From positions 2,591,131-2,655,130 of the forward strand of contig JAOSJT010000001.1 in the NCBI GenBank assembly GCA_027493955.1: a DNA stretch of 64,000 nucleotides. The letters are read 5' to 3'. Below are positions 1 to 64,000 of this stretch, one piece after another. Every line of letters starts with the position of its first letter. Within the stretch, counting starts at the first letter, position 1. Source of the DNA: Bacteroidia bacterium. GTDB taxonomy: Bacteria > Bacteroidota > Ignavibacteria > SZUA-365. The notes beneath the pieces were generated by a model that did no database searches, was not told where the DNA came from, and saw only the letters and a program-made list of their open reading frames with translations. Both the position numbers and the translations under genes were made by a program.

Positions 1-2
1 TC

Positions 3-2027
3 GTCGGGCTGGTCATCGCGCTGGAACTGCCGTTTCCGGGATTGAACTTCGCTCCCGCCACAACGTTTGGACGGCTACGGCCAATCCATACGAACGCGGT
101 CATATTCGCCTTTGTGGGTAACGGCATATTCCTTGGGTACTATTACTCGATACAACGCCTTCTGAAAACACGCAATTTCAGCGACCTGCTCGGAAGAATT
201 CACTTTTGGGGCTGGCAGCTCATCATCGTTGCGGCGGCGCTCTCCTTGTTCGCGGGATACACCACGTCGAAAGAGTACGCCGAACTTGAGTGGCCGATCG
301 ACATCGCCATTGCCGTCATCTGGGTCGTCTGGGGCTGGAATATGATAGGCACCATACTCAAGCGGCGTGAAAAACACATGTATGTTGCCATCTGGTTTTA
401 CATATCCACTCTGGTGACCGTCGCGGTGCTGCATATCGTGAATTCCTTCGAGGTCCCGGTAAGCTTCATGAAAAGTTACTCGCTGTACGCTGGCGTACAG
501 GATGCGCTGGTACAGTGGTGGTACGGACACAATGCGGTCGCATTCTTCCTGACCACACCGTATCTCGGCCTCATGTATTACTTTATTCCGAAGGCTTCCA
601 ACCGCCCCGTGTACTCGTACAAGCTGTCCATCATTCACTTTTGGGCGCTGATTTTCATTTACATCTGGGCGGGACCGCATCACCTTCTGTACTCCGCCAC
701 ACCGGATTGGGCGCAGTCGCTGGGCACGGTGTTCTCGCTCATGCTTATCGCCCCGAGCTGGGGTGGCATGCTCAACGGCCTGCTGACGCTCCGCGGTGCC
801 TGGGACACCGTGCGCAAGGATCCTGTCCTCAAATTCCTCGTCGTCGCGATCACCGCCTACGGCATGGCGACGTTCGAGGGGCCGATGCTGTCCATCAAGA
901 GCGTGAACGCCTTGTCGCATTTCACGGACTGGACCATCGCACACGTCCACGTGGGTGCTCTGGGCTGGAACGGTTTTTTGACCTTCGGTATGATCTACTG
1001 GCTGGTACCCAGGCTATGGAAGACCAAGTTGTTCTCCGTGAAGTTGGCCAACTGGCATTTCTGGCTGGGTACGCTGGGCATTCTCTTCTATGCTATCCCG
1101 ATGTACTGGGCCGGAATCACACAAGGCTTGATGTGGAAGCAGTTCACTCCGGACGGTGTGCTCCAGTATCCGAATTTCCTCGAGACGGTATTGCAATTGG
1201 TACCCATGTACATCATGCGCGCCATCGGCGGCGGTATTTACCTCGTCGGAGCGATCCTGATGGTGTTTAATCTGATAAAGACCGTGAAATCAGGCTCCTT
1301 CCAGGCCGAGGAAGAGGCGGAAGCGCCGCCCCTCCGGGCGCAGATCGCGCATGAGGACAAAACCTATTGGGGTCATCGCTGGCTTGAGAGCCGCCCCATT
1401 CGTTTCACGATTCTGTCCGCGGTGGCTATCCTGATCGGCTCCGTTATCGGCAATCTTCCGCTTTTCGTCGTTGAGTCGAACATCCCGACCATCACCAACG
1501 TCAAGCCGTACACACCGCTTGAACTCGAGGGACGTGATCTGTACATTCGTGAGGGCTGCGTCGGTTGCCATTCGCAGATGGTGCGTCCTTTCCGCTCTGA
1601 AACAGAACGCTACGGAGAATATTCGAAAGCGGGCGAGTACGTGTACGATCACCCCTTCCTCTGGGGCTCCAAGCGTACCGGCCCCGATCTCTGGCGCGTC
1701 GGCCGGAAATATCCCGATGCGTGGCATTACAATCACATGTACGATCCCACCTCCATGTCACCGGGATCCATCATGCCGCCATACCCCTGGATGATCGAAA
1801 ACGATCTGGATTATTCCGATCTGCAATCAAAAATCGGCGCACTCCGCAGTATCGGCGTCCCCTATCCGGAAGGCTATGAAAGCCAGGCGGCAAAAGACCT
1901 TGAGGCGCAGGCGCGCACCATCGCCGAGGGGCTCGATGCCGCCGGCATCAAAACCCGTTGGAACAAGGAAATCATCGCGCTCATCGCGTACTTGCAGCGT
2001 TTGGGCACGGATATCCGCACGGAGTGA
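3..2027 (+). CDS. ccoNO: Fused cbb3-type cytochrome c oxidase subunits I and II (CcoN-CcoO), 5' partial
   Basis: The reading frame is open from the first bases of the window, so the start codon and roughly the first 30-40 residues lie upstream. The N-terminal two thirds is CcoN, the membrane subunit that reduces oxygen. Visible landmarks are TTFGRLRPIHTNAV (low-spin haem ligand region), WWYGHNAVAFFLT and WAGPHHLLYSATP (CuB ligands) and HVHVGALGWNGF (haem ligands). After the last CcoN helix a single membrane segment leads into CcoO, a monohaem cytochrome c with CVGCH at bases 1557-1571 and the CcoO landmark MPPYPWM. Separate ccoN and ccoO genes are the usual proteobacterial arrangement; the fusion is known from Bacteroidota. 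ccoQ follows after 3 bases, so this is the head of a cco operon. Function is confident; the start is outside the window. Confidence 0.96.
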   Translation, partial: VGLVIALELPFPGLNFAPATTFGRLRPIHTNAVIFAFVGNGIFLGYYYSIQRLLKTRNFSDLLGRIHFWGWQLIIVAAALSLFAGYTTSKEYAELEWPIDIAIAVIWVVWGWNMIGTILKRREKHMYVAIWFYISTLVTVAVLHIVNSFEVPVSFMKSYSLYAGVQDALVQWWYGHNAVAFFLTTPYLGLMYYFIPKASNRPVYSYKLSIIHFWALIFIYIWAGPHHLLYSATPDWAQSLGTVFSLMLIAPSWGGMLNGLLTLRGAWDTVRKDPVLKFLVVAITAYGMATFEGPMLSIKSVNALSHFTDWTIAHVHVGALGWNGFLTFGMIYWLVPRLWKTKLFSVKLANWHFWLGTLGILFYAIPMYWAGITQGLMWKQFTPDGVLQYPNFLETVLQLVPMYIMRAIGGGIYLVGAILMVFNLIKTVKSGSFQAEEEAEAPPLRAQIAHEDKTYWGHRWLESRPIRFTILSAVAILIGSVIGNLPLFVVESNIPTITNVKPYTPLELEGRDLYIREGCVGCHSQMVRPFRSETERYGEYSKAGEYVYDHPFLWGSKRTGPDLWRVGRKYPDAWHYNHMYDPTSMSPGSIMPPYPWMIENDLDYSDLQSKIGALRSIGVPYPEGYESQAAKDLEAQARTIAEGLDAAGIKTRWNKEIIALIAYLQRLGTDIRTE

Positions 2028-2030
2028 GAG

Positions 2031-2225
2031 ATGTTCAAGAATCTCGTGGATTTCACGAACTTTGAAGCGTTGGGCATCGCCACCACAGTGTTCTTCTTCG
2101 TGGTATTCGTCGCGATCGTCATCCGCGCACTCTTACTCCGCAAGTCGTTTACTACGGAAATGGAAAATCTTCCTCTGCAAGACGGCTCCCTCACCACCGC
2201 AACCAACGATGCTGACAAGGATTAG
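2031..2225 (+). CDS. ccoQ: cbb3 oxidase small subunit CcoQ/FixQ
   Basis: This is a 64-residue protein with one membrane helix near residues 15-35 and a short charged tail, the size and topology of CcoQ, which stabilises the cbb3 complex. It sits between ccoNO and ccoP with 3- and 2-base gaps, so the three are almost certainly co-translated. Sequence conservation in this subunit is low, so the call rests mostly on size, topology and position. Confidence 0.85.
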   Translation: MFKNLVDFTNFEALGIATTVFFFVVFVAIVIRALLLRKSFTTEMENLPLQDGSLTTATNDADKD

Positions 2226-2227
2226 TC

Positions 2228-3031
2228 ATGGCGAAACGAAAAGTACCACAGGACGAACTGCTCAAGCATGAATACGACGGCATCGAGGAGTATGACAATC
2301 AGCTCCCGGGCTGGTGGAAAAATCTCTTCTACATCACCATCGTGCTTGGCGTCGTCTACTTACTGCATTTCCACGTGTTCGGTACCGGCGACCTCCCGGG
2401 TACCGAATACCTTCGTGAAATAGATCCGGACTACGTTCCCGCCCGACCCGAAACGCGGGGCGTGGTCTTTGGCTCCTATCGTACCCCGGTGGCCGCCGAA
2501 GAAAGCGACGTCACACCGCGTACCATCGCCCTCCTGCAAAAGGAAGCCTATCAGTCCTTCGAAAAAGACGTCCTCAACGCGATGCGTTACGCAGACGCCT
2601 CGCAAATGGCGAAACTGCGTGAGAGTTTCCCGGTCATCTTCGACAAGTATGTCGCTATGGGCGGCACTCTGCCGGCTGGCAGCGCTCCCGCCACAGCGGA
2701 GGTTGCGACCATCACAGAACCGATTACCGATGCTGGCCTGCTCGGAGACGCGAAAACCTTCTTCGAAGCGCAATGTGCCGCCTGCCACGGTAAGCTGGGC
2801 GAGGGTGGTATCGGTCCCAATCTCACCGATGAGTACTGGATTCACGGCAATAAAATCGCGCAGGTTGTGAAGGTGATCACCAAAGGCGTCCCCGCACAAG
2901 GGATGGTTGCCTGGGAAAAAAGCATGTCGCCGGATCAAATCAACGCCATGGCCAGCTTCATCCTGGTCAAATTGCAGGGCAGCAGCCCTCCGAATCCGAA
3001 AGCCCCGCAAGGGGAGAAAATCGCGAAGTAA
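2228..3031 (+). CDS. ccoP: cbb3 oxidase subunit III, CcoP, with a single haem c
   Basis: The 267-residue protein has a cytosolic N-terminus containing the CcoP landmark 'EYDNQLPGWWKNLFY', one membrane helix (about 33-50), a helical linker and one cytochrome c domain. CAACH is at residues 183-187 and a Met ligand candidate lies in KGVPAQGMVAW. It passes electrons from soluble donors to CcoO. Canonical CcoP has two haem c sites; only one CXXCH is present here, and the region that would hold the first haem is a Pro/Ala-rich linker. Single-haem CcoP proteins occur in Bacteroidota, so this is probably lineage-typical and not a defect. It starts 2 bases after ccoQ and is followed by a hairpin. Confidence 0.92.
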   Translation: MAKRKVPQDELLKHEYDGIEEYDNQLPGWWKNLFYITIVLGVVYLLHFHVFGTGDLPGTEYLREIDPDYVPARPETRGVVFGSYRTPVAAEESDVTPRTIALLQKEAYQSFEKDVLNAMRYADASQMAKLRESFPVIFDKYVAMGGTLPAGSAPATAEVATITEPITDAGLLGDAKTFFEAQCAACHGKLGEGGIGPNLTDEYWIHGNKIAQVVKVITKGVPAQGMVAWEKSMSPDQINAMASFILVKLQGSSPPNPKAPQGEKIAK

Positions 3032-3036
3032 GCGCG

Positions 3037-3059
3037 ACCGCCGGCCACGCGCCGGCGGT
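3037..3059 (+). terminator. GC-rich hairpin after ccoP
   Basis: A 9-bp perfect stem (ACCGCCGGC / GCCGGCGGT) with a CACGC loop starts 6 bases after the ccoP stop codon. Only two T follow, so it may be a partial terminator or an mRNA-stabilising hairpin that sets different levels for the oxidase subunits and the downstream assembly genes. Confidence 0.55.
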
Positions 3060-3115
3060 TTCCGTATGAGACAACAGAATCCGTTACATACGCATCGAAA
3101 GGCCGGTCAGCACCT

Positions 3116-4537
3116 ATGAGCAGCAAGCATGATGTGGAAGAGCTCTACGAAGAAATCACCTTCCGCGACCGTATCGCCACCGTGGACGAACACGGAAAAC
3201 GGAACTGGATTTATCCGAAAAAACCCTCAGGGCGTTTTTTCCGCTGGCGCACGTATGTGAGCTGGATCCTGCTGGCCTTTCTCTTCTTCTCCCCATTCAT
3301 CAAAATCAACGGCGAGCAACTCCTGCTGCTGAATATTCTCGAACGAAAATTCGTGATCTTCGGCGTCACTTTCTGGCCGCAGGATTTCCATCTCTTCGTC
3401 CTCATCATGATTGCCACCATCGTGGCGATCTTCCTCTTCACCGCTGTATACGGCCGCATCTTCTGCGGATGGATCTGCCCGCAGACCATTTTCATGGAAA
3501 TGGTATTCCGGAAAATCGAGTACTTTATCGAAGGTGACGCGCAACAGCAACGGGCGCTCAACGCGCAACCCTCGACGCCGGACAAGATTTTCAAGAAGGG
3601 CGTGAAAACAGGCATCTTCTATGCGCTCTCTTTCGCCATCAGTAATCTCTTCCTGGCATACATCATCGGAATGGATGCGCTGCTCGACATCGTGACCTCC
3701 CCACCCAGCGAACATCTCGGAGGATTCATCGCGATTGTCCTCTTCTCCGGAGCGTTCTTCTTTGTCTTTTCCTGGTTCCGCGAGCAAGCCTGCGTGCTTG
3801 TCTGTCCCTACGGACGACTGCAGTCCGTGCTCCTCGATGAAAATTCAGTCGTCATCTCCTACGACTTCGTTCGGGGCGAACAACGAAAGCGCTATCGCCG
3901 CGAAGACCCCCGCACCGATGCCGGACACTGCGTGGATTGCCATCAGTGCGTTGTGGTGTGCCCCACCGGTATCGACATCCGCAACGGGACACAACTCGAA
4001 TGCGTCAATTGCACCGCGTGTATCGATGCATGCGACAGCGTGATGGACAAAGTCGGCTTTCCGCGGGGATTGATTCGCTACGCCTCGCACAAAGCCATTA
4101 CCACCGGCGACACACGGATTGTCACGCCCCGTGTTATCGGGTATTCCAGCGTCCTGCTGGTGTTGCTGGGTGTCATCGTCTTCCTGTTCTTCGCGCGCGC
4201 CGACATCGAGACAACAATTCTCCGCGCCCCGGGCACCTTGTATCAGCTTCAGGGAGAACAGAATGTGCGCAATCTGTTTACCCTCAGGGTGGTCAATAAA
4301 ACGAGAGCAGATCTCGACATACGGCTGAAACTGGATGCAAAGGAGGGGACGCTCTCTGTCGTCGGAGATAAAAAGATCGTCGCGCTCGCGAACGGACTTG
4401 CAGAATCGGCGTTCTTCATCGATCTTCCTTTATCTGAACTCGATGGAATAAAAACTCCGATCTCCATCAGCCTTTACAGCGGCGATCGCCTGCTTGAAAG
4501 CGTCGAGACGACGTTCATCGGGCCGGCCACACAGTAA
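3116..4537 (+). CDS. ccoG: cbb3 oxidase assembly protein CcoG (FixG/RdxA), polyferredoxin
   Basis: This 473-residue membrane protein is CcoG, which reduces copper for delivery to the CuB site during cbb3 assembly. The membrane part carries CGWICPQT, typical of the NapH/CcoG family, and CVLVCPYGR. The 4Fe-4S part has CVDCHQCVVVCP and CVNCTACIDACD. A C-terminal immunoglobulin-like domain (about 380-473) is the FixG C-terminal domain. Its length matches the family. It lies 84 bases after ccoP, past a hairpin, and 9 bases before ccoH. Confidence 0.95.
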   Translation: MSSKHDVEELYEEITFRDRIATVDEHGKRNWIYPKKPSGRFFRWRTYVSWILLAFLFFSPFIKINGEQLLLLNILERKFVIFGVTFWPQDFHLFVLIMIATIVAIFLFTAVYGRIFCGWICPQTIFMEMVFRKIEYFIEGDAQQQRALNAQPSTPDKIFKKGVKTGIFYALSFAISNLFLAYIIGMDALLDIVTSPPSEHLGGFIAIVLFSGAFFFVFSWFREQACVLVCPYGRLQSVLLDENSVVISYDFVRGEQRKRYRREDPRTDAGHCVDCHQCVVVCPTGIDIRNGTQLECVNCTACIDACDSVMDKVGFPRGLIRYASHKAITTGDTRIVTPRVIGYSSVLLVLLGVIVFLFFARADIETTILRAPGTLYQLQGEQNVRNLFTLRVVNKTRADLDIRLKLDAKEGTLSVVGDKKIVALANGLAESAFFIDLPLSELDGIKTPISISLYSGDRLLESVETTFIGPATQ

Positions 4538-4546
4538 CAAAAATGT

Positions 4547-5008
4547 ATGGCAGATAAAAAAATCCATATCTGGGCGGTCGGTATCACCATCACGATCGTC
4601 CTCTTTCTTCTCTCCACCATCGTGCTGACTGTTATCATCAGTCAGCAGGAATACCATCTCGTCACAGATAATTATTACGAGAAGGATCTCAGGTATCAGG
4701 ACCGCATAGAAACGAAGAAGCGCACAGACGCTCTCGAACAACGTCCTGTCATCGAAATCGACCGCGAGTCCCGCGTCTGCATCATCAGCTATCCGCCGCG
4801 CGAGCGCTACGACGATATCAGCGGAGAGGTCACCTTTTTCCGCATATCCGATGCGAAAAACGACGTCACCCGGCCACTGCAGCTCAATAGCGAAGGCCGG
4901 CAGCATATCTCCGTCAGTGCCCTTCCTCTGGGACAATGGATACTGAAAATGACCTGGGTGGAACAAGGAGAGGAGTTCTACCTCGAGCAGCGCGTCTATT
5001 TACAGTGA
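4547..5008 (+). CDS. ccoH: FixH/CcoH family cbb3 assembly protein
   Basis: The 153-residue protein has a short cytosolic N-terminus, one membrane helix (about 8-30) and a periplasmic beta-rich domain, the layout of FixH/CcoH. The 'QEYHLVTDNYYEKDLRYQD' stretch just outside the membrane is characteristic: family members have a conserved YYxKxLxYQ motif there. CcoH is needed for stable cbb3 assembly. It follows ccoG by 9 bases, and the position confirms the call. Confidence 0.88.
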   Translation: MADKKIHIWAVGITITIVLFLLSTIVLTVIISQQEYHLVTDNYYEKDLRYQDRIETKKRTDALEQRPVIEIDRESRVCIISYPPRERYDDISGEVTFFRISDAKNDVTRPLQLNSEGRQHISVSALPLGQWILKMTWVEQGEEFYLEQRVYLQ

Positions 5009-5082
5009 CATTTCGAGCGACCTGACGCACACGTCCACGTCGAGAGAGAACAGTTATTGTCAGAACCTTCAGGAGCGATACC

Positions 5083-5826
5083 ATGCTCTGGTCAGCCTTT
5101 ATCATCGGTTTCATCGGGAGTCTTCACTGTCTCGGAATGTGCGGTCCCATCGTACTCGCTCTGCCCGGAAATGCCGCACAGCGCCTGCGTTTTACCGTAG
5201 AACGGTTGTTGTACAACCTCGGGCGCGCTGTGACCTATTCCCTCATGGGCGCGGTTGCGGGACTTGTCGGACAGGGTGTCGCCATGGCGGGATTTCAGCA
5301 ATGGCTCGGGATTGTCGCCGGTGGTCTCATGGTGCTGAGTGTGCTGTTGCCTTCTCGCGCCGCACGAAAGGTGTTGCCCTCCGCCCTCTACGACAAGGTG
5401 TTCACGAGGTTGAAAGTGAAGCTCGGATCATTGCTTGGCAATACGAGGCATTCGTCCATGCTGCTGATCGGTGTGTTGAATGGCTTTCTTCCCTGCGGAC
5501 TGGTGTACATGGCGCTTGCCGGTTCGCTCGTCATGGGCTCGATCGGCGGCAGCGCCTTGTACATGTTCATCTTCGGACTGGGGACACTTCCGGTCATGTT
5601 TGCGGCCTCGTTCGCGAGCGGACTTATTACCGGTTCGCTCCGTACACGCATAAACAAAGCGATACCCGTCGCGGTGCTTGTGATGGGCGTACTGTTCATC
5701 CTCCGCGGATTATCACTCGGAATTCCGTTTCTCAGTCCGGATATGGACATGATGAAAAAGAAAGCCACCACAACAGAGATGCCACAGCATTCCGCTACGC
5801 ACAAAGGCGGCTGCTGTTCCGAGTAA
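5083..5826 (+). CDS. TauE/SafE-type membrane protein of the cbb3 cluster
   Basis: The 247-residue protein opens with GSLHCLGMCGPIVLALPG and has a second half-site, LNGFLPCGLVYMALAGS. These are the paired motifs of the 'sulfite exporter TauE/SafE / UreH-like' membrane family usually encoded in cbb3 clusters next to ccoGH. Six or seven membrane segments are visible. The C-terminus ends in HKGGCCSE, whose two adjacent cysteines could bind metal. AGGAG lies 7 bases before the ATG. A role in copper or haem supply for the oxidase is inferred from context; the transported substrate is unknown. ccoS and ccoI were not seen and may lie upstream of the window. Confidence 0.85.
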   Translation: MLWSAFIIGFIGSLHCLGMCGPIVLALPGNAAQRLRFTVERLLYNLGRAVTYSLMGAVAGLVGQGVAMAGFQQWLGIVAGGLMVLSVLLPSRAARKVLPSALYDKVFTRLKVKLGSLLGNTRHSSMLLIGVLNGFLPCGLVYMALAGSLVMGSIGGSALYMFIFGLGTLPVMFAASFASGLITGSLRTRINKAIPVAVLVMGVLFILRGLSLGIPFLSPDMDMMKKKATTTEMPQHSATHKGGCCSE

Positions 5827-5897
5827 TTGTGCATGCAGTGCCGTTGGGTGCGGGGAGCAGCCGCCCCACACTGCCTTTTCGCGACGGAGGTTCTGAC

Positions 5898-6359
5898 TCA
5901 GGCCCCGAGAGCGTCCCTGAGATTGTCGAGAGTCTTGTTGGTAGTGCGCGCATCCTCCTCCGTGACCACCTTTGAAACCGCAGTCAGAATTCCGTCGAAA
6001 TCGCCGATGCGCTCGAGCGTTTCGAGCCCCTTTTTCGTTATGGAAATGTTCGCCTGACGCCTGTCTTCTGCACTGGTACGCCGTTCAATAAAGCCCTTGG
6101 TCCGTAGGCGTTCCACCAATCGCGATGCGTCACTCATTTTATCGAGCATTCGTTCCTTGAGCAGAGACACGGTGGCTGCATGCGGCATCTGTCCCCGCAG
6201 TATGCGGAGGATGTTGAATTGTTGCAGTGTCAATCCGTACGGTTTGAGGACCTCGTTCGCGGCAGCTACAAGCCGACCGTGGGTATACAGGATACCCACG
6301 GTCAGCTTGTGATATTCACTGCTGAACTTGCTCTGTATTTCTTCCTCGAGCCGCGTCAC
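5898..6359 (-). CDS. MarR-family transcriptional regulator
   Basis: The 153-residue protein is a MarR winged helix: a dimerisation helix, the helix-turn-helix around LTLQQFNILRILRG, a recognition helix in KMSDASRLVERLRTKG and a wing with ERRTSAEDRRQANISITKKG. I chose the GTG at 6359 and not an ATG further upstream, because the upstream extension is only the antisense of the previous gene and because this GTG overlaps the yceI stop (GTGA), a classic coupled arrangement. It is the second gene of a yceI-marR operon and probably autoregulates it; the ligand cannot be read from the sequence. Confidence 0.9.
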   Translation of the reverse strand: MTRLEEEIQSKFSSEYHKLTVGILYTHGRLVAAANEVLKPYGLTLQQFNILRILRGQMPHAATVSLLKERMLDKMSDASRLVERLRTKGFIERRTSAEDRRQANISITKKGLETLERIGDFDGILTAVSKVVTEEDARTTNKTLDNLRDALGA

Positions 6360-6943
6360 GCTTCCTTCTTCAGCTGCACGTTCAGATTCAGTCGAACGTC
6401 TTTCCCCACCACGGCACCGCCGGCTTCGGTAAGCGTATTCCATTTGAGATCGTAATCAAAGCGATTGATCTTGCCGGTAATCTTGAAACCCGCCTTGGTG
6501 TTGCCCCAGGGGTCCTGCACCGTCCCATTATGGCGCACATCGAGTTCGACCCGCTTGGTCTTGTCGCGAATGGTCAGGTCGCCGATGAGCTTGTAGGTGT
6601 TCTTGCCGGATTTCTTCATGGACGTGCTCTTAAATGTCATCTTGGGATATTTTTCGGCATTGAAAAAATCGTCCGACTTCAGATGCTGATCACGCTTTTC
6701 ATTGTCTGTATCAATGCTGGCGATGTCAACGGAAAACTCGATGGTTGCGTTATCGAAGCTGTCACCTTTCGTGGTGATGGATCCGTCAAACGTCTTGAAA
6801 AAACCATCAACCTCGGAGATGACGAGATGGGTGACGTTGAAACCTATATTGGTATGCGACTTGTCAAACGTCCAACGCGTCTGGGCAGACGCAGTGAAGG
6901 CGAAGGCGAGGAAAAGAAGCGGAATCATCCGTACAGCTTTCAT
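6356..6943 (-). CDS. YceI-family periplasmic lipid-binding protein
   Basis: This 195-residue protein has a signal peptide cut near residue 20 (TASA/QTRW). The mature part starts with WTFDKSHTNIGFNVTHL, the usual YceI opening, followed by the lipocalin-like barrel with FDGSITTKG and LIGDLTIRDKTKRVELD. YceI proteins bind polyisoprenoids such as quinone precursors in the periplasm. It is transcribed first, and its stop overlaps the marR start by 4 bases. An inverted repeat lies just upstream. The close pairing with a MarR repressor suggests induction by a small lipophilic or oxidising compound, which is inference. Confidence 0.92.
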   Translation of the reverse strand: MKAVRMIPLLFLAFAFTASAQTRWTFDKSHTNIGFNVTHLVISEVDGFFKTFDGSITTKGDSFDNATIEFSVDIASIDTDNEKRDQHLKSDDFFNAEKYPKMTFKSTSMKKSGKNTYKLIGDLTIRDKTKRVELDVRHNGTVQDPWGNTKAGFKITGKINRFDYDLKWNTLTEAGGAVVGKDVRLNLNVQLKKEA

Positions 6944-6978
6944 GGGAGCTCCTGAAGGTATGTGTAAGTTAATGGGAA

Positions 6979-6997
6979 AAGTTTTAAATTCAAACTT
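6979..6997. promoter_or_regulatory. Candidate MarR operator upstream of yceI
   Basis: AAGTTT and AAACTT form a 6-bp inverted repeat with 7 bases between them, 36 bases upstream of the yceI start. On the yceI strand a TATAAC element lies just upstream. The size and AT content fit a MarR dimer site overlapping a promoter, but the match to a specific box is not established. Confidence 0.4.
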
Positions 6998-7453
6998 ATG
7001 TTATAACACACACATGGACAGCGGAAGTTCCCCACGAAAACCGTTCTTACAGAAACCCCGGAACTGCCGAAACCACCGCTCCCCTCCCGCATCGCTCGCA
7101 GGAATTCTGTTCGATCCGGTTCCCGCTTGAGGGGATAGGAAAAATCCTGCTGTCCACAGCATCGCTACGGACCTCCTTTCGCGACGCGGGCAGCCTTGCC
7201 GTTGAGGGACAGAGTATTGTCGTGGGTCTGAAAAACGCGGATGCGTGCCGGTTCGCGCACGTCATCCCGCTTCGTGTTGCGATCCGAACACGTCCGGCAT
7301 CCGGCGGCGTACGGTCATCAGCGGTGCAGTGGCATTCCGGCGCATTTGCGGACGCTCAACGAGGCCCTGACGGCATCGCCGTTATCGACGTCCGGAAAAC
7401 GAAGGCAGCACCTGTGGGCGAGTATGCGGTCCGCCAACCATGCGCTACGGCGC
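6998..7453. other. Intergenic region between yceI and the GAF-GGDEF gene
   Basis: About 450 bases without a convincing gene. A plus-strand frame is open from about 7130 into the convergent GGDEF gene, but it has no start with a ribosome site, no recognisable motif, and its last part is antisense to a real gene. I see no RNA gene or terminator here. Confidence 0.5.
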
Positions 7454-8488
7454 TCAACTTCCGATCACGATGTCGTTCTTCGACTCTCCCCGCCATAACA
7501 GGCGGTCGCGTCCCGCGCGCTGCGCGTCGAACACGAGTTGCTTCGCGGCGAGCAGGAGTTCCTCCAGCGTGCTTCCGTCGATGGGGTACACGACGGCTCC
7601 CGCGCTGACGGTGCTTCGGAGATCGTGTTCCGTAAAGGTATGCTCGCGCACTATCGAACACAGATGCTCACCGTAGTGCAACGTGGCATCAATGCCGCTG
7701 TTCGGAAGCAGGATCAGCACTTCGTCCGAACCATAACGGCAAGCACTGTCGTACGCGCGGAGGTGCCTGACCAACAAGCCGCCGAACTCCCGGAGGAAAC
7801 TCCTCCGCGCCTCGCCGCCATAGGTGTTCGCTATGCTCTTATAGTTGTCCACGTCCATCAGAATGAGACCGAATTCTTCCCCGGTTTCCGCCGCGCGCGC
7901 AAGTTGTTGCTGCATGGATTCCACAAAACAGGAATAGCGCGTAAGGCCTGTTTCGTGATCCACTCTGTCAAGCCGGATGTTCTCATCGTACAACCTGTTC
8001 TGGTAGAGCGCAATTCCTGCGACACGGGCGAACATTTCGATCACAGGAAGGTCCGACGCCTGAAACGCATCCCTCGCGTCGCTCGCCGCATATAAATAAC
8101 CCAGCGTCTGGTGGTGCACGCTGAGCTGCACGATGATGCAGCTCGCAAAGGGTTGTTCGAGATATACCTCCTCCGCAATGGCCGGGAGCAGCGACGCATC
8201 GGAAATGAGCAACGGACGTCCTGTCCACAGCACGTCGCCAATGGCCCCGGTTGCGAGATGTTTACGGAATTCCTTGCAATACGACCGCGAAATGCCGAAA
8301 CAGTTTTCGATGCTCAGAAATTCGGTCTCCCGGTCAATCAGGACAATAGCGCAGCTGCGGCAATGATAGAGACGGACAATGCGGTCCACGACATAATGAA
8401 ATACCCGTTCGTAATGTCTGTTCGTGGCGAGAAGCGCGAGCAGATCGGCGAAATACTCCAGGCACTGCGGTGCGTTCAGCTCTTTCAT
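7454..8488 (-). CDS. GAF-GGDEF protein, probable (possibly impaired) diguanylate cyclase
   Basis: The 344-residue protein is cytosolic. Residues about 20-165 form a GAF sensor domain and about 175-340 a GGDEF domain. The GGDEF fold is recognisable from DHETGLTRY, the metal/substrate segment MDVDNYKSIANTYGG and the C-terminal TVSAGAVVYP. The signature loop reads GSDEV at 253-257 where active enzymes have GG(D/E)EF, so both the second Gly and the Phe are changed. It may be a weak cyclase or a c-di-GMP/GTP-sensing pseudoenzyme. GGAGG stands 6 bases before the ATG, which fixes the start. No EAL or HD-GYP partner is nearby. Confidence 0.85.
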   Translation of the reverse strand: MKELNAPQCLEYFADLLALLATNRHYERVFHYVVDRIVRLYHCRSCAIVLIDRETEFLSIENCFGISRSYCKEFRKHLATGAIGDVLWTGRPLLISDASLLPAIAEEVYLEQPFASCIIVQLSVHHQTLGYLYAASDARDAFQASDLPVIEMFARVAGIALYQNRLYDENIRLDRVDHETGLTRYSCFVESMQQQLARAAETGEEFGLILMDVDNYKSIANTYGGEARRSFLREFGGLLVRHLRAYDSACRYGSDEVLILLPNSGIDATLHYGEHLCSIVREHTFTEHDLRSTVSAGAVVYPIDGSTLEELLLAAKQLVFDAQRAGRDRLLWRGESKNDIVIGS

Positions 8489-8524
8489 GACATACCTCCG
8501 GAACCCGATGAACGTAAGGGTTTG

Positions 8525-8536
8525 CTGTATATACAG
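8525..8536. promoter_or_regulatory. 12-bp perfect palindrome upstream of the GGDEF gene
   Basis: CTGTATATACAG is a perfect palindrome 37 bases before the GAF-GGDEF start codon, in the expected 5' untranslated or promoter zone. It resembles a shortened LexA-type box (CTGT...ACAG) but the centre is only 4 bases, so it is not called as one. The regulator is unknown. Confidence 0.3.
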
Positions 8537-8807
8537 ACGCGAACTCGCGAGGTGTCTATGTGTACGTGATTATCGACCGCATAGTACAGGACAGCGAAAC
8601 AAATGTCAAGTGGTCACATATCGTTGCCCACGGGAACGACACCGCGTGGCATCCACAAGCTGAAACGCTCCGGAATTTTGGTAACGGATACAACGGTCGT
8701 ATTGCGATTTTCGTTTGCCTGCTCGCAATGCGGCGTCAGCGGCAGCGTGCAGGTGTTGTGTTCTCCCAGCCGGAATATTCACCCCCTCTCCACGGGTTTC
8801 GATACCA
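8537..8807. other. Intergenic region between ppk1 and the GGDEF gene
   Basis: The 8489-8807 gap is about 320 bases. It holds the GGDEF upstream region at its left end and otherwise no start with a ribosome site, no RNA gene and no clear hairpin terminator for ppk1. Confidence 0.45.
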
Positions 8808-11012
8808 CTAATCGTCGTCCAAGACCTCGCGCTCACGTGAAGCCACTTCCGCATAGCGAATAAAGGCCTCCTGGCTGTTCACACGAGGTTGTGCGGGGTC
8901 CACTACCGGACGCGCGTAACTGCCATCGGCACGCAGTTCGTACGATTTCACATTGTCCGCCAGGATCGTCGGCAGAATATGGTCGAGTATCCTGTCACTG
9001 ATCATGGGATCCTCCACCATGAACATCGCCTCGACGCGACGGTTGAGGTTTCGGGGCATCCAGTCCGCGCTGCTGCAGTAGATTTCCGGATTGTCGGCGT
9101 TTCCGAAAACGAACACCCGGCTATGCTCCAGAAAACGCCCCACAATGCTGCGCACGCGAATATTCTCGCTCAATCCCGGTACTCCCGGACGCAGACAGCA
9201 GATGCCGCGCACAATAAGATCAATCTGCACTCCGGCGATGGAGGCACGGTAGAGCGCCCGAATGATCTGCGCATCCACGAGCGCGTTCATCTTCGCGATG
9301 ATGCGCCCCGGTACACCCGCTTTTTGGAAATCGGCCTCACGCTGAATCAAGGCCAGCAGCTTCTGTCGCAAGGAAATGGGGGCGATGATGATTTTATTCC
9401 ATTCCGTTTGATGCGAGTAGCCGGTCAGATAATTGAAAAGTTCCGATGCCTCGAAAGCGAGGTCCTCGCGGCACGACAACAAACCGAAATCCGTGTAGAT
9501 GCGCGAGGTGATCTCGTTATAATTTCCCGTGCTCAAATGGACGTAGGTGCGCAGCGATCCCCTCTCCCTGCGCACGACCAGCGACAGCTTGCAGTGTGTT
9601 TTCAGGCCGATAATCCCGTACACGACGTGTACTCCGGCCTGCTCGAGCTGCCGGGCCCAGATGATGTTGTTCTCCTCATCGAAACGGGCTTTGAGTTCGA
9701 CGAAGGCGGTGACCTGCTTGCCGTTCTCCGCGGCGCGCGCAAGCGCACGCACAAGATTCGAGTCGCCATTCGTGCGGTACAGCGTTTGCTTGATCGCCAG
9801 CACCGTCGGATCGTCCGCCGCCGTCTCGATGAACTCGACGACGGAAGAGAAGGAATCGTAGGGATGATGGAAAAAGATATCTCTATCCTTGACACGCGTG
9901 AAAATATCCTGCGCCACGCGCAGTTCGCCGACGATACGCGGAGCGAAACGGGTATCCTTGAGATGCGGCAGCGGGAGGGCTGTCAGAGTCATAAAATCCG
10001 CGAGGTTCAGCGGACCGTCAACCAGGTAGATCTCCCGATCGGAAAGGTGCAGCGCGTTCTGGAGAATACGCAGCACCTTCGCCGGCATGCCGCTGTCCAC
10101 TTCCATGCGTACCACAGCTCCCCAGCGCCGGCGGCGAATCTGCTCCTCGATGGTCTTGAGCAAATCGGACGCTTCATCGTCGGCAATTTCCAGATCGGCG
10201 TTGCGTGTGACGCGAAAGCGATGGGAGTCTTTCACCGACAGCCCCGGAAACAACGCGTTCGCGTTGGCGGCAATCACCTCGCCCAGCAGAACGTAATGAT
10301 ACCCGTCCGAACGCCCCGGTATCGAGACGAGGCGTGGCACGACAGGCGGCACCTGCACCACGGCGATACGCTCCTGCGAAGTGATGGAATCCACCACGGT
10401 CAAAATCAGATTGAGCGAGCGGTTGATCAGATGCGGGAAGGGATGCCCCGGATCGATAGCCAGCGGTGAGAGCACCGGGAAGACCTGATCAATGAAATAC
10501 TTCTCACACCACTCCCGCGATGCGGAGTCCAGATCTTCGTAGGCATGCAGAAATACGCCTTCACGCTCCAGTCCCGAAAGAATATCGCCGGTAAAGCAAT
10601 CCGACATGGCCTTGTTCATGCGGCAGACCTGCACCCGAATGGCGTTAATGGTCTCCTCGGCCGTCATGCCGTCGGACGGCAGGTCCGTCACACCCAGTTC
10701 GATCTGTTGCTTGAGCCCTGCCACGCGAATCATGAAAAATTCATCGAGATTCGCGGCAGTGATGGCGATGAATTTCAGTCGCTCTAAAAGCGGTACGGCG
10801 GGATCCAGCGCCTCGTTGAGCACGCGCCAGTTGAAATCCAGCCAGCTCAACTCGCGGTTGAAATACGCCTCCGGGGAGTATAGATCCACGGGGTGAAAAG
10901 CCGGAATGACCGCCTCATCCGCCCTGAATTCGCGATCACGATCCATGGAAGCACTGTCCTGCGCTCGCATGTGAATCTCGTGAATACTGCCGCTCGTCTT
11001 CGCTTCGCTCAT
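8808..11012 (-). CDS. ppk1: Polyphosphate kinase 1
   Basis: Ppk1 makes inorganic polyphosphate from ATP. The N-terminal domain is recognisable from YFNRELSWLDFNWRVLNEA and LDEFFMIRVAGLKQQ. The catalytic half carries the phospholipase D-like folds: HHPYDSF, KQTLYRTNGDSNLVRALARA, the autophosphorylated histidine in GLKTHCKLSLVVRRE, and HLSTGNYNEITSRIYTD. The protein is slightly longer than the E. coli enzyme because of an N-terminal extension. The start is uncertain: candidate ATGs are at 11066, 11012, 10970 and 10946, none with a strong ribosome site, and homology begins only about 60 residues in. No exopolyphosphatase or ppk2 gene adjoins it, so it appears monocistronic. Confidence 0.95.
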   Translation of the reverse strand: MSEAKTSGSIHEIHMRAQDSASMDRDREFRADEAVIPAFHPVDLYSPEAYFNRELSWLDFNWRVLNEALDPAVPLLERLKFIAITAANLDEFFMIRVAGLKQQIELGVTDLPSDGMTAEETINAIRVQVCRMNKAMSDCFTGDILSGLEREGVFLHAYEDLDSASREWCEKYFIDQVFPVLSPLAIDPGHPFPHLINRSLNLILTVVDSITSQERIAVVQVPPVVPRLVSIPGRSDGYHYVLLGEVIAANANALFPGLSVKDSHRFRVTRNADLEIADDEASDLLKTIEEQIRRRRWGAVVRMEVDSGMPAKVLRILQNALHLSDREIYLVDGPLNLADFMTLTALPLPHLKDTRFAPRIVGELRVAQDIFTRVKDRDIFFHHPYDSFSSVVEFIETAADDPTVLAIKQTLYRTNGDSNLVRALARAAENGKQVTAFVELKARFDEENNIIWARQLEQAGVHVVYGIIGLKTHCKLSLVVRRERGSLRTYVHLSTGNYNEITSRIYTDFGLLSCREDLAFEASELFNYLTGYSHQTEWNKIIIAPISLRQKLLALIQREADFQKAGVPGRIIAKMNALVDAQIIRALYRASIAGVQIDLIVRGICCLRPGVPGLSENIRVRSIVGRFLEHSRVFVFGNADNPEIYCSSADWMPRNLNRRVEAMFMVEDPMISDRILDHILPTILADNVKSYELRADGSYARPVVDPAQPRVNSQEAFIRYAEVASREREVLDDD

Positions 11013-11149
11013 GTATTGTGCATCCAATAGATTGTAATCCACAAAATTATGCAATTTCCACGCCATTTGCAGGGTAAATCGGTTAGGATTCTGTTAGCGC
11101 GATGCATAGCTCTCCGCTGCCGTAGCCGGTACTCTCGTGGTGATGGCGA

Positions 11150-11281
11150 AAAAGAAAGAAGGTGAAAGGGTGAAAGGGATGGGATCGAGTCGCTCCCAAA
11201 TCCACAGAGTATCATTTCACCGCGGCGACTCTACCCCCTTCGGCACTCAACCTTTTCACCCTTTTTCCCTTTTACCTTTTT
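11150..11281. repeat. Inverted pair of GGGTGAA-type heptad repeats upstream of lpxC-fabZ
   Basis: 11150-11182 is rich in GGTGAAAGGG and 11251-11281 in its complement (CCTTTTCACCC, CCCTTTTACC), so the two arms could fold around a loop of about 70 bases. The same short motifs recur at 13731-13850 and 55345-55430. The rest of the 11067-11425 gap holds no gene that I can see. Confidence 0.6.
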
Positions 11282-11425
11282 ACGAGCCTGAGATCGGCGC
11301 ACGCAGCCGGCAAATTCCGTAAAATCGTCCATCGTACCTCGCACATCGTCATTCGATTGTTTTTTCGCATTTTTCTGGCGAATTTACATGGATATATTCT
11401 GTAACGTCACTATTCCATCGAAAAC

Positions 11426-12841
11426 ATGCTCGTTCACCAATGCACCATAGAAGAACCGGTTTCCTACTCGGGAACAGGTTTGCATACAGGCGCCCAGTGC
11501 ACCATCACTTTCAAACCGGCACCTGAAAACCACGGTATCCGCTTCGTGCGTACCGACCTGGGAGGCAATCCGGAGATTCCCGCCATCGTGGACTATGTGG
11601 TGGACGTGTCCCGCGGCACCACTCTGGGTCACGGTGATATCAAGGTGTACACGGTGGAGCATGTGCTCGCCGCGGTCGCGGGGATGCAAATTGACAATCT
11701 CATCATCGAAATCGACGGTATCGAACCCCCGGTGGGCGATGGCAGCGCCATGCCCTTCGTCGAAGCCCTGCAGCGCGCGGGCATCAGAAAGCAGGAAGCA
11801 CCGAAAGACTATCTGATCATCGACCGAACGATTCAGTTCTCCAACCCCGACAAGGAAGTGGACATCGTGGCCCTGCCGCTGGACGACTTCCGCATGACGG
11901 TGATGGTGGACTATAAAAACCCTGCCCTCGGAAGCCAGCACACCGGCATGTTCAATCTCGAGGAATTCGTGTCCGAGTTCGCTTCCTCGCGCACCTTCTG
12001 CTTCCTCACCGAAGTGGAAATGCTGCACGACGCCGGCCTCATCAAAGGCGGCAGTCTCGACAACGCGGTGGTGATTGTAGACCGCGATGTGAACGCGGAT
12101 GATCTGGAAGCGATCAGCGAAAAGCTCAAGCTGGACCGTACCATGCATCTCAACGACCACGGCTTCCTGAACGATATCACGCTGCGCTACAAGAACGAAC
12201 CGGCGCGCCACAAGCTTCTCGATCTGCTCGGCGATTTGACGCTGGTGGGCGTCCCGCTCAAGGCCCAAATTCTGGCTGCGCGTCCCGGACATGCGAGCAA
12301 CGTGGAATTCGCGAAAATGATTCGCAAGCTCTATCTCGAAAAACGCCTGGTGAAAAAATATCAGCTCGAGAAAAAGCAGGGCGTGGTGCTGGACGTCAAC
12401 GCCATCGCGGATATACTCCCCCACCGCTACCCCTTCCTGCTCGTGGACAGAATCGTCAGTCTCGAACTGGATAAAAAAATCGTCGGCCTGAAAAACGTGA
12501 CCATGAACGAGCAGTTTTTCAACGGGCATTTCCCCGGCAAACCGGTTATGCCCGGTGTTCTCATCATCGAAGCCATGGCGCAGTGCGGCGGCATACTCAT
12601 GCTCAACAGCATCGGCGATCCGAAAGAAAAACTCGCGCTGTTCTCCACCATCGACAACGCTAAATTCCGCAAGCCGGTGGTGCCGGGCGATCAGCTCGTC
12701 ATGGAAGTCGAGATGATGAACCGCCGCAGAAATCTCATTCAGATCCGCGGTAAGGCCTACGTGGACGGCGACCTCGTCGCCGAAGCGGATATGATGGCCG
12801 CCGTCATTGACAAAAACGGCAGCAAAGCGAAAAGCGAATAA
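11426..12841 (+). CDS. lpxC/fabZ: Bifunctional LpxC-FabZ: UDP-3-O-acyl-GlcNAc deacetylase and hydroxyacyl-ACP dehydratase
   Basis: The 471-residue fusion joins two enzymes that act at the branch between lipid A and fatty acid synthesis. Residues 1 to about 305 are LpxC, the zinc deacetylase that commits to lipid A: the first zinc ligand is His79 in YTVEHVLAAVAG, and the second site is in RHKLLDLLGDLTLVG. Residues about 315-471 are FabZ, with catalytic His333 in LPHRYPFLLVD and the glutamate region in FNGHFPGKPVMPGVLIIEAM. This fusion is typical of Bacteroidota/Chlorobi and is a strong taxonomic hint. lpxA follows after 34 bases, so the two form an operon. Confidence 0.97.
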   Translation: MLVHQCTIEEPVSYSGTGLHTGAQCTITFKPAPENHGIRFVRTDLGGNPEIPAIVDYVVDVSRGTTLGHGDIKVYTVEHVLAAVAGMQIDNLIIEIDGIEPPVGDGSAMPFVEALQRAGIRKQEAPKDYLIIDRTIQFSNPDKEVDIVALPLDDFRMTVMVDYKNPALGSQHTGMFNLEEFVSEFASSRTFCFLTEVEMLHDAGLIKGGSLDNAVVIVDRDVNADDLEAISEKLKLDRTMHLNDHGFLNDITLRYKNEPARHKLLDLLGDLTLVGVPLKAQILAARPGHASNVEFAKMIRKLYLEKRLVKKYQLEKKQGVVLDVNAIADILPHRYPFLLVDRIVSLELDKKIVGLKNVTMNEQFFNGHFPGKPVMPGVLIIEAMAQCGGILMLNSIGDPKEKLALFSTIDNAKFRKPVVPGDQLVMEVEMMNRRRNLIQIRGKAYVDGDLVAEADMMAAVIDKNGSKAKSE

Positions 12842-12875
12842 CAGACCACTTCACCAGTTCCGGACAGCGACGCAC

Positions 12876-13661
12876 ATGCCCACCATACACCCGACAGCCA
12901 TCGTCAATCCCGCGGCGGAACTCGCCGATACCGTCACCATCGGTCCCTACGCCATCATCGAAGCGGACGTACGCATAGGCGAAGGCACCAGCATCGGGCC
13001 GCATTGTCTCGTGGACAACGGCGCGCGCATCGGCAGCAACTGTACCATCCATCAGGGCACCGTGGTCGGCACGCCTCCGCAGGACCTGAAATACGCCGGC
13101 GAGAAAACGGAGCTGTTCATCGGCGATAATTGTACCATCCGTGAATACTGCACGCTGAACCGCGCCACCACGCATTCGTGGAAAACCGTCATCGGCAGCA
13201 ATTGCCTCTTCATGGCCTGGGTGCATGTAGCGCACGACTGCATCGTGGGCGACAACATCATCATCGCGAACTCGACGAGCATGGGCGGCCATTGCGTGAT
13301 CGGCGACAATGCGATCATCGGCGGCCTGACCGGCATTCATCAGTTCAGCCACATCGGTGCGCATGTGATGATCGCTTCCAGTTCCCGTATCGTCAAGGAC
13401 ATTCCGCCATACATACTTGCCGGCGGTACGCCGACACGGTATGAGGGACTCAACTCCATCGGCCTCCGCCGCCGCGGGTTCTCGCGCGAGACGCTGGATC
13501 TGCTCGAACAAACCTACGCCGCCATCTATTTCAAAGGCATGAATGTCAGCCAGGGTGTACAGTGGGTGAAGGACAACCTTCCGGCCATACCGGAAGTAAC
13601 CGCCGTACTGGATTTCATCGCGGGAAGCAACCGCGGCATTATCAGAGGAACGCGCAACTAG
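12876..13661 (+). CDS. lpxA: UDP-N-acetylglucosamine acyltransferase LpxA
   Basis: This 261-residue protein catalyses the first acylation of lipid A synthesis in the cytosol. The N-terminal two thirds is a left-handed beta-helix of hexapeptide repeats (IHPTAIVNPAAELADTVTIG and on), with the catalytic histidine region in HVAHDCIVGDN. The C-terminal helical domain includes GLRRRGFSRETLDLLEQ. I chose the ATG at 12876 because the conserved 'IHPTAIV' follows directly; a longer frame from 12807 overlaps fabZ and adds unrelated residues. Confidence 0.96.
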   Translation: MPTIHPTAIVNPAAELADTVTIGPYAIIEADVRIGEGTSIGPHCLVDNGARIGSNCTIHQGTVVGTPPQDLKYAGEKTELFIGDNCTIREYCTLNRATTHSWKTVIGSNCLFMAWVHVAHDCIVGDNIIIANSTSMGGHCVIGDNAIIGGLTGIHQFSHIGAHVMIASSSRIVKDIPPYILAGGTPTRYEGLNSIGLRRRGFSRETLDLLEQTYAAIYFKGMNVSQGVQWVKDNLPAIPEVTAVLDFIAGSNRGIIRGTRN

Positions 13662-13730
13662 TCTGTGCTTCCCGCGGCGGCATGCACAGACCTTTGCGCT
13701 GAACCACGCCGACCGTTCGCTTCGACGAAT

Positions 13731-13850
13731 CCTTTCACCTTTCACCTTTTCTCCTTTTCACCTTTTCTCCTTTTCACCTTTTCTCCTTTTCACCATTTCT
13801 CCTTTTCACCATTTCACTCGACCCCTTTACTCTTCACCCTTAACTTTTCT
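13731..13850. repeat. 16-bp tandem repeat (CACCTTTTCTCCTTTT)
   Basis: Between lpxA and the oxidoreductase gene a pyrimidine-rich block repeats CACCTTTTCTCCTTTT about four to five times (clearest at 13744-13812), with degenerate units on both sides. It belongs to the same sequence family as the GGGTGAA heptads elsewhere in the window, read from the other strand. Confidence 0.75.
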
Positions 13851-13864
13851 ACTGGAAGCACCTC

Positions 13865-14854
13865 ATGGCACTCACTGTCGGCGTCGCTGGTCTCGGTCAT
13901 CTCGGTTCTCTTCATGCGAAAATGCTCAGCACGGCTGAAGGGGCTTCGCTGACCGCCGTCTTCGACAGCAACGCCGATCGTTGCGCCGAAATCGCCAAGC
14001 TCTACGGTGCGCGCGCCTGTTCATCGCTGGAAGAATTGCTTAACCATGTTGACGCCGTGAGCATCGCCACGCCGACATCCAATCACTTCGACACGGCCGC
14101 CCGCGCCATACACGCGGGAAAACACGTGTTCCTCGAAAAGCCCATCACCGAGGCGGTGCAGCAGGCCCGCGAGCTCAACGCGATGGCGGACGAGCGCGGC
14201 GTAATCATACAGGTGGGACACATCGAGCGTTTCAATCCCGCCATTGTCGCGCTGGACACGCTGGAACTTGCTCCGCTCTTCATCGAGTCGCACCGTCTGG
14301 CGCAGTTCAATCCCCGCGGCACCGATGTCGCCGTGGTGCTGGATCTGATGATACACGATATCGACATCATACTCGCGCTGGTGAAAAGCGAGGTCACCAG
14401 CATCGATGCCAGCGGACTTGCCGTCGTATCCGACACCGCCGACATAGCCAACGCGCGGCTGAAATTCGCCAATGGCTGCGTCGCCAATATCACCGCCAGC
14501 CGCATCTCGCAGAACCGCATGCGCAAGATGCGTCTCTTCCAGCGCAGCGCCTATATCTCCATCGATTTCCTCGCCGGTCAGAGCGAGGTGTTCCGTCTCG
14601 TGGACGCCGACGCCGACGTCACGCCCACCTACATGCTCGGCATGATCGAGCAGGGTAAGGTCCGGCGCAATATCATTTTCGAGCAGCCCCCCGCGCCGCA
14701 GGACCACAATCCCCTCAAATACGAACTACAGCTCTTCGTCAATGCCGCACGCAGCGGCACGCGTCCCATTGTGGACGGCTACGCCGCGCAGCAGGCGTTG
14801 GAGGTGGCTGAGGAGATTGTGCGGATGATAAACGGACAAACAGCGCAGAGCTGA
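13865..14854 (+). CDS. Gfo/Idh/MocA-family oxidoreductase, possibly GnnA-like
   Basis: The 329-residue protein has an N-terminal Rossmann fold (GVAGLGHLGSLHAKML, residues about 4-19), the family EKP motif in HVFLEKPITEA and the downstream D-x-M-I-H-D-I-D segment that positions sugar substrate and catalytic His. It therefore oxidises a sugar or sugar nucleotide with NAD(P). It lies 200 bases after lpxA on the same strand. In bacteria that make 2,3-diamino-glucose lipid A, the dehydrogenase GnnA belongs to this family and is encoded beside lpxA, so GnnA is a reasonable guess. The partner aminotransferase GnnB is not in the window, which keeps the specific assignment open. Confidence 0.8.
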   Translation: MALTVGVAGLGHLGSLHAKMLSTAEGASLTAVFDSNADRCAEIAKLYGARACSSLEELLNHVDAVSIATPTSNHFDTAARAIHAGKHVFLEKPITEAVQQARELNAMADERGVIIQVGHIERFNPAIVALDTLELAPLFIESHRLAQFNPRGTDVAVVLDLMIHDIDIILALVKSEVTSIDASGLAVVSDTADIANARLKFANGCVANITASRISQNRMRKMRLFQRSAYISIDFLAGQSEVFRLVDADADVTPTYMLGMIEQGKVRRNIIFEQPPAPQDHNPLKYELQLFVNAARSGTRPIVDGYAAQQALEVAEEIVRMINGQTAQS

Positions 14855-15002
14855 GAGCTGCCCGTTTCTCCGCAGATACGAACTGCTGCTCGTATTGCCC
14901 TCAGGCACCGCCTGTTGCTTTCCTGAGCAACCATACTCGCCTGTACCAACGGCTGTGCCATTCTCGCATGATGCTTCAGTAGGTATGCAATCGTCCGTAC
15001 AA
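14855..15002. other. Convergent intergenic region with diverged repeat copies
   Basis: No gene is seen. 14842-14895 (GAGCTGAGAGCTGC, then CGAACTGCTGCTC) resembles the AGAGC-type elements at 43 kb, and 14945-14985 (CAACGGCTGTGCCATTCTCG) is a diverged single copy of the 62-bp repeat found at 25.1 kb. Both sit just beyond the terminator of the first giant gene. Confidence 0.5.
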
Positions 15003-15030
15003 CAAAGGCCGCCCGATCGGGCGGCCTTTG
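15003..15030 (-). terminator. Terminator of giant T9SS gene 1
   Basis: A perfect 28-base palindrome (CAAAGGCCGCCC with GATC in the centre) lies 25 bases beyond the stop codon of the minus-strand gene at 15055. It can form a 12-bp stem with a GATC loop, followed by TTGT on the transcribed strand. The same hairpin recurs after paralogues 2 and 3. Confidence 0.85.
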
Positions 15031-15054
15031 AATGAGTCGGGTTGAACGTGGTGC

Positions 15055-18000
15055 TTACTTCGACAGCACCATCTGTATTGTCTTGTTGTACTCGCCCGCA
15101 ATCATGCGGCAAACGTATGTGCCCGAAGGTAGCGCACTGGCATCGAAGCTGATCGTGTAGCGGCCTTGCGGCAGCACATCGTTGACCAGCTCGCCGACTT
15201 CCATGCCGAGACTGTTGTACACCACGAGGCGCACCGCACGCTCCTCGGCCACCGTGAAGCTCACACTGGTCGAGGGATTGAACGGATTCGGGTAGTTCTG
15301 CTCGAGACCGAAAACGGTCGGCAACGCGTCGCCCGGCTTGCCCATCATGTACGACTGCGCAAGCGCGATATTGCCCGTGCTGCTCGTCGGATTCAGATCG
15401 AACACCGTCACCAGATTGTTGACCGGATCGGAGGCCGAGCTGGTGCCCATGATCGGATCTTCCCACTGACCCAGGGCTACCGCCTGACGCACGCCGTGCA
15501 ACTGGTTACGGTCGGCTATCATCGCCGCTTCCTGATCGGCATACGGGAAGGTGATGTTCGCCGTCCACCAACCGCTGCCCGTGGTCGTGATCTGCCAGTA
15601 GCGCTTCACGTACAGCATGCGCGCAAGGTTCTGCGGCAACTGATACGGGTACACGCGAATGGTCATACCGCTGATCGAACCGCTCGTCACCTCCACCGAG
15701 GCGATCGGATTGCCCGTGCCGCTCGCGGTGAAGTTGTAGGTGTTGCCCGGGTTGAGTCCGTTCAGCGTCGCTTCCTCGAACTGCGTGCCGCTCTTCGTGC
15801 CGGAGTTCACCACGCGCAACTCCACGTCGATGTTCAGCGGTTCGTTGGTCGCGATCAAACCGCTCGATGGCGGCGGGAAATCGTCGTTGAACAGAATACC
15901 GTAGAAGGTGATCTGCCCCGTGTGCAGACCCGGAGCCAGGCCGTTCGGATTGATGGTCAGCGTGAAGTCCTGGAACTGCCGCGGACGCGGCGGGGTGAAG
16001 TTGTACCCCTGCATCGTCGGTTCCGGCGTCGCCTTCGTCAGCGTGATCCACGGGGTGTTCGTTTCCACATCCCAGAGGAAGTCGCCCTGGAAGCCGTAAA
16101 TGTTCGTCATCGACGCAACCTGATACGTCCGGTTGATCAGTCCCGGCGCCTTATACGTGGCCGTGAACTGCAGTTTCCGCGAGCTGTTGTCAATGAAGGT
16201 GATCAAGGGATCGCCGGGGATGCCGAACCCAATTTTCGGCGGCGGCGAGGGATTGTCGTCCAGCACGATGTCGTCTATCACCACCGCACCGGCACCGGCA
16301 TTGCTCGTGACGCGGAAGCCGATGTAGTACATTCCCGCCTGATTCGGGGTATTGAAGTACGGATCCAGGCCGCCCGCAAGCTGCTTGGCCGTCATGAAGC
16401 CGGTGTTGGTGAAGTTCGCGAACGTGGCGAAGGTGGTCATCGAGCCCGGATCGGGGCTCATGCCATAGGCCACTTCCACGCGCTGCGGGGCGCCGCTGAC
16501 GGATTTCATATTGAACGCTATCCGATAGCTGGCCTCGGCGAGCAAGGTCGCACCGGGAGTGAACACCCAGTCGTCGGCTGTCTGCGTGTCACCCGGATAC
16601 TCGAGCGCATGCGTGCCGCCGCTGCCGACACCGTTGGCCACCGCCCAGGTGGCGGCACCGCCGGCGTTGTTCACCGACCAGTCGTAGTCGAGATAGCCCG
16701 GATCGTCGCTGAAATCCGGCACAAGCATGCTGTTGAAATCCTCGCGTCCGTGGATTTTCTGATTGTCGATGCGCCGTGTGTCGCTGCCCGCGTTGTCGGT
16801 TACATCGCCATCCAAAGCCCAGAACACTTTGACAAACACCGGTTGTCCCGCACTGGGCGCGAGGCCTGTCACCTTTTGATTGAAACTCACCACGGCCTTG
16901 CGGTTGCTCCAGGTCGGATTGAAGGTCTGCTGTACGCCGTCAAACTCGCTTACCGGCATGCTTCCCAGTTTGTAGGTGATGCTGATGCCTCCCGGCGCGG
17001 CCTCGCGACCAACGCTTTCAAGCACCACATCCACGGAATGCATCGCTGCACCTTCCATACGCGACCATTTCGCGTCCGCATAGTTCAAACGCACGTCCGA
17101 CACAGCGACGTCGTACGTTGGAGGCGGTTCGGGATACTCATCGGCCCCGATGCAGGGATTCGGACCGCGCAGATCGCCGTCGAAGTCGTCGGTGATTCCG
17201 GGGAAGGAGATACCCGCGAGATAGCCGACATCGGAGGTGCTGTGCAGATCGGTCGCACTGACGAACCAGGGATTACCGTACACCGAATTCTGATGGAAAC
17301 CGGACACGGCGGCTTGCATTGCTGCGAAAGACGTATAGCTGACGCCGTCCCATCGGTATGTGTCGGACCCCGTCCCGAAACGATACCAGCCGTTGTAGTC
17401 GAACAGACTGTGCGATGCGCCCGATCCGCTTGTGTAGTTGTAGAGCGCGTAGAACGTCCCGTTGCCCTCCAGTACCACCCAATTGTTCGCGAACTTGTTG
17501 TCGTAACTGCCGGACTCGCCATACTGGTAGAGACCATACGCCGTACCGGTCGTCTTCAGGAATACCGAGTTGTACACACAGTCCGTATAGCGCGGGTAAC
17601 TGACGTAGAGGCCGTAGTTCGTGGAGGTGCCATTCGTCGCGCCCATGTTGTTGTACACTTTTGCGCGATTGCCCGTCGAGGCGTAATAGTAGTTCGGACG
17701 ATAAATGTACAATGGGGAATACGCCGCGAAACCGTAATTATAACTGATCTCCGGACCGTCGTTCGGATAGTAGATGTAGTACGCGTATCCGGAGCTCGTA
17801 GTGAAGGTCCCGCTCGTGCGTTGAACGGAGCGATTGCTCTTGACCACGAGTTGACCACCGACGTAGTACAGATACATTCCGTAGTAGTACCAGTCGGTGA
17901 CTGTGTTGTTGATGAACTGATTTCCGACCGCGGTGGTGTAATCGGTGGTTGACGAGCCATTCCAGCGGATGCCGTAATACCCACCGATGATATTGTTGTC

Positions 18001-19461
18001 CTTTATCAGGTTGTAGTTCCCGAAGTCTCCGGTCGCACTGTACGAGGACTGGGTACAGGCAAGAATGCCGATGTGATTCGTGCTCGATCCGCTGCTGTTG
18101 ACTTCGATGGTGCAGTTGCTGATCTCGTTGTAATCAGCGGAGTTCGTGAATAACACCCCGTATCCGTATGTCGTGCCTGTGGCACGAATGGTCAGATTTT
18201 TCAGCTTCACGTAGTCGGCACCGTCGAATTGCACCACACGATCGTACGAATTGGGGGTGCTGTATTGAAGAATTCTTGTGGACGCATTGCCCGCACCACC
18301 ATCAAAGGTGATGGTGTTTGTGGAACTGGCGCCGGGAATCTCCGGGATGGTAATTGTTTCTGTGTATGTCCCCGCCGCAACGTTGAAGGTTACCGGCCCG
18401 CATACACCATTGGTGGCGAGATCCGCGACGGCGGCGGTAAAGGTGGTGTAGTCCGGTGAACTCCCACCAATTGTGAAGGTACCGGAAAGTGCCGCCCGCA
18501 CCGTGACGCTTGCGGTATCGTTTGTGTTCACTGTATCCGGAACACCGTTGGGACTCGTTGTCCATGCGACAATTGTGTAGGGGATTCCGGATGCGAATGT
18601 CCTCGTGCCAAGGTTCACCGAGGTTTGTCTCGCCTGTAACGTGGTCGTATCCAGAAGTCCGGTCCAGCTGTACGAGGTTTGCGGCACGCCGTTGATGCTC
18701 CAGTTGATCGTGGCGGATGTCAGCTGCTGCGAACCGTGATTCCGAAGGGTGACGGTAACCGGATGAGATCCGGCGCAGAAGGAACTGGGGGAATCGATTG
18801 ATTCGATACCGGCGTCATTCGGAGCGAACACCGGGGCGGCATAGTACATCTCCACACGTCCGATCTGACCGGTGGACGTCCAGATACAATTTGCGGGAAA
18901 TGACATGATCCCGTCCTGGAACAGCAACCTGTTCAGTGTTACCGGGAACCCGAATATGGACGAGGCGGCTGGTCCGGCGCCATAGGAGTTGATCGAGGTG
19001 AAGTTCCCTGCTGTCTGCCATCGCGCACCCAGGATGGCGATGTAATCGCCCTGCCGCACGAGGATATTGGTCTGGATGATATTGGTCCCCGGCACATTCG
19101 GCCAGTATCCCAACGTCACGAAATTGAGGGGGTTTGGCGGTGTGGAGCAGGATGTTGGAGGGGGAGCAGCCGGATCCATGCGCATGACCTGTATCGACTG
19201 CTGCGAAGTACTCGCATCCGTTGGGACTCGTACACCGGTGATGACGAAATCCGTCGGCGCCTGGAACCAGTAGCCGCGGATATACCCGGTATAGGATGAC
19301 GCGTGAGCAGGCAGCGGCATCATCGTCTGTGCAAGCAAGGGGAGGTTTCCCGACCCCAGAAGGATGAGGAAAAACGCCATGATAACCCCCGGGCATGCCG
19401 TCCATCGTGGTACCGACCACGCGGACATACGCACGGGTAAAGTTGTACACAAATGCTTCAT
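15055..19461 (-). CDS. Giant T9SS-exported beta-helix protein, paralogue 1
   Basis: The 1468-residue secreted protein begins with a long N-region and signal peptide (cleavage near LLAQ, about residue 45). Modules in order: an N-terminal domain unlike that of paralogues 2 and 3 (about 50-210); a CARDB-like domain (FCAGSHPVTVTLRNHGSQQ); a right-handed beta-helix of many Asn/Tyr-rich turns (about 330-780), starting with FTIGGSSPDYTTFTAAVADL; a second CARDB-like domain; a choice-of-anchor-J/cleaved-adhesin-like domain ending VVIDDIVLDDNP; a BACON-like domain; a conserved domain with LYVKRYWQITTTGSGWW; and the type A T9SS sorting domain from EQNYPNPFNPST to the end. It is probably surface-anchored or released. 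No catalytic motif is evident; the beta-helix could bind polysaccharide or cells. It has its own terminator and a 400-base upstream gap. Confidence 0.9.
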   Translation of the reverse strand: MKHLCTTLPVRMSAWSVPRWTACPGVIMAFFLILLGSGNLPLLAQTMMPLPAHASSYTGYIRGYWFQAPTDFVITGVRVPTDASTSQQSIQVMRMDPAAPPPTSCSTPPNPLNFVTLGYWPNVPGTNIIQTNILVRQGDYIAILGARWQTAGNFTSINSYGAGPAASSIFGFPVTLNRLLFQDGIMSFPANCIWTSTGQIGRVEMYYAAPVFAPNDAGIESIDSPSSFCAGSHPVTVTLRNHGSQQLTSATINWSINGVPQTSYSWTGLLDTTTLQARQTSVNLGTRTFASGIPYTIVAWTTSPNGVPDTVNTNDTASVTVRAALSGTFTIGGSSPDYTTFTAAVADLATNGVCGPVTFNVAAGTYTETITIPEIPGASSTNTITFDGGAGNASTRILQYSTPNSYDRVVQFDGADYVKLKNLTIRATGTTYGYGVLFTNSADYNEISNCTIEVNSSGSSTNHIGILACTQSSYSATGDFGNYNLIKDNNIIGGYYGIRWNGSSTTDYTTAVGNQFINNTVTDWYYYGMYLYYVGGQLVVKSNRSVQRTSGTFTTSSGYAYYIYYPNDGPEISYNYGFAAYSPLYIYRPNYYYASTGNRAKVYNNMGATNGTSTNYGLYVSYPRYTDCVYNSVFLKTTGTAYGLYQYGESGSYDNKFANNWVVLEGNGTFYALYNYTSGSGASHSLFDYNGWYRFGTGSDTYRWDGVSYTSFAAMQAAVSGFHQNSVYGNPWFVSATDLHSTSDVGYLAGISFPGITDDFDGDLRGPNPCIGADEYPEPPPTYDVAVSDVRLNYADAKWSRMEGAAMHSVDVVLESVGREAAPGGISITYKLGSMPVSEFDGVQQTFNPTWSNRKAVVSFNQKVTGLAPSAGQPVFVKVFWALDGDVTDNAGSDTRRIDNQKIHGREDFNSMLVPDFSDDPGYLDYDWSVNNAGGAATWAVANGVGSGGTHALEYPGDTQTADDWVFTPGATLLAEASYRIAFNMKSVSGAPQRVEVAYGMSPDPGSMTTFATFANFTNTGFMTAKQLAGGLDPYFNTPNQAGMYYIGFRVTSNAGAGAVVIDDIVLDDNPSPPPKIGFGIPGDPLITFIDNSSRKLQFTATYKAPGLINRTYQVASMTNIYGFQGDFLWDVETNTPWITLTKATPEPTMQGYNFTPPRPRQFQDFTLTINPNGLAPGLHTGQITFYGILFNDDFPPPSSGLIATNEPLNIDVELRVVNSGTKSGTQFEEATLNGLNPGNTYNFTASGTGNPIASVEVTSGSISGMTIRVYPYQLPQNLARMLYVKRYWQITTTGSGWWTANITFPYADQEAAMIADRNQLHGVRQAVALGQWEDPIMGTSSASDPVNNLVTVFDLNPTSSTGNIALAQSYMMGKPGDALPTVFGLEQNYPNPFNPSTSVSFTVAEERAVRLVVYNSLGMEVGELVNDVLPQGRYTISFDASALPSGTYVCRMIAGEYNKTIQMVLSK

Positions 19462-19870
19462 GGATGATATACTCCTATATTGAGTGAGTGACGACCATGC
19501 TGGGAAAGCACACTGCCCGTCGGGTTCCAGGCCAACCCGATTCAGACACGTTCATTTCAAAGAGGTGTCGCAGCGGAGACAATCTTTCTCCGGCTCGCGG
19601 TTCAAGGTATCCTCGGCATCAGACTGAGTATCACGCCATCATTCGCAACCATTTTGGGGGATAACGTCGTCCGTACGAACAGCCAGAATATGGAAATCGG
19701 ACGCACGTGTCGTGCTTTTTCTTCACACGTGAAATTACTACTCGTCACGTCAAGATCAAAATGGTCGCGGGTGAGAGTAAAAGCAACTCCTCGGTGCCCC
19801 TCCTTGGACCTTGGATTCTCATCGGATTACAATGCGAAGATCACGGCATGAAATACCGTACGTCGTACAA
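19462..19870. other. Intergenic region between giant genes 1 and 2
   Basis: About 400 bases that must hold the promoter of paralogue 1 at the left and the end of paralogue 2 at the right. I see no gene, no RNA and no clear promoter hexamers. GGAG lies 11 bases before the paralogue 1 ATG. Confidence 0.4.
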
Positions 19871-19898
19871 CAAAGGCCGCCCGATCGGGCGGCCTTTG
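19871..19898 (-). terminator. Terminator of giant T9SS gene 2
   Basis: This is the same perfect palindrome as at 15003-15030 (CAAAGGCCGCCC, GATC, then the complement), 26 bases past the stop at 19924. Its flanks are also nearly identical to those after paralogue 1, so it lies within the recent duplication or conversion tract. Confidence 0.85.
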
Positions 19899-19923
19899 AA
19901 TGAGTCGGGATGAACGTGGGTGC

Positions 19924-22900
19924 TTACTTCGACAGCACCATCTGTATCGTCTTGTTGTACTCGCCCGCAATCATGCGGCAGACGTAGGTGCCCGAAGGGA
20001 GCGCACTGGCATCGAAGCTGATCGTGTAGCGGCCTTGCGGCAGCACATCGTTGACCAGCTCGCCGACTTCCATGCCGAGACTGTTGTACACCACGAGGCG
20101 CACCGCACGCTCCTCGGCCACCGAGAAGCTCACGCTGGTCGCGGGATTGAACGGATTCGGGTAGTTCTGCTCGAGACCGAAAACGGTCGGCAACGCGTCG
20201 CCCGGCTTGCCCATCATGTACGACTGCGCAAGCGCGATATTGCCCGTGCTGTTCGTCGGATTCAGATCGAACACCGTCACCAGATTGTTGACCGGATCGG
20301 AGGCCGAGCTGGTGCCCATGATCGGATCTTCCCACTGACCCAGGGCTACCGCCTGACGCACGCCGTGCAACTGGTTACGGTCGGCTATCATCGCCGCTTC
20401 CTGATCGGCATACGGGAAGGTGATGTTCGCCGTCCACCAACCGCTGCCCGTGGTCGTGATCTGCCAGTAGCGCTTCACGTACAGCATGCGCGCAAGGTTC
20501 TGCGGCAACTGATACGGGTACACGCGAATGGTCATACCGCTGATCGAACCGCTCGTCACCTCCACCGAGGCGATCGGATTGCCCGTGCCGCTCGCGGTGA
20601 AGTTGTAGGTGTTGCCCGGGTTGAGTCCGTTCAGCGTCGCTTCCTCGAACTGCGTGCCGCTCTTCGTGCCGGAGTTCACCACGCGCAACTCCACGTCGAT
20701 GTTCAGCGGTTCGTTGGTCGCGATCAAACCGCTCGATGGCGGCGGGAAATCGTCGTTGAACAGAATACCGTAGAAGGTGATCTGCCCCGTGTGCAGACCC
20801 GGAGCCAGGCCGTTCGGATTGATGGTCAGCGTGAAGTCTGGAACTGCCGCGGACGCGGCGGGGGTGAAGTTGTACCCCTGCATCGTCGATTCCGGCGTCG
20901 CCTTCGTCAGCGTGATCCACGGGGTGTTCGTTTCCACATCCCAGAGGAAGTCGCCCCCGAAGCCGTAAATGTTCGTCATCGACGCAACCTGATACGTCCG
21001 GTTGATCAGTCCCGGCGCCTTATACGTGGCCGTGAACTGCAGTTTCCGCGAGCTGTTGTCAATGAAGGTGATCAAGGGATCGCCGGGGATGCCGAACCCA
21101 ATTTTCGGCGGCGGCGAGGGGTCGTCAGCACACGATGTCGTCTATCACCACCGCACCGGCACCGGCATTGCTCGTGACGCGGAAGCCGATGTAGTACATT
21201 CCCGCCTGATTCGGGGTATTGAAGTACGGATCCAGGCCGCCCGCAAGCTGCTTGGCCGTCATGAAGCCGGTGTTGGTGAAGTTCGCGAACGTGGCGAAGG
21301 TGGTCATCGAGCCCGGATCGGGGCTCATGCCATAGGCCACTTCCACGCGCTGCGGGGCGCCGCTGACGGATTTCATATTGAACGCTATCCGATAGCTGGC
21401 CTCGGCGAGCAAGGTCGCACCGGGAGTGAACACCCAGTCGTCGGCTGTCTGCGTGTCACCCGGATACTCGAGCGCATGCGTGCCGCCGCTGCCGACACCG
21501 TTGGCCACCGCCCAGGTGGCGGCACCGCCGGCGTTGTTCACCGACCAGTCGTAGTCGAGATAGCCCGGATCGTCGCTGAAATCCGGCGCAAGCATGCTGT
21601 TGAAATCCTCGCGTCCGTGAACTTTCTCATTGTCGATGCGTCGTACGTCAATGCCTGTGTTGTCCAGCGGCACCGCATCCAGAGGCCAGAACACTTTCGC
21701 GTACACCGGAACGCTCGCAGCGGGAAGAGCACCCGTCACCTTTTGGGTGAATGAAACGACGGTCTTGTCGCCACTCCACGCGGGATTGAAGGTCTGCTGC
21801 ACGCCGTCGAATTCACTTGCGGGTACGCTGCCTACCTTGTACGTGATGCTGATGCCGTTGGGATTGGCCAGACGGCCGTTATTCTCGAGAACGACATCCA
21901 CGGAATGTGTCGCGACGCCTTCCTTCCGCGTCCATTTTGTGTCTGCGTAGTTGAGTCGCACATCAGTAATTGCGACATCATAGAGAGGCGGCGGTTCGGG
22001 ATATTCGTCCGCTCCGATGCACGGATTCGGTCCTCGCTGATCGCCATCGAAGTCGTCGGTGATTCCGGGGAAAGAAACACCCGCGAGATAGCCGACGTCG
22101 GAATTGCAGTGCAGATCGGTCTCACTCGCGAAATACGGATCACCGTAGACCGAGTTCTGATGGAATCCGGATACGGCCGCCTGCAACGCAGGGAGGCTGG
22201 TGTAACTCGTGCCCTGCCAGTGGTAATAGGTCGTGCCACTCGTCCCGATGCGGTAGAACGCATTGTGGTCGAACAAACTGTAGTCCAACGCGGTATTGCT
22301 GTTCATCAGGTATTGAGCGTAGAACGTCCCGTTACCTTCTCGTACTATATAGTTGTTGGCGAACTTGTTGTCATACGCAGTGGTCTCACCGTAGCAATAG
22401 ATGCCGTAGACCGTGCTGGTGGTTTTCAGATACACCGAATTGTACACCACATCGGTAAAACGCGGATAGTTGACGTACAGTCCGTAACACGTGGACGTAC
22501 CGTTTGTCGCCCCCATGTTATTGTACACCTTTGCGCGGTTACTGCTCGAGGTGTAATAGTAGTTCGGACGGTAAATGTAGAACAGGTACGAAGCGGAGAA
22601 GCCATAGTTGTAACTGATCTCCGGTCCGTCATTCGGATAGTTCACGTAGTAGGCATATCCCGACGATGTCGTGAAGATACCGGAGCTTCTTTGAACCGAA
22701 CGGTTGCCTTTGACCATCAACTGACCGCCGTAGTTGAGATACACACCGGAATAATACCAGTCCGTCACCGTGTTGTTGATAAACTGATTTCCTCTGGCGG
22801 TGGTGTAATCCGTTGTTCCGGAGCCATTCCAGCGAATGCCGTAATACCCGCCGGTGATGGTGTTGTCCTGGATAAGATTGAAGTTGCCGTGATCACCCGA

Positions 22901-24301
22901 CGTCGAGTTTGATGTCGTACTCGAACCGAGAATGCCGATAAAATTGCTGCTGCTACTGCCATTATAGGCCTCGATCACGCAGTCCGTGATTTCATTGTAA
23001 TCGGCCGAATTGGTGAAAAGCACACCCCAACCGTAGCTGCTTCCCGTCGCCCGAATGGTCAGATTCCTGAACCGCACGTAGTCAGCGCCATTCAATGCGA
23101 CGACACGGTCGTTCGCATTCGGACAGCTATACTGGAGTATGCGCGTTGCGGCGTTGCCGGCGCCACCGTCGAAGGTGATGGTATTCGTGGAACTTGCGCC
23201 CGCTATCTCCGGAATCGTGATCGTCTCCGTGTACGTGCCCGAGGCGACGGTAAAGGTCACGGGCCCGCAGACGCCGGAAGAAATGAGATCATCCACCGCC
23301 GCGGTAAACGTGGCATAGTTGGGAGATACTCCTCCGATGGTATATGTACCGGATAATGCGGCTTTCACTATGACCGTTGCCGTGTCATTGTTATTGACCG
23401 TGTCCGGGACGCCATTCGGGTTTGTGGTCCAGGCGACGATGGTATACGGGACGCCTGCGAGGAAATTCCTGTTCCCGAGCGTCACGGATGTTTCGCGTGT
23501 GCTGACCGAGAGTGTATCCAGCAAGCCCGTCCAGCTGTAAGCGGTCTGCGGAGTGCCGTTGATACTCCAGTTGATTGTGGCCGACGTCACCTGATTCGTT
23601 CCGGAATTCTTGAGGGTCACCGAAACCGGATGTGTTCCTGCACAGAACGACGTCGGTGAATCAATCGAAGCGATACCGATGTCGTTCGGAACCGATGCGA
23701 CGGGGTCGTAGCTGATGCGGCCGCAGAATTGCCGTGGCCAGAAACTCCAAGTGTTGGGAACCGCTCCCCCCCAGGCCTGCGTGTTGACGCTCAGGTACGC
23801 GTCGGAAAAGACATAGGGCGTGGTCCCGCTGCGATACGACACGCCACCCGACACTGTCCGTATTGCGAAGCCCCAGCGGTCGCCCTGATTCATCCGCAGG
23901 TTGATATTGAAGGGAATCTCGATATCGGTTCCATACCCTACACCGGTGAACACCGCCTGCCCCAGACTGATCCAACCGGTGCTGTTGTAGCCGGTGCTCG
24001 AATTCGGGGTATTGATAAGACCTGTGGGATTGTAATAAATCTCCACCGTGTTCGTGCCTGCGGATCCCTGGGACCACAAGCGGTAGATCTGCACCGGTTG
24101 CAAGGCTGTGACCTCGAAACTGATGCCGGATGAGCCGTTATTTGCAGTTATTCCCATCGGTAGGATCAGACTCCCCTGGGCTTGGAGCGGCGCACTGTTG
24201 AACATGGTCAACCCCAACAGTGTGACAAACGCGCACAGGCCTGCCAAAGCCATTTTGCGCTTCGAGGACCTGTTCCCCGCATTTTGTCGTGTGTTTTGCA
24301 T
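19924..24301 (-). pseudogene. Giant T9SS-exported beta-helix protein, paralogue 2, frameshifted
   Basis: Read from the ATG at 24301, the protein has a signal peptide, an N-terminal module shared with paralogue 3 (ITANNGSSGISFEV), the CARDB-like domain, beta-helix, second CARDB-like and anchor-J-like domains, then stops at 21125 just after VVIDDIV. The rest (BACON-like domain, conserved domain and T9SS tag) continues in another frame from 21075 to 19924. Compared with paralogue 1, bases 21119-21133 are 2 nucleotides short (GGGGTCGTCAGCACACG against GGGATTGTCGTCCAGCACG). Further on, 20838 has lost a C and 20860-20864 has gained a G, which scrambles seven or eight residues (AASAAVP for RPRQFQD) and then restores the frame. 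The N-terminal part as it stands lacks the export signal. Either a young pseudogene or an assembly error between near-identical copies. Confidence 0.8.
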
Positions 24302-25105
24302 AGTTATTCCTCGCAGAATGCTGAGACATGTGGATTCTGACCGAGTGCGCGATAATGTTACGGAATCAATTTCCGGCATTTCCGAACACAGACCAGGAGC
24401 GAAGCCAGTGAGTGTTTTTCACTGGGCGTGTTTTTCACTTCTAACGCAACCTACATGACTTTTTCTTCGTTTCAAAATCCTGCTTCATGCCACTTCCCAA
24501 CGTCACGGTCTGCAGGATGGCGGCGATACATCAGCGAAGCAGCATCTCACAGATCTTCCCGCATGCTTCATCAAAGGTCATGGACGCATATGAACCACGC
24601 AGAAGGACCGTCCTGGGACATCCCCGGAAAAGGCGCTTCGCTGCGTCAACCTGCCCGGACACCGGGACGATCAACCTCCACACAACTGTGGAAATAGTAC
24701 TTGCACAGAAACGCGCCCTTGAAACAAAGGCCGCCCTTCTGGAAATGGTAGCATCAGCCCCATACTCTACAAGAGAAACTCGCAGCGCATGAAGACACGG
24801 ATCGGTACTTGTGCGCATCGAGGAAAACGGACACGGCGCTTCTCCGCCTGAGGCGGAAGCGCCGGGTTCGCACTGTTTCTATCACCGAAACTCATCCTGT
24901 GGCTCAGCCTGAGGCTTATCAGCCTGACGGCATTTTTTTCTCCCTCGTTACGCTCGACATGCACCGTCAGCCTTCGGCTGCGAATCGAAGATCAGCCGCG
25001 GTGGAACGATCGCTACACTCACCGATTCCGCTATATCCTCGCATTTCACACATCGTTCCGCCTTCGCTCTCGTCCACTGACGCTTATGCCATACGCAACT
25101 ATAAT
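24302..25105. other. Intergenic region upstream of giant gene 2
   Basis: About 800 bases with short scattered frames but no convincing gene. At 24837-24865 GGCGCTTCTCCGCC and GGCGGAAGCGCC form an imperfect hairpin; nearby GCTCAGCCTGAGGC forms a second small one. These look like REP-type intergenic elements. Confidence 0.5.
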
Positions 25106-25255
25106 GCTTCGGCGGGCAGGCCCGCCTACGCTCGCTTGTTTCAACGGCTGTGCCATTCTCGCCTGATGCTTCGGCGGGCAGGCCCGCCTGCGCTCGCTTG
25201 TATCAACGGCTGTGCCATTCTCGCCTGATGCTTCGGCGGGCAGGCCCGCCTACGC
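25106..25255. repeat. 62-bp tandem repeat with GC-rich hairpins
   Basis: A 62-base unit (CAACGGCTGTGCCATTCTCG ... GCTTCGGCGGGCAGGCCCGCC) occurs as one partial copy (25106-25140), one full copy (25141-25202) and most of a third (25203-25255). Each unit contains GGCGGGC-AG-GCCCGCC, a 7-bp hairpin. A diverged single copy lies at 14945-14985, in the equivalent position beyond paralogue 1. Confidence 0.85.
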
Positions 25256-25314
25256 TCAGGGACCGGCCCTTCGACTTCGTTCAGGGACCGGTGCGAAAAT
25301 CGTTCGTCGTAAAT

Positions 25315-25342
25315 CAAAGGCCGCCCTTTCGGGCGGCCTTTG
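25315..25342 (-). terminator. Terminator of giant T9SS gene 3
   Basis: A 12-bp perfect stem (CAAAGGCCGCCC / GGGCGGCCTTTG) with a 4-base TTTC loop lies 26 bases beyond the stop codon at 25368. It is the same element as after paralogues 1 and 2, with only the loop changed. Confidence 0.85.
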
Positions 25343-25367
25343 ATTGAGTCGGGATCAACGTGGGCGC

Positions 25368-28300
25368 TTACTTCGACAGCACCATCTGTATCGTCTTATT
25401 GTAGTCGCCGGCTATCATGCGGCAGACGTATGTGCCCGAGGGGAGGTCGCGGGCGTCGAAGCTGATGGTATAGCGGCCTTGCGGCAGCACATCGTTGACC
25501 AGCTCGCCGACTTCCATGCCGAGACTGTTGTACACCACGAGGCGCACCGCACGCTCCTCGGCCACCGTGAAGCTCACGCTGGTCGAGGGATTGAACGGAT
25601 TCGGGTAGTTCTGCTCGAGTCCGAAAACCGTCGGCAGCGCATCGCCCGGCTTGCCCATCATGTACGACTGCGCAAGCGCGATATTACCCGTGCTGTTCGT
25701 CGGATTCAGATCGAACACCGTCACCAGATTGTTACCCGGATCGGACGCCGAACTGGTACCCATGATCGGATCTTCCCACTGACCCAGGGCCACAGCCTGA
25801 CGCACGCCGTGCAATTGGTTGCGGTCGGCAATCATCACAGCTTCCTGATCCGCATACGGGAAGGTGATGTTCGCAGTCCACCAGCCGCCGCCCGTGGTCG
25901 TGATCTGCCAGTAGCGCTTCACGTACAGCATGCGCGCAAGGTTCTGCGGCAACTGATACGGATACACGCGAATGGTCATACCCGCGATCGAACCGCTCGT
26001 CACCTCCACCGTGGCGATCGGATTGCCCGTGCCGGTGGCGGTGAAGTTGTAGGTGTTGCCGGAGGACAGCGACGAAAGCGTCGCTTCCTCGTACTGCGTG
26101 CCGCTCTTCGTGCCGGAGTTCACCACGCGCAGCTCCACGTCGATGTTCAGCGGTTCATTGGTCGCGATCAAACCGCTCGACGGCGGCGGGAAATCGTCGT
26201 TGAACAGAATACCGTAGAAGGTGATCTGTCCCACGTGCAGACCCGGAGCCAGGCCGTTCGGATTGATGGTCAGCGTAAAGTCCTGGAACTGCCGCGGACG
26301 CGGCGGGGTGAAGTTGTACCCCTGCATCGTCGGTTCCGGCGTCGCCTTCGTCAGCGTGATCCACGGGGTGTTCGTCTCCACATCCCAGAGGAAGTCACCA
26401 TTGGCACCGTAGATATTGGTGAACGATGCCACCTCGTACGTCTTATTGATCAGTCCGGGTACTTTATAGGTTGCCGTGAACTGGAGCTTTTTCGCCGGAT
26501 CGTTGATGAAGGTGCTCACCGGGGACCCGGGGTTGCCGAAAGCGATTTTCGGTGGAGGCGAAGGATTGTCGTCCAGCACGATGTCGTCAATCACCACAGC
26601 ACCCGCGCCGGCGTTGCTCGTGACGCGGAAGCCGATGAAGTACACACCCGGCTGATTCGGGGTATTGAAGTACGGATCCAGACCGCCCGCGATCTGCTTG
26701 GCGGTCATGAAGCCGGTGTTGGTGAAATTCGCGAAAGTTGCGAAGGTAGTCATCGCACCCGGATCCGGGCTCATGCCATAGGCGACTTCCACACGCTGCG
26801 GAGCGCCGCTGACGGATTTCATGTTGAAAGCTATGCGATAGCTCGATCCGCCCTGGAGGTCCGCTCCGGGCGTAAAGAACCAATCGTCGGCGACCTGCGT
26901 GTCGCCGGGATATTCCACAGCGTTGCTGCCTGCGGTACCCACACCGTTCGCAACCGACCATACGGCGGGACCAGCACTGTTGTACGCCGTCCAATTGTAA
27001 TCCAGGAATCCGGGATCGTCACTGAATTCCGGCGCAAGCATGCTGTCGAAGTTCTCGCGGCCGTGAATTTTCGTATTGTCAATGCGACGCGTGTCGTTTC
27101 CGGTATTGTTCGCCACGTCTCCATCCGCAGCCCAGAACACCTTGACGTAGACCGTCTGTCCGGCGCTGGGCGCGAGCCCTGTCACCTTCTGATTGAAGCT
27201 CACGGCGGCTTTACGGTTGTTCCAGGTCGGATTGAAGGTCTGCTGCACACCGTCGAACTCGCTTGTCGGCATGCTACCCATTTTGTAGGTGATGCTGATG
27301 CCATTCGGTGCGGCATCGCGACCAGTGCTTTCGAGCACGACGTCCACAGAATGCGCTGCGCTGCCTTCCATGCGTGACCACTTCATGTCCGCGTAATTGA
27401 GACGCACGTCGTTCACCGCCACATCGTACATCGGCGGTGGTTCGGGGTATTCATCGGCCCCGATGCAGGGATTCGGACCGCGCTGGTCTCCGTCAAAATC
27501 GTCGGTAATACCGGGGAAAGCGATACCTGCCTGATATCCCACATCCGAACTGCTGTGCAGATCCGTCGCGCTGGCAAACCAGGGATCACCGTAAACCGAA
27601 TTCTGGTTGAATCCTGTTGACACCGCCTGCATGGCCGCAAGACTGGTATAACTCGTTCCTTCCCAGTAGTATGATGTCGTTCCGGTGCCGATACGGTAGA
27701 AAGCGTTGTGATCGAACAGACTGTACGACACCGCCGAGCCCGACGTCATGTGATACTGCGCGTAGAACGTGCCACTGCCTTCGAGCACAACCCAGTTATT
27801 GGCGTATTTATTGTCGAGGGCCGATGCGATTCCGTAAACATAGAGACCGTAGGTGGTACCCGTGGTTTTGCAGAAAATCGAGTTGTACACGCAGTCGGTG
27901 TAGCTCGGGTAGCTCACGTACAGACCGTAGTTCGTGGACGTACCGTTCGTCGCACCCATGTTATTGTACACACGTGCGCGATTGTTGGTCGAGGCGTAGG
28001 CATTGTTCGGGCGGTACACATAGAGCGGTCCGTACGCCGCAAAGCCATAGTTGTAGCTGATCTCGGGACCGTCATTCGGATAGTAAATGTAGTACGCATA
28101 ACCCGAGCTGGTCGTATACGTCCCCGTCGTACGTTGAATGGACCGATTACGCGTCACAGTGATCGCGCCGCTGTAATACATGTACATTCCGTAGTAGTAC
28201 CAGTCCGTGATCGTATTGTTGACGAACTGATTTCCGGAGGAAATGGTGTAGTCGGTAGAGCCGGAGCCGTTCCAGCGGATGCCGTAATACCCGCCGATGA

Positions 28301-29729
28301 TGTTGTTGTCTTCGAGCAGGTTATTGCTGCCGTGATCGCCGTACGTACTGTACGACGTTGTCGAACTGGCCAGCACAGCGATGTGATCCGTGCTCGAGCC
28401 GCCACTGTACACCTCGATGTTACAGTTGGTGATTTCGTTGTTATCGGCGGAATTCGTGAACAGAACGCCATACCCGTAGGTTGTTCCAGTAGCACGAATG
28501 GTCAGATTTCTGATTCGCACATAATCGGCGCCATCGAGAAGCAGCACACGATTATATTGACTGGGAGTGCTGTACTGAAGAATTCTGGTTGACGCATTGC
28601 CGGCGCCGCCATCGATGGTGATGGTGTTCGTGGAGCTGGCGCCGGGGATTTCCGGAATGGTGACGGTTTCCGTGTATGTGCCGGCGGCGACATTGAAGGT
28701 CACAGGACCACACACGCCGCTCGCTGCCAGATCGGCCATGGCGTCGGTGAAGTTTGCGTAATTCGGTGAGGGACCACCGATGGTGAATGTTCCGGACAGA
28801 GCCGCCTTGACCGTCACGCGGGAAGTATCATTCGCATTACTGGTATCCGGCACCCCGTTGGGGTTGGTCGTGTAGGCGACAATGGTATACGGTACGCCGG
28901 TTGCGAACGTCCTCGAACCCAAATTCACCTGTGTTTCGCGGGACTGAACGGTGAGCGTATCGAGCAGACCAGTCCAACTGTGCGCTGTCTGCGGAGTGCC
29001 GTTGATGCTCCAGTTGATGGTGGCCGATGTCACCTGATTGGTACCAGAGTTCCGCAAGGTCACAATAACGGGATGCGAACCCGCACAGAAGGCGTTCGGC
29101 GAATCGATCGAGGAAATGCCGACATCATTCGGACCTGTGGAAACCGGGTCATAGACGATACGTCCGCAGAACTGACGCGGCCAGTTCGAGAATGTGGTCG
29201 GCACTGCGCCGCCCCACCCTTCCGTGTTCACGCTCAGGTAGGTGTCAGCGATGATGTAGGGAGCGACACCGCTTCGGTACGAGACACCACCGGAAATCGT
29301 TTTAATAGCGAAACCCCATCTGTCGCCCTGATTCATTCTCAGGTTGATGTTGAAGGGAATTTCGATGTCGGTGCCATACCCGACACCGGTAAACACCGCC
29401 TGACCAAGACTGATCCATCCGGTGGAATTGTAGCCGGAACTCGAGTTGGGAGTGTTGATGAGACCGGTGGGATTGTAAAAAATCTCGACCGTGTTGGTCC
29501 CTGCGCTGCCTTGCGACCACAAGCGGTAAATCTGCACCGGTCGAAGCGCAGTCACTTCAAAGCAGATTCCCGACGAGCCGTTGTTGGCGGTCAGTCCCAT
29601 GGGGAGGGTCATGGATCCCTGCGCATGCAAGGGAACATGCAGGAGCATACTGCCGAGGAGAAGCAGCATGACAACCCCGGTGGACCGAAATGCGCGGGAA
29701 CAGGCCCGGGAAGTAACACATTTCTGCAT
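25368..29729 (-). CDS. Giant T9SS-exported beta-helix protein, paralogue 3
   Basis: Starting at the ATG at 29729, the protein is 1453 residues. It has a signal peptide ending near VPLHAQG, then a module shared with paralogue 2 (LTANNGSSGICFEV ... FCGRIVYDP), a CARDB-like domain (FCAGSHPVIVTLRNSGTNQ), the beta-helix opening with FTIGGPSPNYANFTDAMADL, the second CARDB-like domain (YDVAVNDVRLNYADMKWSR), the anchor-J-like domain, the BACON-like domain (ITLTKATPEPTMQG), the LYVKRYWQITTTG domain and the T9SS tag (EQNYPNPFNPSTSVSFTV). This is the intact counterpart of paralogue 2. A longer frame adds 11 residues upstream, but the ATG at 29729 is favoured because Met-Gln-Lys or Met-Gln-Asn starts both 2 and 3. 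The function is unknown beyond surface export. Confidence 0.9.
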   Translation of the reverse strand: MQKCVTSRACSRAFRSTGVVMLLLLGSMLLHVPLHAQGSMTLPMGLTANNGSSGICFEVTALRPVQIYRLWSQGSAGTNTVEIFYNPTGLINTPNSSSGYNSTGWISLGQAVFTGVGYGTDIEIPFNINLRMNQGDRWGFAIKTISGGVSYRSGVAPYIIADTYLSVNTEGWGGAVPTTFSNWPRQFCGRIVYDPVSTGPNDVGISSIDSPNAFCAGSHPVIVTLRNSGTNQVTSATINWSINGTPQTAHSWTGLLDTLTVQSRETQVNLGSRTFATGVPYTIVAYTTNPNGVPDTSNANDTSRVTVKAALSGTFTIGGPSPNYANFTDAMADLAASGVCGPVTFNVAAGTYTETVTIPEIPGASSTNTITIDGGAGNASTRILQYSTPSQYNRVLLLDGADYVRIRNLTIRATGTTYGYGVLFTNSADNNEITNCNIEVYSGGSSTDHIAVLASSTTSYSTYGDHGSNNLLEDNNIIGGYYGIRWNGSGSTDYTISSGNQFVNNTITDWYYYGMYMYYSGAITVTRNRSIQRTTGTYTTSSGYAYYIYYPNDGPEISYNYGFAAYGPLYVYRPNNAYASTNNRARVYNNMGATNGTSTNYGLYVSYPSYTDCVYNSIFCKTTGTTYGLYVYGIASALDNKYANNWVVLEGSGTFYAQYHMTSGSAVSYSLFDHNAFYRIGTGTTSYYWEGTSYTSLAAMQAVSTGFNQNSVYGDPWFASATDLHSSSDVGYQAGIAFPGITDDFDGDQRGPNPCIGADEYPEPPPMYDVAVNDVRLNYADMKWSRMEGSAAHSVDVVLESTGRDAAPNGISITYKMGSMPTSEFDGVQQTFNPTWNNRKAAVSFNQKVTGLAPSAGQTVYVKVFWAADGDVANNTGNDTRRIDNTKIHGRENFDSMLAPEFSDDPGFLDYNWTAYNSAGPAVWSVANGVGTAGSNAVEYPGDTQVADDWFFTPGADLQGGSSYRIAFNMKSVSGAPQRVEVAYGMSPDPGAMTTFATFANFTNTGFMTAKQIAGGLDPYFNTPNQPGVYFIGFRVTSNAGAGAVVIDDIVLDDNPSPPPKIAFGNPGSPVSTFINDPAKKLQFTATYKVPGLINKTYEVASFTNIYGANGDFLWDVETNTPWITLTKATPEPTMQGYNFTPPRPRQFQDFTLTINPNGLAPGLHVGQITFYGILFNDDFPPPSSGLIATNEPLNIDVELRVVNSGTKSGTQYEEATLSSLSSGNTYNFTATGTGNPIATVEVTSGSIAGMTIRVYPYQLPQNLARMLYVKRYWQITTTGGGWWTANITFPYADQEAVMIADRNQLHGVRQAVALGQWEDPIMGTSSASDPGNNLVTVFDLNPTNSTGNIALAQSYMMGKPGDALPTVFGLEQNYPNPFNPSTSVSFTVAEERAVRLVVYNSLGMEVGELVNDVLPQGRYTISFDARDLPSGTYVCRMIAGDYNKTIQMVLSK

Positions 29730-30634
29730 GGTAATACCTCTAATATTGAGAAAATGCGACATCCTCGTGTAACACGACCGAAGAATGTCAGCTGGTGAAT
29801 GAGGCGTTGTTATACAGCGGAAGGGGACATTGCGCAGGGAGTCCGTACGTGCGAACTATCGTAAGCATCAATGTCGCTCGTTTTACCGCCGACGGCGAAG
29901 AATCGGGTCCGATGCGGCGACGCCACTGACGGCGAAGGAAGTCTCGCGACATTCCAGCGCCTGTCGGCTTTACGGCATGCGAGGGTTTCGTCTTTTTTGG
30001 GTAGCTACTTTCAGTCAGGCGAAACATGTGTGCGAACTGAATCATTCAAAACAACATCTTTGAGATTCTCTGTCTACGAACGCGCTGTGCTCGAAACCAC
30101 AGACTGGGATGACAATCGGAGATGTGCAAAAGTTACACGGTCATCCTTTCTGTCGCGTGAGGGTGTGTGGTCGAAAGCAACGAATGAAAGGAATTGTCCT
30201 GGTCCGTTTGGCTGTGATCGGAGTTGTGGGGAATTGTCCGGTCCGGATTCGTCGCAGCGACGGAATTTCAGGCGAAGATCACCCGCATCAGGACTATCGT
30301 GAAATTAGGATAAATGTACATTCTACGCAACATGTCCACCGGTGTACGGTTTATTCTGAAAAAGGTTACGAAAGCTGCTCCGGAGATACTCCCACCGTCG
30401 CCCTGCACGCGGCGCTGCTGTGCCGCTCGTCCTGCTGCCGTTCCGATTGTCGGGACTGCGTGTCGGTACCCCTGATTATTCCGGCGCACTCGGGCCTCTC
30501 GCTGTGGCAATCTCTTTTTCGCGTGAAGAATCCGCCCCCGTATTCTGCCGCGATACTCTGCGGCTGCCCTGATGCTTCCGCGCTGATGTTATTGAAGAAT
30601 GTCTGCGCTTCGATCAGAATCCGCTTACCCAAAA
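29730..30634. other. Intergenic region between giant genes 3 and 4
   Basis: About 900 bases. A 189-residue plus-strand frame (30109-30678) runs through it and over the terminator of gene 4; its composition and lack of a ribosome site argue against coding. GAATTGTC followed by GGTCCG occurs twice about 35 bases apart near 30195 and 30232. I find nothing else. Confidence 0.45.
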
Positions 30635-30671
30635 CGCAACGAGGCCATCCACAGTGGATGGCCTCGTTGCG
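30635..30671 (-). terminator. Terminator of giant T9SS gene 4
   Basis: CGCAACGAGGCCATCCAC and its exact complement are separated by a single A, giving a very strong stem 16 bases beyond the stop at 30688. Its sequence is unrelated to the hairpin shared by paralogues 1-3, so gene 4 is not part of their recent 3' homogenisation. Confidence 0.9.
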
Positions 30672-30687
30672 GAGATAGATCCGAATG

Positions 30688-33600
30688 TTACTTGGAAAGG
30701 ATCATTTGAACGGAGCCCACGAAATCCCCCGCGACCATGCGGCAGGTATAGGTTCCTGTGGGCAATGTCAAAGCGTTGAAATCGACCGTGTACTGGCCGG
30801 ATGGCAGTACGTCATTCAGCAGTTCCGCGACCTCCACACCGAGATTGTTGTAGACGGTCAGCCGGACCTGCCGCTCGTCGGCAACCGTAAACCGGATGCT
30901 CGTCGAAGGATTGAAAGGATTGGGGAAGTTCTGCTCGAGCGCGAAAGCCGTCGGCGCGGCGTCACCCGGCTTCCCCATCATGTACGACTGCGCGAGCACG
31001 ATATTGCCCGTGCTGTTCGTCGGATTCAAATCGAACACCTTCACGATATTCATCCCCGGATCGGAAGTAGAGCTGGTACCGACGATGGGATCTTCCCACT
31101 GGCCCAGCGCCACTGCCTGACGCACACCGTGAAGCTGATTGCGATCTGCGACCATCACCGCTTCCTGATCGGAGTAGGGGAAGGTGATGTTTGCAGTCCA
31201 CCAGCCGCTGCCCGTCGTTGTGATCTGCCAGTAGCGCTTCACATAGAGCATGCGCGCGAGGTTTTGCGGAAGTTGGTAGGGATATGCTCGTATCGTCATA
31301 CCGGTGACGTCACCACTCGTCACTTCGACAGTAGCAATCGGATTGCCGGTGTCGGGATCCTTGAAATCGTAGGTGTTCCCCGAAGTGAGTCCGCTTACAG
31401 TGTGCTCCTCGAATTGTGAACCACTCTTCGTCCCGGCGTTCACCACGCGGAGTTCCACGTCAATGGTCAGCGGTTCGTTGGTAGCGATCAATCCACTGGA
31501 GGGTGGCGGGAAGTCGTCGTTGAAGAGAATGCCGTAAAAGGTTATCTGTCCCACATGGAGACCCGGCGCCAAGCCGTTCGGGTTCACGGTGAGTGTGAAA
31601 TCCTGGAACTGACGCGGACGTGGCGGTGAAAAATTGTACCCCTGCGCCGTCGCTTCGGGGGTGGCCTTGGTCAGCTTGATCCATGAGGTGTTGGACTCCA
31701 CATCCCAGAGGAAGTCTCCGTTTACGCCATAGATGTCCGTAGAAGAGACGACCTGATAGGTCTTCGTGATCAAACCGGGTGCCTTGTAGTTTGCCTGAAT
31801 CGCGATTTTGCTCTCAGGGCTATCCATAAAGGTCTCGAGCGGATCTCCGGGATTTCCGAAGGCGATTTTCGGAGGAGGTGAGGGATTGTCGTCAAGGACA
31901 ATGTCGTCTATCACGAGCGCCCCTGCACCGGCGTTGCTGATGACTCTGAATCCGATAAAATACGCTCCGGTCGTCGCCGGGGTATTGAAGTACGGATCCA
32001 TTCCACCGGCAAGCTGCTTTGCGGACAGGAAGTCGGTGTTCGTGAAGTTGGAGAATGTCGCGAACGTCGTCATTGAACCCGGATCGGGACTCGAACCGTA
32101 TGCAACCTCCAGCATCTGGGGTGCACCGGTTACGGACTTGACGACGAAGGCAATTCGGTAACTCGCCGCAGCAAGCAATTCCACGGGAGGTGTGAACAGC
32201 CAGTCATCCGCGGTCTGGGTGTCTCCGGCGTACTCGATACCATTGGTGGCACCGACGCCGACACCATTCGCCACCACCCAGGTTGTTCCTCCGTTAGGAT
32301 CGGTCACCTTCCAATCGTAATCCAGATAGCCGGGGTCGTCGCTGAAATCAGGCGCGAGCATGGCGTTGAAATTTTCCCGACCGTGAATTTTTCCATTATC
32401 CACGGTGCGGGTGTCGCTGCCGCTGTTGTTTGCGGGATCGGCGTCCAACGCCCAGAATACTCTGGCGTGCACCGTAAGCCCTGCGGTCGGCACCAGGCCG
32501 CTCACCTTCTGGTTAAAGCGCACCACCGCCTTTCCATTGCTCCAGGACGGGCTGAAGGTCTGTTGTACACCGTCGAATTCGCTTGTGGGCATGCTTCCCA
32601 CCTTATAGGTGATGCTGATGCCGCTCGGATTTGTCTCCCTGCCGTTATTCTCGAGAACAAGATCAACGGAATGAGCTGCTGGATCCTCGCCGCGTGTCCA
32701 TTTGCCGTCGGCGTAATTCAGTCGGACTTTCGCAATGCCGATTTCGTACATCGGCGGCGGCTCGGGGAATTCGTCGGCTCCGATGCAGGGATTCGCGAGG
32801 CGCGTGTCACCATCAAAATCGTCGGTCACACCCGCGAAATACAGACCGGCCTGATACGCAGCATCTGAGCTGCTGTGCAGATCCGTATCGCTGGTGAAAT
32901 ACGGATCACCGTACACAGAGTTTTGATGCCGTGAAGGCACCGCATTCTGTAAGGCGGTCAGTCCACTGTAAATCGTGGCATTCCAACGGAAAGACGGCGT
33001 GACGTTCGCGTCGCACCAGAAGAGGTTGTGGTCGAACGCCGTCATGTCGCTCGAGTACTGATTGTAAATCGCGTAGAAGGTTCCGCTGCCCTTTTTTGCG
33101 ATGATGTTGTTGAGATACTTGTTGTCGTAATTGGTTGTCGCCCCGTAATTGTAAATACCGTAGCCGGTGCTGCTGCCGTGCATGTACAAAGTGTTATAGA
33201 CGACATCGGTGTACCGGGGGTAGGACACATACAGGCCATAGTTCGTACTCGAGGACGTCGCCACGAGCATATTGTTCGCGACAAGACCACGGACGTTCGA
33301 ACTCGATCGCGCGTAGTTGTGATACATGGAGCGCAGCGGATTGTAGTAGACCTGAATGTCGTTGCCGATCATCTGCGCGCCTTCGTTGGCGTAATAGGAG
33401 TAGATACCGTAGCTGCTGGATGTTGAGACACGGGGGCGAATATAATTGTAGTTGACCTGCAATGCGGGTTGGTAATAGAAATACATTCCGTAGTTGTTGA
33501 AGTCGGTGACTTCATTGTTAATGAAGCGATTGTTGACGCTCAGCGTCGTCGAAGACGATGATGAGCCGTTGAAGCGTACTCCGTAGTAGCCACCACCTTT

Positions 33601-34200
33601 GATGCGGCATCCTTCGACCAGCGTATGATTCGCCCAGTTTCCGTAGGCGGAATACGATGTGCCGTTGCCCGCATGAACCGCGATACAGTAGTAGTTCGTG
33701 GAGGTAGTGGAAACCTCGATGCTGCAGTCAATCAGGTGGTTGTAGTTGGCCTGACTTGTGAACAATACACCAAACCCGTACGTGGAACCGGTCGCGCGAA
33801 TTGTCAGATTCTTGAAACGGAAATAGTCCGCACCATTGAGCTTCAACACGTAATCCCCCTGGCTTGCAGTGTTGTACTGCAGGATTCGGGTCGCGGCGTT
33901 TCCTGCGCCGCCGTCAAACGTGATGGTGTTCGTGGAACTGGCTCCGGTAATCGCAGGAATGGAGACCTGCTGTGTGTAGGTTCCCTGCTGAACATTGAAG
34001 GTGACCGGTCCCGAGACACCGTTTGCGACAAGCGCCGTCACGGCGTCGTTGAAATTCGAATAGGTCCCGCTCGGTCCGATGGTGTAGACACCGTTGAGCT
34101 GAGCATGCACGCTGGGTGAAAGAAGTCCTAAGCCGAGGAGCAGGACGCCCAGGAGAAGGAAGCGTAATCCACGAGAACGGGTAAGAGAGATTTTCATCAT
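30688..34200 (-). CDS. T9SS-exported beta-helix protein, paralogue 4 (short form)
   Basis: About 1170 residues from the ATG at 34200 (a second ATG at 34197 is better spaced from AGGAG; a longer frame to 34392 has no support). After a signal peptide ending PSVHAQ the beta-helix starts at once (YTIGPSGTYSNFNDAVTALV), so the N-terminal module and first CARDB-like domain of paralogues 1-3 are absent. The rest follows the shared plan: beta-helix with repeated short Asn/Tyr turns, a second CARDB-like domain, an anchor-J-like domain (VIDDIVLDDNPSPPPK), a BACON-like domain, the LYVKRYWQITTTG domain and a T9SS tag (EQNFPNPFNPSTSIRFTV). It is the most diverged member and perhaps closest to the ancestral layout. 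Confidence 0.9.
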   Translation of the reverse strand: MMKISLTRSRGLRFLLLGVLLLGLGLLSPSVHAQLNGVYTIGPSGTYSNFNDAVTALVANGVSGPVTFNVQQGTYTQQVSIPAITGASSTNTITFDGGAGNAATRILQYNTASQGDYVLKLNGADYFRFKNLTIRATGSTYGFGVLFTSQANYNHLIDCSIEVSTTSTNYYCIAVHAGNGTSYSAYGNWANHTLVEGCRIKGGGYYGVRFNGSSSSSTTLSVNNRFINNEVTDFNNYGMYFYYQPALQVNYNYIRPRVSTSSSYGIYSYYANEGAQMIGNDIQVYYNPLRSMYHNYARSSSNVRGLVANNMLVATSSSTNYGLYVSYPRYTDVVYNTLYMHGSSTGYGIYNYGATTNYDNKYLNNIIAKKGSGTFYAIYNQYSSDMTAFDHNLFWCDANVTPSFRWNATIYSGLTALQNAVPSRHQNSVYGDPYFTSDTDLHSSSDAAYQAGLYFAGVTDDFDGDTRLANPCIGADEFPEPPPMYEIGIAKVRLNYADGKWTRGEDPAAHSVDLVLENNGRETNPSGISITYKVGSMPTSEFDGVQQTFSPSWSNGKAVVRFNQKVSGLVPTAGLTVHARVFWALDADPANNSGSDTRTVDNGKIHGRENFNAMLAPDFSDDPGYLDYDWKVTDPNGGTTWVVANGVGVGATNGIEYAGDTQTADDWLFTPPVELLAAASYRIAFVVKSVTGAPQMLEVAYGSSPDPGSMTTFATFSNFTNTDFLSAKQLAGGMDPYFNTPATTGAYFIGFRVISNAGAGALVIDDIVLDDNPSPPPKIAFGNPGDPLETFMDSPESKIAIQANYKAPGLITKTYQVVSSTDIYGVNGDFLWDVESNTSWIKLTKATPEATAQGYNFSPPRPRQFQDFTLTVNPNGLAPGLHVGQITFYGILFNDDFPPPSSGLIATNEPLTIDVELRVVNAGTKSGSQFEEHTVSGLTSGNTYDFKDPDTGNPIATVEVTSGDVTGMTIRAYPYQLPQNLARMLYVKRYWQITTTGSGWWTANITFPYSDQEAVMVADRNQLHGVRQAVALGQWEDPIVGTSSTSDPGMNIVKVFDLNPTNSTGNIVLAQSYMMGKPGDAAPTAFALEQNFPNPFNPSTSIRFTVADERQVRLTVYNNLGVEVAELLNDVLPSGQYTVDFNALTLPTGTYTCRMVAGDFVGSVQMILSK

Positions 34201-34665
34201 GAGGCTCCTGTATGTGATGTACTCTGTGGTCGTTTTATTGGAATCTGTTTCTGGTGAAGATCCGTCTGCATGAGCATCAGGGCTCCTGGCCTGAACCGAG
34301 TCGCTGTCCGGCAGGTCATAGTGAATATAAAGCACATCACCGCTGCATGCAAGGGAAAATAGAGAATTCTTTTCACAGTGATTATTTGCCACGTTATTTC
34401 TGCCCGTTGACTTGACGATTCGCCCATTTTCATTGATTTTAACACCATTTTCATGAGATTATTTTTCACACTGAATGTTTTGTGGGCCATGAGCCGGCAG
34501 CTGACGGGTGAACACGAGGGATTTCAGGTCCTTTGGTCCATGATGGTGGTGACCGTAACTCGGGGTAATTGCAGAATTCAGCCGGGCTTGGCTTCTTATC
34601 AAACTCGTCGTCTATTGCGAGTGTAAGGTTCCGTGGAATATCGGATTCACTTATTCACGGGAGAT
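34201..34665. other. Upstream region of giant gene 4
   Basis: AT-rich stretch that should contain the promoter of paralogue 4, read leftward. No gene and no clear consensus hexamers are visible. Confidence 0.35.
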
Positions 34666-35020
34666 GGGCGATTCATGTATCGCCCACTTCTCTGTAGCCG
34701 CTTCGCGCATGTACAAGTATTTTCACGGATTATCATTGGGCGTTTTGGATGAGGGGCGTCATTGAACACAGTACCAAGGCGGGAAGTGCGTGGGAGAAGT
34801 CAGGCGGCAGCAAAATGGGCGATTCATGTATCGCCCATTTTCCTTTCACTGCTTCGCGCATGCGTAAACATTTTCGCGGATTTTCATTGGGCGTTTTGGA
34901 TGAGGAGCATCATTGAACACAGTGCCCAGGCGGGAAGTGCTTGGGAGAAGTCAGGCGGCAACAAAATGGGCGATTCATGTATCGCCCACTTTCCTTTCAC
35001 TGCTTCGCGCAGGACCAACG
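34666..35020. repeat. Three-copy 151-bp tandem repeat with conserved hairpin
   Basis: Units start at 34666, 34817 and 34968, exactly 151 bases apart. Each begins with GGGCGATTCATGTATCGCCC, a 7-bp stem with a TCATGT loop; in the second unit flanking AAAAT/ATTTT extends it to 12 bp. Other conserved blocks are CATTGGGCGTTTTGGATGAG, CATTGAACACAGT and GCGGGAAGTGC. Differences between units are substitutions only, with no length change, until the third decays after about 60 bases. No frame is conserved, so it looks like structured noncoding DNA or RNA. Confidence 0.85.
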
Positions 35021-35204
35021 ATTTGTAACGATTTTCGTTGAGCGTCCTCGAAGAGGAGAAGCAATGGTCACGGTACCGTGGCGCAAAACTTCCCGTAAAT
35101 GGTATCTTTGTCCCACACGGTAATCAGCGACGATAGCGGATGCATCGCTGCCGTACGTGAGGCCACAGCAAACACCCTACTCTCTGATGAAGCGCTTCGC
35201 TTCG

Positions 35205-37430
35205 CTATTGCGTCTGGAGCTGCAGCAACATGCGTTCGGCGGTATCGATGAGCTGCCGTTGCGCCGCCGGATCACCCACCCTATGTCCTTCAGGTGAGGC
35301 GAGAAAACGCCGGAGCTGTTCCGCGGCCGCAGCTGGATCAGGGGTATCGAGCCGCAATAATGCTTGCGCCAGATAGAGCGAGGGGAGCGTAAATTGATTG
35401 TCGAACTCTATCGCCCTTCGCAGAACCACGACGGCTTCCTCGTAGCGGCCGTTCGCGAGTAATACACGACCCGCATACGCCGCAAGGGTGCCACTGGATT
35501 CAATCGCCGCGGCAGCAGACGCGAACTGCGCTATCGATTCCGGTGGTATGCCGCGTGCCTCGCGCATCAACCCCTCGGCGAGCACCACCCCCACCCCTGC
35601 GGTTTCAAGTGCACGAAGACTGTCAAGATACGTACGCGCCAGTGACGGCTGCAGCGCACCGGCGAGGCCGAGATACTCCGCCTGCATCAGCGTTTCCGTG
35701 TACACTTCCTCGAAACTGCGCATACTTCCTTCATACAGCTTCTCTACACCGCCGTCTTTCATCCGTCTCAATCGTTCCAGTATACCGCCCAACGCGCTTG
35801 TGAATGCAAGCTCCCGTTCCGCACCGCGCATGGTTGTCACCGCCGCAAGAACATATTTCCGGAAATCATCGGGGTAGCCAACCATCTCGGTCTTCTTTTG
35901 TATCGCCCAGGCCACGCCGACGCTATTCCCCACGCTTTGATAGTATTTCCGAAGATGTTCGTAACCGTTCAGAGCAAAATCTCCGGGTATCAATTCATCA
36001 TCCAGTGCAATGACATCACGAAAACGGGCCACAGACGCTTCCGTTGTGATGTTTACCGCAAGCCAGGGCAGTGTGCCCGCAAGCATGGCTCCGGCGAGGA
36101 CGTACGACAACCACGAACGACGGGCGGCATCACTCTGCGACCGCAGCAGGGTGAGTACATACATCCCCAAAGCGACACCGAACAGTGCGTTGACATCCCA
36201 ATCCCGCGCCATACCGAAGCCGGTGTAGCCGAAAAAGAGAAGAAATCCCAGAAAAAGGACGTGCGCCAGCGCAATGGCCGCTTCGGTACCGATTTTTCTG
36301 GTCCAAAGAAATGGCAGCACCATAAGGAGGGGGCCACCCACCAGGAGGAGTATGTTCACGACATCCAGAAGATGAGCCGGATGAAGCAACGTATAGTGCT
36401 GCATTGCGCCCTCCTCCCCAAACGGCGACAGCGAGAGAATGACGCGGCTGCCCTCGAACGCGGTTCCGCTTGCGAAATACCACAATCCCCCGAGCAGCAA
36501 GGCTGCGGCGGTGCCAATCCGCAACATGCGCATCGTGGCGGATCCGTCATCCTCCTTCAACCCACGAGCATGCAGGAGAAGCAGAAAACCCGGCAGCAAC
36601 AATAGCGACATGAAATGAAATGCAACGCAAAACCCCAAGAGCACGGCCGGTATCCATACCGGTACTTCCCCGCGAACAGCCCTGTCCGTACTGAAAAAAT
36701 AGGCCGTGCCGGCCGTGAGGAGCAAGGTGTAGTACTCGACATATCCGAAAAAGAACAACGCCCCGGGTGCCAGCAACAGTACTGCCAATCCGGCAACGCG
36801 CACGGCGCCGTCGTTGCTGAAGCGTCGCATCCCCGAGAACACCACAAACACATACACTGCGCCTGCAACCGCGCCGCTCAGCCACCACGCCGCCTGCGGA
36901 TTGCCCAGCAATCCGCTTCCCTCGGACGCGGACCAGAGCAGCGTGCTCAGACCGGCGAGGAGATACCCTGTGAGCGGAGCGGATAAGAGCGAATACAGCA
37001 CTGTGTCCGACACATCCATCCCTCGTACCAGACGGAAATGTTCGGCGAGATAGACTGCCCCGTCACCGAGGAAGTAGGTGTCCATCCGGAAGCCCCAGAA
37101 CAGCGCCGCGCAACCAAGCGTCGCAACCAACACCACTGTGCGCCCGCTCCACTTTTCCATCCATGCCGCTTTGAGACGAAACATCGGGTAGGCAATGCCG
37201 AGCGCGAGAAGCACACCAAACGCGCTGACGGTATACATGGCCCAGTCCGGTAAATAGGCGAGATAGGATATTCCCCAAAGGCGTGCGTCCGGTTGATAGG
37301 CCGCAAATATTCGCAGCAGGACAAGCAGTACGAATACGGTGCCGCTTCGATACAGCAACGCTTTCGATGGCAGATTCCGGCCATCGGTTTTACCTGTGGT
37401 CTGAGCAGGCCTGGGTCTCTTCGATTTCAT
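35205..37430 (-). CDS. Large polytopic membrane protein with C-terminal TPR region
   Basis: The 741-residue protein has about 11-13 membrane helices in its first 460 residues and a soluble helical region (about 480-740) ending in TPR-like repeats (YEEAVVVLRRAIEFDNQFTLPS). A short extracytoplasmic loop after the second or third helix carries FRMDTYFLGDGAVYLAEHF, whose Asp-Gly resembles the acidic loop of GT-C glycosyltransferases, so a glycan transfer role is possible but unproved. It lies 31 bases after the GH18 gene on the same strand and may share its transcript. Confidence 0.75.
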   Translation of the reverse strand: MKSKRPRPAQTTGKTDGRNLPSKALLYRSGTVFVLLVLLRIFAAYQPDARLWGISYLAYLPDWAMYTVSAFGVLLALGIAYPMFRLKAAWMEKWSGRTVVLVATLGCAALFWGFRMDTYFLGDGAVYLAEHFRLVRGMDVSDTVLYSLLSAPLTGYLLAGLSTLLWSASEGSGLLGNPQAAWWLSGAVAGAVYVFVVFSGMRRFSNDGAVRVAGLAVLLLAPGALFFFGYVEYYTLLLTAGTAYFFSTDRAVRGEVPVWIPAVLLGFCVAFHFMSLLLLPGFLLLLHARGLKEDDGSATMRMLRIGTAAALLLGGLWYFASGTAFEGSRVILSLSPFGEEGAMQHYTLLHPAHLLDVVNILLLVGGPLLMVLPFLWTRKIGTEAAIALAHVLFLGFLLFFGYTGFGMARDWDVNALFGVALGMYVLTLLRSQSDAARRSWLSYVLAGAMLAGTLPWLAVNITTEASVARFRDVIALDDELIPGDFALNGYEHLRKYYQSVGNSVGVAWAIQKKTEMVGYPDDFRKYVLAAVTTMRGAERELAFTSALGGILERLRRMKDGGVEKLYEGSMRSFEEVYTETLMQAEYLGLAGALQPSLARTYLDSLRALETAGVGVVLAEGLMREARGIPPESIAQFASAAAAIESSGTLAAYAGRVLLANGRYEEAVVVLRRAIEFDNQFTLPSLYLAQALLRLDTPDPAAAAEQLRRFLASPEGHRVGDPAAQRQLIDTAERMLLQLQTQ

Positions 37431-37461
37431 CGGACTGACGTTCCTGTGCGGAGGGGGGGTG

Positions 37462-38892
37462 TTATTCTACAATGACGCTTTTATGCGCTATCCCGCTGTG
37501 TGTTACCAGCCGCAGCATATACATGCCGGGCACTACGTCCGGGCAGCGCAGAGTAGAGGTCGCGGGCAAGACGGCGGACCATACCCGGCGGCCAAGCACG
37601 TCGTACAAATACGCTTGGTTCAGCCCCGGCTCAACGGCACCCAGCGCGAAGCTCTCGCCGCGCCGGAGGGGCTGCGGCCAAAGCTCGATGCTGTGCACCG
37701 ATGTCCATGCCGCATCGATGCGTGTTGTGGTCGTAAAGGCTTTGCGGAGTTCCTCCCACAATTCCGGGAGCACCCCGTCGTAACCCAGGGCCCACATCCC
37801 GACGCCGCCCAGATTGCGCTCCTTCGCGAAGGCATATTTGAGCCCGAGACTCTGGGCGTCGTCGTACCAGCATTGTCGCCATGCGGACGGACGGTAAGCG
37901 ATCCAGGGCACGGAATAGCTCTCACTCCACTGCCGGGGAAAATGCGCGAGTATGTCGGGTATGACCGAGTAGATTCGAGCGTTGGCCCTGTCGGTAGCCG
38001 GAGATTGCTGCCTGTCGTCCTGTACCGGCCAGTCGTAACCGTAATACGGTACACCGAGAAGAAATTTTTCCGCCGGGACTCCATGGGAAAGGTACCAGTC
38101 TACGCTTTTCTCCACGTTGAGGGAAAAACCCCGCAACGGGGCGACGGGCCCTGCCGCCGTGCTTCCGGACCAGGAATAGTCGTACCCCATGATGAAGAAC
38201 AGGTCTATATATTCCGCAAGCGACGACACATCCCAACTGCCCGACCAATCCACAGCGGGCGCCGCGGCACTGATGATCATGCCTTCGCCGTAGGCATCCA
38301 GCGCGTTGCGCAGTTTCGCGAAAAATGTCGTGAAATTGTCCCGCTGATCCGCCGGAACACTTTCAAAATCAATGCTCACACCGTCGGCAGCGCGCGCATG
38401 CACGAGCCGAACGAGCACGGCGCACAGCGTATCGCAGGCGACCGGATTGGCGAGCAAGGTCCGGTTCGCACCGGCACCGAAATTCGTCACCGTCAGAAGC
38501 ACCTTCACGCCTGCGGCTTTTGCGCGTGCCGGAACTGTCGAGGTGAGCCAGCCCCGGGTGTTTGTCGGCAGACCGGAGGCCGGATCGATCTCGCAGGAAA
38601 AGTAGGCGACATGCGACAGCAGATCGAGGCGATACAGATCCACGGCATCGTCGGAGATCCAGTACGGGTGGTATCCATGCACGACATGCGTAAGCGCGTT
38701 GGGAGCCTTGCGAGGGAGGTGCTCTGGCTGCGCTTGCGGAAATACCGGCTGCGGTTGTTCGCGCTGATCCCGTTGATGCGCCCCCTCGACGTCCTGGCCC
38801 GAAGCCGGACAGACAGGCTGCAACAAGGACGCGATGGTAAACAACACGGAGAGAATACCGCCAAACGGGAGGGGACGCTGACACTCACTCAT
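37462..38892 (-). CDS. Glycoside hydrolase family 18 protein with T9SS sorting domain
   Basis: The 476-residue protein has a signal peptide (about 1-32), a short Gln/Pro-rich linker and a GH18 barrel from about residue 68. The catalytic motif DGVSIDFE is at 170-177, with Glu177 the acid; FFIMGYDYSWSG and GVGMWALGYDG are further barrel strands. The spacing resembles the YdhD/chitobiase-like branch of GH18, so N-acetylglucosamine polymers such as chitin or peptidoglycan are likely substrates. The last 75 residues (LYDVLGRRVWSAVLP ... GMYMLRLV) are a T9SS type A domain lacking the usual NPFNP lead. It lies between the eIF2B-like gene (57 bases upstream) and the membrane protein. Confidence 0.88.
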   Translation of the reverse strand: MSECQRPLPFGGILSVLFTIASLLQPVCPASGQDVEGAHQRDQREQPQPVFPQAQPEHLPRKAPNALTHVVHGYHPYWISDDAVDLYRLDLLSHVAYFSCEIDPASGLPTNTRGWLTSTVPARAKAAGVKVLLTVTNFGAGANRTLLANPVACDTLCAVLVRLVHARAADGVSIDFESVPADQRDNFTTFFAKLRNALDAYGEGMIISAAAPAVDWSGSWDVSSLAEYIDLFFIMGYDYSWSGSTAAGPVAPLRGFSLNVEKSVDWYLSHGVPAEKFLLGVPYYGYDWPVQDDRQQSPATDRANARIYSVIPDILAHFPRQWSESYSVPWIAYRPSAWRQCWYDDAQSLGLKYAFAKERNLGGVGMWALGYDGVLPELWEELRKAFTTTTRIDAAWTSVHSIELWPQPLRRGESFALGAVEPGLNQAYLYDVLGRRVWSAVLPATSTLRCPDVVPGMYMLRLVTHSGIAHKSVIVE

Positions 38893-38949
38893 AATCGCAG
38901 GGTGTTCTTTCGGGATGAAATGAAACAGGAATGACGGCGTAGCAGAACA

Positions 38950-39837
38950 TCATCGCAATTCGGCTTCAGGCGAAAGTCCCTCATCACCCGCGAGAGCGCT
39001 CAACTGATCCGGGGTGAATGCTCCGCGCTCGGTGATGAACTCTCGGACGTACTCGACAGGAGTCCACTCGAAGTAACGATTCCAGACAGAAAAATGGTCT
39101 TTCGTATTCCGAAGAATGAGTTCCTCTGGCGGGCGGTGTTCCACGACGATTTCCTCGCGAAGCTGCGGTGAAAACTTCAGCGAGTCGCTGAGCACGTACA
39201 ACGGTACACCGAATTCCTTGCAGCAGATGGCAAGAGGGAGTGTACCGGTCTTGTTCAGCAGGTATCCGTCCGCGCTGACGCTGTCCGCACCGACAACCGC
39301 GTAGTCCACCTTGGAAAGCGCCACACCCATGGCGGCATCAGTAAGCAGTGTCGCGCTGATTCCATGCTCATCGAGATCGCGTATCGTGCGATGCCCCTCG
39401 AGCATGGGACGCGCCTCGAGCACAAAGGCCTGGGCGAGGAGACCGTGCTCCTGCAAGGCCCGCAGCGATGCGAGCACCGTCGAGCTCCTGCTCAGCGTCA
39501 CGCAGCGCACGGGTGAAGTGAAGCGTGAGCAGAACAGTTCAGCTATAGCGGAACCGGATTCGGCGAGGATCTTTTCGAGCGAGGAAATATAAGCGATAGC
39601 GTCAGCGGTTTCCTCGTCTTTCTGTAACCTCGGGAGGAACTCGGATTTTAGTATATGCAGCACCGCATGCAGCGAAGGCATGCTTTTCTGCGATTGCTCG
39701 AGCAGGGCAAACCCCTCTTCGATATCGTCGAAACAATACCCAATAGCACAGTTCTCGCATAATGCGAGGAGCTTGCGAACGAGTTCCGTCGCTCCGGAGG
39801 TATTGTCTGTCGCCAGTTCCTGAAATTCAGCAAGCAC
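38950..39837 (-). CDS. eIF2B-alpha/MtnA/ribose-1,5-bisphosphate isomerase superfamily protein
   Basis: About 295 residues from a GTG at 39837. The C-terminal Rossmann-like half contains VRCVTLSRSSTVLASLRAL, EARPMLEGHRTIRDL, the superfamily signature VDYAVVGADSVSADG and NKTGTLPLAICCKEF. In bacteria such proteins are sugar-phosphate isomerases and not translation factors: the best known act on methylthioribose 1-phosphate or ribose 1,5-bisphosphate. The frame stays open for another 158 codons upstream, but that part translates repeat-rich intergenic DNA and does not match the family, so I place the start at 39837; no good ribosome site confirms it. Substrate unknown. Confidence 0.8.
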   Translation of the reverse strand: MLAEFQELATDNTSGATELVRKLLALCENCAIGYCFDDIEEGFALLEQSQKSMPSLHAVLHILKSEFLPRLQKDEETADAIAYISSLEKILAESGSAIAELFCSRFTSPVRCVTLSRSSTVLASLRALQEHGLLAQAFVLEARPMLEGHRTIRDLDEHGISATLLTDAAMGVALSKVDYAVVGADSVSADGYLLNKTGTLPLAICCKEFGVPLYVLSDSLKFSPQLREEIVVEHRPPEELILRNTKDHFSVWNRYFEWTPVEYVREFITERGAFTPDQLSALAGDEGLSPEAELR

Positions 39838-39899
39838 AGTAGCTGTCCACAGTGAGACGCTCGGAAAAATAGGGCGATCCGCGGGAACAAACAACAGAC

Positions 39900-40670
39900 C
39901 ACAGAACACACAGAAAACACACCGAAAAGACAGAATGTACAGAGATGTTGAGCGTTGAGGGCGAGTATTTACGGAATGGAAGCGAGCGTTGACTTCGCCA
40001 TCCTCTACGCGAGATCGAATGTACGTGTTTGTTTTCAATGACGTACCAGTTTTTCCGGCGAGATCTGGGCGCTGCACGGAACTTGAGTTTCCTGGAACCC
40101 ACACTTTCCTGCCTTCGTCACGCTTTTTTGCGTTGCAAATGTGAGTCATTGTTTTCAATGACTTACGGGAATTCCGGTTGTGATTTGGGTGCTGCATTGG
40201 CGATATCAGGGCAGAGGTGCCTACTTCTTGCAGCGACAGGGCTCGTGAGAATAGCCATTCTTGGCGTCTTTGCGTTGAATTCCCTTCTGACTTCAGAAGA
40301 ATGGAACGCAACGTCGCAGAGAAGCAGAGACGCGAAGTGAAGAGAGGGTGCTGTTTTCGTTTCGCGATTCAATGAGCCTCCTGCAGCGAGGAGGAAATTG
40401 TGATACCTTCCCGTTTCTCGGCTGCTGCAATGACGAAATCAGGAGAAAAGGCAGAATGCGCAGAGTTGCTGAGCGTTGAGGGCTTGTATTTGCGGAACGG
40501 AGGCGAGTGCATCGTTGTGAATGACACATGTACGAGCTGCGGGCGCTACGGTACTGCCGTACATTCGCTGCGTCTGACATGGCTTGCACGCATATTCGTC
40601 TCGCACTCTCATTCTCTGCGCATTTCGATCTCTGTTTTCTCTGCTCTCTGCTTGTACAATTCTCAATAAA
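39900..40670. repeat. Degenerate direct repeats in the eIF2B-kamA gap
   Basis: Two imperfect repeats alternate. The first (GAGCGTTGAGGG, then GTATTT and CGGAA) is at about 39926-39990 and 40441-40510. The second (TTGTTTTCAATGAC ... GCTGCA) is at about 40032-40078 and 40152-40198, with a shorter relative at 40512-40550. A block of the widespread GCGTCTTTGCGTTG low-complexity type lies at 40265-40345. No gene is convincing in this gap of almost 900 bases. Confidence 0.6.
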
Positions 40671-40677
40671 TAAACGC

Positions 40678-40705
40678 AAAGGGGTCGCTTTGCGCCGACC
40701 CCTTT
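40678..40705 (-). terminator. Terminator of the KamA-type gene
   Basis: A 10-bp perfect stem (AAAGGGGTCG / CGACCCCTTT) with an 8-base loop lies 22 bases beyond the stop codon of the minus-strand gene at 40727. A T-rich tail (GCGTTTATTTATTG) follows on the transcribed strand. Confidence 0.9.
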
Positions 40706-40726
40706 GAACTGGAACCTTCGATGTGA

Positions 40727-42073
40727 TCACTGTTCATAAAAGAATTTTTGCTCACCGAAGGCCGGCCGTAGATGACTCAGCCAACTCGCTTCGGCATCGT
40801 ATGCCGCGAAAAATGGGCGCCCAACCCAATCCGGATTGCGCGCCTGCAGGAAACGCAGAACGTATACTTTCTCACCTGCAACCTCGGTGACTCCGGTCAC
40901 CTCCACCTTGCCCGGCGTCGCGGACATGGAGGGCCCCCGCACCGTGCGTGCAAGTCCATTGACATGTTTATAGGCCTCACGGAAAATCTTGTAGGCCTTG
41001 CCCAGCGGAATTTTGAAATAATGTTCGGCACCGGTATCCCGTTCCACAAACATATAGTACGGAATGATGCCCAGACGTACCTGTTCTCGCCACATCAGCT
41101 CCCATACACCCGGATTGTCGTTGATATGCGCCAGGACTGGGGATTGACTGCGAATGACGGCACCGGTATCGCGTATTCGGCGCACGGCTTCACGGGCCAT
41201 GGGTGTTTCAAGTTCACGATGGTGGTTGTAATGCGCCATTACGGCCACGGATCTGCCTGAGGCGATAATGCGCTCGAAGAGGCGCAGCATATCGCCGGCG
41301 TCTGCGTCGGTCACGAATCGCTGGGGCCAATACGACAGGGCTTTGGTGCCGAAACGTATGCTGTGCAACTGCTCCAATGACGGATCCAGCAATGGTTCGA
41401 CATATTGCTCGAGCTTGGACGTTTTCATCACCATGGGATCGCCACCGGTGAAGAGGACATTGGTGACTTCGGGATGGCGGGCGATGTATTCTTTGAGCTG
41501 CCCGGCTTCTTTGGCGGCGAAGCGCAAGTCGTTCATGCCCACGAATTGTGCCCAACGGAAACAGAACGTGCAATACGCGTGGCAGGTCTGTCCCGCTGCG
41601 GGGAAAAAGAGGACTGTCTCCTTGTATTTGTGTTGCAGTCCGGGCAGGACCTCGCCATCCATGCTCGGAACGTTGAGCGTGGTCTGTCCGGCCGGATGCG
41701 GATTCAGTTCCATACGAATCGCGTCGGCAGTCTCACGGATCACCTCTCGCGGCGCATCATTGCGGAGCAGTTCCGCCATGCGACGAAAGTGCTCTTCCGT
41801 CAGCATGCCACGCTGCGGGAAGGTGAGTTGGTAGATCGGATCGTCCGGAATATCGCTCCAGTCGATAAGCTGATCGATGACATAGGAATTGACTTTGAAG
41901 GGCAGAACGCTCGACACTACCCGTATATCGAACCGTTCCGCTGAGGAGAGTGCGCGAATGCGCGGGATCTGTTCAAAATTTTTTTCGGTGAAGTAGGTAA
42001 ACGGGGCCGGATCTTTCGAATGAAAGACGTGCGGCCTGGCCCTGCCGGGCGGTGATAGCGGTCGCATGTCCAT
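40727..42073 (-). CDS. KamA-family radical SAM protein (lysine 2,3-aminomutase-like)
   Basis: The 448-residue protein has the radical SAM cluster motif CHAYCTFC (CxxxCxxC) followed by FRWAQF, then VLFTGGDPMVM (SAM-binding GGDP), and the PLP-lysine and substrate-binding barrel of the lysine 2,3-aminomutase family. It would interconvert alpha- and beta-lysine or act on a related amino acid. It is longer than EpmB, so elongation-factor-P modification is less likely. The ATG at 42073 is preceded by AAGGAGGTCACA, which settles the start against a longer frame to 42145. It is monocistronic, with a strong terminator. Beta-lysine can serve as an osmolyte or precursor, but nothing nearby indicates which. 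Confidence 0.88.
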   Translation of the reverse strand: MDMRPLSPPGRARPHVFHSKDPAPFTYFTEKNFEQIPRIRALSSAERFDIRVVSSVLPFKVNSYVIDQLIDWSDIPDDPIYQLTFPQRGMLTEEHFRRMAELLRNDAPREVIRETADAIRMELNPHPAGQTTLNVPSMDGEVLPGLQHKYKETVLFFPAAGQTCHAYCTFCFRWAQFVGMNDLRFAAKEAGQLKEYIARHPEVTNVLFTGGDPMVMKTSKLEQYVEPLLDPSLEQLHSIRFGTKALSYWPQRFVTDADAGDMLRLFERIIASGRSVAVMAHYNHHRELETPMAREAVRRIRDTGAVIRSQSPVLAHINDNPGVWELMWREQVRLGIIPYYMFVERDTGAEHYFKIPLGKAYKIFREAYKHVNGLARTVRGPSMSATPGKVEVTGVTEVAGEKVYVLRFLQARNPDWVGRPFFAAYDAEASWLSHLRPAFGEQKFFYEQ

Positions 42074-42159
42074 TGTGACCTCCTTGTGATTGGAATAGGG
42101 ATGGTTCTGCCCTCTCGCGGCCTGGCGATGCCCAGCACACTGCATGTCACTGGAGAGGG

Positions 42160-42177
42160 TATCATTTTTATGATAAC
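42160..42177. promoter_or_regulatory. AT-rich inverted repeat upstream of the KamA-type gene
   Basis: TATCAT and ATGATA flank TTTT, 87 bases upstream of the radical SAM gene start and within a divergent promoter region. It could be an operator or a small hairpin. The remainder of the 42074-42413 gap shows no gene. Confidence 0.3.
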
Positions 42178-42413
42178 AATTCTGACCACAAAGTCAAGTC
42201 AGAAACGTGAAAATCGTACGAACCTGAAAATCGTACGCGCACGCGTCTCACGGCTGGAAGCGCGCAGAGATGGGTTGGTCGTGGCGAGGTGCGAAGAATG
42301 CATGCTGCCGTATCACGCTTGATTCACGTCTGACCTCTGGGTAGTATAGGGACAGGAAACCGTCACACAAGCGTGAGACACACGATTCGGGGCGGTCATG
42401 ACCATCGAAACGG

Positions 42414-42887
42414 ATGGATAGCAATCAGCTCCCCGCAGTACTTACCGGCATCTTTTTTCCCTACCTCGTCGCAGGGACAGTCGATTTTACCCTGAAAGAA
42501 GTCACCAAGCGCCGGCTATTCGCCCGCGGAGGCCTGTGGAGCGACATGCCGCGCTGGCTGCTCCACGAACATCGCTGGCACATTTTCATCACAGCGCTGT
42601 GGATGCTGCCGCAGCTGATTCTCGTGCTGGTTTTCGGATGGCCGTGGCAAATTATCCTGGGCTGGCTGGTGTTCTACACCGAGGATACGGTGTATTACCT
42701 GCTCACGCGTATCGTATACGGCGGCCCCCACGAAGGCGGTCGCATCTTTCCCCCGCAGCTCCACTGGCTGCACGGTAACATCGGCTGGTACAAGCGTATC
42801 GTCGGCGAGAGCTTCCCCAGAAAAAACTTCCTTCGCATACTGGCGCTGCAATATCTGTTACTCGCGATTGCTCTGCTGCTGGCATAG
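42414..42887 (+). CDS. Small integral membrane protein, function unknown
   Basis: The 157-residue protein has about four membrane segments (roughly 8-28, 53-78, 80-98 and 137-157) separated by basic loops, including KRRLFARGGLWSDMPRWLLHEHRW and a histidine-rich PPQLHWLHGNIGWYKR loop (quoted in parts: KRRLFARGG, LLHEHRW, QLHWLHG). I do not recognise a family. No ribosome site precedes the ATG, but a 7-codon frame (ATG at 42398) ends at a TAG overlapping this start, so translation may be coupled to a leader peptide. No operon partner. Confidence 0.65.
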   Translation: MDSNQLPAVLTGIFFPYLVAGTVDFTLKEVTKRRLFARGGLWSDMPRWLLHEHRWHIFITALWMLPQLILVLVFGWPWQIILGWLVFYTEDTVYYLLTRIVYGGPHEGGRIFPPQLHWLHGNIGWYKRIVGESFPRKNFLRILALQYLLLAIALLLA

Positions 42888-42894
42888 CAGCGAG

Positions 42895-43056
42895 CTGAGG
42901 GCGAAGAGCTGAGAGCGTAGAGCAGAACGCATATCCGCACTAAGAAACGAACTGCTCATAGGGACCTGACATTGGATGGAATGGGAACCTTCGGGTACAA
43001 ACCGTTGCACGTACTTCCGTGACGCTCGAACGTGCTCTCAGCTCTATGCTCTCCGC
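42895..43056. repeat. AGAGC-type imperfect inverted-repeat element, copy 1
   Basis: The left arm at 42905-42927 (GAGCTGAGAGCGTAGAGC) and the right arm at 43031-43055 (GTGCTCTCAGCTCTATGCTC) are complementary across most of their length, with about 100 bases between them. It lies immediately downstream of ybaK. Confidence 0.65.
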
Positions 43057-43059
43057 TTC

Positions 43060-43524
43060 CTACGTCACGTCAACAAACTCCGCACCCACCAACCGCGCCA
43101 AATCCGAAGGCGCGAGCAGCATTTGCATCCCGCGTACGCCGGCGCTGACGTATATCCGTTCGTGCAGAAGCGCCGTTTCATCGATCCATGTTGGAAAAAG
43201 CTTCTTCATACCGACAGGCGAGCAGCCGCCGCGTATATAGCCGGTGAGAGGCAGCAATTCCCTGGCCTTCACCATTTCGATGCTCTTGTTGCCGCTGACC
43301 GACGCGGCTTTTTTCAGATCGAGTTCGAACGGACCCGGAATGCAGAACACGACGGTTCCCGTTTTATCTCCGCGCGCCACCAGAGTCTTGAACACCTGCT
43401 CATGCTCCGCGCCGATTTTGTCCGCCACGGAGACGGCATCAATTTCCTCGTCGCTGCTGTCGTAGCTGATCTGCTCGTGCGGGATGTACCGGGCTTCGAG
43501 TATGCGGAGGGCGTTGGTCTTCAT
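43060..43524 (-). CDS. ybaK: Cys-tRNA(Pro)/aminoacyl-tRNA deacylase, YbaK/EbsC family
   Basis: This 154-residue protein is a trans-acting editing enzyme that hydrolyses mischarged Cys-tRNA(Pro) in the cytosol. The YbaK landmarks are VFKTLVARGD, the strand VVFCIPGPFELDLKKAA with the functional lysine region, and the signature GYIRGGCSPVGMKK followed by FPTWIDETAL. The length is that of the family. It is bracketed by two AGAGC-type inverted-repeat elements and has no obvious operon partner. Confidence 0.92.
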   Translation of the reverse strand: MKTNALRILEARYIPHEQISYDSSDEEIDAVSVADKIGAEHEQVFKTLVARGDKTGTVVFCIPGPFELDLKKAASVSGNKSIEMVKARELLPLTGYIRGGCSPVGMKKLFPTWIDETALLHERIYVSAGVRGMQMLLAPSDLARLVGAEFVDVT

Positions 43525-43585
43525 CGCTGACTACGTGCGGAGCGTCTGTGTTGATGATGTTGGGTTGCTTCGTGGTGGCGGTTGA

Positions 43586-43735
43586 TGGCATAGAGCGAAG
43601 AGCGTAGAGCACATCCGTGTGATGCGGAAGTCTATATCACGATTTGAATTCCATGCACAGAAGTCTGGATTCTGCGCGGATTGAGCGAGTTTGTACGAGC
43701 GTGCTCTCTGCTCTTTGCTCTTCGCTCTCTGCTAC
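43586..43735. repeat. AGAGC-type imperfect inverted-repeat element, copy 2
   Basis: The left arm at 43588-43611 (GAGCGAAGAGCGTAGAGCAC) and the right arm at 43699-43735 (GTGCTCTCTGCTCTTTGCTC) are complementary, with about 90 bases between them. It lies upstream of ybaK and directly beyond the lpdA stop codon, where it might also act as a transcription end. Confidence 0.65.
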
Positions 43736-45153
43736 CTCCCCTTCGGTCGAAACAAATGCGTCGCATGTCCGAAATAGGCCTCGGCGGCTTCCATCACGGT
43801 TTCAGAGAGGGTCGGATGCGGATGAATGCTGAGGGCCAGGTCCTTGACCGTGGCGCCCATTTCAAGCGCGAGCACCCCCTCGGCGATGAGCTCACCGGCG
43901 CCGGGACCCGCGATACCAATGCCCAACACACGCTGGGTTTCGGGCTCGACGAGCAGCTTTGTGACGCCGTCAGAGCGATCCAATGTCGTGGCACGGCCCG
44001 AGGCCGCCCAGGGGAAGCGCCCGATTTCTATCTTGCGTCCCTGCTGCTTCGCTTCGGTTTCGGTGAGTCCGGCCCAGGCGATCTCGGGATCGGTGAACAC
44101 CACGGCGGGAATGGCGTAGGGTTCGAACACGGTCTTCTTCCCGGCGATGGCATCCACCGCCACACGGGCCTCGTGCGAGGCCTTGTGCGCGAGCATGGGA
44201 TCGCCGGTAATGTCGCCGATGGCGAAAATGTTCTCGTCCGCTGTGCGGCGCTGCGGATCCACCACGACAAAACCGCGCTCGTTGACCGCGACGCGTGTCA
44301 TCTCCAGGCCAAAGCCCTGCGTGTTGGGCTTGCGTCCGACGGAGATCAGTACGGCATCGAAGAGCTCGGATCTCCCGCCATCGACGGATTCGAAGGTCAC
44401 CTTTACGCCATTTTTCTGCTCCTTCATTTCCGAAACCTTCGTCTTCAGAAGGATGCTTTCAAATTGCGCGTCCAAACGCTTTTTGAGGGGATTCACAAGG
44501 TCGCGATCGGCGCCGGGAAGCAGGCCGTCGGTCATTTCCACAACGGTGATCTTCGAGCCCAGTGCGGCATACACGGTACCCAGTTCCAGACCGATATAGC
44601 CGCCGCCGATGACCAGCAATTTACCGGGAATGAAGGGCAGATCCAGGGCGGCGCTGGAATCCCACACGCGCTTCGATCCCTCAGGCATGCCGGGAATACT
44701 TGCGGGACGCGATCCGGTTGCGAGAATGGCATGCCGGAAGCTGAGCGTCACGCTCTCCCCGTCGGTTTTTTGTACTTCCAGCGTTTTGCTGCCGCGGAAT
44801 GTTGCCCACCCCTGAAGAAAGGTGATTTTTCGGGCACCGCCGAGTTGTCCGAGGCCGCCGGTGAGCTTGTCCACCACCCTGTTCTTGAATGCGCGTAGCG
44901 TGTCGATATCCACGGACGGATCGCCGAAGCTGATGCCCCACTCCGCGGCGTGCTTTGCTTCGTTGATCAGTTTCGCCACATGCAGCAGCGCCTTGGACGG
45001 AATGCAGCCGCGGTAGAGACAGACGCCGCCCGGATTTTTATCCGTGTCCACGAGTGTGACGTTCATGCCGCTGTCTGCGGCGTAAAAGGCGGCGGCGTAC
45101 CCTCCGGGTCCGCCGCCGATAACGATGAGATCGGTTTGCTGTATGTCAGCCAT
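43732..45153 (-). CDS. lpdA: Dihydrolipoyl dehydrogenase (E3)
   Basis: The 473-residue flavoprotein reoxidises dihydrolipoamide of the pyruvate dehydrogenase complex and reduces NAD. The FAD site is VIGGGPGGYAAAF (residues 11-23), the redox disulfide is Cys45/Cys50 in GGVCLYRGCIPSK, the NAD site is LLVIGGGYIGLELG, and the C-terminal interface holds the catalytic His in SIHPHPTLSE. It is the last gene of the aceE-aceF-lpdA operon, 35 bases after aceF, which fixes its complex. Confidence 0.96.
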   Translation of the reverse strand: MADIQQTDLIVIGGGPGGYAAAFYAADSGMNVTLVDTDKNPGGVCLYRGCIPSKALLHVAKLINEAKHAAEWGISFGDPSVDIDTLRAFKNRVVDKLTGGLGQLGGARKITFLQGWATFRGSKTLEVQKTDGESVTLSFRHAILATGSRPASIPGMPEGSKRVWDSSAALDLPFIPGKLLVIGGGYIGLELGTVYAALGSKITVVEMTDGLLPGADRDLVNPLKKRLDAQFESILLKTKVSEMKEQKNGVKVTFESVDGGRSELFDAVLISVGRKPNTQGFGLEMTRVAVNERGFVVVDPQRRTADENIFAIGDITGDPMLAHKASHEARVAVDAIAGKKTVFEPYAIPAVVFTDPEIAWAGLTETEAKQQGRKIEIGRFPWAASGRATTLDRSDGVTKLLVEPETQRVLGIGIAGPGAGELIAEGVLALEMGATVKDLALSIHPHPTLSETVMEAAEAYFGHATHLFRPKGR

Positions 45154-45188
45154 TGATGTACTCCAGTTTCACATGCAAAAAAAACAGC

Positions 45189-46556
45189 TTATCCCTCCAG
45201 CGCGAGCAGTAGCGGCTCCTCGAGGGCTTCGGCGAACCAACGCAAAAAACGGGCGGCATCCGCGCCATCAATGACGCGGTGGTCGTAGGTAAGCGACAGC
45301 GGCATCATCAAGCGCGGCTGGAATGCACCGTTGCTATACACCGGCTCCATGACAGCACGGGAGAGACCCAGTATCGCCACCTCAGGCCAGTTGATGATCG
45401 GTGTGAAAAACGTTCCGCCGATGCCGCCGAGATTGGTGATGGTAAAGCTCGCTCCGGACATTTCATCCGGCATGATTTTTTTGCCGCGCGCCTTCTCCGC
45501 GAGTTCCTGCATTTCCTTTGAAATGGTGAGGATGTTTTTATTGTCCACATCCCGCAGCACGGGTACGAGAAGCCCGCGTTCGGTATCCACGGCGACCCCG
45601 AGATGGATGTATTCCTTGAACACGATCTCGCCGCTTTCCATATCCAAAGAGGCATTGAACTGCGGAAATTTTTTCAGGGCGGCCGCGGCAACCTTGAGAG
45701 CGATAGCGGTGACGGTGAGCTTGCCGCCCGCAGCATCGGCCTTTTTCGCGAAACGATGCCGAAGCTCTTCCAGATGCGTGATATCGGCCTTGTCATGCTG
45801 CGTCACCACAGGAATGCGCCACGACAGCTCCATCTGCTCCGCCGTCTTCCTCCGCACCTTGCTCATGGCCTCACGGCGCACCGAACCGAAAGCCGAGAAA
45901 TCCGGCAGAGGCTGTCGACGTCCGGACATCGCGCCCGCGGCAGCCGGAGCCGCCATCGAGCTTCCGCTGAGCAGGGCTTTTGCATGAGCTTTCACGTCTT
46001 CAACGGAGATCCGTCCGTTGGGACCGGAGCCGCGCACGGCGGAAATATCCACACCAATTTCGCGCGCGAACATGCGCACACTCGGAGCAGCGGGAACGGG
46101 AACAGCAGGTTTTTCCACCTGCTCCTTCTGCGGCGGGGTGTGCGTTCCCGCGGGCGTCGGGGCTGGACGTGCGAAACCGGGTTGCCGTGCGGGCTCCTCG
46201 TGTTTTTGGGGGCGCGGTTCAACACCGGCTTCTGGTGTCGAGATCTGTGCAGGCGCAGCTTCGGCCTTGGCGGCAGGAGCTTCCGCTTTCGCGACGGGAG
46301 CTTCAGGCGCTGCGGCGGCGCTTTCTTCCACGAGAGCGATAACGCTGCCGACTGCGGCTTTCGCGCCTTCGGTCACATCGATCCGTGCAATGGTGCCCGC
46401 AACGGGCGACGGTACGTCGAAAGATGCCTTGTCGGTTTCCAGCTCTATCAGTGGCTGATCTTTTTCTATGACATCACCGGCTTTGACGAGTACTCTGACG
46501 ACGTCGCCGGCGGTAATATTTTCACCCAGTTCGGGTAATTTTACTTCTGTAGCCAT
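45189..46556 (-). CDS. aceF: Dihydrolipoyllysine-residue acetyltransferase (E2) of pyruvate dehydrogenase
   Basis: The 455-residue protein has a single lipoyl domain at the N-terminus (lipoylated Lys43 in ELETDKASF), an Ala/Pro/Glu-rich flexible linker (about 80-150), the E3/E1-binding domain around REIGVDISAVRGSGPNGRIS and the acetyltransferase core to the end. His426 and Asp430 lie in the catalytic DHRVIDGADAARF. E. coli AceF has three lipoyl domains; one is common elsewhere. It lies 12 bases after aceE, so co-translation is likely. Confidence 0.96.
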   Translation of the reverse strand: MATEVKLPELGENITAGDVVRVLVKAGDVIEKDQPLIELETDKASFDVPSPVAGTIARIDVTEGAKAAVGSVIALVEESAAAAPEAPVAKAEAPAAKAEAAPAQISTPEAGVEPRPQKHEEPARQPGFARPAPTPAGTHTPPQKEQVEKPAVPVPAAPSVRMFAREIGVDISAVRGSGPNGRISVEDVKAHAKALLSGSSMAAPAAAGAMSGRRQPLPDFSAFGSVRREAMSKVRRKTAEQMELSWRIPVVTQHDKADITHLEELRHRFAKKADAAGGKLTVTAIALKVAAAALKKFPQFNASLDMESGEIVFKEYIHLGVAVDTERGLLVPVLRDVDNKNILTISKEMQELAEKARGKKIMPDEMSGASFTITNLGGIGGTFFTPIINWPEVAILGLSRAVMEPVYSNGAFQPRLMMPLSLTYDHRVIDGADAARFLRWFAEALEEPLLLALEG

Positions 46557-46568
46557 GTGCTTCCTTTA

Positions 46569-49247
46569 TTACGAGATCATGGGATTCATTTTTTCCGAGT
46601 CGATGTCCAGGTCCTTCATCGCTTTTTTCACGACCTTCACATCTATCATTGCCTTTTTCGACAGAGCCGAAAGTACCGCAAGTGTGATGAAACGGTGATC
46701 CACTTCGAAGAAATCGCGCAACGCGGCGCGGCCTTCACTGCGGCCAAATCCGTCGGTACCCAGCGAGATCAAACCTCCGGGTGTCCAACGGCAAATCGTG
46801 TCGGCGAGGGCCTTGACATAGTCCGACGCGGCTACTACCACACCCTTCGCATCGGCGAGCTGCTGCGTCACGTATGGAACACGCTGCTCTTCACCCGGGT
46901 GCATGCGATTCCAGCGTTCCACTTCCAGTCCGTCGCGGTGCAATTCCTTGAAGCTGGTCGCGCTCCAGACATTGACGGCCACGCCGTAGCTGCTCTCCAG
47001 CAGCGCGGCTGCCTTGATGGCCTCGTTCATGATGGCGCCATTGGCGAGGATGTCCGCGTACGCATTCGGCTTTTGGAGCGTTGACGCGCTGTAACGGTAC
47101 AATCCACGTAAAATGCCTTCCTCGATGTCGTCGCCTTCCGGCATCGCGGGCTGAGGATAGTTTTCGTTTTCGACGGTGATGTAATAGAACACTTTTTCCT
47201 GCTCGTGATACATCCGACGAATGCCATCGCGCAGGATAACGGCGATTTCATAAGCGAAGGCCGGATCATAGGTCACGAGATTCGGGACAGGCAGCGCGAG
47301 CAGGTGGCTGTTACCGTCCTGATGCTGCAATCCCTCGCCCGCAAGTGTGGTGCGTCCCGCCGTGCCACCGATGAGAAAGCCCTGCGCCTGCATATCCGCA
47401 GCGGCCCAGATGAGGTCGCCGATGCGCTGGAAGCCAAACATCGAGTAGTAAATGAAAAACGGAATCATGCTGACGCCATGGGTTGCGTAGGAGGTGCCCG
47501 CCGCGATGAAGGAGGCCATGGAGCCCGCCTCGGTAATGCCCTCTTCGAGGATCTGTCCGTTCTTCGCTTCCTTGTAATAGAGGAGACTGGCGGAATCCAC
47601 AGGATCGTAGAGTTGCCCCACATGCGAATAGATGCCCACCTGGCGGAAGAGCGACTCCATACCGAAGGTCCGCGCCTCATCCGGCACGATGGGCACGATG
47701 TATTTGCCGATATCCGGGTCCTTGAGCAGCTTGGTGAGCATGCGGACGAAGGCCATGGTGGTCGAGACATCACGCCCGTCGGTACCGACGCGGAATTCCT
47801 CGAACAGTTCGGCATCGGGGACTTTCAGCTTCGGCACGTCCGTTCTGCGTGACGGCACCGGACCGCCGAGTGCCTGACGGCGCTCGCGCAGGTATTGCAT
47901 TTCGGGACTGTTCGGGTCGGGCTTGTAGAACGGCGCCTCGGCCACGTCCTCGTCGGAGATCGGGATATTGAAGCGCGTGCGGAATTCTTTCAGTTCGTCT
48001 TCGTTCAGCTTTTTCTGCTGATGCGTGATATTCTTCCCTTCACCGGCTTCGCCGAGCCCATAACCCTTGATGGTGCGCGCGAGAATAACGGTGGGCGCGT
48101 CCGTGCTTTCCACAGCCATTTTGAATGCCGCATAGACCTTCTCGGGATCATGTCCGCCGAGGCGGAGGCGGCGCAGGCGGTCGTCGCTGTACTGCTCGAC
48201 GAGCTTGAGCAGTCGTTCATCGACACCGAAAAACTCGCGGCGAATATAGTCACCGGATTCGACGGCGTATTTCTGCCGGTCGCCGTCGGTAACCTCGCCC
48301 ATACGGCGCACCAGGACGCCATCGCTGTCTTTCTCCAGCAGCGGATCCCAGTCCGATCCCCAGATCACTTTGATCACATTCCAGCCCGCTCCACGGAAAT
48401 TGCGTTCGAGTTCCTGGATAATGTTCCCGTTCCCGCGCACCGGACCATCGAGGCGCTGCAGGTTGCAGTTGATGACGAAAATGAGGTTGTTCAGCTTCGC
48501 ACGCGCCGCAAGGGAGATGGCACCCAGAGCTTCGGGTTCATCGGTCTCTCCGTCGCCGAGGAAGGCCCAGACCTTGTTTCCGTGATCGGATTTCAGGCCA
48601 CGGTCCTCGAGATAGCGATTGAAGCGGGCCTGGTAAATGGCCATGATGGGACCAAGTCCCATGGAAACTGTCGGAAATTCCCAGAAATCCGGCATGAGCC
48701 ATGGATGGGGATAGGACGAAAGTCCGCCGCCCGGGGCGAGTTCTCGTCGGAAATTCTGCAAATCGGATTCACTCAGACGCCCTTCGAGAAACGCGCGGGC
48801 GTAAATGCCCGGAGCCGCATGACCCTGGAAGAAAATCTGGTCGCCGCTGAAACCGTCTTCCCCGCGACCACGGAAGAAGTGATTGAAGGCGATTTCGTAT
48901 ATCGTTGCCGCGGAGGCATAGGTGGAAATGTGCCCGCCGATGCCTGTCTCCTTCCGGTTCGCGCGGACCACCATGGCCATGGCGTTCCAGCGGATGAGGC
49001 TCTTAATGCGCCGTTCCAGCGTGCGGCTTCCCGGAAATCCCGGTTGCTGGTCGGCCGGTATGGAGTTGATGTACGGTGTATTTGCGGAAAACGGCATGCG
49101 GACGCCCTTGCTGAACGCGTACTGCTGCAATTCCTTGAGCAGACGTTGGGCACGTTCGGAACCGCCGTTTTGGAGGACGTAATCGAGCGATGCGAGCCAT
49201 TCTGAGGTTTCTATCGCCTCGAGCTCTCTCTGTTCGTGTTCGGTCAT
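46569..49247 (-). CDS. aceE: Pyruvate dehydrogenase E1, homodimeric type
   Basis: The 892-residue protein is of the single-chain AceE type (E. coli AceE is about the same size). It decarboxylates pyruvate with thiamine diphosphate and acetylates the lipoyl domain of AceF. The thiamine site is visible as GDGETDEPEALGAI and NNLIFVINCNLQRLDGPVRG, and the pyrimidine-domain region as GTSYATHGVSMIPFFIYYS. I start at the ATG at 49247 because the conserved N-terminus follows it and a longer frame to 49316 has no support. It is the first gene of the aceE-aceF-lpdA operon; no PdhR-type regulator is adjacent. Confidence 0.96.
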   Translation of the reverse strand: MTEHEQRELEAIETSEWLASLDYVLQNGGSERAQRLLKELQQYAFSKGVRMPFSANTPYINSIPADQQPGFPGSRTLERRIKSLIRWNAMAMVVRANRKETGIGGHISTYASAATIYEIAFNHFFRGRGEDGFSGDQIFFQGHAAPGIYARAFLEGRLSESDLQNFRRELAPGGGLSSYPHPWLMPDFWEFPTVSMGLGPIMAIYQARFNRYLEDRGLKSDHGNKVWAFLGDGETDEPEALGAISLAARAKLNNLIFVINCNLQRLDGPVRGNGNIIQELERNFRGAGWNVIKVIWGSDWDPLLEKDSDGVLVRRMGEVTDGDRQKYAVESGDYIRREFFGVDERLLKLVEQYSDDRLRRLRLGGHDPEKVYAAFKMAVESTDAPTVILARTIKGYGLGEAGEGKNITHQQKKLNEDELKEFRTRFNIPISDEDVAEAPFYKPDPNSPEMQYLRERRQALGGPVPSRRTDVPKLKVPDAELFEEFRVGTDGRDVSTTMAFVRMLTKLLKDPDIGKYIVPIVPDEARTFGMESLFRQVGIYSHVGQLYDPVDSASLLYYKEAKNGQILEEGITEAGSMASFIAAGTSYATHGVSMIPFFIYYSMFGFQRIGDLIWAAADMQAQGFLIGGTAGRTTLAGEGLQHQDGNSHLLALPVPNLVTYDPAFAYEIAVILRDGIRRMYHEQEKVFYYITVENENYPQPAMPEGDDIEEGILRGLYRYSASTLQKPNAYADILANGAIMNEAIKAAALLESSYGVAVNVWSATSFKELHRDGLEVERWNRMHPGEEQRVPYVTQQLADAKGVVVAASDYVKALADTICRWTPGGLISLGTDGFGRSEGRAALRDFFEVDHRFITLAVLSALSKKAMIDVKVVKKAMKDLDIDSEKMNPMIS

Positions 49248-49465
49248 GGTAAAAACATCCGATGATATGAGATGGATACGCGTCTTTGTCAAGACAAAAT
49301 CAACATAACACAACACGGAATACGGAGCGATAGTTCATAGGAAATGCCTGAAAAGACGAATCCGGAGAGCGTAAATCCGTTAATCTGTATATCGGTCATG
49401 ATGCTCCTGTTCTTTGTGCGCCGTAACTCGTTTATTTTCAACATGTTAAATATCAAATAAAATAC

Positions 49466-49494
49466 TTGACAAAGCGATCATCAAATACTATGTT
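49466..49494 (+). promoter_or_regulatory. Sigma-70-like promoter of the Cys-rich gene
   Basis: TTGACA at 49466-49471 is followed after exactly 17 bases by TATGTT at 49489-49494. A perfect TATAAT sits 5 bases further on, giving an over-long 22-base spacing if it were used. The predicted start of transcription falls at or next to the start codon, so the transcript may be leaderless. Confidence 0.55.
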
Positions 49495-49506
49495 ATAATT
49501 GATGAT
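49477..49506. promoter_or_regulatory. Operator-like inverted repeat over the promoter and start of the Cys-rich gene
   Basis: ATCATCAA (49477-49484) and TTGATGAT (49499-49506) are exact inverted repeats with 14 AT-rich bases between them. The element covers the -10 region and the candidate start codons, an ideal place for a repressor. No regulator gene adjoins it. Confidence 0.55.
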
Positions 49507-49912
49507 GTATGCACAAGACATAGTGCGCAGGAGTGTGAGCATCGGAATGACGCTGCTGCTTCTCGTATGCTGTCTCCGTGCCGCACCGCTTTCCTGCAGG
49601 CAGGCTCGTTGCGCATGCGCATGCTGCGAGGAAGTGCAGCCAGCGGAATCTCCCTGCTGTTGCGATGGCCACGCCGACGCGGAAGCGGGGCGATCGAATG
49701 AAGGCTGTGACACAAACAGTGCCCAAGCTGCCTCGGGATGCTCTCATTGTGCCTGCATGCATCAACCACCGCAATCGGCTCCCCCTGACACCTATAGCGT
49801 CGACGAACAGACCGTCGTTTTCGGAAGTGTCTCCTTTCACACACCGTCGACCATAGAAACACCGTGTGAACCTATCCTACCCCCTCCAATACCGTTGGTT
49901 CTGCGAACATAG
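49505..49912 (+). CDS. Secreted cysteine-rich small protein, unknown function
   Basis: About 135 residues. A signal-peptide-like N-terminus (RRSVSIGMTLLLLVCCLRAAPLSC) is followed by dense cysteines: CACACCEE, SPCCCDGHAD, EGCDT and GCSHCACMHQ, then a Pro-rich tail (ILPPPIPLVLRT). Cysteine with neighbouring histidine and acid residues suggests metal binding outside the cytosol. The start is unclear: ATG at 49502 or 49505 lies inside the palindrome with no ribosome site, while ATG at 49547 has AGGAG 13 bases upstream but would shorten the signal peptide. It ends 90 bases before the multihaem cytochrome and may share its transcript. I do not recognise a family. Confidence 0.65.
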   Translation: MYAQDIVRRSVSIGMTLLLLVCCLRAAPLSCRQARCACACCEEVQPAESPCCCDGHADAEAGRSNEGCDTNSAQAASGCSHCACMHQPPQSAPPDTYSVDEQTVVFGSVSFHTPSTIETPCEPILPPPIPLVLRT

Positions 49913-50002
49913 ACGTTTCTCGCAGTTTCATCAACGTGCCAACAACGGCACCAGGTTTTCAACAATAAATTGCACCTCAACCCAATCTCTTTTGGAGGTT
50001 CC

Positions 50003-51982
50003 ATGCGTAATGTTACCGCTACCCTGTGCGTAGCACTCTGTGCGGTCCTGATGGTCGCCAACGTGGCCCAAGCACAGACCGTAACCCCGCCGAAGGCGCG
50101 CATCACGGTGATGGGAGTTTCAGCGGAAATGCTGAAGCAGAACATCCCCGGGATGGACAAGCCGTCCAACGGTCTCCCCAACGTCGCCAAGGGCGATAAA
50201 GTGTATCTGAAAGCCGGCGGAGTCATATCCCTCAATTCCGGCGCAACCAAATGGGCCACCGCGAACTTTACGTTCACGGAGAAACCCGCCGCTTCCAACG
50301 CGATGTTCGAAAAAATTGACGACATCACCTACTTCTTCGTCACCGATGCGGAAGGCACCTATCGCATCGAGATGATAAGCCAGGACGATGCCAATGTGCT
50401 CGACACCGCCACCGTGGTAGTGAACGTCGCGAAATACGTCGGTATCGGCGGTATCGTGGGTTCAGGCGCCACCCCGCCGGAGTGCCGCGTGTGCCATGCC
50501 GGTATCGCAACCACATGGGAAGGCACCGGACACTCCCAGGCGCTCATGGTCATCGAAACCAACAGTCACTTCGCTTCCTATTGCCTCCCCTGCCATACCA
50601 CCGGCTCACCCAATACCGACGCAGAAGGCGACGGTTGGGCGCATCGCGCACGTGTTCTCGGCTGGCAGTTCCCCGCCGTCATCCAGGTCGGTAACTGGGA
50701 CGAAATCAAGACGAACTTCCCCGAGCTCGCCAAGATGGCACATGTGCAGTGCGAAAGTTGTCATGGTCCCGGTAGTGCGCATAACGCGGTCAAGACCGAC
50801 AGCAAAACCGTCGTCAGCTACACGGCCTTCCAGTGCCGCCAGTGCCACGACGCACCGGAGCACCATCCCGAATTCCAGGAATACGACAATGCCGGCCATG
50901 GCAACTCCATGGTCAACGGTCTGAATACCGAGTACACCAATCGCGGCAGCAAGACCAATACCTACAGCGACTGCGCCCGCTGCCACACAGCGAACGGCCA
51001 TGTTGAGGTACACATTAACGGCGCCCCGAGCACCAGCGCGCCATACGCGAATCCCTCGCCCGTGACCTGCATCGCCTGCCATGACCCGCATGCGAACACC
51101 AATCCGGCACAGCTTCGCAAGAGTATTGACGAATCCTGCACCGATTGCCACAGCATCCGTCCCAGCAGCCATAGTGGTCTGCACACCTCGCATCAGGGTC
51201 CGATGATCAAGGGCGAGGGCGGCATGGAACTGCCCGGCTACACCTATCGCAAATCCGCCCACAGCGCCATCGACACCCGCTGCGTGCAGTGTCACATGGC
51301 CACACCGGACGAAGCCTACAAGAACAAGCTCGGCGGACATACCTTCAAGGTCATGTTCGACAACGATACCCCGGATGACCACTCGGACGATGTGATCAAC
51401 CAGTCGGGCTGTATCGATTGCCACAGCAGCGGTGTCGAACTGCAGACCATGCAGGACACTCAGGCGGAGATCAAGCTGTTGCTGAATGAACTCAAGTCCT
51501 ATCTCAGACTGCGCTCCGACGGCAACCCGCTGTACCAGATGGATACCACGCTCACAAGCACAGAGCGCGACATCCACTACAACTGGTATTTCGTCAACAA
51601 CGATCTGAGCTTCGGTGTACACAACTTCCTGTATGCCAAGGATCTGCTTACAGCCTCGATCGCCGTCGCCAAGACCCTTGGCGTTGAGCGCATTGATGGT
51701 CCGAAGGACTTCGCTCTCGAGCAGAACTACCCGAACCCCTTCAATCCCACCACAGCCATCCGTTTCAGCATCCCGACTGCGCAGAACGTGAACGTCACGA
51801 TTTACGACGCTTCCGGCAAGCTGATTTACACGCTCGTCAACGGCCAGTATCAGGCCGGCACCTACAGCGTGCAGTGGAACGGGCACCGGGGCGAAGGCAT
51901 TTCCGTCCAGAGCGGTGTGTACTTCTACCGCATCGTGGCCGGCAACTACACCGCCACCAAGAAGATGATGCTCGTCAAATAA
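50003..51982 (+). CDS. Nonahaem cytochrome c with C-terminal T9SS sorting domain
   Basis: The 659-residue protein has a signal peptide (ANVAQAQ cleavage, about residue 25), a beta-rich N-terminal domain (about 26-150), and nine CXXCH haem sites between residues 161 and 474: CRVCH, CLPCH, CESCH, CRQCH, CARCH, CIACH, CTDCH, CVQCH and CIDCH. Many further His could be distal ligands. The arrangement resembles the cytochrome c554/NrfA-like multihaem family. After a helical region the last 85 residues form a T9SS type A domain (EQNYPNPFNPTTAIRFSI). GGAGG lies 6 bases before the ATG at 50003, which fixes the start. The tag implies a surface-attached electron carrier or oxidoreductase; the redox partner is unknown. 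Confidence 0.92.
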   Translation: MRNVTATLCVALCAVLMVANVAQAQTVTPPKARITVMGVSAEMLKQNIPGMDKPSNGLPNVAKGDKVYLKAGGVISLNSGATKWATANFTFTEKPAASNAMFEKIDDITYFFVTDAEGTYRIEMISQDDANVLDTATVVVNVAKYVGIGGIVGSGATPPECRVCHAGIATTWEGTGHSQALMVIETNSHFASYCLPCHTTGSPNTDAEGDGWAHRARVLGWQFPAVIQVGNWDEIKTNFPELAKMAHVQCESCHGPGSAHNAVKTDSKTVVSYTAFQCRQCHDAPEHHPEFQEYDNAGHGNSMVNGLNTEYTNRGSKTNTYSDCARCHTANGHVEVHINGAPSTSAPYANPSPVTCIACHDPHANTNPAQLRKSIDESCTDCHSIRPSSHSGLHTSHQGPMIKGEGGMELPGYTYRKSAHSAIDTRCVQCHMATPDEAYKNKLGGHTFKVMFDNDTPDDHSDDVINQSGCIDCHSSGVELQTMQDTQAEIKLLLNELKSYLRLRSDGNPLYQMDTTLTSTERDIHYNWYFVNNDLSFGVHNFLYAKDLLTASIAVAKTLGVERIDGPKDFALEQNYPNPFNPTTAIRFSIPTAQNVNVTIYDASGKLIYTLVNGQYQAGTYSVQWNGHRGEGISVQSGVYFYRIVAGNYTATKKMMLVK

Positions 51983-52005
51983 GCATCACTTCAGTCGAAA
52001 CTGAC

Positions 52006-52037
52006 ACGGGAGGCCGCAAGGCCTCCCGTCTCTTTTT
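52006..52037 (+). terminator. Terminator of the nonahaem cytochrome gene
   Basis: ACGGGAGGCC and GGCCTCCCGT form a 10-bp perfect stem with a GCAA tetraloop, followed by CTCTTTTT, 23 bases after the stop codon. It is a textbook intrinsic terminator. Confidence 0.95.
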
Positions 52038-52059
52038 GCGCGTAGCACACCCGGGGAGT

Positions 52060-52424
52060 GGGGGAGAGGAAAGAGCGGAGAGCGGAGAGCGAAGAGCTGA
52101 GAGTATGGCCGTGCAGGTTGGCTCGAATTGTACAAGCGCCTCACTTCGGGAGGAGAGCGGAGAGCAGAGAGCACGCTCGTGCGGGATCACTCGAATCGTT
52201 GAAGAACTTCACATCAGAAGGAGAACGGAGAGCAGAAAGCACGCTCGTGCGGGAAAGCCCTAATCGTGCAAACGCCTCACTCTGTGAATGGGAAGTGCTG
52301 TTTTATTGCAGAACCAGGAAGCGGATATCGTTTTCTTTGCATACAGCCGGAACGCAATGACGTGCTCTCTGCTCCCTGCGCTCCTTTGCTCCGCTCTCTA
52401 TGCTCTCCGCTCCGCGCTCTCAAC
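52060..52424. repeat. AGAGC-type element with a 68-bp tandem repeat
   Basis: Three imperfect copies of a 68-base unit (GGAGAGCAGAGAGCACGCTC, GTGCGGG, then TCGAAT or TAATCG, then TTCAC or CTCAC) are aligned at GTGC positions 52111, 52179 and 52247. They are followed at 52363-52424 by an inverted arm GTGCTCTCTGCTCCCTGCGC. It is a larger version of the elements flanking ybaK and fills most of the gap between the cytochrome and SRPBCC genes. Confidence 0.7.
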
Positions 52425-52862
52425 CGTCTCTCTGGTCTTTTCCTGCCTGTAGGCGAACATACCACGGATCTGGCGAGCGACGAGAGCGCGATTGAGAATC
52501 CGGCCAAAGATTCCGAAGGGAAGCGCATATTCGACGGTGTCACGCAACAGACAGTATTCGTCGCCGTCGGGTATAAACTCGCGTAATTGCCGCCAATGCC
52601 GGAAAGGCCCGCGTACCTGCACATCGGAGAGCCTGTATGGCGGCTCGAACACATCAAAGCGCATCAGCCAGCGAGTGAAGATAAGAGGCAGCGGACGGAT
52701 GCGCAGTTCCACCATCGCACCCTCGCCGGCGGCATCGAAGCGGAGAATATCCACGCGGATAGTTCGCGGAGTTATGCGCAGCAGGTTGGCGGGATCTGTA
52801 TGAAACGCGAATACGCTTTCCACCGATGCATGAATGCGAATGGATGTCGTGTAGGTGTGCAT
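52398..52862 (-). CDS. SRPBCC/START-like ligand-binding protein
   Basis: The 154-residue protein shows the SRPBCC helix-grip pattern: YTTSIRIHASVESVFAFHTDPANLLRITP at the start (quoted in part, ASVESVFAFHTDPANL), a central beta-sheet with FDVFEPPYRLSDVQVRGPF, the segment DEYCLLRDTVEYALPFG and a long C-terminal helix ending RQIRGMFAYRQEK. Related proteins bind hydrophobic ligands or act as cyclases or dehydrases. I start at the ATG at 52862 because the fold begins there; a longer frame to 52970 is unsupported. The ligand is unknown and there is no operon. Confidence 0.8.
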   Translation of the reverse strand: MHTYTTSIRIHASVESVFAFHTDPANLLRITPRTIRVDILRFDAAGEGAMVELRIRPLPLIFTRWLMRFDVFEPPYRLSDVQVRGPFRHWRQLREFIPDGDEYCLLRDTVEYALPFGIFGRILNRALVARQIRGMFAYRQEKTRETVESAERRA

Positions 52863-52977
52863 GTGAGATAGAACATACAGCACTCGCGTGGAATTCCCTG
52901 CTGCATGGGGGCCAGAAGTAGAGATTCTGGAGCATAGCGTAGTGCGATCATCTCCAAGGTAGCGGTCCAAACGACAA

Positions 52978-53005
52978 GAGGGTAGAGTTTTGAGACTCTA
53001 CCCTC
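52978..53005 (-). terminator. Terminator of the cutA-parA-parB operon
   Basis: GAGGGTAGAGT and ACTCTACCCTC form an 11-bp perfect stem with a 6-base loop, 38 bases beyond the parB stop codon. TTGTCGTTTGG follows on the transcribed strand. Confidence 0.85.
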
Positions 53006-53042
53006 ATTATTGTCGTACTTGCAGTGATCGTGCAGTAGAGCT

Positions 53043-53981
53043 CTACGCTTTCCTCTCCGCGCTCAGAAAGAGCTCGATCAATCGTTCAAGGTCGTCGTCG
53101 GAATAGAATTCGAAAGAGATGTTGCCCTTGCCATCCTTCGAGGCGGTGATGTGCACCTTGGTGCCGTACATGGGACGGAGTTTTCGGGTGATATCGTCGA
53201 AGGCACCCGATGCGGAGGAGGGGCTTGCCGTTTTCTTCGGAGGTATGACCGGCCGCTGCGGGTTGTATATACTCTTCACCAGCTCTTCCACTTTGCGCAC
53301 GGAGAGTCCGTCCCGAATGACGCGCTGCCAGGTGCGAAGCTGCGCGGTTTCGTCGGGCAGGGTGATGAGGGCGCGCGCGTGCCCCATGGTGATTTCGCTT
53401 TTCTGCAGACTCTCGAGAATACGTTTTGGTAATTTGAGAAGGCGGATGAAGTTGACGACGGTACTGCGATCCTTGCCCACTTTCTGTGCGACCTGCTCGG
53501 GAGAATGCCCATAGTCCTCTACGAGTTGCCGGTAGGATTGAGCAATTTCCACAGGATTGAGCGTCGCGCGCTGAATGTTTTCGATCAGCGCGAGTTCCAG
53601 CATCTCCTCGGCGCTTTCCACCTTGCGGATATAGGCGGGGATGTGCGCGATACCCGCCTGCTGACAGGCGCGGACACGGCGCTCGCCGGAAATCAACTGA
53701 AAGCGGCCTTCCCAGCGGCGAACGGTGATCGGCTGCACAAGACCGTTTTCGCGAATGGACTGCGCCAGCTCTCTGAGCGATTCCGAGTCGAAATCCACCC
53801 GTGGCTGGTAGGGATTGGGATCGATTTGTGCTACCTCGACATGCGCGAGAATATCGTAGGACGCGCCATCATCGAGCGTTTCGGGCGTGGGGACCACACT
53901 CACGGGTTCCGCAGGCTGCACTCCCGAGGGAATCAGCGCGCCGAGGCCCTTGCCCAGTACCATTTTTCCTTGCTTGCTCAC
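53043..53981 (-). CDS. parB: Chromosome partitioning protein ParB
   Basis: The 312-residue protein opens with the chromosomal ParB N-terminus KGLGALIPSG, followed by the ParB/Srx CTPase domain (VEVAQIDPNPYQPRVDF ... RRWEGRFQLISGERRVRACQ), the helix-turn-helix (GHSPEQVAQKVGKDRSTVVNFIRLL) and a C-terminal dimerisation domain. It loads at parS sites and clamps DNA near the origin. It lies 13 bases after parA. No parS consensus was seen in the window. Confidence 0.96.
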   Translation of the reverse strand: MSKQGKMVLGKGLGALIPSGVQPAEPVSVVPTPETLDDGASYDILAHVEVAQIDPNPYQPRVDFDSESLRELAQSIRENGLVQPITVRRWEGRFQLISGERRVRACQQAGIAHIPAYIRKVESAEEMLELALIENIQRATLNPVEIAQSYRQLVEDYGHSPEQVAQKVGKDRSTVVNFIRLLKLPKRILESLQKSEITMGHARALITLPDETAQLRTWQRVIRDGLSVRKVEELVKSIYNPQRPVIPPKKTASPSSASGAFDDITRKLRPMYGTKVHITASKDGKGNISFEFYSDDDLERLIELFLSAERKA

Positions 53982-53994
53982 ACGTTCTCGTCCT

Positions 53995-54834
53995 TTATTG
54001 ATCCGTATCGTGATGCTGCTGCTCGTCGTTCAGGGGCGGGGGACGATGATTCGCCTTCTGCCGACGAAATTCTTCCTTGCCGAGCGCAATCTCCTGCGCG
54101 AGATCGATATAATTTTGCGTGCCGACAGACAGGGCGTCATAGAGAATGACGGGTTTGCCGAAGCTGGGAGCTTCGCTCAGACGTACATTTCTGCTCACGA
54201 TGGTCTCGAACACCTTCTCGCCAAAGTGGTTTTTCACTTCCTCCGCCACCTGCTTGGACAAACGAAGTCGGGTGTCGTACATCGTGAGCAGCACTCCTTC
54301 GATATCGAGCGTCGGATTGAGATGCTGGCGGACGATGTTGATCGTGTTCAGCAGCTTGCCGAGTCCCTCGAGTGCATAGTACTCGCATTGCACCGGGATC
54401 AACACCGAGTCGGCCGCAGTGAGGGAGTTGAGCGTGAGCAGTCCCAGAGACGGAGGACAGTCAATGACAATGTAGTCATACTCGTTCCGGACGGGTCCCA
54501 GCGCGGTTTTCAGAACATGCTCTCTTCCCGGGCGTTCGATGAGCTCTATCTCGGCACCAACGAGGTTGATGTGTGAAGGGACAACGTTCAACGCGGGCAG
54601 AAGCGAAGGTTGTATTCCCTCCCGCACGGAAATTCCGTCTATCAGCAGTTCATAAATTGTGGCGGGCACGGTATTGACGTCGATACCGACACCACTGGAG
54701 GCATTGGCCTGGGGATCTATGTCGACGAGAAGGGTTTTGTACTCGGCGACGGCGAGGCTGGCGGCGAGATTGACCGAGGTCGTGGTCTTGCCGACGCCGC
54801 CTTTTTGATTTGCTACTGCGATGATTCTGGACAT
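53995..54834 (-). CDS. parA: Chromosome partitioning ATPase ParA (Soj)
   Basis: The 279-residue ATPase has the deviant Walker [18 protein letters not shown] at the N-terminus, Walker A' in [16 protein letters not shown] and [18 protein letters not shown]. Its length and the lack of an N-terminal DNA-binding domain identify the chromosomal Soj type. It is transcribed between cutA (36 bases upstream) and parB. Confidence 0.96.
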
Positions 54835-54870
54835 GGGTTCCGGTAAATACGTGAATGAGGCGAACGCTGT

Positions 54871-55224
54871 TCACTTGCCCGTATCGGGCCGCAGCGTTTC
54901 CTCCATCCATTGGAGATACGCCGCCGAACCGCCGGTCACAGGCACCTGAATGATTTCGGGCACCTGATAGGAATGCAGACTGCGCACACGGGCTTCGAGA
55001 CTGTCGAACAGTCCGCTCTGTGTCTTGCACATCAACAGATACTCGTCCGCTTCCTCGAGCCGCCCCTGCCAGGTATAGGTGGAGCGGACGTTCTCGATGA
55101 TGCTCACGCAGGCGGCGAGCCGCTCTTCGACGAGTGCGGCGGCAAGCAGATGCGCTTCATCGGACGAAGACGCGGTGATAAAGACAATCGAATATGTCCC
55201 TGTCGCGTCGGCCATAACATACAA
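54871..55224 (-). CDS. cutA: Divalent-cation tolerance protein CutA
   Basis: This 117-residue protein is of the CutA1 family, a small trimeric ferredoxin-like fold. Landmarks are IVFITASSSDEAHLLAAALVE, RLAACVSIIENVRSTYTWQG, DEYLLMCKTQ and the C-terminal YQVPEIIQVPVTGGSAAYLQW. E. coli CutA was linked to copper tolerance, but the general role is uncertain. ATG at 55215 is an alternative start. It heads the operon with parA and parB. Confidence 0.93.
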   Translation of the reverse strand: MYVMADATGTYSIVFITASSSDEAHLLAAALVEERLAACVSIIENVRSTYTWQGRLEEADEYLLMCKTQSGLFDSLEARVRSLHSYQVPEIIQVPVTGGSAAYLQWMEETLRPDTGK

Positions 55225-55734
55225 AGCTACGGTTCGCGAAGGAGAGAAACAATGTACGATTGATCCGACTCAGGCGGAACGATTTACGAGGTACGATAAA
55301 CGGTAAAGTTAAACGTTAAAAGTTAAAGGTTAAACGAATTGAAAAGGGTGAAGGGTGAAGGGTAAAGGGTAAAGGGTAAAGGGAAAAGAGGGTAAAGGGA
55401 AAAGAGGGTAAAGGGTACCGGGTGAAGGGACAAGAGTGGAGAGCAAAGAGCTGCGAGTCCCGAGCCCGAAGGGCGACACTTCCTCAAACTCCATACGTGA
55501 GCATGGGGGCCTCGCGCGGCCAGCACCCCGATCTCAAGCCCGAAGGGCGACACTGGAATGGTAAAGGGTGAAGAGCTAAGAGTAAAGGGGCAGGAGCGAA
55601 AGCTCACACTGAAGATGACGACACCAGGAGAGGTAAAAGGTGAGGAGTGAAGGGATTCAACGCGCGATTGTACGAACGGAAATGCTCCTCTCGGCATCGA
55701 TATCGCGGTTTTGTGCAAGGCAAAAATCATCCAC
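55225..55734. repeat. GGGTRAA heptad array and paired GCCCGAAGGGCGACACT motifs
   Basis: 55345-55430 repeats GGGTGAA and GGGTAAA in near-perfect 7-base steps, with GGGAAAAGA variants. GCCCGAAGGGCGACACT occurs twice, at 55464-55480 and 55538-55554, each with a small CCC-GAA-GGG hairpin. Further heptad-like AAAGGGTGAAGAG follows at 55560-55600. No gene is visible between cutA and the TPR gene. Confidence 0.7.
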
Positions 55735-55763
55735 TTGCATTTTGGGATGCGGAAAGGTATGTT
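55735..55763 (+). promoter_or_regulatory. Candidate promoter of the TPR operon
   Basis: TTGCAT (55735-55740) and TATGTT (55758-55763) are separated by 17 bases, the same spacing and -10 sequence as the promoter at 49466. The TPR gene starts 41 bases after the -10 element. Confidence 0.45.
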
Positions 55764-55804
55764 TTTCCTAGCGTCAATATGAAGAAAGACCACGAAGCGT
55801 ATAC

Positions 55805-57241
55805 ATGAGCTACCTTGACTTTGATGACCATGAAGATGAATGGCTGGAATCCGGCGGAGGCGGGGTGCCCGAGTTCGCCGACAGAGATATCAGCGAACTG
55901 ACGCATGAAGCCCGAGAGGGAAACATCAGCACGGAAAACATCGACGAAATCGCCGCCTGGCATCTTGAACGAAGCAATTTTGCCGAAGCCCTCAAGCTCT
56001 ACGAGCTCCTGACCGAACTGGTACCGTACAGCGCGGAAGCGTGGGAGCGCATGGGTATGGCTTTGAACAATCTCGGCCATTACGGCAAGGCCCTTGCAGC
56101 GTTCGATAAAGCCGAAACGCTCAATCCGGGCGACATCGAGTTGATGATGAACAAAGGCATCACGTTGGACAACCTCGGTGATACCGCCGGAGCGTTGGAC
56201 TGCTTCAATTACGTTCTCTCTCTCGAACCGCAGCACGACGACGCCTTGTTCAGTAAAGGGCTGACACTGGAGCACAGCGGAGACTATACGGCCGCAATTG
56301 AGCTTTTTACCGAATTGACCGCCCGTGATCCCGAGAGCAAAGACGCATGGTATGAACTCGGCTTTTGCCACGATTTCGAGGATCATCTCACGGAGGCTCT
56401 GTATTGTTATGACAGGGCACTGGATTTGCATCCCTACAATCAGAATGCCTGGTACAACCGCGGAATCGTTCTCAATCGCATGGGGGCATTCCGCAAAGCG
56501 ATCGAGAGTTATGACTTCGCCATCGCCATTCAGGATGACTTCGGCTCCGCGTGGTACAACAAGGGCAACAGCTGCGCAAATCTCGGCAGCTTTGACGAAG
56601 CGATCACCTGTTTTCGTAAAACAGTCGAACTCGAACCTACCGACCCGCATGCCTGGCACAATCTGGGAAATGCCTGCGAGGAAGCAGGACGCAATCTCGA
56701 TGCGATTCAGGCCTATTCCCGCGCCATCGCTCTGGCTCCCGACAACGCCGATTCCTTCTTCGGCCGGGGCAGCGTCCATGAAGCCACCGGTGACCTTCAG
56801 GCCGCCCTCAACGATTTTACCAGGGCCACAAAGCTGACGCCCGACAATCTGGATGCCTGGTATGCGAAGGCCGACATCGAATACGAATGCGGCAACTTTG
56901 ACGATGCCCTCCATAGTTTTGGAGTGATTCTCGGTCTGGAATCCACCGATGCGGCAATTTGGGTGGATTACGCCGAGCTTTGCCTCACATCCGACAATCC
57001 GCATAAAGCCGTCGTGGCATGCAAGACAGCCATCGGACTCGGCGACAGGCTGCCCGAAGCCTACTACTTTCTCGTTCAGGCGTACACACGTATTGAACGG
57101 TATCAGGAAGCGCTCGGAGCTTTCCGAACATTTCGGAACATCTGCACGGACGGCAGGGATTCCGAAGGCAATCCCCTCCCGGATCCACCGGTGTTTGCCC
57201 TGCTTCAACGCATGCTCGACAATGGAGACGCCGAACGATGA
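55805..57241 (+). CDS. Tetratricopeptide repeat protein
   Basis: The 478-residue cytosolic protein has an acidic N-terminal tail rich in Asp/Glu and then about a dozen 34-residue TPR units, for example YGKALAAFDKAETLNPGDIE, AWYNRGIVLNRMGAFRKAIE and AWHNLGNACEEAGRNLDAIQ. It probably acts as a scaffold. Its stop overlaps the next ATG by 4 bases, so it is translationally coupled to a lipoprotein thioredoxin, a pairing that suggests a shared role in envelope protein handling. Confidence 0.85.
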   Translation: MSYLDFDDHEDEWLESGGGGVPEFADRDISELTHEAREGNISTENIDEIAAWHLERSNFAEALKLYELLTELVPYSAEAWERMGMALNNLGHYGKALAAFDKAETLNPGDIELMMNKGITLDNLGDTAGALDCFNYVLSLEPQHDDALFSKGLTLEHSGDYTAAIELFTELTARDPESKDAWYELGFCHDFEDHLTEALYCYDRALDLHPYNQNAWYNRGIVLNRMGAFRKAIESYDFAIAIQDDFGSAWYNKGNSCANLGSFDEAITCFRKTVELEPTDPHAWHNLGNACEEAGRNLDAIQAYSRAIALAPDNADSFFGRGSVHEATGDLQAALNDFTRATKLTPDNLDAWYAKADIEYECGNFDDALHSFGVILGLESTDAAIWVDYAELCLTSDNPHKAVVACKTAIGLGDRLPEAYYFLVQAYTRIERYQEALGAFRTFRNICTDGRDSEGNPLPDPPVFALLQRMLDNGDAER

Positions 57242-57738
57242 ACCTCCTCACGTCCCTCGCACTCTGCATTCTGCTCTGCATACCCGTGACATCCTGCAGC
57301 AGCGGCGGAAAGGAAGGATCACCACCCTGGAATACGCTTACGCAGGCGGTTGACGCCGGCGCATCGAACGGGAAGGTCATTCTGGTGGACGTCTACACGG
57401 ATTGGTGCGGCTGGTGCAAGCGTATGGACAGAGATGTGTACGCGGACGCAAGCGTGGGTGCCTACCTGCAAGAGAACTTCGTCATTGCAAAATTGAATGC
57501 GGAATCGTCAACGAGTCACACCTTCAACGGTACCAACGCTACCGAGCGGGAAATCGCCAAAGCCTGGGGCGTGACCGGCTACCCCGCCACGGTGTTTCTG
57601 ACGGCCAAGGGCGAGCCAATCACCGTCGTCCCCGGATATATACCGAAAGAGACGTTTCTCAAGGTCCTCGAATACATCCACACGGAGAGCTACAAATCCG
57701 TCTCCTGGGAAGATTTTCTCAGTTCCCGCTCCGGTTGA
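57238..57738 (+). CDS. Thioredoxin-like lipoprotein
   Basis: The 166-residue protein has a lipoprotein signal (VTSC, Cys20 as lipidation site) and a thioredoxin fold with the active site CGWCK (Cys57, Cys60) and the cis-proline segment GYPATVFL. It should be a membrane-anchored disulfide reductase or oxidase facing the periplasm. The ATG overlaps the stop of the TPR gene. DUF2085 and another membrane protein follow within a few bases. Confidence 0.9.
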   Translation: MNLLTSLALCILLCIPVTSCSSGGKEGSPPWNTLTQAVDAGASNGKVILVDVYTDWCGWCKRMDRDVYADASVGAYLQENFVIAKLNAESSTSHTFNGTNATEREIAKAWGVTGYPATVFLTAKGEPITVVPGYIPKETFLKVLEYIHTESYKSVSWEDFLSSRSG

Positions 57739-57742
57739 TCCG

Positions 57743-58231
57743 ATGACGCCGCCGCGCAACGGGTATGGCGTGCTGCTCGTCGCATCCCTGCTCTGGACAG
57801 TGGGCACTGTGGCCGCCCCGATCCTTCATCATCATCATGCTGATACCTCCGCACTGGCGGCGCGTCTGTTCTATGCGCCCGTATGCCATCAGGACGCGCC
57901 GCGCAGTCAGCACCTTTTCGGGTATCCGATCAGCGTGTGCCACCGTTGCGGCGGCATCTATCTCGCCTTTACCCTCACCGTCGCTCTGTTCCCGTTTTTT
58001 CGCGGACGGTTCCGTGCCGCTTCGTTCTCTCCCGTGCGCGGAGCTATATTTATAGTGCCCATGTTCCTCGACTACATGCTGGACGTTGCCGGCGTATGGA
58101 CGAATGATGCGTTGACGAGAACCGTGACGGGCTTCATCGGGGGAAGCGGGCTGGCGCTGTTCGTGGTCCCGGCCTGGACAGAGGCGTGGTGCCAGATTTT
58201 CGGCCGGATAACAAACCATCAACCGGAGTAG
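57743..58231 (+). CDS. DUF2085 membrane protein
   Basis: The 162-residue protein has about four membrane helices and the DUF2085 signatures: VCHQDAPRSQHLFGYP and CHRCGGIYLAF. The paired CHQ and CxRC may bind a metal or haem. The function is not known. It starts 4 bases after the thioredoxin gene. Confidence 0.85.
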   Translation: MTPPRNGYGVLLVASLLWTVGTVAAPILHHHHADTSALAARLFYAPVCHQDAPRSQHLFGYPISVCHRCGGIYLAFTLTVALFPFFRGRFRAASFSPVRGAIFIVPMFLDYMLDVAGVWTNDALTRTVTGFIGGSGLALFVVPAWTEAWCQIFGRITNHQPE

Positions 58232-58233
58232 TG

Positions 58234-58770
58234 ATGACACAAGAATACTTCATCGATCAAAAACCATCAAAACTCGTTCCGGTACTCATCGGTGCGGGCG
58301 CTATGACAGCAACAGCGGTCATTCCTCTGGTGAATGCCATCAACTGCCTCTGCTGCGCGGGAATCATGGGTGGCGCCGTGCTGGGTGTGTGGTTTTACAA
58401 GAAAAGTTTTCCGGAAGAGATGACCTTTCGCGTCGGTGACGGCGCGATTGTCGGTACCTTTTCCGGCATGATCGCGGCGGTACTCACATCCATCATCGAA
58501 ACACTGACCATGGGTTTTTCGGACGAAATGATGACCGCGCAGTTGGAAACGCAACTCGAGCAGGCCTTCGATCAGGCAGCACAACAAGGCAGCGATCCGG
58601 CAGCCATCGAAGCCGTACAGCAATTCATCACCAGCTTGATGACCAACCCCATCATGCTGTTTGTCGTTGTGCTGCTGGCTTCGCTGTTCGTGTTTACCGG
58701 TTTCGGAGCGCTCGGAGGCGTAATCGGTGGAAATATTTTCAAAACGAAAGCACCAGTGCAGCCGCAATAG
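58234..58770 (+). CDS. Small membrane protein, function unknown
   Basis: The 178-residue protein has helices at about 18-50, 72-95 and 140-165, a Cys-Cys in INCLCCAGIMGG and a helical, Gln-rich middle (QLEQAFDQAAQQGSD). It may belong to the broad group of small, DUF-type Bacteroidota membrane proteins, but I do not recognise it. ATG at 58234 has GGAG 5 bases upstream; a GTG at 58231 is possible. It is the last close member of the TPR operon. Confidence 0.75.
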   Translation: MTQEYFIDQKPSKLVPVLIGAGAMTATAVIPLVNAINCLCCAGIMGGAVLGVWFYKKSFPEEMTFRVGDGAIVGTFSGMIAAVLTSIIETLTMGFSDEMMTAQLETQLEQAFDQAAQQGSDPAAIEAVQQFITSLMTNPIMLFVVVLLASLFVFTGFGALGGVIGGNIFKTKAPVQPQ

Positions 58771-58875
58771 CGTTCGCGAGAACCTTCCCGTGGCCCGAAG
58801 CGTATACTATGATTTGTCCCGGCGCAACCGGACACCGGCTGAGCGCAATCCCATTCACCATAACACGTCGTTTGC

Positions 58876-60117
58876 ATGAATCTCCGTTTTTTATTCGTCC
58901 TCCTACTCCTGACATTGTTTTTTCTGCGGTCTGGCGACCTGTCCGCGCAGACAGGTCCCAGAGCGGGTTCGTCGTACACCGTCGTCTACAATCCGCCGTC
59001 GGCCAGTCCATTGAGCCAGAGCAAGGCCGTGACGATGTTCTATGTATTCGACTACTGGAACGTCCGCTACGGCACACGTATGGCGCTGTGGCAGAACGTG
59101 CTGCGTCCGGACACGAACCGGCTCCGGTCCGCGGAAATGCAACGCGTCGCCGAGGGATGGACGGCGACGATAGAGATTCCGGAGGATGCCGCTCTGCTCT
59201 CGTGGATAGTGAGCGATGGCGTGTACATGGACGGGAATCTTGAGCGAACCTATGTGGAATACGTACTCGGCGGTGACGGCAAACCGGTACGTAACGCCCG
59301 CTACTTCAACATCCAGTTTTTACGCCTTGCCGGGAGTGAGATAGGAATTCTCATCCGGGAAATGGAACGCGAGTTGGCGGACTATCCCACCAATTTCCCC
59401 GCCTACCATCAGTACTTTTCCCTGTTGATGGAGCAAAGCAAAGGCAACACGAAAATTCAGGAGCGCATAGCGAACAGGCTGGGCGAAATGGAAAAGCAGT
59501 TCGGCGATGACGACGAATTCCTGAACCTCGCTGCCCAGACCTGGTACTACCTGCTTCAGGATCAGAAGCGCGGTTTGGATTTTCGCGAACGCATCGCGCC
59601 CTCACGGCAGTGGCCGCAGGTGCTGCGCATGTTCGACAGAGACGCCAAACAAGCGGAGGTGCTCGAACGCCAGATGCAGGCCCAGACAAAACGCTCCCAA
59701 CTGCTGAACACCGAGTTACCGGCATTCAATCTGAACAATCCCGGAGGCGGACGGACCTCCTTCCCGCGCGGCAGCGGACGGCCCACGCTGCTGCTGTTCT
59801 GGGCCAGCACATCGGAGCGGTCTTTGCAAAAGATTGACGCCCTGAAGGAAATTATCCGGATGAATGCCACCGATATTGATGTGTACTATGTCAACGTCGA
59901 TGTGGATGAAAGCAAAGCCCTGGATGTTGCCCGGGCAAAGGGTATCGTGGACCAAGTGTTACTCAATCAGGGTGCCACACTCGCGATACTTGGCGTGGAC
60001 AGTCTGCCTATGCTCTTTGCCGTGGACAGCCGGGATATTATTCGCGACATACAGATCGGATTTTCTGCGCAGCAGGTCGAAGAACTCTCGACCATCCTGC
60101 CCGGTCTGCGACAGTAG
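58876..60117 (+). CDS. Secreted protein with a CXXC-less thioredoxin-like domain
   Basis: The 413-residue protein has a signal peptide (LSAQTG, about residue 25), a beta-sandwich-like region (about 30-150), a helical region with TPR-like spacing (about 160-270) and a C-terminal thioredoxin-like domain. The active-site loop reads WASTSERS from residue 309, where TlpA/ResA-type proteins have WASWCGPC; both cysteines are replaced by Ser/Glu. The cis-proline region SLPMLFAVD is kept. It is therefore probably a binding domain and not a redox enzyme. It starts 105 bases after the previous gene. Confidence 0.75.
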   Translation: MNLRFLFVLLLLTLFFLRSGDLSAQTGPRAGSSYTVVYNPPSASPLSQSKAVTMFYVFDYWNVRYGTRMALWQNVLRPDTNRLRSAEMQRVAEGWTATIEIPEDAALLSWIVSDGVYMDGNLERTYVEYVLGGDGKPVRNARYFNIQFLRLAGSEIGILIREMERELADYPTNFPAYHQYFSLLMEQSKGNTKIQERIANRLGEMEKQFGDDDEFLNLAAQTWYYLLQDQKRGLDFRERIAPSRQWPQVLRMFDRDAKQAEVLERQMQAQTKRSQLLNTELPAFNLNNPGGGRTSFPRGSGRPTLLLFWASTSERSLQKIDALKEIIRMNATDIDVYYVNVDVDESKALDVARAKGIVDQVLLNQGATLAILGVDSLPMLFAVDSRDIIRDIQIGFSAQQVEELSTILPGLRQ

Positions 60118-60259
60118 AGACGGAAGCCGCACCCGTCGCCTGTTCGCTCCCGGGTGATGCCGACCATGGCGGAGAATGTATGGATACGCAAAGTCATTGA
60201 AGACGGGTGCACGCCGTTCCCGGCAGCCGTAGCAACAACGCACAAGGATATTTTGACGC

Positions 60260-60877
60260 ATGGTCTACGACATTTCCCGGCCCCTTGACATGCACACACC
60301 GGTGTACCCCGGTGATCCGCCATTTGATCGCACCGTGATTCACAGCATGCGGGAGGGTGCGGGGTACAATTTGAGCACGCTTCGGATGAGCGCTCACATC
60401 GGCACGCATGTCGACGCTCCCTATCATTTCATCGACACCGGACTTCGAATTGACGAGATCCCTCCGGAGCGCTGGATTTCATCCGCGGTGGTCGTGGAGG
60501 TATCCGGTATACCGCTTATGGATTCGGAGCATTTTCGCAATGCCGGGCTCCGGCCGGGAGATTCGGTGCTGCTCAAGAGCAACACGAATCGCGCTCCCGA
60601 TGCGCATCCCGACGATTTCCATGCGATTTCCACCGATGCGGCACGCTGGCTGGTCGAGCGCGGCGTCAACATCATCGGCATCGACGCGCTGTCCATCGAG
60701 CAGTATCATGATCCATCATTCCCGGTGCACCAGATTCTGCTCGGCGCGGGTGTGCTGATCCTCGAGGGGCTGCACCTCGACGACGTTCCTGCGGGCCGTT
60801 ACACCTTGTTCGTCGCACCGCTCCTCATCACCGGCGGCGATGGCGCCCCCGCCCGCGCCCTGCTGATGACTGAGTGA
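60260..60877 (+). CDS. Cyclase-family hydrolase (kynurenine formamidase-like)
   Basis: The 205-residue enzyme has the family opening YDISRPLDMHTPVYPGDP and the metal-binding motif HIGTHVDAPYHF (HxGTHxDxPxHF). This family includes bacterial kynurenine formamidase (KynB) and related cyclic-amide or lactone hydrolases. No other tryptophan-catabolism gene is in view, so the substrate stays open. AGGA precedes the ATG by about 11 bases. Confidence 0.88.
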   Translation: MVYDISRPLDMHTPVYPGDPPFDRTVIHSMREGAGYNLSTLRMSAHIGTHVDAPYHFIDTGLRIDEIPPERWISSAVVVEVSGIPLMDSEHFRNAGLRPGDSVLLKSNTNRAPDAHPDDFHAISTDAARWLVERGVNIIGIDALSIEQYHDPSFPVHQILLGAGVLILEGLHLDDVPAGRYTLFVAPLLITGGDGAPARALLMTE

Positions 60878-61105
60878 CGGATTTCGCGACCGAAGCGCTC
60901 CGAGGCCTGACGACGGAGTGATGGAGTCCGCAGCGGGTATAGGCAGCGAGAGAAACACACAGGACATTTCCGCGCCGGCGACTGAAAGGCGACAAGCTAC
61001 TGCCTTTCCTGAATCCGCCCTTTTTCCTACATTTCATAGCTGATTCGATGCGGCTCACACCGGTGAGCCCCTCGCACCTTTCCCTCATCACCCAAGAGGT
61101 AGCTC

Positions 61106-64000
61106 ATGCGTCTTGCGACATCGTCCATCCGCAGTTCTCACACCGGATTACTCTCTTTCCTCACTGTCCTCCTCATTCTTGTCGCTTCCTTCACGTCACT
61201 GCATGCGCAGCAGTTCCGGCGCCAGGTAGTTGCGGACGAAGTATTTGCGACACCTGCGCGCAACTCCCTCGCAAAAACCACCCCCGTGGAATCCCCATCG
61301 GTGATCACCCTCGCTCTGCGCGAGCGCGCAACCGATGCGTTGCGTTCCGCCGGCAGCATGCTGTTGCGTGACTTCCCCATCCCCGACGGCTCCAAGGCGG
61401 ATCTCCGACTGACGGAGTTCCGCGTCTTCGCACCCGATGCCGAGTTCTGGTCACGCACCTCCGCGGGGGACGTTCGCAGGCCCACGCCGATGATGAGTTT
61501 TTATCGCGGAGAAGTAGCGAATGAGCCGGGATCGTTCGTGTACATGGCAATCGGCAAGCACGATATATCGGGAACAATCCAGCGGAGCGGCGTGGAGTAC
61601 AGTTTCACGACCATGATTGATGTTCCCATGCCGTCGGACAACGAGCGCTTGCTGCACATCTATCAGAACACCGAGGAGATGTCCTATTATCACTGCGGTG
61701 TGGACGACGATGCGATGATTGATGAGTACCTTCGCAACATGCCCAAACAACTTTCGGCCGGGACTATGGCACTCGACACCCTCGTCGCGAAAATCGCTGT
61801 GGAAGCCGATCACGAGGCCTATCAACACTTCAAGACAGTCGACGCCACCGAGACGTACATCAACACGCTCATGGGCCATGTGACGGCGATATACGAACGC
61901 GACGTCGCCATCACGCTTCAGATCAGCTACATGCGCACCTGGGAAACGCCCGATCCCTACAGCGCAGCCAGTGACGATGCCGCTTTGAATACGTTCACAG
62001 ATTACTGGGGCGCGAATATGGGTCATGTGGACCGAACTCTCGCCCAGCTCATCTCCCGCAAGCGGATTTCCGCCGACGGCGTCTCGCAGGGACTCGCGTG
62101 GGTCAATCAGCTTTGCAGTAAAACCCGCGGCTACGCATTTACCAAGCTGTCCGCAAACAACAGCTGGATCAGCGGGCACACCGGTGTATGGGCGCATGAA
62201 ATCGGTCACAACTTCGGGTCGCCGCACACGCATTCCTGTCTCTGGAATCCGCCGATAGATTCCTGCTACACGGCCGAACCCGTACGTGGTCAGGCGCCGT
62301 GCTTTTCCAGCAGCGACATTCATCTGATCCTCGGTGGAGGCGAGATGATGAGTTACTGCCATATGCGCTTCGGGGGCTCGGCGAAGCAGAACATTTTCCG
62401 CAACAGGACGGGCGCCCTCGTCCGCGGCCGCGCCGAAGCCGCATTGTGCATGAACGTCACCAGTACCGTGCGCAATCTGACCCTCATGTCGCCCACAGGC
62501 GGCGAGGAGCGATGTGGCGGAAGCACCCTGGAAATCACCTGGGAGGCGCAGGGGAATAACGACTTCTCCATTCTGCTCTCCAGCGACGGAGGCGCGACCT
62601 ACGACAAGGTGCTTGTGTCGGATATCCCGCGCTCCGTCCGTTCGTGGACCTGGAACATCCCGAACGACCAGCCCGTCGGGACGCAGTACCGCATCAAGAT
62701 TCAGGACAACAAGCTCCCGGAACTTGTTGACGCGATGGACGCCGATTTCACGATAACGCTGGGAACGCAAATCACCGATCAGGTGAAATGGCGCAATGTG
62801 TGCGTTGGCGAAGGTGCATGGTTCTATGTACGCGCCACCGGTTCCGGGACCCTGCGCTATCAGTGGAAGAAAAATGGTCAGAACATCGACGGCGAGACGC
62901 GCGACGAATTGCAGTTGCAGAACCTCCAGACGTCCGACAATCTCAGCGAATTCACCTGTGTCGTTACGGGCGACTGCGGTTCAGCGGAATCCGAGCCGGC
63001 GTTATTGAAGGTCTTTACGAGCGCGGTCATCACCCGCGACCTGGAAAATGACACGACCTGTATCGGCGGAAGCGCCACGTTTTCGCTCGAGGCGGAGGGT
63101 TCGAATCTGTCCTACAAATGGTTCTATCGCAGCGTCACCGGCGTGAACAAGGAGTTTCCGGTCAACGCACCCGAACTCACCATTCAGAATGTGCAACAGA
63201 GTGATTTCGGCTCGTACTGGTGTGAAGTGAACAGCTCCTGTGGGAAAAGCACCTCAAAGACGCGTTTTCTGATTGTTCCGGCTACGGCGATAAACGTGCT
63301 GCAGCCTGGCGTATGGGACATGGTCATTCCCGCGGGCAGCCAATACAAAATCGGTTGGAAGCACTTCTGCGTGAATTCCGTGAAAATCGAGTACTCCATT
63401 GACGGCGGCACGCAATGGCTCCCCATCACCGGAAGTTTCGATGCCGACGCAGGTGAATACCTCTGGAATGTGCCGAAGGTCGAGGCCGAACAATGCTTCG
63501 TTCGTGTTAGCAATGCGGACAATACCGCGCTTACCGGGATGTCCAAGCAGTTCAAGATCCGGAATGCCCCGGTCTTCACGCTGGAAATCCCGAACGTCGG
63601 TTTCGGTTGGGTGGATGTCGGAAGCACTTCGTCAAAGCCGCTCGTCATTCAGAATACCGGTCTGGCAGATCTCCAGATAAGCGCGGCCACCATCAGCGGA
63701 AGTGCGGAAGTTTCCGTCACTACGGCGATGCCGCTGACAATCGCTCCCGGCACAAGCGGCGAATTGATGCTGGAATACACACCGACAGCACCGGAGCCTA
63801 TGAGCGCCACGATGCGCGTTGTACACAACGCCGCGGGAAGTCCTGATACCATCGAGGTCTTCGGCGAGGGGTATATTGCGACATCGACGCCGTCGCTGAT
63901 CCGGCCCACACAGCTGTCGCTGCTCCAGAGCTATCCGAATCCCATTCCGTCCGGTTCTCCCGCGACCTTCCGCTTCGATCTTCCGAAAAGCGGATCACTG
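61106..64000 (+). CDS. T9SS-exported metzincin metalloprotease with Ig-like domains, 3' partial
   Basis: 965 codons are visible and the frame is open at the window end. A signal peptide (LHAQ, about residue 36) and a prodomain (about 37-200) precede a reprolysin-like zinc protease domain with HEIGHNFGSPHTH from His364 and the Met-turn GEMMSYCH near Met415. Then follow a beta domain, two Ig-like domains (with VCVGEGAWFYVRATGSG and TCIGGSATFSLEAEGS), a PKD/Ig-like segment, an ASPM/SPD-2/Hydin-like domain (ISGSAEVSVTTAMPLTIAPG) and the first part of a T9SS type A domain (LLQSYPNPIPSG). The ATG at 61106 has AGAGG 7 bases upstream. It is a secreted or surface protease. A similar plan is seen in gliding Bacteroidota. 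Confidence 0.9.
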   Translation, partial: MRLATSSIRSSHTGLLSFLTVLLILVASFTSLHAQQFRRQVVADEVFATPARNSLAKTTPVESPSVITLALRERATDALRSAGSMLLRDFPIPDGSKADLRLTEFRVFAPDAEFWSRTSAGDVRRPTPMMSFYRGEVANEPGSFVYMAIGKHDISGTIQRSGVEYSFTTMIDVPMPSDNERLLHIYQNTEEMSYYHCGVDDDAMIDEYLRNMPKQLSAGTMALDTLVAKIAVEADHEAYQHFKTVDATETYINTLMGHVTAIYERDVAITLQISYMRTWETPDPYSAASDDAALNTFTDYWGANMGHVDRTLAQLISRKRISADGVSQGLAWVNQLCSKTRGYAFTKLSANNSWISGHTGVWAHEIGHNFGSPHTHSCLWNPPIDSCYTAEPVRGQAPCFSSSDIHLILGGGEMMSYCHMRFGGSAKQNIFRNRTGALVRGRAEAALCMNVTSTVRNLTLMSPTGGEERCGGSTLEITWEAQGNNDFSILLSSDGGATYDKVLVSDIPRSVRSWTWNIPNDQPVGTQYRIKIQDNKLPELVDAMDADFTITLGTQITDQVKWRNVCVGEGAWFYVRATGSGTLRYQWKKNGQNIDGETRDELQLQNLQTSDNLSEFTCVVTGDCGSAESEPALLKVFTSAVITRDLENDTTCIGGSATFSLEAEGSNLSYKWFYRSVTGVNKEFPVNAPELTIQNVQQSDFGSYWCEVNSSCGKSTSKTRFLIVPATAINVLQPGVWDMVIPAGSQYKIGWKHFCVNSVKIEYSIDGGTQWLPITGSFDADAGEYLWNVPKVEAEQCFVRVSNADNTALTGMSKQFKIRNAPVFTLEIPNVGFGWVDVGSTSSKPLVIQNTGLADLQISAATISGSAEVSVTTAMPLTIAPGTSGELMLEYTPTAPEPMSATMRVVHNAAGSPDTIEVFGEGYIATSTPSLIRPTQLSLLQSYPNPIPSGSPATFRFDLPKSGSL

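Follow-up and report, generated by a model that had tools for sequence, protein, structure and literature searches.

The window, i.e. the whole stretch of 64,000 nucleotides analysed here, carries at 50003-51982 of the forward strand an open reading frame encoding a protein of 659 amino acids, with an ATG at 50003 and a stop codon at 51980-51982. The start codon was placed there, and not at the upstream TTG (49970), because of the GGAGG site at 49994-49998. As the frame is kept over its whole length in the homologue family, it is considered to be a real gene, and a chance, wrong-frame or antisense origin was ruled out by this conservation and by the GC content at the codon positions. The deduced protein contains nine CXXCH motifs, whereas, when its residues were shuffled 5000 times, 0.02 motif was obtained on average and never more than one. 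In the predicted mature protein, the 18 cysteines out of 18 are located inside these motifs. Reading of the N-terminal sequence gave a predicted Sec cleavage site (AQA-Q) without lipobox. The features of the gene and of its product are collected in Table 1.

Table 1. Features of the nonahaem cytochrome gene and of the encoded protein (positions in the window)
Feature	Position	Strand	Basis
Ribosome-binding site GGAGG	49994-49998	+	sequence
CDS of T9SS-tagged, OcwA-type nonahaem c-type cytochrome, 659 aa	50003-51982	+	ORF, domain families, homologues
Predicted Sec signal peptide, residues 1-24 (...NVAQA-QT)	50003-50074	+	sequence, inference
N-terminal domain, probably beta-sandwich/PKD-like, residues 25-150	50075-50452	+	conserved columns; weak PKD profile match
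Haem core and helix bundle, residues 156-558, similar to OcwA (PDB 6i5b)	50468-51676	+	
Haem motif 1, CRVCH	50483-50497	+	
Haem motif 2, CLPCH; open, putative active-site haem	50582-50596	+	analogy with OcwA (PMC6703420)
Haem motif 3, CESCH	50750-50764	+	
Haem motif 4, CRQCH	50834-50848	+	
His-His pair 287/288, matching OcwA HH281/282 over open haem 2 in the alignment	50861-50866	+	
Haem motif 5, CARCH; second putative open haem	50972-50986	+	analogy with OcwA
Haem motif 6, CIACH	51068-51082	+	
Haem motif 7, CTDCH	51137-51151	+	
His394, family-invariant; H-T in the alignment where OcwA has HH380/381 at haem 5	51182-51184	+	
Haem motif 8, CVQCH, then near-invariant Met432	51281-51295	+	
Haem motif 9, CIDCH	51410-51424	+	
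C-terminal helices, residues 483-558, with GVHN (538-541), as in OcwA/NrfA helix bundle	51449-51676	+	
T9SS type A C-terminal sorting domain, residues 572-659 (LEQNYPNPFNP...KMMLVK)	51716-51979	+	TIGR04183
Terminator-like hairpin 3' of the stop codon: 10 bp stem, T-rich tail	52006-52029	+	

Directly upstream of the cytochrome gene, the window contains an ORF (49499-49912, +) for a secreted-looking, cysteine-rich protein of 137 residues. Domain-family profile searches gave no family match for this ORF, which is also absent beside the gene of the closest homologue, and it was rejected on these two grounds as a partner of the cytochrome. Intergenic tandem repeats built on 7-base units (AGAGCGG, AAAGGGT) are found at 52063-52254 and 55293-55429, and the genome contains similar low-complexity stretches in further intergenic regions (L190, L196). 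On the reverse strand, the region 15055-34392 is occupied by tandem paralogues of 1.1-1.5 thousand residues which read as T9SS surface proteins. Their near-identical C-terminal halves, associated with very long antisense open frames, suggest a recent duplication or gene conversion.

The haem core of the protein was compared with proteins of known structure. With the single sequence as query, the best PDB match was 6i5b (4.6e-15), followed by the multihaem cytochrome 6qvm. A profile of 39 homologues matched 6i5b at 2.5e-34 and 6qvm at 3.1e-26, and then the octahaem nitrite reductase and NrfA (~3e-13), MccA (5e-10) and c554 (2e-6); MtrC, OmcA and OmcS-type chains were not among the PDB matches of this profile. 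The entry 6i5b, labelled 'uncharacterized protein' in the PDB table, is taken here to be OcwA of Thermincola potens, and its His-His spacing agrees with the published OcwA numbering at one constant offset. OcwA possesses nine haems, the haems 1-4 being c554-like and the haems 5-9 NrfA-like. Two of these haems are open, with a His-His pair above each of them, and three C-terminal helices form a bundle (PMC6703420). In the sequence alignment, the core regions of 6i5b are matched in the same order by the window protein. The distal histidines 177, 260, 299, 363, 394, 446 and 540 are conserved in 96-100% of 46 homologues; with nine haems and seven conserved distal histidines, two sites should therefore be open, the assignment of each ligand to its haem being inferred. 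The first of the OcwA-type HH pairs is present (287/288), its second histidine being kept in 74% of the family, and the second pair is replaced by H394-T395, the coordination itself not being readable from the sequence. Upstream of the core, the residues G57, G118, Y120 and G147 of the N-terminal domain are conserved in the family. An AlphaFold model computed from three sequences reached a mean pLDDT of 37, too poor for use, and this low-confidence model also contains the helices at residues 483-558. Judged from its sequence, the haem part of the window protein is a relative of OcwA, a nonahaem surface terminal reductase.

The main rival to an OcwA-type terminal reductase is a nitrite or hydroxylamine reductase on the surface, i.e. 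a nitrogen-oxyanion enzyme of the NrfA or octahaem type devoted to respiration or detoxification and not to conduction towards a mineral or an electrode. For the C-terminal half of the protein, matches with NrfA, with octahaem nitrite reductases and with MccA are indeed obtained at 1e-13 to 1e-7, and a slow reduction of nitrite and hydroxylamine is described for OcwA (PMC6703420). Such an enzyme is nevertheless unlikely because OcwA is by far a better match than the nitrite reductases, because the NrfA-type CXXCK haem is absent, all 18 cysteines of the mature protein being in CXXCH motifs, and because a clear and regular NrfHA pair is already present in the genome (PF02335 at 8.4e-174 with a NapC/NirT protein). 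Furthermore, soluble nitrite needs only periplasmic enzymes.

The distribution of the OcwA-type protein was then considered. A first homologue scan with the full-length query yielded 80 loci, most of which share the sorting domain only, and the protein devoid of its sorting domain was used as query in the later searches. Homologues were found by this means in 25 of the 41 genomes of the relatives set. In the phylum, family matches were detected in 58 genomes out of 395, 56 of these 58 belonging to the same class, and the count of 58 includes some shorter six-haem proteins which cover the NrfA-like half only and of which several are lipoproteins. Nearly all the full-length members end in a T9SS domain; TIGR04183 was matched by each of the 39 aligned homologues, most of them found with queries lacking the sorting domain. 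The mean column identity of the family alignment is 28% and the haem motifs are invariant or nearly so. In Pfam and NCBIfam, no model spans the whole nonahaem protein. With respect to the family models and the literature searched, the T9SS-tagged OcwA-type architecture is an undescribed and widespread family.

Two kinds of variants were encountered in the homologue searches. Proteins with five or six haems, some of them lipoproteins, resemble the NrfA-like half only (L133:8558-9763, +; also L100, L101 and L103-L106). As the L133 protein lies within a porin-cytochrome cluster, the NrfA-half fold may also serve as a lipoprotein end piece. Long variants of the nonahaem T9SS family, of 900-980 residues, are found at L159, L160, L161, L162, L170 and L059, and some of them adjoin a second family member of ~520 residues (G201:C8, G377:C22).

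The C-terminal domain of the window protein matches TIGR04183 with an E value of 2.8e-13 and 49.7 bits, the cut-off being 23, and Pfam Por_Secre_tail at 7.4e-9. Profile searches of the 5.24 Mb genome, assembled in one contig, revealed full-length SprA (1.5e-297) and PorU (3.9e-299), a PorV/PorQ-family protein near PorU (2.8e-40) and some 36 other sorting-domain stretches. The CcmF, CcmE and CcmC-like genes stand together in this genome. No GldM was matched with TIGR03517 or PF12081, neither search having a valid positive control, and in this class the motor of the T9SS may have diverged beyond the reach of the current models. The initial annotation of the locus had described nine CXXCH motifs and a C-terminal T9SS domain in one polypeptide, both of which are confirmed with exact coordinates and strand, and it had named a lack of T9SS core genes in the genome as a refutation of its reading and proposed a search for cytochrome maturation genes; the refuting result was not obtained, T9SS core genes other than GldM being present, and maturation genes were found. 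Its proposal that the folded holoprotein is exported to the surface is supported as a prediction by the cargo tag, SprA, PorU, the PorV-family protein and the Ccm genes: the protein is tagged as T9SS cargo and its haems should be attached in the periplasm, so that it would be exported in a folded, haem-loaded form.

This predicted localisation on the cell surface has to be weighed against a cytochrome working in the periplasm, in which the sorting domain would not lead to export, either because the haem-loaded protein is not accepted or because the T9SS is incomplete. The lack of a GldM match with the two models is compatible with such a situation, as is the fact that, in the literature searched, no report of a multihaem holoprotein exported by the T9SS was found. 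However, the strong, full-length SprA and PorU and the numerous other sorting domains of the genome argue against it, and a tag conserved in 39 homologues out of 39 is not expected if it has no function. A periplasmic location is thus considered as quite improbable. A second T9SS-tagged multihaem cytochrome is encoded in the same genome at G000:C1:3255209-3256804 (L194:5210-6805, +). It possesses eight CXXCH motifs, c554-like and MtrC-like domains, and a type A sorting domain just above the cut-off. Of the multihaem genes of this genome that were inspected, this one and the nonahaem one are alone in bearing a T9SS tag.

T9SS cargo may be released as well as anchored. With its many haems, the exported protein could serve several cells in common as an electron store or an extracellular matrix component, in the manner of a capacitor or a wire, instead of acting as a terminal reductase. 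The conserved OcwA-like core with the invariant His394 at a presumed open haem argues instead for a reaction site; moreover, the protein has nine haems only and no similarity to the polymer-forming OmcS-type cytochromes, which makes this alternative very improbable.

A conduit-like cluster is located at G000:C1:1195636-1198836 of the same genome. It encodes a porin-like protein of 427 residues, a cytochrome with 11 haems and a 5-haem lipoprotein in which CxxxxCH motifs of the Geobacter type occur. The porin was called from its position and its signal peptide, together with a match in Pfam which is weak (1.9e-4) and below the cut-off, and its profile found nothing in the PDB. Porin-cytochrome conduits are reported in Ignavibacteria (PMC7399161). 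The gene order porin, 11-14-haem cytochrome, 5-8-haem lipoprotein is conserved across the class. In the genome under study, the nonahaem gene is 1.4 Mb away from the conduit cluster, and a direct linkage with conduit genes was observed in two relatives: in G022 (L218), the nonahaem gene is followed on the same strand by the porin and by a 14-haem gene, and in G012 (L085/L118) it adjoins the gene of a lipoprotein 50% identical to the 5-haem lipoprotein of the cluster described above. In G038 and G029, the conduit, a cluster of a 17/18-haem cytochrome plus cytochrome b, and the nonahaem gene are found within about 15 kb. Among the 395 genomes of the phylum, the porin and the cytochrome family are each present in 58, both occurring together in 54 and each one alone in 4. 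For the listed genomes of the class, the corresponding numbers are 53 with both, 3 with the cytochrome only, 4 with the porin only and 19 with neither (Fisher 1e-11, phylogeny not corrected for); the co-occurrence is weaker than this raw p value because it largely follows the phylogeny at the family level.

The further claim of the initial annotation, that the T9SS cytochrome enables extracellular electron transfer without any porin-cytochrome conduit, is hardly credible: a few genomes such as G282 do possess the cytochrome family with no match for this porin, but the conduit cluster of the genome itself, the porin in 54 of the 58 cytochrome genomes and the two direct linkages argue against it, and a surface protein alone provides no electron path through the outer membrane. 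G282 (L161) harbours a clear long nonahaem T9SS homologue and its conduit porin was not found at 1e-6; a version without conduit, or with a different one, should be sought first in this genome.

As candidates for the oxidation of quinol, the studied genome encodes a 13-haem cytochrome carrying a b561-type domain, and also a protein of the NapC/NirT type. A cbb3-type oxidase operon, immediately preceded by an alternative complex III-like cluster, was also noticed (window 42-4537, +, and G000:C1:2581500-2587200, L190); it includes a fused CcoNO-like protein and CcoP-like and CcoG-like proteins, and two further such clusters are located elsewhere in the genome (L189, L191). From these clusters, it is deduced that the organism probably also respires oxygen.

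The reading that we retain, with a probability of about 0.6, is that the OcwA-type nonahaem cytochrome is a surface terminal reductase, placed outside the outer membrane by the T9SS and fed by the conduit. According to its sequence signals, the protein would be exported by the Sec pathway and its signal peptide cleaved. The Ccm system, whose genes are present, would attach the nine haems in the periplasm, and the folded holoprotein, recognised via its type A sorting domain, would cross through SprA, the tag and the genes being observed and the steps deduced from them. PorU would then process the holoprotein, which should stay on or near the surface. Electrons from the quinone pool would arrive via the conduit made of the porin, the 11-haem cytochrome and the 5-haem lipoprotein, a flow suggested by the genes and their co-occurrence, and by homology with OcwA they would leave at one or two open haems to a mineral, an electrode, a shuttle or an oxyanion. 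Extended to the whole class, this would be a mixed electron export, in which a conduit across the outer membrane is combined with a T9SS-exported, folded nine-haem OcwA-type reductase as surface end piece; we give even odds to this generalisation.

The cargo usually associated with the T9SS consists of enzymes, adhesins and motility proteins. If the multihaem cytochrome family is its cargo, haem-loaded cytochromes would be a new class of T9SS cargo, the system would be tied to respiration, and the family would offer a direct test of the export of cofactor-loaded, folded proteins. OcwA-type reductases would be extended from Gram-positive bacteria to bacteria with an outer membrane and would represent a solution shared by Gram-positive and Gram-negative bacteria. 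Taken separately, conduits, T9SS cargo and OcwA-type reductases have all been described before, and it is their combination which was not met in the literature searched: no paper there joins multihaem cytochromes with the T9SS, most subscription papers and bioRxiv lying outside the search, and the available text of the Melioribacter, Caldithrix, Labilibaculum, bioanode and sludge genome papers does not report it. If the class corresponds to Ignavibacteria and relatives, the family would supply a surface reductase for these bacteria, which have turned up many times on anodes and in settings amended with Fe(III) (PMC7399161, PMC11495043). Searches for surface cytochromes based only on a lipobox or on similarity to MtrC will miss this family.

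In comparison with known systems, the window protein shares with OcwA the nine haems, the c554-like then NrfA-like order, the CE-CHGPG motif (here CESCHGPG), the aligned GxHN motif (here GVHN), the HH pair at the haem-2 pocket and the predicted C-terminal helix bundle. It differs by its extra N-terminal beta domain and its T9SS sorting domain, and by an H-T instead of an H-H at the second pocket; OcwA comes from a Gram-positive bacterium without outer membrane and has no T9SS domain. With the NrfA, octahaem nitrite reductase and MccA superfamily, it has in common the haem spacing, the distal ligands and the predicted helix bundle of its C-terminal half, but it has no CXXCK active-site haem and it carries nine haems and a surface tag. 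Unlike the decahaem lipoproteins MtrC and OmcA, which do not appear among its PDB matches, it has nine haems and no lipobox. Like T9SS type A cargo, it combines a Sec signal peptide with a sorting domain above the curated cut-off in a genome encoding SprA, PorU and a PorV-family protein, whereas its passenger is a multihaem c-type cytochrome, for which no precedent as T9SS cargo was found in the literature searched. Finally, the family is accompanied by a cluster comparable to OmbB-OmaB-OmcB of Geobacter and MtrABC of Shewanella, in which a porin-like gene stands with the genes of a cytochrome with 11-14 haems and of a lipoprotein with 5-8 haems. In contrast to these conduits, the porin has no relative in the PDB and the terminal surface cytochrome would be a separate T9SS protein, which would replace the conduit lipoprotein or be added to it.
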